From Promethearchaeota archaeon (GTDB lineage Archaea > Asgardarchaeota > Lokiarchaeia > Sigynarchaeales > SOKP01), in assembly GCA_014730295.1 (NCBI GenBank), contig WJIN01000498.1:1-23210 (forward strand): DNA of 23,210 nt. Direction: 5' to 3'. The translations under genes and the position numbers were made by a program. Each line of letters starts with the position of its first letter. The first letter of the stretch is position 1. The notes under the pieces are model-generated. The model did not search any database. It was given only the letters and a program-made list of their open reading frames with translations, and was not told the origin of the DNA. Positions 1-23,210 of this stretch are shown here, piece by piece.

Positions 1-198
1 GTTGTCAGCGGGAATGCGTTTGTCAGCGAGCATGCGGTCGTCAGCGACTATGCGGTTGTCTGCGATCATGCGCATGTCTTTGGTCAAGCGGCCGTCCGTG
101 ATCAAGCGGTTGTCCGAGGAAATGCAGTTGTCTGTGGGCATGCGGCCGTCAGCGGGCATGCGGTTGTCAGCGGGAATGCGGTCGTCAGCGGGGATCAC
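1..198 (+). repeat. Degenerate 18-bp tandem repeat
   Basis: About eleven imperfect copies of an 18-bp unit resembling GTTGTCAGCGGGAATGCG follow one another without spacers. Each unit encodes two... six residues in all, matching one hexapeptide rung of the beta-helix gene it lies in. Divergence is mainly at codon positions that leave the V and A residues in place, so the periodicity is probably kept by protein selection. It may also allow copy-number change by slippage or recombination. Confidence 0.75.
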
Positions 199-243
199 AC
201 TATATCTGGCAGAACAGTTGTTTCGGAGGGAGTGCATGAATGA
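1..243 (+). CDS. Hexapeptide-repeat (left-handed beta-helix) protein, 3' end only
   Basis: The 5' end lies outside the window. Frame 1 is open from base 1 to a TGA at 241-243 and encodes about ten six-residue repeats of the form x-V-x-G/D-N/H-A (for example VVSGNA, AVSGHA, VVSDYA), then a short tail ending VVSEGVHE. A small aliphatic residue every sixth position is the signature of left-handed parallel beta-helices, as in hexapeptide acyltransferases and in some phage tail or adhesin-like proteins. No catalytic part is visible, so an enzyme cannot be told from a structural fibre. The same DNA read in frame 2 gives an M-R-L-S-A-G repeat that continues into the next gene's frame; I regard that as a shadow, because the beta-helix pattern is in frame 1. 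It overlaps the starts of the next genes. Confidence 0.7.
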   Translation, partial: VVSGNAFVSEHAVVSDYAVVCDHAHVFGQAAVRDQAVVRGNAVVCGHAAVSGHAVVSGNAVVSGDHTISGRTVVSEGVHE

Positions 244-745
244 AAAAACTAAGTTTTTATTTGCTATTTTTTGTGTTATTATCAGTACCTGCGTTTTCGC
301 AGGCATATTATTGCTTGACATCTTTGGAGTGGGAGAAAGTCAAAAAGAACTTGACCGAGCTAGAGAAATTAACGAAGAGCTTAGAGCAGAAAACGAACAG
401 CTTACAAAAGAGCTTAAACTTGCAAATGCAGAGATCAGAGACATTACGGAAATTATGGCAATCTCTGAAACTAGAGTCCGTGAAATTGAGAGACAGCTTG
501 CAAGAGCAGTCGAGGCAGCTGCGAACATTGAAGACGGAACTAGTCGGGGCCAAAGAATTAGCGGCGAGCTTGCGGCATCGCTTGGAATTAGCATTGGAAT
601 CTGTGGAGAGATCAGAGAAATTACTGACAGAGCAAGGAAAATCATTGTCGAAAATAAAAAAATCATTGATGCGGTGGAAAATCGCAGCGGTGGCCGGAGT
701 GATAGTGGGGATCACGGCGGGGATATTGATAGGGAGGGCGAGTAA
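236..745 (+). CDS. Overlapping frame: N-terminally anchored coiled-coil protein (possible dual coding)
   Basis: An ATG at 236, 5 nt after the same GGAGGG site, opens a second frame of 169 residues covering nearly exactly the same DNA as the 240-749 gene. Its product would have an N-terminal transmembrane segment (about residues 6-28), then a charged heptad-like region (ELDRAREINEELRAENEQL onward) and a Gly/Asp-rich tail. N-terminal anchor plus coiled coil is the i-spanin (Rz) layout, and Rz/Rz1 genes are the classic case of nested spanin frames. T-rich codons for a signal peptide and A/G-rich codons for a coiled coil can give similar proteins in a shifted frame by chance. This may therefore be a shadow; I list it because both frames have usable starts and are open throughout. 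Confidence 0.35.
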   Translation: MNEKTKFLFAIFCVIISTCVFAGILLLDIFGVGESQKELDRAREINEELRAENEQLTKELKLANAEIRDITEIMAISETRVREIERQLARAVEAAANIEDGTSRGQRISGELAASLGISIGICGEIREITDRARKIIVENKKIIDAVENRSGGRSDSGDHGGDIDREGE

Positions 746-749
746 GTGA
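240..749 (+). CDS. Exported coiled-coil protein with C-terminal TM anchor (spanin-like topology)
   Basis: 169 residues. An N-terminal signal peptide (about residues 1-21, hydrophobic core YLLFFVLLSVPA, cleavage near AFS-QA) is followed by a long Leu/Lys/Glu/Ser coiled coil (about 30-145) and a C-terminal transmembrane segment rich in Gly and Ala (about 147-165), ending GILIGRASK. Signal, coiled coil and C-terminal anchor is the topology of unimolecular spanins, which join inner and outer membranes in lysis. No proper lipobox precedes the Cys at residue 25, so this role is only an inference. The ATG at 240 lies 9 nt after a GGAGGG Shine-Dalgarno site. Its TGA overlaps the next GTG by 4 nt. The end resembles that of the 962-1126 product (GVLLGRMSR), which supports this frame. 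Another frame over the same DNA is also open. Confidence 0.72.
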   Translation: MKKLSFYLLFFVLLSVPAFSQAYYCLTSLEWEKVKKNLTELEKLTKSLEQKTNSLQKSLNLQMQRSETLRKLWQSLKLESVKLRDSLQEQSRQLRTLKTELVGAKELAASLRHRLELALESVERSEKLLTEQGKSLSKIKKSLMRWKIAAVAGVIVGITAGILIGRASK

Positions 750-934
750 AAAAAACTAGTTATGTAAAAGAACAATCAGGAGTTTTGACAGAGAAATTAA
801 AACTTATTGATCTAGATAAAGATCCAGAAGCACTAAGATTCATTGAATATTTAAAAAATAAAGGGTATTCCCCTGAGCAGGTAAAGAGAACAATGGAATT
901 ACAACCGGTTCTTCCGACTAAAGTCATGAATTGA
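746..934 (+). CDS. Small hypothetical protein, 62 aa
   Basis: GTG start at 746 with AGGGAGG about 9 nt upstream. The start overlaps the stop of the 240-749 gene by 4 nt, implying translational coupling. The product is charged, with no signal or membrane segment. Its middle (LDLDKDPEALRFIEYLKNKG, then YSPEQVKRTM) reads like a short helical domain. I do not recognise the family. Base composition falls back here to the AT-rich level of the rest of the phage. Confidence 0.55.
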   Translation: MKKTSYVKEQSGVLTEKLKLIDLDKDPEALRFIEYLKNKGYSPEQVKRTMELQPVLPTKVMN

Positions 935-961
935 ATAATTAAGGTGTAGAAGGAGGAAAGA

Positions 962-1126
962 ATGAAAACAAAACAAACTTTGATAGATAATCTTTTGGAG
1001 GTTCACTTGATTGCGCCAAAATCGCCGTCGCCCAGGGCGGAACCAACGCCGGAGGAACAAGCTGCGGCGGTCGCGGTGATAGTCGGGACCGCGGTAGGAG
1101 TATTGCTGGGGAGGATGAGTAGATGA
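962..1126 (+). CDS. Small single-TM protein, 54 aa
   Basis: ATG at 962 follows a strong AGGAGG at 952-957, and the TGA overlaps the next ATG by 4 nt (ATGA). The product has a polar N-terminal half, a Pro-rich linker (PKSPSPRAEPTPEE) and a C-terminal transmembrane segment AAAVAVIVGTAVGVLLG ending in RMSR. The anchor closely resembles that of the 240-749 protein (VAGVIVGITAGILIGRASK), so the two may share a membrane partner or come from a duplicated module. Too short for a signal peptide plus domain; a tail-anchored lysis or membrane peptide is possible. GC-richer than what follows. Confidence 0.6.
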   Translation: MKTKQTLIDNLLEVHLIAPKSPSPRAEPTPEEQAAAVAVIVGTAVGVLLGRMSR

Positions 1127-1644
1127 ATTCGAATTTTATTTCTTTTGTAGTTGAATATTGCAAAAAAATTAAAAAATTGATTAATGTTATTCAAGATAAT
1201 CATATTCTGCCGGAGGAAGTTAATCGGGTTTTGGCGCAATATGGAATTATTCTTTCAGATTTAAATTTAGAGTATCAAGAGATAAAAGAATTGCATTTAA
1301 AAAAAGAATTAGAATTGGGGCAATGGCGGGATTTGCATTTTTGTGAAGTAAAGGATGATATGAAAAAAGACGCGCCCAGGAGCATTAAATTAGCTGTATC
1401 TGAAATTGAAATGGAGATGAAGAGGCGGTTTCCGAATTATTATGATTTAGAAGAAAGTTATCGTATGTTAGACCTAAAGAAATCGTATATTCTTAAATTG
1501 ATGCAAGATTTAGATAAAATTACTGATAGAATACGCACTTTATCGAATAATCTTAGAAGCGAAATGAAACTTTCTAAAATTTCTTTCGATTATGAGGAAG
1601 ATGTTCCAATTAAAGGAAGGCTAGTATCTAATGGAGCTGATTGA
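1123..1644 (+). CDS. Helical protein, possibly UvsY-like recombination mediator
   Basis: 173 residues, mostly helical and charged, with no signal or membrane segment. The ATG at 1123 overlaps the previous stop and has GGGGAGG 8 nt upstream. The layout (helices with ELHLKKELELGQWRD, then SIKLAVSEIEMEMKRRFP, then a long C-terminal helix ending IRTLSNNLRSEMKL) resembles phage UvsY-type mediators, which load a RecA-like recombinase on single-stranded DNA. That likeness is by eye only, and no recombinase gene is in the window. It sits just upstream of a clamp-loader gene, which fits a role in DNA metabolism. Otherwise hypothetical. Confidence 0.6.
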   Translation: MNSNFISFVVEYCKKIKKLINVIQDNHILPEEVNRVLAQYGIILSDLNLEYQEIKELHLKKELELGQWRDLHFCEVKDDMKKDAPRSIKLAVSEIEMEMKRRFPNYYDLEESYRMLDLKKSYILKLMQDLDKITDRIRTLSNNLRSEMKLSKISFDYEEDVPIKGRLVSNGAD

Positions 1645-1972
1645 ATTTTTAGACTGGGTTTCGGCTAAAGCCTTAGTTAAGCAAGGAAAGCTTAAAGAGT
1701 TGGATTTAATAGATTACGGGTATATTGATGGGGTAGGTTATGGTATTAAAAGGATTCATACAAATTTTTACTATCAAGCATTGAAAAATTACATAAAGGA
1801 TCATAATATAAGGATAACCGGATCAATGTATTGTAAAAGTTTTGTTCCTGTTTTTTCCGATGGCAATGTAATTTTAGTTTCAGGAATACTTTGGGGTAAA
1901 TTAATGGCTAAAATTTGGAATGATTTAGAAAATACTAAAAAATATTTTTTTACAGATTTTTATCTGTCTTAA
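1631..1972 (+). CDS. Hypothetical protein, 113 aa
   Basis: ATG at 1631 overlaps the end of the previous gene by 14 nt; AAGGAAGG lies about 10 nt upstream. The product begins with a helical segment (MELIEFLDWVSAKALVKQGK) and has a mixed, aromatic-rich C-terminal part (for example SGILWGKLMAKIW). No signal peptide, membrane segment or recognised motif. It is the second gene of a tightly packed run leading to the DnaX-like gene, 10 nt before that gene's ATG. Confidence 0.6.
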   Translation: MELIEFLDWVSAKALVKQGKLKELDLIDYGYIDGVGYGIKRIHTNFYYQALKNYIKDHNIRITGSMYCKSFVPVFSDGNVILVSGILWGKLMAKIWNDLENTKKYFFTDFYLS

Positions 1973-1982
1973 AGGAGGGTAT

Positions 1983-3050
1983 ATGCTATATAAAGATTTA
2001 ATTCCTTATAAATATAAGGATGTAGCGGGGCATACTAAAATTGTTAAGGATTTAATTGGCTGCGCTAAAAACGGTAGAAGCTTTTCCGAGGTTATGTTTT
2101 TTATAGGACCTACTGGAACTGGTAAGGGTGTTTTAGCTACAATCACCGCTATGCTAATTAATTGTGAAAATCCAAAAGAAAATGAACCTTGTGGGGAGTG
2201 TGATTCTTGCAGATCGGCTATTGAAGAAAAGTTCAATTTAGATATTCAGTATATTAATTGTAGCGATATGAAAAAAGAAGACGTGCTTAGTTTAGAAGAC
2301 CAAGTGAACTTTGCGCCTATTTTTAGTAAAAACAAGGTTTATATTTTAGATGAAGCTCAAGAATTATCTGCCCGTGGTGCTAGAAACGCTACTTTGTCTT
2401 TACTTCAAAAGAAAAGGAAGAATGTATATTTTATTCTATGTACTATGGATGGAAATGCTTTTGATAAAGCGGTGTTAGACAGGGGCCAGGTCTATAGGCT
2501 TTTTGATTTAGAAGCTTTAGAAATTGGTAATTATTTGTGTGATTTTTTAGAAGACAATCAAGAAGTTCCAGATGATTTTTTTGGAGAACCTTTGTCTTAT
2601 ATAACAAGCATATCTAATGGAAGTATGCGAAAAGCTTTACAAGTTTTAGAGAGGTGTTTAAGAAATAATATTTTCACTAAAGAAGCTATGGAAGAAACTT
2701 TTAAAGAAGTTAGTGAAGATGCTGTCCGGGAATATATTTTTGCGTTACTTGAAAAAAACAAAGATGTTGTTTTTAAAATAGTTAAGTCGGATGTTCGAGG
2801 GGTTTGTAATTATGGGATAAAAATTTTATTAGACTCTTTGCAATATCAGGTATGCGGAAGAAATGATTTAGCTTGGAAAGAAAAAGTTTCTATTAAAGTG
2901 TGCGCGGCAAATACTTTTAAGTCTTTGCTTGAAATTTTTATGAAGCATTCAAATTACTATTTTAATGAGCAGTTGTTTTTATATGATTTGTTGCAATATT
3001 TAAACGTACCTTTAGAGGGGGCGGTAATTAAAAGGAGAGTTATAGGATGA
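1983..3050 (+). CDS. DnaX-like clamp loader ATPase (DNA polymerase III gamma/tau family)
   Basis: 355 residues; start at 1983 with AAAGGAGG just upstream. AAA+ features are in order: Walker A region GPTGTGKG (42-49), a four-Cys zinc module (C61, C70, C73, C76) typical of DnaX, Walker B ILDEA (121-125), a sensor 1 region VYFILCTMDG (148-157), an arginine-finger region LDRGQ (R167, normally SRC) and sensor 2 GSMRKAL (R216). The product should load a sliding clamp for replication. The Walker A Thr/Ser after Lys is Gly (GKG), and the Arg-finger Ser and Cys are changed, so ATP hydrolysis may be weak or supplied by a partner. There is no tau-like C-terminal extension; the C-terminal third is the helical collar. 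The family call is secure. Confidence 0.9.
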   Translation: MLYKDLIPYKYKDVAGHTKIVKDLIGCAKNGRSFSEVMFFIGPTGTGKGVLATITAMLINCENPKENEPCGECDSCRSAIEEKFNLDIQYINCSDMKKEDVLSLEDQVNFAPIFSKNKVYILDEAQELSARGARNATLSLLQKKRKNVYFILCTMDGNAFDKAVLDRGQVYRLFDLEALEIGNYLCDFLEDNQEVPDDFFGEPLSYITSISNGSMRKALQVLERCLRNNIFTKEAMEETFKEVSEDAVREYIFALLEKNKDVVFKIVKSDVRGVCNYGIKILLDSLQYQVCGRNDLAWKEKVSIKVCAANTFKSLLEIFMKHSNYYFNEQLFLYDLLQYLNVPLEGAVIKRRVIG

Positions 3051-3238
3051 TAGCTTTATTTATGGTTATTTTGGTTTTTGTTATTAGCTTAGGGAAGTTT
3101 GGGAACTTTATTATGTCAAAGCTTAGATTTAAGCTAGACTCAGTTATGCAATGGGTTAATATTATTAACAATCTTTTGTTCGTAGTTTTGTTGATTTTGG
3201 CTGTAGTTTGGTTTACTTTGTACTTAGGTGTTTTTTAA
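3047..3238 (+). CDS. Small two-TM membrane protein, 63 aa
   Basis: ATG at 3047 overlaps the DnaX-like stop by 4 nt (ATGA). Two hydrophobic helices are clear: about residues 2-16 (ALFMVILVFVISLG) and about 42-61 (LLFVVLLILAVVWFTLYLG), joined by a short basic/amphipathic loop. Size and topology fit small phage holins, but nothing lysis-related adjoins it and no endolysin is seen in the window, so a holin role is only one option. Confidence 0.6.
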   Translation: MIALFMVILVFVISLGKFGNFIMSKLRFKLDSVMQWVNIINNLLFVVLLILAVVWFTLYLGVF

Positions 3239-3290
3239 TGATTTGTTATGCATTGATTCCTGGGGTACACCTAGGATAAGGGAAAATAAA

Positions 3291-3833
3291 ATGATAGTTG
3301 ATAAAAATATCAAAGCTTATGAGGACTTTAGATCGGATTTTATTAAGAAATTTACTAATTATTGTAAAACTATACCTATTTATGTTTCCTATAGCTTCTA
3401 TGGTGACAGTATAAAAATGATAAATTTAAACAATTCTTTAGAGGTTGTATATAGTCTAGATGCTACAAAATCGGTAAAAGAGAATATAAAAGCTCTATCG
3501 GGTAGGCTGAAAAAAGCTTTTCCAAGAGTGTATAAGTATTCTTATGAACCTACAGATTTAGATACGGATTTAAAAAATAAGATTTTAATGGATTCAGATT
3601 TGTCTTTGTCCGATGCTTTGTTAGGGAAGGAAACTAGGGAGGAATTTACAATAACTAAAGTGTTTAATAGACAAGGAACTTTGGTACTAGAAGATCCGGA
3701 AAGTAAGAAATATCTTTACAAATTATTAATCCCCTTTATTATTTTAATAAAAAGAAAGGAAGTAATGACAGAAAAAGATTTTGGTAATTATTTTTTTCAA
3801 AAATGTGTTAAATTTAAAAAGGGGCTGAAATGA
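3291..3833 (+). CDS. Hypothetical protein, 180 aa
   Basis: I place the start at ATG 3291, which has AAGGGA about 7 nt upstream. A GTG at 3228 in the same frame overlaps the preceding gene and has no ribosome site. The product starts MIVDKNIKAYEDFRSDF, has a beta-rich middle (IPIYVSYSFYGDSIKMINL), a polar helical part and a C-terminal region with a short hydrophobic stretch (YKLLIPFIILI). No known family recognised. The stop overlaps the next ATG by 4 nt. Confidence 0.6.
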   Translation: MIVDKNIKAYEDFRSDFIKKFTNYCKTIPIYVSYSFYGDSIKMINLNNSLEVVYSLDATKSVKENIKALSGRLKKAFPRVYKYSYEPTDLDTDLKNKILMDSDLSLSDALLGKETREEFTITKVFNRQGTLVLEDPESKKYLYKLLIPFIILIKRKEVMTEKDFGNYFFQKCVKFKKGLK

Positions 3834-4606
3834 TTCCTGCTTACATGAATGATACTTGTTTAGGTTTGGTGGTTACTAAAAAAATTATACCACAGTTTAA
3901 AGCTTTAGTAAGAAGCCTTCTTTATCACAACCCTTGGTTTAATTTGCCTATTATGGTTGTTTGTGTGGATTTATCGGAAGATGATTTAGATGAAATTTCT
4001 TATGTTTACTTGAATCTTAGTTTAATTATTCCCAACCAAAATTTTTATTCAAATATTTTGGATGATATTAGTCTTCCAAAATATCGGCAATACGAAAAGT
4101 ATAAATATGAGCTGATTAAACAATTTCCTTACAAAAAGATTATTATTTTAAATACTAATACTATAATTTTAGGAAGTTTGAAAAAACTTTTTATGTTTAG
4201 GGCGGCTTTTGGCGCTGTTAGAAAATATGTTAAGGAAAAAGATTGTTATATAGATAGCATTGATTCTAGTATTTGGGTATTTACAAAGAATAAATTTAAA
4301 AGTGGTGCCTTAGAAGAACTAGAAAGGAAGTTTTTGAAGTCTTCTAATTTAGAAAAATCTTTGATGGAAACCTTTAATGTACGATGGTTGCCGCAGGGAT
4401 ATGGGGTTGATAGATATGTATTGCAAAGTAAAAAGTATAAGATACGGGTTTTAAAGAATAAAATAATGTATAATACAAATCCTATTTTTATTTTAAACCT
4501 CTTTGGACTTATAGATGAACCTACCATTGCGATCAGGGAAGAAAAGCAAAGGGTATTTTTAGATTTTTGGAGAAGGTTTAGTGACGATCCTAGTGGAAAA
4601 AGCTAA
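3830..4606 (+). CDS. GT8-like glycosyltransferase with altered DxD motif
   Basis: 258 residues, starting in an ATGA overlap with the previous gene. The N-terminal half follows the GT8 (glycogenin/LgtC type) GT-A pattern: an opening strand LGLVVTKKIIPQFKALVRSL, then LPIMVVCVDLSEDDL, then KYELIKQFPYKKIIILNTN (108-110 = NTN) followed by TIILGSLKKLF. In active GT8 enzymes the place of NTN is DxD, which binds the metal and sugar nucleotide. A later QGYGVDRYVL matches the acceptor-side region with a conserved Asp/Gln. Both Asp residues are Asn here, so metal binding and catalysis are doubtful; the protein may bind a sugar nucleotide or use another route. It could act with the nonulosonate genes downstream, but nothing proves this. 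Confidence 0.65.
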   Translation: MIPAYMNDTCLGLVVTKKIIPQFKALVRSLLYHNPWFNLPIMVVCVDLSEDDLDEISYVYLNLSLIIPNQNFYSNILDDISLPKYRQYEKYKYELIKQFPYKKIIILNTNTIILGSLKKLFMFRAAFGAVRKYVKEKDCYIDSIDSSIWVFTKNKFKSGALEELERKFLKSSNLEKSLMETFNVRWLPQGYGVDRYVLQSKKYKIRVLKNKIMYNTNPIFILNLFGLIDEPTIAIREEKQRVFLDFWRRFSDDPSGKS

Positions 4607-5570
4607 ATATAAGCCTCCCGCAGGGGCTGCTAGTGCCGCTAGAAAAGCATTGAATTGGCGGGATAAGTATGGAGATGAAGTTAAAGGCGGTACTAGGGTA
4701 GGATGGACTCGCGCTAATCAGTTAGCTAAGAGGGAAGAAGTATCTTTCGATATCATTACTAGGATGTATTCTTTTTTTTCAAGGCATGAAGGAAATGAAA
4801 AGATTGATCCTAAATTTAAAGATACGCCCTGGAAAGACGCAGGGTACATTGCTTGGTTAATTTGGGGTGGTAATGCTGGTAAAAAATGGGCTACAGATAT
4901 TTATAAAAATAATAAGGGGAATCAAATGAAAAGTATTAAAGAAAGAACTAGTAAAGGGCTACAAAGACGAAAGCTCAGGGAACAAAAGTTTAATTATGAA
5001 TTGTATATGACTTGGTATAATCCGAATTATACTTCTACTATGGTCGTAAATCAAAGAAATGCTAAAGACGTTGATAAGATGTTTAAAGAGGTTGAAAAGG
5101 ATTTTATTGATAAAACCGGAAGTGATGATTTTTGGCTTGAAGATGTTTGGCTTGAAGGTACTAAACTAAATATTAAAAGTAATGTTTTAAAATCTTTAAT
5201 TTCTTCCCGTAATAAAATCTTAGATTTTGATAAAGTAAAAGCTTTGTTTGATTCCCAGGAAATGCTTTTGCTTAAGGTACAGTTTCTTTCCGATAATGGA
5301 TATGACATAAACGAAGATAATTTAAAGGAAGTACCTGTTTATGACAACTCTAAGGGAAAAGATCTTTATGCCCCTAGAACACAGACAAGGTTCCCTGAGG
5401 CTTGGGTTTATGAAATGTTTGAGGAAAGTAAATACGCTAATGATCAAATGGCTAAAGATTTTATAGATTACGCTATAGAGGCTTATTTAAATGTTTTATA
5501 TGACTATACTCTAGTTAATTTAACTATAGAATGGTATGGGTATTATTTTCTATATATGTGGAGTTATTAA
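4581..5570 (+). CDS. Phage protein with conserved N-terminal domain of unknown function
   Basis: 329 residues from a GTG at 4581, with GGAGAAGG 4 nt upstream; it overlaps the previous gene by 26 nt. Residues about 10-110 carry a domain recognised from many phages: a Lys-Pro-Pro-x-G start with Ala-rich helix (PPAGAASAARKALNWRDKYG), G-G-T-x-V-G, then IITRMYSFFSRHEGN and YIAWLIWGGNAGKKWA. I recall this domain near head or DNA-packaging genes, with no settled function. The rest (110-329) is helical and acidic, with no match known to me. Soluble, no signal. The stop overlaps the next ATG by 1 nt. Confidence 0.7.
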   Translation: MTILVEKAKYKPPAGAASAARKALNWRDKYGDEVKGGTRVGWTRANQLAKREEVSFDIITRMYSFFSRHEGNEKIDPKFKDTPWKDAGYIAWLIWGGNAGKKWATDIYKNNKGNQMKSIKERTSKGLQRRKLREQKFNYELYMTWYNPNYTSTMVVNQRNAKDVDKMFKEVEKDFIDKTGSDDFWLEDVWLEGTKLNIKSNVLKSLISSRNKILDFDKVKALFDSQEMLLLKVQFLSDNGYDINEDNLKEVPVYDNSKGKDLYAPRTQTRFPEAWVYEMFEESKYANDQMAKDFIDYAIEAYLNVLYDYTLVNLTIEWYGYYFLYMWSY

Positions 5571-5791
5571 TGCGTATTATTAAAGAAAAAATAAAGTTCT
5601 TTGAAGAGGATTATGATATTAAGAAAATGATCAAAGATTTGCAGGGGAACTTTGGAGAAACAAATGAGGGCCAGTTAGCCGGAGTACAGCTTTTAAAGGG
5701 CTTGTCCCTTTCAGACGACTCTTTAGCTAATGAGTTCATGAAAAAACTAGACAAGGCTACTACTGAAATTTCAAAAGAAGTTTTAACTTAA
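5570..5791 (+). CDS. Small hypothetical protein, 73 aa
   Basis: ATG at 5570 shares one base with the preceding TAA and has GGAG 6 nt upstream; an in-frame ATG at 5531 lies inside the previous gene and lacks such a site. The product (MRIIKEKIKFFEEDYDI then a polar helical region) is soluble and unassigned. It is the last gene of the rightward run that begins at 746; a 121-nt gap with promoter elements follows. Confidence 0.55.
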   Translation: MRIIKEKIKFFEEDYDIKKMIKDLQGNFGETNEGQLAGVQLLKGLSLSDDSLANEFMKKLDKATTEISKEVLT

Positions 5792-5810
5792 ATTAAATTC
5801 CTCCTTTAAG

Positions 5811-5816
5811 TATAAT
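5811..5816 (+). promoter_or_regulatory. Possible upstream promoter -10 (TATAAT)
   Basis: TATAAT lies in the gap before the neuB-like gene, preceded by AAG rather than the AC of the conserved element, and without a clear -35 box. It may be a weak or different-class promoter. Transcripts from it, or read-through from the upstream operon, would include the C-run at 5870-5876. Confidence 0.3.
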
Positions 5817-5869
5817 ATATCTGTACTTACGGAAGTAAAAACACAATTCGGTAATTTAGTTTAATTATA

Positions 5870-5906
5870 CCCCCCCATACTATAATAATACAAAAGTAAG
5901 GGGGGG
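5870..5906 (+). promoter_or_regulatory. C7/G7 inverted repeat masking the neuB-like ribosome site
   Basis: Seven Cs (5870-5876) can pair with seven Gs (5900-5906). The G-run is the Shine-Dalgarno of the gene starting at 5913, and the 23-nt loop contains the ACTATAAT promoter element. An RNA from upstream would fold and hide the ribosome site; an RNA starting within the loop would lack the C arm and be translated. T4 genes such as e and soc use this arrangement to delay translation until late time. Confidence 0.5.
5879..5886 (+). promoter_or_regulatory. ACTATAAT promoter element before neuB-like gene
   Basis: Exact copy of the ACTATAAT element seen at five other gene starts in the window. No -35 box is evident, as in T4-type late promoters that have only a -10-like motif. 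An expected start site near 5893 would leave a short leader holding the seven-G Shine-Dalgarno run. Confidence 0.6.
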
Positions 5907-5912
5907 ATTTTT

Positions 5913-6743
5913 ATGTTTGAAAAAATATGGAACATAGCGGAAGGCGGTATAAACGCTTCCGGGAATATAAAGACAGCTAAACAGCTAATGATTGTGGCAA
6001 AGGCCGCTAATGCTGATTTTATTAAGTGGCAAAAAAGGGACCCACGCTCATCGGTTCCAGAAGAAAAGCAAGACCAAGAAAAGATTGTACCTTGGCGGGA
6101 AGAACCTACTACCTATTTACAGTATAAACTTGATATTGAATGGAATGGATCACAATATAAAGAATTAAAAGACTTTGCTAAGGGAATTGAGCTTGATATG
6201 TTTTCTTCGGCTTGGGATCTTTCCTCTGCAGTTTTTTTAGCTAATTACGATAATGTAGTTAAAATACCTTCGGCCAAAATTAATAATTTAACTTTATTAG
6301 ACTACTGTAAAAATGCTTTTGATCTTAAAATAATGTCTTGTGGTATGTCTACTGAAAAAGAGATAGAGGAGGCGGTATCCGTGTTAAACCCTGATGTTAT
6401 CATGCATACTAACTCAGTTTATCCTACCCAAGTAAATGATTTAAATCTAAAGTATATAATCTGGTTACGTGAAAAGTATCCTAAAATTTATATAGGGTAT
6501 TCTAGCCATTATTATGGCATTACAGATGCTCCGATGGCTTTAAGTTTAGGGGCAAGCTGGTTTGAAAAACATATTTGTTTAAGTCATAATGATTGGGGAA
6601 GTGATATAAAATCTTCGGTTGAGCCTCACGGGTATTGTAAAATGGTAAAAACTTTGGTAGAATTAAATGATGGCTTAAAAGGGTATGAAGAAAGAAAACT
6701 TTATCCCGGTGAGGAAAAAAAGAGATCAGATTTAAGAGGGTAA
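5913..6743 (+). CDS. NeuB-like nonulosonate (sialic acid) synthase, barrel domain only
   Basis: 276 residues. NeuB-family enzymes condense phosphoenolpyruvate with an N-acetylmannosamine-type sugar to make sialic or related nine-carbon acids. Family landmarks: IAEGGINASGN at the start, VKIPSAKINNLTLLDYC, the SCGMSTEKEIEEAV loop (usually STGM), SVYPTQVNDLNL, GYSSHYYG and FEKH (the two metal-binding His), and SDIKSSVEP. The protein stops at LRG just where the usual C-terminal antifreeze-like (SAF) domain would begin, so it is about 60-70 residues shorter than NeuB. The SAF domain helps close the active site of the dimer partner, so specificity may differ. The usual N-H-N/S-G reads N-A-S-G. The promoter lies 27 nt upstream, and the NeuA-like gene follows after 6 nt. 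Confidence 0.88.
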   Translation: MFEKIWNIAEGGINASGNIKTAKQLMIVAKAANADFIKWQKRDPRSSVPEEKQDQEKIVPWREEPTTYLQYKLDIEWNGSQYKELKDFAKGIELDMFSSAWDLSSAVFLANYDNVVKIPSAKINNLTLLDYCKNAFDLKIMSCGMSTEKEIEEAVSVLNPDVIMHTNSVYPTQVNDLNLKYIIWLREKYPKIYIGYSSHYYGITDAPMALSLGASWFEKHICLSHNDWGSDIKSSVEPHGYCKMVKTLVELNDGLKGYEERKLYPGEEKKRSDLRG

Positions 6744-6749
6744 TAATAT

Positions 6750-7970
6750 ATGAGAAAAGCTAAAGTATTCATTCCTATGAGGAAAGGAAGTAAAGGCTTT
6801 CCGGGAAAAAATAAAACATATTTAAGTAGAAAGCCGCTTTACTTTTGGGCGGTAAAGTCTGCTTTAGACTGCCAAAGTGTTGATAAGGTTATTGTAGCGA
6901 CCGATGATAGAAGTATTTTTGATGAATTAAAATCATTTTTTCCGGGATATGAAAAGCTTTATTTGTTCGATAGGGTTAATTCAGAGGATACAAATGATAC
7001 CTCAAGCACGGAAGATGCGATTCTTTCTTGGTTTATATCCTGGAATATTGTAAATTCCGAAGATCTAATTGTTTTAAGGCAAGTCACTAACCCTTTTGTA
7101 ACTTCGGAAGATTTACAAAAAGCTATAAATGAACATACTTTAGGCTGTGTTATGGTTAGTGCCTCAGAATCAGATCGTTTTATGTGGTATCATACAGGGA
7201 CTAATTGGAAGGCTAATTATGACATTAGAAACAGACCCAGAAGACAAGATATTAATGAAAAAAACTTTAATAGGTTTAGTATAGAAAACGGTGCTTTTTA
7301 CATATTTTCCGCTAAAGATTTACTAGAAAATGGGAACCGTTTAGCCGATGGTAAAAATGTACAGCTTTACCTTATGTCAAGTCATACTCAGTTTGAAATA
7401 GATACACCCGAAGATTTTTGTTTGGTGGATACGGCTTTTAGTTTATACGGATACTCTAAGCTTATAGGGGATACTAATGACGAAGGTATTAAGCTCTTAG
7501 TATGTGATGTTGATGGTACTTTAACAAATGGGAAGATGAACTATAGCGAAACAGGGAAGCTTTTTAAAACCTATGATACTAAAGACGCATACACAATACA
7601 AGCTTTGCATAAGTCGGGTAAGTGCCAGGTTATCTTCTTAAGCGGGGAAAGTGCTATAAACGAAGGTATAGCAGAAAGTTTGGGGATTCCTTTTTTTGGG
7701 GACTGTTTTAATAAATGGGAATTTTTACAAAAGTATTGCTATAAAAATAAAATATTTTTAGAAAATGTGGCTTATATTGGAGATGATATAAACGATTTAA
7801 CTGCTATGTCTAATGTAAGAATTCCCGCATGCCCTAAAAACGCGGATAAGGCTTTAAAATTATTAGATGGGGTGTATTTATGTGATAGAAAAGGCGGTGA
7901 CGGTGCTATTCGGGAGTTTGTTGATTACCTGTTTCCTGGTTTTGTTAAAAGTTTTGCTGATAAGTCTTGA
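6750..7970 (+). CDS. NeuA-KdsC fusion: CMP-nonulosonate cytidylyltransferase plus HAD phosphatase
   Basis: 406 residues, two domains. Residues 1-230 match acylneuraminate cytidylyltransferase: the nucleotide loop IPMRKGSKGFPGKNK (8-22), VIVATDDRSI (48-57), and RRQDINEKNFNRFSIENGAF (164-183). The product would be a CMP-activated sugar acid. Residues about 248-400 are a KdsC-type HAD phosphatase: DVDGTLTNG with nucleophile D253 and acid D255, a motif 2 Ser in FLSGE, and GDDIND (344-349). This NeuA+KdsC order is known in bacterial and animal CMP-sialate synthetases. The phosphatase could remove a 9-phosphate from the synthase product. The L-Q-P-T-S-P motif of bacterial enzymes reads LRQVTNP. No ManNAc-forming epimerase is present, so the sugar would come from the host. 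Confidence 0.88.
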   Translation: MRKAKVFIPMRKGSKGFPGKNKTYLSRKPLYFWAVKSALDCQSVDKVIVATDDRSIFDELKSFFPGYEKLYLFDRVNSEDTNDTSSTEDAILSWFISWNIVNSEDLIVLRQVTNPFVTSEDLQKAINEHTLGCVMVSASESDRFMWYHTGTNWKANYDIRNRPRRQDINEKNFNRFSIENGAFYIFSAKDLLENGNRLADGKNVQLYLMSSHTQFEIDTPEDFCLVDTAFSLYGYSKLIGDTNDEGIKLLVCDVDGTLTNGKMNYSETGKLFKTYDTKDAYTIQALHKSGKCQVIFLSGESAINEGIAESLGIPFFGDCFNKWEFLQKYCYKNKIFLENVAYIGDDINDLTAMSNVRIPACPKNADKALKLLDGVYLCDRKGGDGAIREFVDYLFPGFVKSFADKS

Positions 7971-8013
7971 AAAAATCTTAATTCACGGTTAATTTAATCT
8001 AAAGGGGGGTATT

Positions 8014-8358
8014 GTGAAAATAAAACCAAATAAAGAAGAAATGAACTTTTTACTTAAGTTCCAAGCCTTTTCAGGGTTAAATAATAAAGACGCTATTAAG
8101 TTTTTTAAAGCCCTGATGAAAATAGTTTATATGGACTATGTTGAAAATGAAGAAACCGTCATCCCTTTTCTAGGGTCTATGGCTTTGGAGTATTTAGGGG
8201 ATTATGAAGAAAACGGTGCTTTGGTTGAAAATATTAAAATAAACCTTGTTTTAAATAAATACTTAAGTAAATCTATTGGGCAGTATGAAGACGGAGATGT
8301 TTCTTTGATTGAAAAAGAAATGGAGTGGCAAATAAAGAAGGAACTAAAGCAAGGTTAA
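8014..8358 (+). CDS. Small protein with HU/IHF-like pattern, 114 aa
   Basis: GTG start at 8014 after AAAGGGGGGT. Residues about 22-65 (NNKDAIKFFKALMKIVYMDY, then TVIPFLGSMALEYLGD) resemble the helix-turn-helix dimer part and the 'IP-x-L-G' turn of HU/IHF proteins; the DNA-binding arms are not clear. A DNA-binding role beside the polymerase gene is reasonable but weak. It ends with a helical, Lys/Glu-rich tail and lies one base before the polymerase ATG. Confidence 0.55.
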   Translation: MKIKPNKEEMNFLLKFQAFSGLNNKDAIKFFKALMKIVYMDYVENEETVIPFLGSMALEYLGDYEENGALVENIKINLVLNKYLSKSIGQYEDGDVSLIEKEMEWQIKKELKQG

Positions 8359-8359
8359 A

Positions 8360-11038
8360 ATGTTTGATAGCTTTATAGAAGAAGAAAAGCCTAAAAGAAA
8401 TTCCAAAGCTTTATTGTATGGAAATATTCTACATGATACTAAGTCGGATTTTTATGATTTTATTGTTATAACTCATTTCAATAAGTATGATGAAATAAAG
8501 CGATTGATTCAGTATTTAAATACTGCAATAAAACAAAAATTAGGATTTTCAAGGAACCTTCAATATAAAATTATTTACCCCTTAAAGCACTATGTATCTT
8601 CCATTAAAATGAATGGGGATTTAAAAAGTTTGATTCCCGATAGTTTAATCGATTTTAATAAATTTATACCAGTTAATTCTAAAATACTAGCTTTAGATCA
8701 TTCTTGTCAATTTTTAACTAAAAACTCTGATATAAGGGTTTCGGCCTTTGAAGATTTTATTTTTAATGATACTTGGTTTTATCATCCAAAATTAAAAAGT
8801 TTAGTTTTCCCGGCTTATAGTCTTCGCTGGGATGGTGAAATGTTACAAGATACTTTTGAAAATAAATTTTTCTTAAAACAAATTGATAAGATGTTTAAGG
8901 AAGATTTAAAAATAAAAAGACAAATTAAGTTAGATACCATTGACTTAAATGGGAAAGATAAGGTTAAACAATTTTTACAAGATAATTTAAGCGATACTTC
9001 CGAATGGGCTGTAGACATTGAGACCTCCGGACTAAACTTTCAATCGGATAGTATAGAATGTGTGTCTTTAGCTTGTACTGAAACTACAGGGTATTATTTA
9101 AGGTGGAGGGATATTGATCTTAATTTATTTTATAGGTTTTTAATTAATAAAAAGCTAGTGTTGGCTAATGGTAAATTTGACTTTTTATTTTTTTGGCAAG
9201 CACTTAAGAAAAACCATGATATATTTAAACTTAAGATTTATTTTGATACTTGGCAAGCGGGGCATCATTTAAATGAATTAAGAAGCAATAGTTTAAAAAC
9301 CCATTCCTGGCTATATACTACTTATGGTGGGTATGAAGAGAGTCTTGATAATTTTAAAAGAAAATACCCTAATGCTAAATATTCGGAAATACCGGAACAC
9401 TTGATTAAAGACTACGCTACAATGGACGCTATTGTTACTTTTCAAGTGTTTAAAAAAATGGAAAAGCAAATTGATACTATAAATTTTAAATATTACGGTG
9501 AAAAATATGACTGGGGATTTAAGAAATTCTTTTATGAGATGGTTATACCTACCTGGAACAACACCATTAAAATGGAGTTTAGGGGCGTACTTTTAAATTG
9601 GGATTATGTAAAAGAAAACATGGTCAATATTCATAGTAAGATGCTTAATTTGATGAAAGCTATAGCGGAAAGTTTTGGTATACCTTATCAGGAAGACTCT
9701 ACTTTAATTGATACTTATGACATAACCTTAGATGAAAAAATTAACTTTGATATTAATCTTCAAAGCGGAAAACAACTAAGCGCTATTTTAAAGGAAAAAG
9801 GCTGGAAAAATTACGAAGCAACTAAGACAGGTGATTTTAAAATAAACGAAGATACTTTAGAGAAGTGGATAAACGATGGTCATGAAGAAGCTAAGTTAAT
9901 AAAAGACCTCCACGCTATTTCTACAATTCATAAGACTTATATAGGGTATAGTAGTAATAAATCAGGGTATTTTCAGTATCAGTACCCTGATGGAAAGATT
10001 CATCCTAGGTTTTTTCCTTTTTTGGCAGATAGTAGGAGGTGGAGGCATGGAAGCCCTAACATTGCTAATTTACCCAAACATGGAGAATATTCCAGGTTAA
10101 TTAGGCGTTATTTTGAACCGGATAGCGAAGATTTTTTAATATGTGAAGTAGACGCGGCGGGGTTTCAATTAAGGATTTGCGCGGCTTTTTGTCAAGATGA
10201 GGCTATGAAGAAAATCTTTGGTCCTGGGGGATTATCCGATATGCACAGTGTTACCGGGGCCGGGGTTTTTACACCTAAGATAACGGTTGAGGAATTTCTA
10301 AAACTTAAAAAAGAAGGGGATTCTAAAATAAATGACTATAGGCAAAAAAGTAAATCGGTAAACTTTTCCTTATTGTTTGGGACTACTGCCATAAAATTAG
10401 CTATGAACTCCCTGCTTCCGGAATGGTCTGCTAGTGATTTTAATGATTATTTGATAGATAACAATTTATTAGAAAAGTATACTCAAGCTTACACGGACCC
10501 ATCAAATAGGATTGATAACTTTAATACTGGGTGGAGTAGGGATTTGTTGTATAAGGCTTGGATATGCGCGATAGACATTAAAAAGAAATTCTTTGAAACT
10601 TATCCAGCCATAAAAGAAAGGCTTGAAGAAAATATAAAATTTGCTTGTGAAAAGGGGTATATTTTAACCCCCTTAGGGGCTATAAGGCGTTTACCCAGGC
10701 TTTACTTAATGGGGGATGATGATAGTTCAAAGAGGATAAAGAATTTTAAAAATATAGCCGTGAATACTGATATTCAAGCTTTTGAAGCTTTTAGAATTTC
10801 TAAAGTAATAAATGGTTTGTTTGATTTTGTAGAAAAAAACAATTTGAAAAGCTATGTGTGGGGCATGGTGCATGATAGTATTTGTTTGATGTTACATAGG
10901 GAAGAAAAGGAAATTATTATTAATAAAGCCAAAGAATTATTTGAAACGCCTTGTCCGGAGGATAATGGCATTCAAATGTTATTAGACGTGGAAATAAAGG
11001 ATTATTTCAAAGGGCAGTATTGGGGGATTAAGGGATGA
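8360..11038 (+). CDS. Family A DNA polymerase with 3'-5' exonuclease
   Basis: 892 residues. The exonuclease domain has DIETSG (219-224), NGKFD (270-274) and YATMD (352-356), all acidic residues present, so proofreading is expected. Polymerase motif A is VDAAGFQLR (D598, Q603, R605) in place of the usual D-Y-S-Q-I-E-L-R: the Glu acting as steric gate against ribonucleotides in E. coli Pol I is Gln. Motif B is R661, K665, F669 and G674. Motif C is VHDS (837-840) instead of VHDE. Catalytic Asp598 and Asp839 are kept. The first ~200 residues match no domain I know; there is no 5'-3' exonuclease. It is surely the phage's replicative polymerase, working with the DnaX-like loader. The next gene overlaps its end by 4 nt. 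Confidence 0.93.
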   Translation: MFDSFIEEEKPKRNSKALLYGNILHDTKSDFYDFIVITHFNKYDEIKRLIQYLNTAIKQKLGFSRNLQYKIIYPLKHYVSSIKMNGDLKSLIPDSLIDFNKFIPVNSKILALDHSCQFLTKNSDIRVSAFEDFIFNDTWFYHPKLKSLVFPAYSLRWDGEMLQDTFENKFFLKQIDKMFKEDLKIKRQIKLDTIDLNGKDKVKQFLQDNLSDTSEWAVDIETSGLNFQSDSIECVSLACTETTGYYLRWRDIDLNLFYRFLINKKLVLANGKFDFLFFWQALKKNHDIFKLKIYFDTWQAGHHLNELRSNSLKTHSWLYTTYGGYEESLDNFKRKYPNAKYSEIPEHLIKDYATMDAIVTFQVFKKMEKQIDTINFKYYGEKYDWGFKKFFYEMVIPTWNNTIKMEFRGVLLNWDYVKENMVNIHSKMLNLMKAIAESFGIPYQEDSTLIDTYDITLDEKINFDINLQSGKQLSAILKEKGWKNYEATKTGDFKINEDTLEKWINDGHEEAKLIKDLHAISTIHKTYIGYSSNKSGYFQYQYPDGKIHPRFFPFLADSRRWRHGSPNIANLPKHGEYSRLIRRYFEPDSEDFLICEVDAAGFQLRICAAFCQDEAMKKIFGPGGLSDMHSVTGAGVFTPKITVEEFLKLKKEGDSKINDYRQKSKSVNFSLLFGTTAIKLAMNSLLPEWSASDFNDYLIDNNLLEKYTQAYTDPSNRIDNFNTGWSRDLLYKAWICAIDIKKKFFETYPAIKERLEENIKFACEKGYILTPLGAIRRLPRLYLMGDDDSSKRIKNFKNIAVNTDIQAFEAFRISKVINGLFDFVEKNNLKSYVWGMVHDSICLMLHREEKEIIINKAKELFETPCPEDNGIQMLLDVEIKDYFKGQYWGIKG

Positions 11039-11262
11039 TGACTACATTAAAAAAATTGATAGAAGATCATGGATTAACTTTTGTTAAAAGAGGTAAACTT
11101 TGTTATATATTTTCAGGGGAATCTAGTTTAAAAAACGCGAAAATAAATTCTATTTTAAAAGAAGCTGGTGCTAATTACGATATTGAAAGTAGTGAGGGAA
11201 AGATTACTTTAGTTTTGAAAGAATGTCGTACCGGTGCGACAATTTGTTCAGGTAATGTTTAA
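11035..11262 (+). CDS. Small hypothetical protein, 75 aa
   Basis: Starts in an ATGATGA overlap with the polymerase stop, after GGGGGATTAAGGG. Soluble, mixed helix and strand (LKKLIEDHGLTFVKRGKLCY, then a beta-like ITLVLKECRTGA). Probably co-translated with the polymerase. No family recognised. Confidence 0.55.
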   Translation: MMTTLKKLIEDHGLTFVKRGKLCYIFSGESSLKNAKINSILKEAGANYDIESSEGKITLVLKECRTGATICSGNV

Positions 11263-11285
11263 ACAAATCTAAAAAAGGTTTAGTC

Positions 11286-11600
11286 TTGAAAAAAAGACAA
11301 ACTATAGTATTGAAAGTGAAAACGGATTATAGTTTATTAAATTTGTATAATAACAAAATAGGGAATGTCTCGCTTGTATCTGAAGATAAGGCTACTAGCT
11401 TGTCTTTAATGGATGTTAAATTTTTGTATCATGAAAATAAAATATATTTTGTATCGGAAACATTACCGGCGCAGATATTACGGGTTTCGGTTGAGAACAT
11501 AAAGAAGATTGAGGCTAAATTAGAGGAGGTTACTATCTTTATGCACACGGAGAAGGTTTACTTTTTTGTGTTAAGGTCTGCTAAATTTTCAAGGGGTTAA
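11286..11600 (+). CDS. Small hypothetical protein, 104 aa
   Basis: TTG start at 11286 with AAAAGGTTT upstream; no better in-frame start is near. The protein is strand-rich (QTIVLKVKTDY, KIYFVSETLPAQILRVSVE) and basic, without signal or membrane segments. A small beta domain of unknown role, located between the polymerase group and the hydrolase. Confidence 0.5.
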   Translation: MKKRQTIVLKVKTDYSLLNLYNNKIGNVSLVSEDKATSLSLMDVKFLYHENKIYFVSETLPAQILRVSVENIKKIEAKLEEVTIFMHTEKVYFFVLRSAKFSRG

Positions 11601-11602
11601 AT

Positions 11603-12304
11603 GTGTGCTTTAGAAGAAAAGAATTGGAATTTGTGGATGAGGTTAAAAATCCTGATAGTACCAAAACTGTTTTTTATTTTATTATTAATGGTGGGGCGGT
11701 TATATTCCAAGAAACCCAGGACGCTTGGTTTAAGAAAATTAAACCTGCTTTAGATTTAAGTACTGCCGATTTTTTAGTATATAAGTATCAGCCTGAGATG
11801 TATAGCTATAAGGTTGATGGTCTTCCCGAAGCAATAAACCGTATTTTGAAAGAAAGGGGTTTAAATCGGGAAGGTGTTGATTTGGTAATATCGGGGAAAA
11901 GTCTTGGTGGCCCTATAGCATACAATTTAATGCGTAGGAAGATAGGGTTTTTAGAAAAGTTTAAAACGGTTAGTATTATTACGGTTGACGCACATTCTTT
12001 ACCCCCCGCTGATGGTGGTTATAAGCATGATAAATGGTACGGCCCTGTTAGGTGCATTAAAAATGAAAAGTGTAAAGATCTTAGTGGGTATTATGACTTA
12101 GCTTATCTTGAGAAGTGGTTGTATTTAAGGGACTTGTTTTGGTATAATATTTATCAAAGAAGAAGTCCAATTAAAGGTTATGCTTTTTCGGCCTTAAGTA
12201 GAAATAATATATTTTTGAATGATGAGGATATAGCACATCAAAATATTTCAAGGCACAAGGAAACTATTGCCTTGTTTTTAAAAGCTTTTAATAAGATACT
12301 TTAA
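11603..12304 (+). CDS. Alpha/beta hydrolase (lipase/esterase-like)
   Basis: 233 residues from GTG 11603, with AAGGGG upstream; the ATG at 11601 is in another frame that soon stops. A nucleophile elbow GKSLGG places the Ser at residue 100 after a strand VDLVIS and before a helix, as in GxSxG lipases and esterases. ITVDAH supplies a candidate acid (D129), and DIAHQNISRH near the end supplies His212 or His218. The length suits a compact single-domain hydrolase. No signal peptide, so it acts in the cell or is packaged in the particle. The substrate is unknown; acyl esters on host glycans or lipids, or deacetylation linked to the sugar genes, are guesses. Last gene before the first tail-module promoter. 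Confidence 0.7.
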   Translation: MCFRRKELEFVDEVKNPDSTKTVFYFIINGGAVIFQETQDAWFKKIKPALDLSTADFLVYKYQPEMYSYKVDGLPEAINRILKERGLNREGVDLVISGKSLGGPIAYNLMRRKIGFLEKFKTVSIITVDAHSLPPADGGYKHDKWYGPVRCIKNEKCKDLSGYYDLAYLEKWLYLRDLFWYNIYQRRSPIKGYAFSALSRNNIFLNDEDIAHQNISRHKETIALFLKAFNKIL

Positions 12305-12352
12305 TTTGTTTGTTAATTTTGGGCCTTACGCGACAAAACTTTTAAAATAATT

Positions 12353-12360
12353 ACTATAAT
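12353..12360 (+). promoter_or_regulatory. ACTATAAT element 3 nt before an ATG
   Basis: ACTATAAT is followed by GTT and the ATG at 12364, with no Shine-Dalgarno site between. The 59-nt gap before it (12305-12363) holds no other gene. If used as a -10 element, transcription would begin in or next to the start codon, giving a leaderless or near-leaderless message. Confidence 0.6.
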
Positions 12361-12363
12361 GTT

Positions 12364-13302
12364 ATGACAAAAGGTGAAAAATTAAAAGTAGAATTAGGTT
12401 TAAGTAAATTTAAATATGTTAAGATTTCTAGGGCTTTGATTACGTCAAGGCCTGTTTATTTAATTTTTTTCGATTCCTTTCGGCCTAATGTGCCTATTGT
12501 AAATTACAACATCGAAAACTTCCCGCATACTTTTAGAATATATTTAGGGCAAGATGGCTTTGATAAAATGCCGGTTATGACTCCTCCTCTAGACATTGAA
12601 GATTTTAATTCTTCAAAAAGTTCAGGGATTTTTTGTTTAATAGATATAGCAGGTCAAAAATATATTAATAAAAAGCTAACTAAAGACATAAAATATGAAT
12701 CGGTTATTTTGAAGGATTTGGCTAAAAATCAGGGGATGTCAGATTTTACTTTAGAATTTAGAAAAAAAAGAAATAAGGTGGGGCAAAGGGAAAACCTAGT
12801 AGCTAAATTAACAAATGTGGAAATAAACAAACCCGATAATAGCGTAACTTTTACTTGGGAAACCCCCCCAACTAAAAATGAAGAAAAACCTAAAATGAAA
12901 GTAGATCCTGAGATGAACTTTAAATTAGTTCCAGCGGATAGGTATACTTTACAAATAAAAATACTAGATTTTTTTGATTGGTTAGATACTAACCCAGATA
13001 TTACTATAATAAAGGCAAAGGATATAAAAGAAATCCTAGAAGTTAGTAATGTAAAGCTTTGGTCTAATGCGCCCTCTGATTGGTGGCAAGGGATCGTATG
13101 GAACCTAACCCAACTAGACGGGGCAATTTATCCTTGTAATATTAAACCGAAGCGGTGGAATGCTAAACATCTGCATAACGAAGAGGGGTTTTTAGGAAAA
13201 CATTTAGGGGGCCTTGTAAATCAAATGTCTTTTTTTTACAATCCGATGGCAAGCACACTATCTAAAAGATTGAGGGATGGGGGGTATCTTAACAATGAAT
13301 AA
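12364..13302 (+). CDS. Probable virion protein of unknown function, 312 aa
   Basis: First gene of the tail/neck module, started by an ACTATAAT element and lacking a Shine-Dalgarno site. Soluble, mixed alpha/beta, with strand-rich parts (YLIFFDSFRPNVPIVNYNIE; RENLVAKLTNVEI; NSVTFTWETPP) and a Trp-rich stretch DWWQGIVWNLTQL. The C-terminal part ends with FFYNPMASTLSKRLRDGG. The family is unknown to me; its place ahead of neck and sheath genes suggests a neck, head-completion or tail-assembly role. Confidence 0.65.
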   Translation: MTKGEKLKVELGLSKFKYVKISRALITSRPVYLIFFDSFRPNVPIVNYNIENFPHTFRIYLGQDGFDKMPVMTPPLDIEDFNSSKSSGIFCLIDIAGQKYINKKLTKDIKYESVILKDLAKNQGMSDFTLEFRKKRNKVGQRENLVAKLTNVEINKPDNSVTFTWETPPTKNEEKPKMKVDPEMNFKLVPADRYTLQIKILDFFDWLDTNPDITIIKAKDIKEILEVSNVKLWSNAPSDWWQGIVWNLTQLDGAIYPCNIKPKRWNAKHLHNEEGFLGKHLGGLVNQMSFFYNPMASTLSKRLRDGGYLNNE

Positions 13303-13561
13303 ATCTAAAGAAGTGGCTCTAATTGTATGGACTGTTTTAAAAGCCGGGTTGGTTATAGCAGGAATTATCTTTACTTATTTGTTTTTAAAGGGTCGGCGGT
13401 TTGGGGCGTTAGGGGAAGAAGTTTTAAAAAAGCAGGAAGATACCCGGATCAAGCTTGAAATAATTAAAACCCAAACTAAGAAGATAGTGCAAGAAAAAAA
13501 AGAGATATTTGCTAGACGAAAAGAAAGAAAAGAAAAAGCGACTAAATATATATATGACTGA
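13295..13561 (+). CDS. N-terminal TM plus coiled-coil protein, 88 aa (i-spanin-like layout)
   Basis: ATG at 13295 is chosen over 13277 because GGGGGT lies at a usual distance before it; it overlaps the preceding gene by 8 nt. One transmembrane helix (about residues 8-31, LIVWTVLKAGLVIAGIIFTY) is followed by a highly charged coiled coil rich in Lys and Glu to the end. N-terminal anchor plus periplasmic coiled coil is the layout of Rz-type i-spanins, and a signal-peptide protein lies two genes on. A role in lysis or a membrane scaffold is possible but not shown. Confidence 0.55.
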   Translation: MNKSKEVALIVWTVLKAGLVIAGIIFTYLFLKGRRFGALGEEVLKKQEDTRIKLEIIKTQTKKIVQEKKEIFARRKERKEKATKYIYD

Positions 13562-13931
13562 TGATTGGAAGATGAAAAGTTTAAGGCTTTGTATAAAGTA
13601 CTTAAATAAAATTTTTATGGAGATACCCAGTCAATTGGAAATAGCATATAAGAATGGTCGGGTAAAAAGTGTGGGTGTGTTGGTTCCTATTCAAAAAAAA
13701 CTAAGATTAAGGAATGTTTCAGGCGCTACGGAATACCCTATATTAGATAGGAGCTTTCCTAAAGTAGTAGGGCATTTTTTGTTTAGTTTTTCAGACGTTA
13801 TTTATTCTTCTTGGGGAATCTTGGTTTTACCGGATTTTACCGAAGTGTTTTATGAGGCAATGCCTGGTGAAAAAATTAAATATCCTCTATCTGACAGTAA
13901 GTTAAAGGAAGAATTAAGGAAGGTACTATGA
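13554..13931 (+). CDS. Hypothetical protein, 126 aa
   Basis: Start uncertain: ATG 13554 overlaps the previous gene by 8 nt but lacks a good ribosome site; TTG 13509 and ATG 13572 are alternatives. The product has a helical start (LRLCIKYLNKIFMEIPSQL) and strands ending with a hydrophobic part (VVGHFLFSFSDVIYSSWGIL). No family recognised. The stop overlaps the next ATG by 4 nt. Confidence 0.55.
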   Translation: MTDDWKMKSLRLCIKYLNKIFMEIPSQLEIAYKNGRVKSVGVLVPIQKKLRLRNVSGATEYPILDRSFPKVVGHFLFSFSDVIYSSWGILVLPDFTEVFYEAMPGEKIKYPLSDSKLKEELRKVL

Positions 13932-14368
13932 AAAAGTTAATTTTGATTTTTATGTTAATGGCGTCTAGCATATTTGCAAAAGATGTAAAAGTTCAAACTA
14001 ATGCTGGGGAAAAAGTTATTTCGGTTCCCGAAACAGCGCTTGAATTGGAAGCGGCTTTTATTGAAATGTGTATTTTGTACATTGAAGAAAGCGCAGACGC
14101 GGATGAACTTGAAAACAACTTAAAAGAAATGCTTGATATGATTAGAATAGCTAAAAAAGAAATACTAACTCAAAGGTATTTAATTAAAAAGTTAAGTAAA
14201 GCTAGGCCTTTAGGCTTTTTTGCTAATGGGGGCTTTTTGATTGATTTAGAAAAAACCCCTAGTTTTAATACTAACTTTGGACTTGTTTTGTTTAACCGTG
14301 TCAATGTAGGTGTGTTGATCAATTTTCCTAAATTTGAAATAGGTCTGATGGGTGGGGTAACTTTTTAA
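13928..14368 (+). CDS. Exported protein with beta-hairpin C-terminus, 146 aa
   Basis: Starts in an ATGA overlap with AAGGAAGG upstream. A clear signal peptide (about residues 1-18, KKLILIFMLMASSIFA-KD) leads to a helical, acidic middle region (about 35-90) and a C-terminal part of short alternating strands (GFFANGGFLIDL; NFGLVLFNRVNVGVLINF; FEIGLMGGVTF). A terminal Phe after alternating hydrophobic residues is the outer-membrane beta-barrel insertion signal, though only four or five strands are here, so a full barrel would need oligomers. Together with the anchored coiled coil at 13295 it could form a two-membrane system such as lysis or superinfection control. This is inference. Confidence 0.6.
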   Translation: MKKLILIFMLMASSIFAKDVKVQTNAGEKVISVPETALELEAAFIEMCILYIEESADADELENNLKEMLDMIRIAKKEILTQRYLIKKLSKARPLGFFANGGFLIDLEKTPSFNTNFGLVLFNRVNVGVLINFPKFEIGLMGGVTF

Positions 14369-15100
14369 ATGCCTGATTATTATTCTTATTATCCTGTCAA
14401 TAATTTATTAAACTCAATTTATGCTTTGAATATAGCCATAGAAAGTCATTTTGGAAATCTTCTTTTAGAGGGTGATTTAGGAAGAATTGTCTATGCCTCT
14501 AATGACTTTGCTTTAAGGCGGTGGGCTGAAAATAAAGCAAGATTGCCTATTGTAGATAATACAGGGAATCCTTACAATCTTCCTTTTTTTAATTACAAAC
14601 TTAAATCGGATGGGTATACTAATGGGACTAATCGGGCTTGGTTTTCTAATGCCGCTAATACTTATGGGATATGGGCGCCTGACTTAGGTAAAAAAATAAG
14701 AATGCTGAATGTTACTTTAGCGTATGAAGCTACCTTGTTTGTTATGCAAGACATTGATTCAATCTACACAGCGACTAATATGCTGTGGGATGATAGCAAT
14801 GAAACTATTTTAGATTATTATCTGCAAATTGATTCACAAGCGATTAAAAACATAGCAGTATTAAATTATGACATGGATTTTCAAGATAGATTTAATGAAA
14901 CTGATTGGCTTGAAAAAAACAATATTCGCACTGTGGGTTTTGACTTTAGCTTTGAAACTTTTATTATATTAGAAAACGCAGATATTCAGATTTCGGAAGA
15001 AGTGGCTTTAACTTTTTACAATTCTAAGTTTGGGCCTTTTACTGATATTAACGCGGAAACAAAAGAGTATATGGAAGCATTTCAAACCTATTGGGGGTAA
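14369..15100 (+). CDS. Putative tail sheath stabiliser/neck protein (T4 gp15-like)
   Basis: 243 residues; ATG directly follows the previous stop. The pattern of a Tyr-rich start (YYSYYPVNNLLNSIYALN), a LPFFNYKL segment, strand RMLNVTLAYEATLFVMQDID and TVGFDFSFETFI recalls T4 gp15-type proteins, which cap the tail and join it to the neck. The likeness is by eye only. The next gene is the tail sheath, as expected for a neck or tail-terminator gene. No signal or membrane segment. Confidence 0.6.
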   Translation: MPDYYSYYPVNNLLNSIYALNIAIESHFGNLLLEGDLGRIVYASNDFALRRWAENKARLPIVDNTGNPYNLPFFNYKLKSDGYTNGTNRAWFSNAANTYGIWAPDLGKKIRMLNVTLAYEATLFVMQDIDSIYTATNMLWDDSNETILDYYLQIDSQAIKNIAVLNYDMDFQDRFNETDWLEKNNIRTVGFDFSFETFIILENADIQISEEVALTFYNSKFGPFTDINAETKEYMEAFQTYWG

Positions 15101-15117
15101 TCTTTTCATATTAAAAA

Positions 15118-15125
15118 ACTATAAT
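15118..15125 (+). promoter_or_regulatory. ACTATAAT element before tail sheath
   Basis: ACTATAATATTAAAGGAG: the promoter-like element is followed after 5 nt by a Shine-Dalgarno AGGAG (15131-15135). The ATG at 15148 is 12 nt from that site, rather far. A usual start point about 7 nt downstream would begin the message at or inside the Shine-Dalgarno sequence. Confidence 0.6.
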
Positions 15126-15147
15126 ATTAAAGGAGACTGTTTGAAAA

Positions 15148-16965
15148 ATGGGACTTATAGATACTAGAATTACTGTTAATTTAGAAGATAGAAGCCAAAC
15201 TATTTTAGAAGATTTGTCTTATGTTGGTGGAACTAATATCAGGGCGCTAAAAGGGCCTGATGAACCTGTTTTAATTTTTCCCAAGCAAGAAAAATTAATT
15301 ACTCAAATGTTCGGTACGCCTACTTCAACTTATACTGATGTTTGGAACTTAATTGAGTATAACAAGAATTATCCGGTCTACGCTTGTTCTGCTACTGTCG
15401 GAGGAAGATACGGGGGGGTGTTAGTTACTAAGACTGGAACCGAAGCTTTTACGGGCGGATTTACAACCATCGATTCTATTAGCTTTTCGGCATTACAAAA
15501 CATTGAAATTTTAGGTACGGGGGATGCATCTACTACTACCTTTACCGCGTCATTATCTAATTATTTAGATTACAACGCTGAGACAGTTGATTTGATTGTT
15601 AATGGGACGGCTGTAAGCTTAACCGTATCTACTTTAGGTGTTACCGAAACATTAACCGCGACAGGAATCTACGCTGGAAGCGGTACTTTAAACACTTCCA
15701 CAGGGGATTTAAGCTTTACTTTCGATACCGCCCCGGCCAATAATGTAACCATTGAAGTTACTTATACGATTGATAGGAGTGATGATGTATATTTCTTACT
15801 TTACAATCCTTACCGGGAAGCGGATGATACAGCGGTTTTGATTACCTATGCTAGTAATTTATTTACAATTAAGCTCTATGATGTTAATTCTGATGGAACT
15901 TATACTGAAATCCAAGCTAGCCCTTTTCCGGTATCCCTAACCGAAGGAAGTAAAGATGGTTTTGGAATTAATAACTATATTGGTGATGTTTTTCAAGACA
16001 GCCATTATATAAGACCGATAATTAATACCGCTTTAGCCGTTACTACTTTTGTAGATGATACGGTGCAGATTGAATTAGATGGAGGTACAAGAGGAACTCA
16101 TAGCATTACTACGGGGTACAATTATTTTCAACAGGCCGAAAAATACCCGGTAGATTTATTTTTTGACGGCTCAGGTGAAGCGGATGTAATAACTGTTTTT
16201 GATTCTTTAAGTAAAAATTATCAAAAGTATGCCACTTATATTTTTGGGCTTCCTTTAGAGAGCGTGTCAAACGCATTAACTACTGTATCAGGTTATAGTC
16301 TAAACAATAACAATATTAAAGTATATTGGAATTATATGCAAATAAAGAACACTTACACCGATGGTACTTTTTACGCTTGTCCAATTGGAAGGATTGCTTA
16401 CAATCACGGTAAGAATAGGGAAAACTTTTATTCGGGGCGGCAAGTGTCTTGGATCAATGAAAATGAAGTTGGCGGGCAATTGGGGACAGGGTTTATTAGG
16501 GCCTATTATTCACCGCTTCCTTCTGAAGTTACTCAATTAGAAAATGCTAATATTAATCCGATCGTGTTTCACCCTGTTTACGGTGTAATGGTTACAAATG
16601 ACGCTACTCAGCAGACCATTACATCTGATTACTCTGATGGGGGTCACGTAGGGCTTAGAAATTATTTAGTTAATACTATTTTACAAGATGTTCTTCCTTT
16701 TCAGATCGATAAGCCGAATGACACTGAGCATAGGAACAATGTTAGAAGTCAAGTAGAGTTGATTATGTCCGGCCCCTCAGCTACCCCGGGATTACTAAAC
16801 TGGTATGTTGTTAAATGTGATGAAGAAAATAATAATGCGACTGTTAGGGCTAAGAAGCAATTTATTATTGAGGTTGCAGTACAATTTACACCATTTTCTA
16901 AAACTATTGTATTCAACTTTATTAACTATGGTCAAACTGTAGAAGTAAACGAAGCGTTTGTATAA
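15148..16965 (+). CDS. Contractile tail sheath protein
   Basis: 605 residues. The start (ITVNLEDRS, GGTNIRALKGPDEPVLIFP, FGTPTSTYTDVWNLIEY, YPVYACSATVGG) and the C-terminal domain (NWYVVKCDEENNNATVRAKK, IEVAVQFTPFSKTIVFNF) match the T4 gp18/phage sheath family. The protein forms the outer contractile tube. Residues about 110-215 form a Thr/Ser/Val-rich beta insertion with a GTLNTSTGDLSFTFDTAP stretch, probably a domain exposed on the tail surface; the sheath core does not need it. The frame has no odd features. The tail tube gene follows after 11 nt. Confidence 0.93.
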   Translation: MGLIDTRITVNLEDRSQTILEDLSYVGGTNIRALKGPDEPVLIFPKQEKLITQMFGTPTSTYTDVWNLIEYNKNYPVYACSATVGGRYGGVLVTKTGTEAFTGGFTTIDSISFSALQNIEILGTGDASTTTFTASLSNYLDYNAETVDLIVNGTAVSLTVSTLGVTETLTATGIYAGSGTLNTSTGDLSFTFDTAPANNVTIEVTYTIDRSDDVYFLLYNPYREADDTAVLITYASNLFTIKLYDVNSDGTYTEIQASPFPVSLTEGSKDGFGINNYIGDVFQDSHYIRPIINTALAVTTFVDDTVQIELDGGTRGTHSITTGYNYFQQAEKYPVDLFFDGSGEADVITVFDSLSKNYQKYATYIFGLPLESVSNALTTVSGYSLNNNNIKVYWNYMQIKNTYTDGTFYACPIGRIAYNHGKNRENFYSGRQVSWINENEVGGQLGTGFIRAYYSPLPSEVTQLENANINPIVFHPVYGVMVTNDATQQTITSDYSDGGHVGLRNYLVNTILQDVLPFQIDKPNDTEHRNNVRSQVELIMSGPSATPGLLNWYVVKCDEENNNATVRAKKQFIIEVAVQFTPFSKTIVFNFINYGQTVEVNEAFV

Positions 16966-16976
16966 AAGGAGAATTT

Positions 16977-17513
16977 ATGGCAATTTTAGAAGTATATGAA
17001 ACCGGGGATGATGCATTAGGAATTCATTTTGATTTTGATATAGCAAGCTTTGGGTTATTCCAACCTGGAAATATAAAATTTAGGACGACTACTTTTAATG
17101 TTCCAGGCATTACTTTAGGGACCTATACGATTGATTTTAAAGGTCAACATTTTGAAAAACCTAATTACAACGATGACACTTCCAAAGAATTTTCTTTCAC
17201 TTTGAGGCTTGATAAACAATACGAGGTTTACCGAAAGTTTGCATTTTGGTTATATTCAATTAAAAACATTTCTACTGGGGCAAATAGCGTAGATAAACCG
17301 GTAGTAGGGCCGTCTAAATTAAGAACTCCTGAAATTACTGTAGTAGCGACTGATGGTAACGCTCCTAATCCCACAGTGTTTCAGACTTGGCGATTTACAC
17401 AATGTTTCCCTAAAAGCATTAGTGATGTTTCTTTTGATAACACTGGTACGGACCCAATCACCCTAGACATTACTATGTCTTACTTAACGTTAAACACAGA
17501 TTTAACGGCTTAA
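16977..17513 (+). CDS. Tail tube protein (gp19-like)
   Basis: 178 residues; AAAAGGAG upstream of the ATG. The fold pattern fits T4 gp19-type tubes: FNVPGITLGTYTIDFKGQHF, then KEFSFTLRLDKQYEVYRKFAFWLYSI, and a C-terminal strand pair WRFTQCFPKSISDVSF and TLDITMSYLTLN. It makes the inner tube beneath the sheath. A strong terminator follows 20 nt after the stop, so sheath and tube form one transcript with the option of very high expression. Confidence 0.9.
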   Translation: MAILEVYETGDDALGIHFDFDIASFGLFQPGNIKFRTTTFNVPGITLGTYTIDFKGQHFEKPNYNDDTSKEFSFTLRLDKQYEVYRKFAFWLYSIKNISTGANSVDKPVVGPSKLRTPEITVVATDGNAPNPTVFQTWRFTQCFPKSISDVSFDNTGTDPITLDITMSYLTLNTDLTA

Positions 17514-17533
17514 ACATGATCCTCCTTTCTCTT

Positions 17534-17567
17534 GGGGAAGCCTTTAAAAGCTTCCCCTTTCTTTTTT
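17534..17567 (+). terminator. Intrinsic terminator after tail tube gene
   Basis: GGGGAAGC / GCTTCCCC arms of 8 bp (17534-17541, 17550-17557) with loop CTTTAAAA, followed by TTTCTTTTTT. It ends the sheath-tube transcript. The same hairpin core occurs at 20049-20070. Confidence 0.92.
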
Positions 17568-17568
17568 A

Positions 17569-17576
17569 ACTATAAT
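17569..17576 (+). promoter_or_regulatory. ACTATAAT element 3 nt before an ATG
   Basis: Directly follows the terminator's T-run; TATAAT, then AGC, then ATG at 17580, without a Shine-Dalgarno site. Because a terminator lies just upstream, the next gene needs its own start here, so this element is very likely a real promoter. Confidence 0.7.
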
Positions 17577-17579
17577 AGC

Positions 17580-18245
17580 ATGGCACTAGAATTAGATGAA
17601 CCTTTTATTGATGACCACATTAACTATGATTTCACTATTTCAATCGGTATTTCTGGTAAGATAAAAGATTTAATTAGTAAAGCCTTACCTAATTTAGAAT
17701 TTCCATCAAATAGATTATTAACAACAAAAGTCATGAATGTTAATATTCCTACTTATACGGCAGGAACCTATACTTACACATGGAATGGAATTCCGTTTGA
17801 AAAAGCTAATGGTAAAGATACTACGGAAAAAAAGTTTTCTATTACTTATCGGGTGGATTATCAATTTTTACTTCATAAGTTTTTTTTAAATTGGATTAGG
17901 TTTATCAATGAGCCTAGGAGCTTACCTTTTGATACAGAAATATCGTCTAACAGGGCGGGCAATGGGCTTTTAACTAGCCGCTTTTCGGCTTTACGTACCA
18001 TAATTACAATTGATTTATACGGCAAAAGATTGATACCTGAAAAATTGGAAGATGTGGAAAAAACCGTATCTTTTACCGATGTTAGAAACTATTTTAGGCA
18101 ATTGACTCCACAGCAAACTTTTGTTTTTCGGGGGGCTATGCCTGTTGATATTGAGGGCGGTAGTTATGATGTTGGCTCAGCGGAACCTACTACACGGACA
18201 GTTAATTTTGTTTATTTACAACATAAATTGGATGGTGGTTTTTAA
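17580..18245 (+). CDS. Second tail-tube-fold protein (gp19/gp54-like paralogue)
   Basis: 221 residues from ATG 17580. A longer frame from a TTG at 17532 would run through the terminator and promoter, so I reject it. The pattern is again that of the tube fold: MNVNIPTYTAGTYTYTWNGIPFEKANG, KKFSITYRVDYQFLLHKFFLNWIRFI and a strand TIITIDLYGKRL, followed by a C-terminal extension ending TRTVNFVYLQHKL. It parallels the 16977 gene (VPGITLGTYTIDFKGQHFEK...) closely, so the two probably arose by duplication. In T4 gp48 and gp54 are tube-fold baseplate proteins that start the tube, and this may be such an initiator. No ribosome site precedes it. Confidence 0.75.
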   Translation: MALELDEPFIDDHINYDFTISIGISGKIKDLISKALPNLEFPSNRLLTTKVMNVNIPTYTAGTYTYTWNGIPFEKANGKDTTEKKFSITYRVDYQFLLHKFFLNWIRFINEPRSLPFDTEISSNRAGNGLLTSRFSALRTIITIDLYGKRLIPEKLEDVEKTVSFTDVRNYFRQLTPQQTFVFRGAMPVDIEGGSYDVGSAEPTTRTVNFVYLQHKLDGGF

Positions 18246-18797
18246 ATGATTTTGTATGATAAGAACGAAGAGCTGCTTGAAGAGTATCAAATTATTAGTA
18301 ACCATTTTTTAACTATTCCCAGGGATGGATTTTCACAAATAACTACCCCCTGGATTTCTGGAAAAATAAAATCTTCAAATCTTCCCTTAAATAAAATAGA
18401 TTCGGAAACTTTAGCCGGAGGAAAAAAGATTTTATCGGGGGTTACTTTTCCCGATGCGGTATCTTTTGAAATTTACGAAAACACGGATTTTTCTACTTAT
18501 CAATTTTTTGATAAATGGTTATCTAATAATTATGACGCAGAAAGATGTATATTTTATCCGAAGGGCAAGCCCGACAAAAGAAATTGTACCGTTGAGTTTT
18601 TTAATACAATTGTTGGGGGGTTATTTGCTAAAACCCCTAATAATACAGTAAAAGCTTCTTTTAGTATGTACAATTGTATGTGCTTAGGAATTGAACCTAC
18701 TTCTTTAAGTCAAGAAAATAATGAGCCTTTAACTTATACGGTTACTTTATCTGTGGATCAAATCAAAAATTCATACTATGACCGTGCTTTACTATAA
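18246..18797 (+). CDS. Third tail-tube-fold protein
   Basis: 183 residues; ATG touches the previous stop, with GGTGG upstream. The middle reads as tube fold: LSGVTFPDAVSFEIYEN, DFSTYQFFDKWLSNNYD, FYPKGKPDKRNCTVEFFNT, KASFSMYNCMCLGIEPTSL and TYTVTLSVDQI, like T4 gp19-type proteins with a W in the long helix and a late strand pair. Probably a baseplate-tube junction protein. Its stop codon overlaps the promoter element of the next gene. Confidence 0.72.
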   Translation: MILYDKNEELLEEYQIISNHFLTIPRDGFSQITTPWISGKIKSSNLPLNKIDSETLAGGKKILSGVTFPDAVSFEIYENTDFSTYQFFDKWLSNNYDAERCIFYPKGKPDKRNCTVEFFNTIVGGLFAKTPNNTVKASFSMYNCMCLGIEPTSLSQENNEPLTYTVTLSVDQIKNSYYDRALL

Positions 18798-18798
18798 T
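18791..18798 (+). promoter_or_regulatory. ACTATAAT element overlapping a stop codon
   Basis: ACTATAATATTAAAAGGGGGG; the element includes the TAA of the 18246-18797 gene and lies 20 nt before the ATG at 18819. A Shine-Dalgarno run of Gs (18806-18811) follows, so the message has a short normal leader. Confidence 0.6.
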
Positions 18799-18818
18799 AT
18801 TAAAAGGGGGGATTACTA

Positions 18819-19904
18819 ATGCCTGATTTAAGATACAAAGAAGAAGAAACTAAACCTTCGGTGGATACTACAAAAAAAACAAAAGAAATGCCTTACGGAT
18901 ATACAAAAGTAAAACTTGATTCACTTGGGAAATTATACGCGCCTAAAGAATTGCATTTTAGAAATTTTACGGTAGAAGAACTAACCGACTTAGCGGCGGC
19001 CAATGATAGCAAAGACGCACTAAAGGTTTTTGTACGCTGTTTAAACAATATGGTTCATGAAAATTTTGATTGTAAGTTTTTAACTGAGAAAGATCTGGAA
19101 GAAGTTTTAATGACCTTGAATATTCGCTGGGGGAAGGTCTTTAAAAATGTGCCTTATTTATATGCTGAAAAAGAAGAGGATCTTGAAGAAGCTAACACGC
19201 TTTTAAAAGAAAACTTAGAAATCCAAGGGAAGGCTTTCAAAGAAATTAAAAACTTGGACAGTAAAGAAAATGTTGGATACGCGGATTTACCTATGACCAA
19301 TCTTAAAACAAAAGAATTAGCGGGGGACGTTGGTCCTATTTTTAATATGACTACTACTGAGGGTGAATCCGTTAAATTGAAAATTGCTTGCGTTGGTGAT
19401 TTTATTGAAGTTCAAGATTATATTGAAAATATTTATTTTGAAAAAGAAAGAAAGTTTAGTGACTTTAAATTGCAATACGCTAAGTATAAGCAGATTGAAG
19501 AGGAGATTAGGCTTGCTAATCGGGAAAGAACCGAAGAATTAATTAATATGCTGCCTAAGCTTGATTTTACTATTTTAGAAGAATATGAAGATTTTTTAAA
19601 ACAAAAAGAATCAGATTTTTTTAAAGTAATAGAAGCTTCTTTGATTGTATCTTATGGAAAAAAGAAATGTGAAACACTAAAAGAAAAGGTTACGGCTAAC
19701 AAAAAAATAGGAAGCCATTTTTGGGAAAAGTACTCTAAAATCATGAGGAATAATTTTGAGTACGGTATTTTGCCCGAAGTTACTTTTTTTAGTGTTGATC
19801 TAGGAAAAACCATTGAAAGGAGGTTTTCCTTTCGATACTTGGATTTTATACAAAAAGTGGAATCTGCAACAGATACAGACATTGAAGTATCATTTAGTCG
19901 ATGA
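18819..19904 (+). CDS. Tail assembly chaperone (T4 gp26/gpG-like)
   Basis: 361 residues. The first part (TKVKLDSLGKLYAPKELHFR, NFTVEELTDLAAANDSKDAL, DCKFLTEKDLEEVLMTL) resembles the T4 gp26-type baseplate/tail chaperone opening: a 'L-x-S-x-G-K-x-Y' strand and a helical core. A long coiled-coil region (about 200-260) and a C-terminal helical part follow. It lies between the tube genes and, past the inserted block, the tape measure gene, exactly where gpG-type chaperones lie. The end overlaps a +1-shifted frame (19804-20040), the usual set-up of a G/GT programmed frameshift. Near the overlap is an AAAGGAGG sequence that could pause ribosomes. Confidence 0.75.
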   Translation: MPDLRYKEEETKPSVDTTKKTKEMPYGYTKVKLDSLGKLYAPKELHFRNFTVEELTDLAAANDSKDALKVFVRCLNNMVHENFDCKFLTEKDLEEVLMTLNIRWGKVFKNVPYLYAEKEEDLEEANTLLKENLEIQGKAFKEIKNLDSKENVGYADLPMTNLKTKELAGDVGPIFNMTTTEGESVKLKIACVGDFIEVQDYIENIYFEKERKFSDFKLQYAKYKQIEEEIRLANRERTEELINMLPKLDFTILEEYEDFLKQKESDFFKVIEASLIVSYGKKKCETLKEKVTANKKIGSHFWEKYSKIMRNNFEYGILPEVTFFSVDLGKTIERRFSFRYLDFIQKVESATDTDIEVSFSR

Positions 19905-20040
19905 GTTTCCCGGATGGACTTACAGAGATATTGATCAAATGCTGGGGTGGGAGTTAGCAGACTTAGTTAATAGATTGAATAAAGATAAAGAAAGACAGAA
20001 ACGTAAAACACAAAATTGTCCATTATTAAAAGTAAATTAA
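19813..20040 (+). CDS. Probable chaperone frameshift extension (GT-like)
   Basis: Open from 19804 (after a TAG at 19801) in the +1 frame relative to the preceding gene, with a possible TTG start at 19813 (75 residues). The useful part appears to be the C-terminal stretch HLVDEFPGWTYRDIDQM LGWELADL followed by a basic tail, which looks like the short helical extension of GT-type chaperones. A shift near TTT CGA (19830-19835), after the Shine-Dalgarno-like AAAGGAGG (19816-19823), would fuse it to the chaperone. A separate weak start is also possible (AGGA at 19802-19805). Ends just before a terminator. Confidence 0.55.
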   Translation: MKGGFPFDTWILYKKWNLQQIQTLKYHLVDEFPGWTYRDIDQMLGWELADLVNRLNKDKERQKRKTQNCPLLKVN

Positions 20041-20048
20041 AAAAATTA

Positions 20049-20078
20049 GGGAAGCCTTTAAAAGCTTCCCCTTTTTTT
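20049..20078 (+). terminator. Terminator between convergent genes
   Basis: GGGAAGC / GCTTCCC arms with loop CTTTAAAA and seven Ts after it. The opposite strand also has a T-run after the stem (TAATTTTTTT), so it can stop transcripts from both sides. It duplicates the hairpin at 17534-17557, with a 22-nt identical core. Confidence 0.9.
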
Positions 20079-20091
20079 ATTACAAATCGTT

Positions 20092-20316
20092 TCACTCATC
20101 TACAATTACTTTAATTTTTCCACTTAATTCGACCTTTCCATTAAGAACATTATTTTTAATTTGGTTAATTAAGTGTTTAAGGTCATTAAGATCAAGACCG
20201 CCATCCCCTAGGTTTTGTTCCCAAATACGGGCTTCAGGATTTTCCGAATCAGTTACCAATCTAAAACTGAAATCTGCAAGATAAGCTTCGGTCATATTGT
20301 TAATCGAGGTCTTCAT
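20092..20316 (-). CDS. Small hypothetical protein, 74 aa
   Basis: Leftward gene with ATG at 20316, preceded by GGGAGAA. Mixed and acidic (MTEAYLADFSFRLVTDSEN; LDLNDLKHLINQIKNNVL; VELSGKIKVIVDE). Overlaps the next upstream gene by 17 nt. Last gene of the leftward block, facing the terminator at 20049. No family recognised. Confidence 0.55.
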   Translation of the reverse strand: MKTSINNMTEAYLADFSFRLVTDSENPEARIWEQNLGDGGLDLNDLKHLINQIKNNVLNGKVELSGKIKVIVDE

Positions 20317-20503
20317 CTAAATTCTCCCAGCCTTTATTTAAAATCTTCCTAGCTTCTTTAAGGGAGTCTCCTTGAAAGTACAAACTAAGATTTTTTAAAA
20401 TATAAAAAGCTCCTTCTAAGGTGTTTACATTACAATCTATAATTTCGGTAATCTCATCAAGGGAAAAAGGTATTTCCGATAATTGTTTATTATTAATTTC
20501 CAT
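20300..20503 (-). CDS. Small hypothetical protein, 67 aa
   Basis: ATG at 20503 with GGAG upstream, overlapping the upstream gene by 11 nt. Acidic, helical (SEIPFSLDEITEIIDCNVNT; LKEARKILNKGWENL). AT-rich like the phage body. Unknown. Confidence 0.55.
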   Translation of the reverse strand: MEINNKQLSEIPFSLDEITEIIDCNVNTLEGAFYILKNLSLYFQGDSLKEARKILNKGWENLDEDLD

Positions 20504-20738
20504 TAGGTTCTCCTTTCTTTATTAAAATTAGCGCGCCATTAAAAAGATACGCTACTAGCTTTGTCCTAGTTAATTTTAGGTTTTTAACTTCGGACCAGTC
20601 GTAAGGTAATTTTCCTGTCCTGTAGCAGGATTGCCACAGGAAACTAGCATCAAAATTACCAAAGTTTTTCATAATCTTCCGAAATTCATTCAAAAGATCG
20701 GAAGAATAAATTTCAATAATTTTCTTCTTTGTTTCCAT
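20493..20738 (-). CDS. Small hypothetical protein, 81 aa
   Basis: ATG at 20738 after AAGGGGTG. A helical first half (KIIEIYSSDLLNEFRKIMKN), then SFLWQSCYRTGKLPYDWSEV and a hydrophobic stretch LVAYLFNGALILI that is too short and charged around for a sure membrane span. AT-rich; 17 nt downstream of the GC-richer gene at 20756. Unknown. Confidence 0.55.
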   Translation of the reverse strand: METKKKIIEIYSSDLLNEFRKIMKNFGNFDASFLWQSCYRTGKLPYDWSEVKNLKLTRTKLVAYLFNGALILIKKGEPNGN

Positions 20739-20755
20739 ATTTCACCCCTTTTTGC

Positions 20756-21139
20756 TTATTGATTAGCTTCACAGTCACCATAGCAGTAACTGTTGCATTT
20801 TTGGCAATAGCCAATAATATTCCTGATCTGCGGGGAGATAGAAACAGCCTCAATATCGGACATTGCGTATACAGTGCAATGTCCGCCGCCTGACCACATA
20901 CAGTTAATAGTGGCCACGGCGCCTAGCCCCTTAACACTAACTTCTCTCCCCTCACGGGTTTTGGCTGCATTACCCAGCCAACCGTAAGAGTCATCAACCC
21001 TTACGGCAATTTTTCCGTGCTCGGCCTCAAGCATGTTAAGGCACTCCGCATAACTAATTGCCAAGTCTTCTCCAGGGATAGACCTGGACTTGTCCACAGA
21101 ATAGTCGGCCACGACTATCTTGGCCCAGCTATACCCCAA
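20756..21139 (-). CDS. Cysteine-rich accessory protein, start or frame uncertain
   Basis: 127 residues from a TTG at 21139 (weak AGGA upstream). A soluble mixed protein (WAKIVVADYSVDKSRS; EDLAISYAECLNMLEAEHGK; SGGGHCTVYAMSDIEAVSI) ends with a Cys cluster CQKCNSYCYGDC (C-x2-C-x3-C-x3-C), perhaps a small metal-binding tail. Codon use is GC-richer than the phage's. The structured leader that should serve this gene ends in an ATG at 21207 in another frame; a -1 shift at GGGG (21134-21137) would join ...RTPWG to YSWAK smoothly. So the true product may be about 150 residues, or the copy may be broken. Its place beside a ring nuclease suggests another anti-defence protein, which is inference. Confidence 0.55.
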   Translation of the reverse strand: MGYSWAKIVVADYSVDKSRSIPGEDLAISYAECLNMLEAEHGKIAVRVDDSYGWLGNAAKTREGREVSVKGLGAVATINCMWSGGGHCTVYAMSDIEAVSISPQIRNIIGYCQKCNSYCYGDCEANQ

Positions 21140-21207
21140 GGCGTCCTGGGGTTTCCGGCATAGTCCGCCGGAATTAAATTAATTGTTCTAGTTTTTTTCG
21201 TATTCAT
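21115..21207 (-). CDS. Short frame after structured leader, possible N-terminus of next gene
   Basis: ATG at 21207 with an excellent GGAGGAAACT ribosome site opens 30 codons (MNTKKTRTINLIPADYAGNP, then RTPWGIAGPR) before TAG. It overlaps the 20756-21139 frame. It is either a short leader peptide coupling translation of that gene, or its real N-terminus joined by a -1 shift (programmed, or a mutation/sequence error). Confidence 0.45.
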   Translation of the reverse strand: MNTKKTRTINLIPADYAGNPRTPWGIAGPR

Positions 21208-21210
21208 AGT

Positions 21211-21256
21211 TTCCTCCGTCCCGGCTCTATGGCCGGACCTGATTTTTTAATGCGTC
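21211..21256 (-). promoter_or_regulatory. Structured 5' leader, copy 1
   Basis: Read on the minus strand: GACGC, an A-run, then a stem GTCCGGC / GCCGGGAC (one bulged G, loop CATAGA) directly followed by the GGAGG ribosome site and an ATG at 21207. About 45 nt are nearly the same as the leader at 22066-22112. An upstream GTCT / AGAC mini-hairpin precedes it. No promoter could be found between the terminator at 21268 and this leader. Confidence 0.65.
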
Positions 21257-21267
21257 TATACAGACAC

Positions 21268-21308
21268 AAAAAAAGCCCATGCGTAGATAGAACCTACGCA
21301 TGGGCTTT
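21268..21308 (-). terminator. Strong terminator after ring nuclease gene
   Basis: Perfect 15-bp stem (21272-21286 with 21294-21308), 7-nt loop, followed on the minus strand by a run of seven Ts. It starts 3 nt past the ring nuclease stop. It separates that gene from the next leftward leader. Confidence 0.9.
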
Positions 21309-21311
21309 ATC

Positions 21312-21812
21312 TTATCCCCAGGCCTCTGGGTCAAAGAAGTGCGGAAAGTGTTTTTCCGCACATTCCAAGATGGCTTTAGGGCCGTCGTCCGGCCATTCCA
21401 TCTTGGCACAGGCGCGAGACATCTCCGCGTAGAGAGCCTCGCGTCTGTCCTGCATAGAAGCCTTGTGGCACGTAACTTCGTACCACTCGATTTTTGCCCC
21501 CTCCGGAAGGAGAGTGCAACCCTCTGGCAACCGTGGGCCAACGTACTGGCCCACGATGACGGTGTCCCCTGGTTCCAGGGCGACACTAATTCGCTTGCTA
21601 GGCACAGTGTAGCCTAGCAAATCGGACATAACGGCCGCTATGTCCTTATGTCCGACACAAGATACGGCCCTTAAGCCATATCCTATGCGGCCGTGATCAA
21701 GCCTAATTGCTCCGATCACGGCCTCTTTTGCGTCATCAAGAGTTATCTTCCTTGATGACGCTGAGTGTTCCCCCTGCATTTGCAGGGAGAAGGCATTAGC
21801 TATATACATCAT
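21312..21812 (-). CDS. AcrIII-1 family viral ring nuclease (DUF1874), with C-terminal extension
   Basis: 166 residues from ATG 21812, with GAGGAGGAGGTG close upstream; a longer frame start is not needed. AcrIII-1 enzymes cleave cyclic tetra-adenylate, the alarm made by type III CRISPR effectors, and so switch off Csm6/Can-type nucleases. Matching features: MYIANAFSLQM at the start (Ser9), VSCVGHKDIAAVMSDLLGYT with the catalytic His55, KRISVALEPGDTVIVGQYVGPRLPEG with Arg94, and IEWYEVTC at the end of the core. The known SIRV1 protein is about 114 residues; here ~48 more residues (119-166, charged helix, then FPHFFDPEAWG) follow, of unknown use. GC-richer than the phage, so likely acquired. Second gene of the leftward promoter, 1 nt after the previous stop. 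Confidence 0.87.
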   Translation of the reverse strand: MMYIANAFSLQMQGEHSASSRKITLDDAKEAVIGAIRLDHGRIGYGLRAVSCVGHKDIAAVMSDLLGYTVPSKRISVALEPGDTVIVGQYVGPRLPEGCTLLPEGAKIEWYEVTCHKASMQDRREALYAEMSRACAKMEWPDDGPKAILECAEKHFPHFFDPEAWG

Positions 21813-21813
21813 A

Positions 21814-22062
21814 TTACACCTCCTCCTCGAAAGCCGCCGTCTGAGCGGCTTCCCGTGCGGCAGTCTCGTGCCGCAATTCCCAAGCACGGAGACCACGCAG
21901 GGGCGCAGTCAGGGCGCACCAGGCTTTAAGCCTGAGCACGCCCCAACGGCCCCAATAGGCCAGGGTCAGGGCCGTTCTCGGCCCTAGTCCCACTAGATGT
22001 GGGACTTCATAATGCGGGTACAGCCCGCATTTTTCAAAAATCGATTCTCTTAATCCTTTCAT
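21814..22062 (-). CDS. Small basic protein co-transcribed with ring nuclease, 82 aa
   Basis: ATG at 22062 right after the structured leader's GGAGG. Composition Arg/Ala/Leu/Trp-rich (GPRTALTLAYWGRWGVLRLK; ALTAPLRGLRAWELRHETAA), ending acidic (FEEEV). Clearly GC-rich codons. No signal or sure membrane segment; no family known. Its stop lies 1 nt before the ring nuclease start, so the two are translationally coupled. It could be an Acr-associated regulator or a second anti-defence protein, but nothing in the sequence decides this. Confidence 0.5.
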   Translation of the reverse strand: MKGLRESIFEKCGLYPHYEVPHLVGLGPRTALTLAYWGRWGVLRLKAWCALTAPLRGLRAWELRHETAAREAAQTAAFEEEV

Positions 22063-22065
22063 ATT

Positions 22066-22112
22066 TTCCTCCGTCCCGGCTCTATGGCCGGACTTGATTT
22101 TTTTAAGGCGTC
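22066..22112 (-). promoter_or_regulatory. Structured 5' leader, copy 2
   Basis: Same leader as at 21211-21256: A-run, GTCCGGC / GCCGGGAC stem with CATAGA loop, then GGAGG and ATG (22062). An upstream second hairpin (AAGGC-A-GTC / GAC-GCCTT, loop AGTAA) lies just before it. The conserved stem next to the ribosome site suggests control of translation or RNA stability. Confidence 0.7.
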
Positions 22113-22134
22113 TTACTGACTGCCTTATAGTATT

Positions 22135-22163
22135 AATATACTACACAATCCGATTTTTGTCAA
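22135..22163 (-). promoter_or_regulatory. Sigma70-type promoter of leftward accessory block
   Basis: On the minus strand, TTGACA (22158-22163), 17-bp spacer, TATATT (22135-22140). Near-consensus host promoter, so probably active immediately on infection. A start near 22128 gives a ~65-nt leader. An A/T-run region (22164-22192) just upstream could act as an UP element. Confidence 0.85.
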
Positions 22164-22203
22164 GTATTTTTTTAAAAAAATTTAAAAAAAATTGGGCAGT
22201 TTT

Positions 22204-22244
22204 AGGACTTACCCAGGTCCTGTTTGTAGAAACCAAACAGCAGG
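22204..22244 (+). other. Two adjoining hairpins in the divergent gap
   Basis: AGGAC / GTCCT (22204-22208, 22217-22221) and a perfect CTGTTTG / CAAACAG stem (22220-22226, 22234-22240, loop TAGAAAC). They lie between the leftward sigma70 promoter and the rightward tape measure promoter, with no T-run, so not a standard terminator. They share a base region and could form alternative structures or an operator. The rest of this gap (to 22287) is AT-rich with nothing else I can see. Confidence 0.4.
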
Positions 22245-22287
22245 TATTTATATTATACCCAGATTTATTAGATTATACAACACTTTA

Positions 22288-22295
22288 ACTATAAT
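22288..22295 (+). promoter_or_regulatory. ACTATAAT element 3 nt before tape measure ATG
   Basis: TATAAT, then ATT, then ATG at 22299 with no Shine-Dalgarno site. Same spacing as at 12353 and 17569. It lets the tape measure be expressed in spite of the terminator and reverse block before it. Confidence 0.65.
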
Positions 22296-22298
22296 ATT

Positions 22299-23210
22299 AT
22301 GGCAGATATACCCATTCTAACGGAAAGGGAAGAGAACCCTTTAACGGAAACATCCAAAATAATAGAATCTTTCTCATCCACAATAAAAGAGCTTATTGAC
22401 GAAATAAAGACATTAAAAAAACCGAACCCTCAGCCTAACCCGCAGGAAATTAGTTCAAACAAATCGGAACTCCCAAGTAAGGAGGCTAATAAAAAAACAC
22501 AAGAGCAGGTATGGGAAGAATCATATCTAAAGCGTACTGTAGATGGAATTAAATCATCTTTTACTAAGATGGAAGATGTTACTCGAAAAAACTCACAAGA
22601 GTTTACTAAACAGTTAGCTACTAACCTAGCAGGGCCTTTCAATCTTTTACTAAAACCTATGACAGAATTTTTTGGAATAGATATTTTTGAATGGCTTTTT
22701 AAAAAAGATGAAAGTGTTAAACCTAAAGAATCTAGCTTACTAAAAGATGGTGGAGCTATTGGGGCGGCCATGGTGTGGTTTAAACGGTCTCAGGATGAAG
22801 ATGAAGAAGATAAGAAGGGCATACTAGGATTTTTACAAGGCCTTTTGGGAAGCATCGGTAAATTTTTAGGCCCGCTCTTTAAAGCTCTAGGCCTAGGGGC
22901 TTTGATTGCGGGAATAGCCTGGGCAATCATAGACGGTATATCTGGTTATTTCTTGTCTGATGAGTGGGGAGTGTCAAAAGTATCAGGAATTTTGGGCGGA
23001 ATTTTTGGCGGAACGGGGCAGGGTATCAAAGGAGCTTTCGCTAATGCGGGGAAATGGGCCCTAATTGGGGTCGGAGTCGGTTTTTTTGCGGGAGGACCTC
23101 TAGGCGCTATAGCCGGGGGGATTTTAGGCGCTGTTTTCGGGGGGATTCTAGGTTATGTAGGTGGTAAAAATCTAGCTAAAAGTTTTGATATGATTGGCGC
23201 AAATATTCAA
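22299..23210 (+). CDS. Tape measure protein, 5' part
   Basis: Open from ATG 22299 to the window end (304 residues seen). Charged, Pro/Lys/Glu-rich N-terminus (about 1-75), then a helical region (TRKNSQEFTKQLATNLAGPF) and, from about residue 170, hydrophobic Gly/Ala-rich helices (FLGPLFKALGLGALIAGIAW; WALIGVGVGFFAGGPLGAIA). That mix is typical of tape measure proteins, which set tail length and enter the host envelope with the DNA. The position after chaperone genes fits, with the anti-defence block as the interruption. The C-terminal part and any peptidase or lysozyme domain lie outside the window. Confidence 0.78.
   Translation, partial: MADIPILTEREENPLTETSKIIESFSSTIKELIDEIKTLKKPNPQPNPQEISSNKSELPSKEANKKTQEQVWEESYLKRTVDGIKSSFTKMEDVTRKNSQEFTKQLATNLAGPFNLLLKPMTEFFGIDIFEWLFKKDESVKPKESSLLKDGGAIGAAMVWFKRSQDEDEEDKKGILGFLQGLLGSIGKFLGPLFKALGLGALIAGIAWAIIDGISGYFLSDEWGVSKVSGILGGIFGGTGQGIKGAFANAGKWALIGVGVGFFAGGPLGAIAGGILGAVFGGILGYVGGKNLAKSFDMIGANIQ

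What the first reader, a model, noticed from the sequence alone, without database searches (positions are those of the whole stretch)
21312..21812. AcrIII-1-type ring nuclease with an extra C-terminal region
The protein carries the hallmarks of the DUF1874/AcrIII-1 anti-CRISPR enzyme (AFS near the N-terminus, VGH with His55, the G-P-R-L-P-E-G region) and would destroy cyclic tetra-adenylate, disabling type III CRISPR. About 48 residues beyond the usual core are unaccounted for. They might add dimerisation, substrate choice or a second function. Its host should therefore have, or have had, a type III system.
Basis: partly seen in the sequence, partly recalled or inferred. Interest (0 to 1): 0.88.

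Follow-up and report, generated by a model that had tools for sequence, protein, structure and literature searches.

The report
Anti-CRISPR gene with tightly folded mRNA
A phage gene that looks like a known CRISPR-disarming enzyme also has its coding message folded into back-to-back hairpins far beyond what its protein requires, which might help the message survive the RNA-attacking defence that its enzyme is expected to switch off.

Summary

The larger surprise is in the DNA. The coding sequence is 14 hairpins end to end (-263 kcal/mol against -174 for synonymous recodings; z -13 to -14; -10 when dinucleotides are also kept). 28 backbone genes have mean z -0.5. Across 52 non-redundant DUF1874 genes the mean z is -2.8, against -1.4 for size-matched neighbours and -0.4 for 41 Tad2-like anti-defence genes. 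Two of five homologue pairs show clear preservation of pairing. Hyperthermophile-virus copies and most copies in one bacterial phylum are not folded.

Best reading: a functional ring nuclease whose mRNA has been selected to fold, plausibly to escape type III crRNA pairing or cA4-activated ssRNases. Folding above chance: near certain. Selection: likely. The purpose: inferred, about 1 in 3.

The parts
21312..21812 (-). DUF1874/AcrIII-1-type ring nuclease gene, 166 aa (core residues 1-116, extension 117-166)
21317..21791 (-). 14 consecutive predicted mRNA hairpins tiling the coding sequence; 13 have 8 or more pairs (60 synonymous shuffles: mean 6.0, max 11)
   Evidence: z -14.4 and -12.9 (whole gene), -12.8 (first 450 nt), -10.1 with dinucleotides also kept
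21648..21650 (-). codon of His55 (aligned with catalytic His47 of SIRV1 gp29)
   Evidence: invariant in 68 aligned proteins
21315..21464 (-). C-terminal extension, residues 117-166; predicted helices 120-139 and 143-155
21814..22062 (-). 82-aa ORF of unknown function directly upstream, placed for translational coupling; folded CDS (z -4.8 to -6.0)
22058..22103 (-). 46-nt leader repeat, copy 1: CCGGC-loop-GCCGG hairpin plus ribosome-binding site before the 82-aa ORF (folding as such not above shuffles, z -1.4)
21203..21248 (-). 46-nt leader repeat, copy 2 (96% identical), before the next minus-strand gene
22135..22163 (-). sigma-70-like promoter TTGACA-17-TATATT (11 of 12), best match in 12000-22400; consensus match only
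   Evidence: a site this good (up to 1 mismatch to the pattern) occurs in 31 of 100 shuffles of the window
21272..21308 (-). strong intrinsic-terminator-like hairpin (15-bp perfect arms) followed by a T run
   Evidence: fold z -8.2
20756..21139 (-). minus-strand ORF of unknown function, GC 0.49, folded CDS (z -5.3 to -7.6)
20493..20738 (-). minus-strand ORF of unknown function, mildly folded CDS (z -2.6 to -3.5)
20041..22298 (.). accessory block between the tail-assembly-chaperone-like ORF and the tape-measure gene; absent at the same place in related phage contigs L074 and L075

Best explanation
The gene encodes a dimer-type ring nuclease of the DUF1874/AcrIII-1 family. It binds cyclic tetra-adenylate in a pocket with His55, Arg74, Arg94 and Glu97 and cuts it, so that Csx1/Csm6-type effectors of type III CRISPR are not activated (inferred from family, fold and conserved residues). 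A two-helix C-terminal extension, shared by a set of relatives, probably packs on or tunes the core (inferred). The gene is part of a horizontally acquired minus-strand accessory block with a promoter-like site, repeated leaders and a terminator. Its coding RNA folds into 14 back-to-back hairpins, far beyond what the protein or codon usage requires (shown by computation). A good part of other viral ring nuclease genes share a weaker form of this (shown: 21 of 52 below z -3). The folding is kept by selection on the RNA (likely), most plausibly because the message must be made and translated while type III complexes pair with viral transcripts and cA4-activated ribonucleases cut single-stranded RNA: a tightly folded message offers little to either (inferred).
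For: Protein. Extension. Accessory block: GC3 0.52-0.59 against 0.27 +- 0.02 in 19 backbone genes; site without the block in two related contigs. Folding of this gene: 8 perfect inverted repeats (stem 7 or more) against a mean of 1.2 (max 6) in 200 synonymous shuffles, MFE -263.5 against -174.2, z -14.4; z -12.6 against dinucleotide shuffles, 0 of 100 as low; z -10.1 with synonymous plus dinucleotide null; 28 plus-strand genes mean z -0.51, lowest -1.96. mRNA strand stronger: -263.5 against -234.0, 17 G-U pairs against 5. Family: 52 non-redundant DUF1874 genes mean z -2.76 (21 below -3) against 191 size-matched neighbours -1.42 (p 1.5e-5), lower than own neighbours in 40 of 52 loci; against 41 Tad2-like genes -0.44 (p 6e-8; metagenome contigs only: -2.52, n 45, against -0.41, n 33, p 2e-6). 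Substitutions between L015 and L083, and between L054 and L064, break fewer pairs than a synonymous null (0 to 6 of 300 nulls as low in the four directions).
Against: Not universal. SIRV1 gp29, the characterised AcrIII-1, has z +0.45 (rank 25 of 36 genes); four other Sulfolobales virus copies lie between -1.41 and +0.62; in the three plasmid copies tested (-6.34, -2.62, -4.90) one other gene of the locus is folded more. Of ten loci in genomes of the phylum of Thermoanaerobacterium nine were scored: eight lie between -2.28 and +0.92, and the one folded copy (L100) is the same gene as L015/L070, so not independent; their mean, -1.17, equals that of 17 neighbours, -1.19. 31 of the 52 lie above -3 and in 12 of 52 loci the gene is not below its neighbours. 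Neighbouring genes of unknown role are folded too, here and in L040, L046, L052, L054. The excess on the mRNA strand is as large in neighbours. Two-sided compensations exceed the null clearly in only two of nine directions, and pair preservation fails for L046/L030 and is weak for L042/L043 and L003/L019. No assay, no host, no type III system shown; 0 of 5 genomes carrying DUF1874 loci had a Cas10 palm match (most are metagenome bins).
Confidence: 0.4

Rival explanations
1. An AcrIII-1 ring nuclease whose folded message serves ordinary gene expression: longer mRNA life against host RNases, slowed or coupled translation, or low dosage of an early gene. It has nothing to do with type III CRISPR.
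For: Selection for high CDS structure occurs in all domains (PMC6544989, abstract and section 2.2 read). Adjacent genes of unknown role are folded. Neighbours also show the mRNA-strand excess.
Against: Another small anti-defence family, Tad2-like, shows none of it. The ring nuclease is more folded than size-matched neighbours, and in L015, L020, L023, L025 and L047 it is the most folded gene among neighbours mostly near zero (ten loci chosen for strong folding).
Confidence: 0.35
2. The hairpins are a mutational footprint: template switching turns imperfect palindromes into perfect ones in the genome where the cassette evolved, without selection.
For: Perfect inverted repeats of 7 to 11 bp inside the ring nuclease ORF. 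Intergenic leader and terminator are palindromes too. Cassette composition is foreign.
Against: 17 G-U pairs on the mRNA strand against 5 on the other, which a DNA mechanism would not favour; pair-keeping substitutions in two homologue pairs; recurrence in unrelated contigs in the same protein family but not in Tad2-like genes.
Confidence: 0.15
3. The protein binds but does not usefully cut cA4 (a sponge), or acts on another cyclic nucleotide, with the two-helix extension changing specificity.
For: An extension beyond the solved relatives; no assay.
Against: The catalytic histidine and the other conserved residues are present and invariant or nearly so in 68 proteins; high-confidence core fold.
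Confidence: 0.08

Closest known systems
AcrIII-1, SIRV1 gp29 (PDB 6SCF, 2X4I), STIV B116, AFV3-109
   Different: Two-helix C-terminal extension; SIRV1 gp29 coding RNA is not folded (z +0.45)
Crn2 and the Csx1-Crn2 fusion of Marinitoga (PDB 8Y7F, 8Y7G, 8Y6Z; PMC7293037, passages read)
   Different: Crn2 lies in a host type III locus; there the partner domain is N-terminal
Csx16, another cA4 ring nuclease (PADLOC model PDLC01147; PMC12409355, passages read)
   Same: PADLOC's Csx16 model matches residues 49-103 (E 1.9e-10, 39.4 bits); the paper reports a structural similarity between Csx16 and AFV3-109
   Different: Pfam's DUF1874-type model covers residues 2-101 including the N-terminal motif; no Csx16 structure was compared here
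Thermoanaerobacterium phage THSA-485A DUF1874 protein
   Same: Best match in the search of 50,697 phage records, 37% over residues 2-122; CDS also folded (L010, z -3.3)
   Different: Core only, about 102 aa
Genome-scale ordered RNA structure (GORS) of RNA viruses (PMC3695492, abstract read) and structural selection on CDS (PMC6544989, abstract and section 2.2 read)
   Same: Coding RNA folded beyond controls that keep the protein; in the first paper linked to fitness and persistence in the host
   Different: Here single accessory genes of a DNA phage are folded, not a whole RNA genome

Membership tests
DUF1874 / AcrIII-1 ring nuclease | Profile match over the core | tested here: met
   PF08960 38.3 bits against cut-off 26
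DUF1874 / AcrIII-1 ring nuclease | AcrIII-1 fold | tested here: met
DUF1874 / AcrIII-1 ring nuclease | Catalytic His47 equivalent and conserved pocket residues | tested here: met
   H55, N6, S9, R74, R94, E97 align with H47, N8, S11, R66, R85, E88. H47 is cited in PMC7213978 (passages); the roles of the others are recalled
DUF1874 / AcrIII-1 ring nuclease | Homodimer with shared pocket | not testable with these tools
   only single chains can be predicted
DUF1874 / AcrIII-1 ring nuclease | cA4 cleavage that disables type III immunity | not testable with these tools
   needs an assay
DUF1874 / AcrIII-1 ring nuclease | Encoded by a virus or mobile element | tested here: met
   Lies between tail sheath and tube genes on one side and a tape-measure gene on the other
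Crn2 (host type III accessory) | Lies in a type III CRISPR locus | tested here: inconclusive
   Flanked by phage tail genes; 10 window proteins against PADLOC gave only the ring nuclease itself; not every ORF was scanned and no CRISPR array search was run
Csx16 | Csx16 profile match | tested here: inconclusive
   PADLOC Csx16 model matches residues 49-103, E 1.9e-10, but the DUF1874 model explains more of the protein; the two families were not separated by a tree here
Genome-scale ordered RNA structure (GORS) | Folding beyond controls across the whole genome | tested here: not met
   Only accessory genes are folded; 28 backbone genes of the window mean z -0.51

The most novel reading that the evidence does not exclude
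DNA phages protect anti-type III genes with a second, RNA-level counter-defence: the coding sequence of the ring nuclease, and of genes beside it, is written as a hairpin array so that the message escapes crRNA pairing and cA4-activated single-strand ribonucleases long enough to be translated and shut the system off. Excess CDS folding would then be a sequence-only signature of genes that counter RNA-targeting defences, and the unknown folded neighbours (82-aa ORF, 20756-21139, the islands in L046, L052, L054) would be candidates for the same role.
Probability: 0.3. Interest if true: 0.93.

Novelty: new variant of a known kind. Interest (0 to 1): 0.8.

Why it matters
The enzyme alone is a new branch of a known anti-CRISPR family. 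The folded message would matter more. It raises a question that has an experimental answer: how does a phage express the inhibitor of an RNA-targeting defence while that defence is acting on its transcripts? If folding is the answer, it is a counter-defence strategy written in synonymous codons, invisible to protein-based searches, and measurable in any phage genome. It also gives a way to pick out counter-defence candidates among genes of unknown function. The ten full-text searches made here listed no paper whose title or shown abstract describes folded coding sequences of anti-CRISPR genes; several lists were cut (15 of 37, 12 of 91, 8 of 18), and most subscription papers are absent from that library.

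Tried and rejected
Longer GTG start (194 aa): set aside; Shine-Dalgarno and homologues favour ATG 21812.

Close relatives of the extended protein with DNA context: none in viral contigs with the single sequence; 68 DUF1874 loci with the alignment and 5 in genome contigs. A profile of the extension found nothing better than E 0.9 in the ORFs of these loci and nothing better than E 0.16 in ten further loci. So the nucleotide folding of the extended set itself could be read only in the window.

Tree of cores to follow the gain of the extension: few columns, mostly unresolved; 17 of 204 proteins dropped for lack of the motif; the extension needed 8 changes; no conclusion drawn. My regular expression for tail type B assigned none there.

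Rfam: no match at gathering threshold; one sub-threshold match, RF00236 at 21264-21337, 30.3 bits against 45, E 0.0015, overlaps the terminator and is taken as chance.

mRNA-strand excess as proof specific to ring nucleases: rejected, neighbours show it equally. Universality over the family: rejected. GC content as driver: gene GC does not correlate with z (rho 0.04), but the excess of gene GC over locus GC does weakly (rho -0.29, p 0.036), and the gene is GC-richer than its locus in 44 of 52. Cas10 in five DUF1874-bearing genomes: 0 of 5, uninformative because most are metagenome bins.

DNA relatives of the cassette in phages and plasmids: none. Protein relatives of the 82-aa ORF and of 20756-21139 in phages: none; of 20756-21139 in viral contigs and in four related phage records: none. 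Relatives by DNA polymerase in viral contigs: none. Leader pattern in viral contigs: none.

Full report

The extension. The model gives helices 120-139 and 143-155 after the last core strand. Relatives P0002-P0016 and P0019 align over 86 to 99% of the query, tail included. A profile of the tail from these 16, without the window protein, scores the window tail 44.9 bits, against at most 10.3 for shuffles of it (972 of 1000 scored). With a profile of all 17, 34 of 204 DUF1874 proteins gathered carry the tail at domain E 1e-5 or better, the 17 included. The tail is less conserved than the core (mean pairwise identity 0.43 against 0.69), most at its end (consensus KHFPQYF.ENAFD). Other DUF1874 proteins carry different tails. 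Pfam gave no family for it in 25 members beyond single-member matches at E 0.03 to 0.2, and no solved fold stands out. Its function stays open.

Where it sits. The window is a contractile-tail phage: tail sheath, clamp loader, DNA polymerase, tail tube and, weakly (E 2.4e-4), tape measure. Minus-strand genes fill 20041-22298 between a tail-chaperone-like ORF and the tape measure. In the related contig L074 (sheath 38% identical) the counterpart genes touch: the ORF matching 19813-20040 ends at 14255 where the ORF matching 22299 onward (31% over 126 residues, E 3e-7) starts. In L075 152 nt separate the chaperone-like gene from a large ORF at the tape-measure place, which I assign by position only. 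The ring nuclease, the 82-aa ORF and the gene at 20756-21139 have GC3 0.52-0.59, against 0.27 +- 0.02 in 19 backbone genes. A 46-nt leader with hairpin and ribosome-binding site occurs twice (22058-22103, 21203-21248; its folding is not above shuffles). The best sigma-70-like site of 12000-22400 lies upstream (22163-22135), though 31 of 100 shuffles of the window hold one as good. A strong terminator-like hairpin follows the gene. This is an accessory cassette, probably with its own expression signals. None of four related phage contigs has a PF08960 match (the records may be fragments, and L076 and L077 give the same matches).

The unexpected feature. Reading the minus strand, the coding DNA looked like a chain of inverted repeats. 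Counts confirmed it: 9 perfect repeats with stems of 8 or more in 21001-22000 against 0.3 in shuffles; no other of the 23 kilobases has more than 4. Against shuffles that keep the protein and codon usage the ring nuclease gene has 8 repeats (stem 7 or more) instead of 1.2, and a folding energy of -263.5 instead of -174.2 +- 6.2, z -14.4 (z -12.9). Against dinucleotide shuffles z is -12.6, 0 of 100 as low. Against a null that keeps protein, codons and dinucleotides z is -10.1. The structure is 14 hairpins tiling 21317-21791, 13 with 8 or more pairs (60 shuffles: mean 6.0, max 11). Local pairing covers 0.64 of the sequence against 0.42 +- 0.06. The 82-aa ORF (z -4.8 to -6.0) and 20756-21139 (-5.3 to -7.6) share it, 20493-20738 mildly (-2.6 to -3.5), 20092-20503 not. 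The 28 plus-strand genes (first 450 nt at most) have mean z -0.51, lowest -1.96. The mRNA strand folds better than its complement (-263.5 against -234.0), with 17 G-U pairs against 5.

Is it a property of the family? In 73 DUF1874 loci (68 viral contigs, 5 bacterial contigs) the mean z over the first 300 nt is -3.09, against -1.10 for 146 large neighbours. After reduction to 52 clusters at 75% protein identity it is -2.76; 21 of 52 lie below -3 and 8 below -5. 191 size-matched neighbours have -1.42; the gene is lower than its own neighbours in 40 of 52 loci (Mann-Whitney p 1.5e-5; paired p 5e-5). One strongly folded neighbour is itself a second DUF1874 gene (L071). With the stricter null: -2.11 for 52 against -1.04 for 90 of the 191 neighbours, p 3e-4. 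Tad2-like genes (Pfam name; the anti-Thoeris role is recalled), a small anti-defence family not aimed at RNA targeting, served as control: the best 80 of 206 viral loci, 41 clusters, mean z -0.44, no different from 74 of their neighbours (-0.66), p 6e-8 against the ring nucleases. Restricted to metagenome contigs, with 7 of 52 and 8 of 41 left out: -2.52 (n 45) against -0.41 (n 33), p 2e-6. The two families live in different phages, so host and phage differences are not fully controlled; the ring nucleases' neighbours (-1.42) are also more folded than the Tad2 neighbours (-0.66). In some loci the ring nuclease lies in a folded island (L040, L046, L052, L054); in others it is the most folded gene among neighbours mostly near zero (L015, L020, L023, L025, L047, ten loci chosen for strong folding).

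Results against a general rule. SIRV1 gp29 is unfolded (z +0.45, rank 25 of 36 genes), and four other Sulfolobales virus copies lie between -1.41 and +0.62; a Methanobacteriales phage copy has -2.13 (rank 5 of 10), and three plasmid copies -6.34, -2.62 and -4.90, each second in its locus (8 of the 19 annotated hits H1-H14 and H45-H49 were fetched, plus SIRV1). A survey of 398 genomes of the phylum of Thermoanaerobacterium gave ten loci; nine were scored; eight lie between -2.28 and +0.92, and the ninth (L100, -7.1) is the gene already counted as L015/L070. Hairpins would be weaker at the growth temperature of Sulfolobales hosts, and copies in bacterial genomes meet other pressures; both remarks are inference, and the folded Thermus aquaticus plasmid copy does not fit a simple temperature rule.

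Selection or accident. For five homologous pairs, nine directions, I asked whether substitutions break predicted pairs less than random synonymous choices at the same codons would. L083 to L015: 16 broken against 28 (0 of 300 nulls as low), 8 two-sided compensations against 4.6 (1 of 300 as many). L015 to L083: 6 of 300, compensations as in the null. L054 to L064: 1 of 300, compensations 6 against 4.4. L064 to L054: 0 of 300, compensations 7 against 4.3 (5 of 300; 62 pairs lay in gaps). L042/L043: 30 and 12 of 300. L046/L030: not kept (64 and 199 of 300), yet both messages are more stable than the null (z -2.1 and -5.6), as if folding were kept while the stems changed. L003 to L019: 28 of 300, and the L019 message is not more stable than its null (+0.6). 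This supports selection on RNA folding in some lineages. The mRNA-strand excess is also present in neighbours (72 of 110) and is not specific to ring nucleases (p 0.53).

Mechanism. Shown: family, fold, conserved residues, shared extension, accessory block, excess folding. Likely: selection on RNA folding. Inferred: the folding lets the message persist in a cell where type III complexes scan transcripts and cA4-activated ribonucleases cut single-stranded RNA. Gebert and colleagues (PMC6544989, abstract and section 2.2 read) asked whether viral ORFs fold to escape small-RNA immunity; they first doubted it because most ORFs show nothing, then called the idea revived because viruses have more folded ORFs than cells. 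They report 2.3% of viral ORFs in the top class under codon shuffling. The contrast between an anti-type III family and Tad2-like genes is the new element. Expression needs (stability, translation control) and mutation by template switching remain rivals.

Comparison with what is known. AcrIII-1 was the commonest ring nuclease in 28,114 phage genomes, present in 36 (PMC12409355, passages read). Crn2 is the cellular form and occurs fused to Csx1 (PMC7293037, passages read). The window protein belongs to this family as an extended variant. Genome-scale ordered RNA structure of RNA viruses (PMC3695492, abstract read) resembles the folding but concerns whole RNA genomes. The ten full-text searches listed no paper whose title or shown abstract describes folded coding sequences of anti-CRISPR genes.

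Noticed in passing
21115-21207 (-) and 20756-21139 (-): The second leader and its ribosome-binding site point at an ATG (21207) whose frame closes after about 30 codons, while the long ORF behind it is in another frame and opens only at a TTG: a frameshift (natural or from sequencing) or a short leader ORF.
   Followed up: no
18819-19904 and 19813-20040 (+): Overlapping ORF pair before the tape measure, with counterparts in L074 (13127-14128 and 14025-14255): looks like the frameshifted tail-assembly-chaperone arrangement (recalled).
   Followed up: partly
L046 8831-11189, L052 9407-10574, L054 9599-11336: Islands of small genes of unknown function with strongly folded coding sequences (several with z -4 to -9) around ring nuclease genes in viral contigs.
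   Followed up: partly
DUF1874 proteins P0143-P0145, P0017, P0022, P0033 and others: The ring nuclease core carries at least four dissimilar C-terminal tails (judged by eye), one about 110-150 residues long; ten proteins scanned showed no Pfam family above cut-off besides PF08960 (the P0033 type was not scanned).
   Followed up: partly
22105-22127 and 21249-21270: Imperfect inverted repeats of the GTC-N-GAC kind, seen by eye, lie directly upstream of both leader copies and might be operator sites.
   Followed up: no
5913-7970 (+): Two adjacent genes whose sequences resemble a NeuB-like sialic acid synthase and a CMP-sugar synthetase joined to a phosphatase-like part (recalled; PHROG matches weak): possible surface-sugar genes in a phage.
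   Followed up: no
17534-17557 and 20049-20070: The same terminator-like palindrome (GGGAAGCCTTTAAAAGCTTCCC) occurs twice, once at the start of the ORF 17532-18245.
   Followed up: no
L071 10647-10965: A second DUF1874 gene 335 nt from the first in a Saccharibacteria bin, also folded (z -5.6).
   Followed up: no
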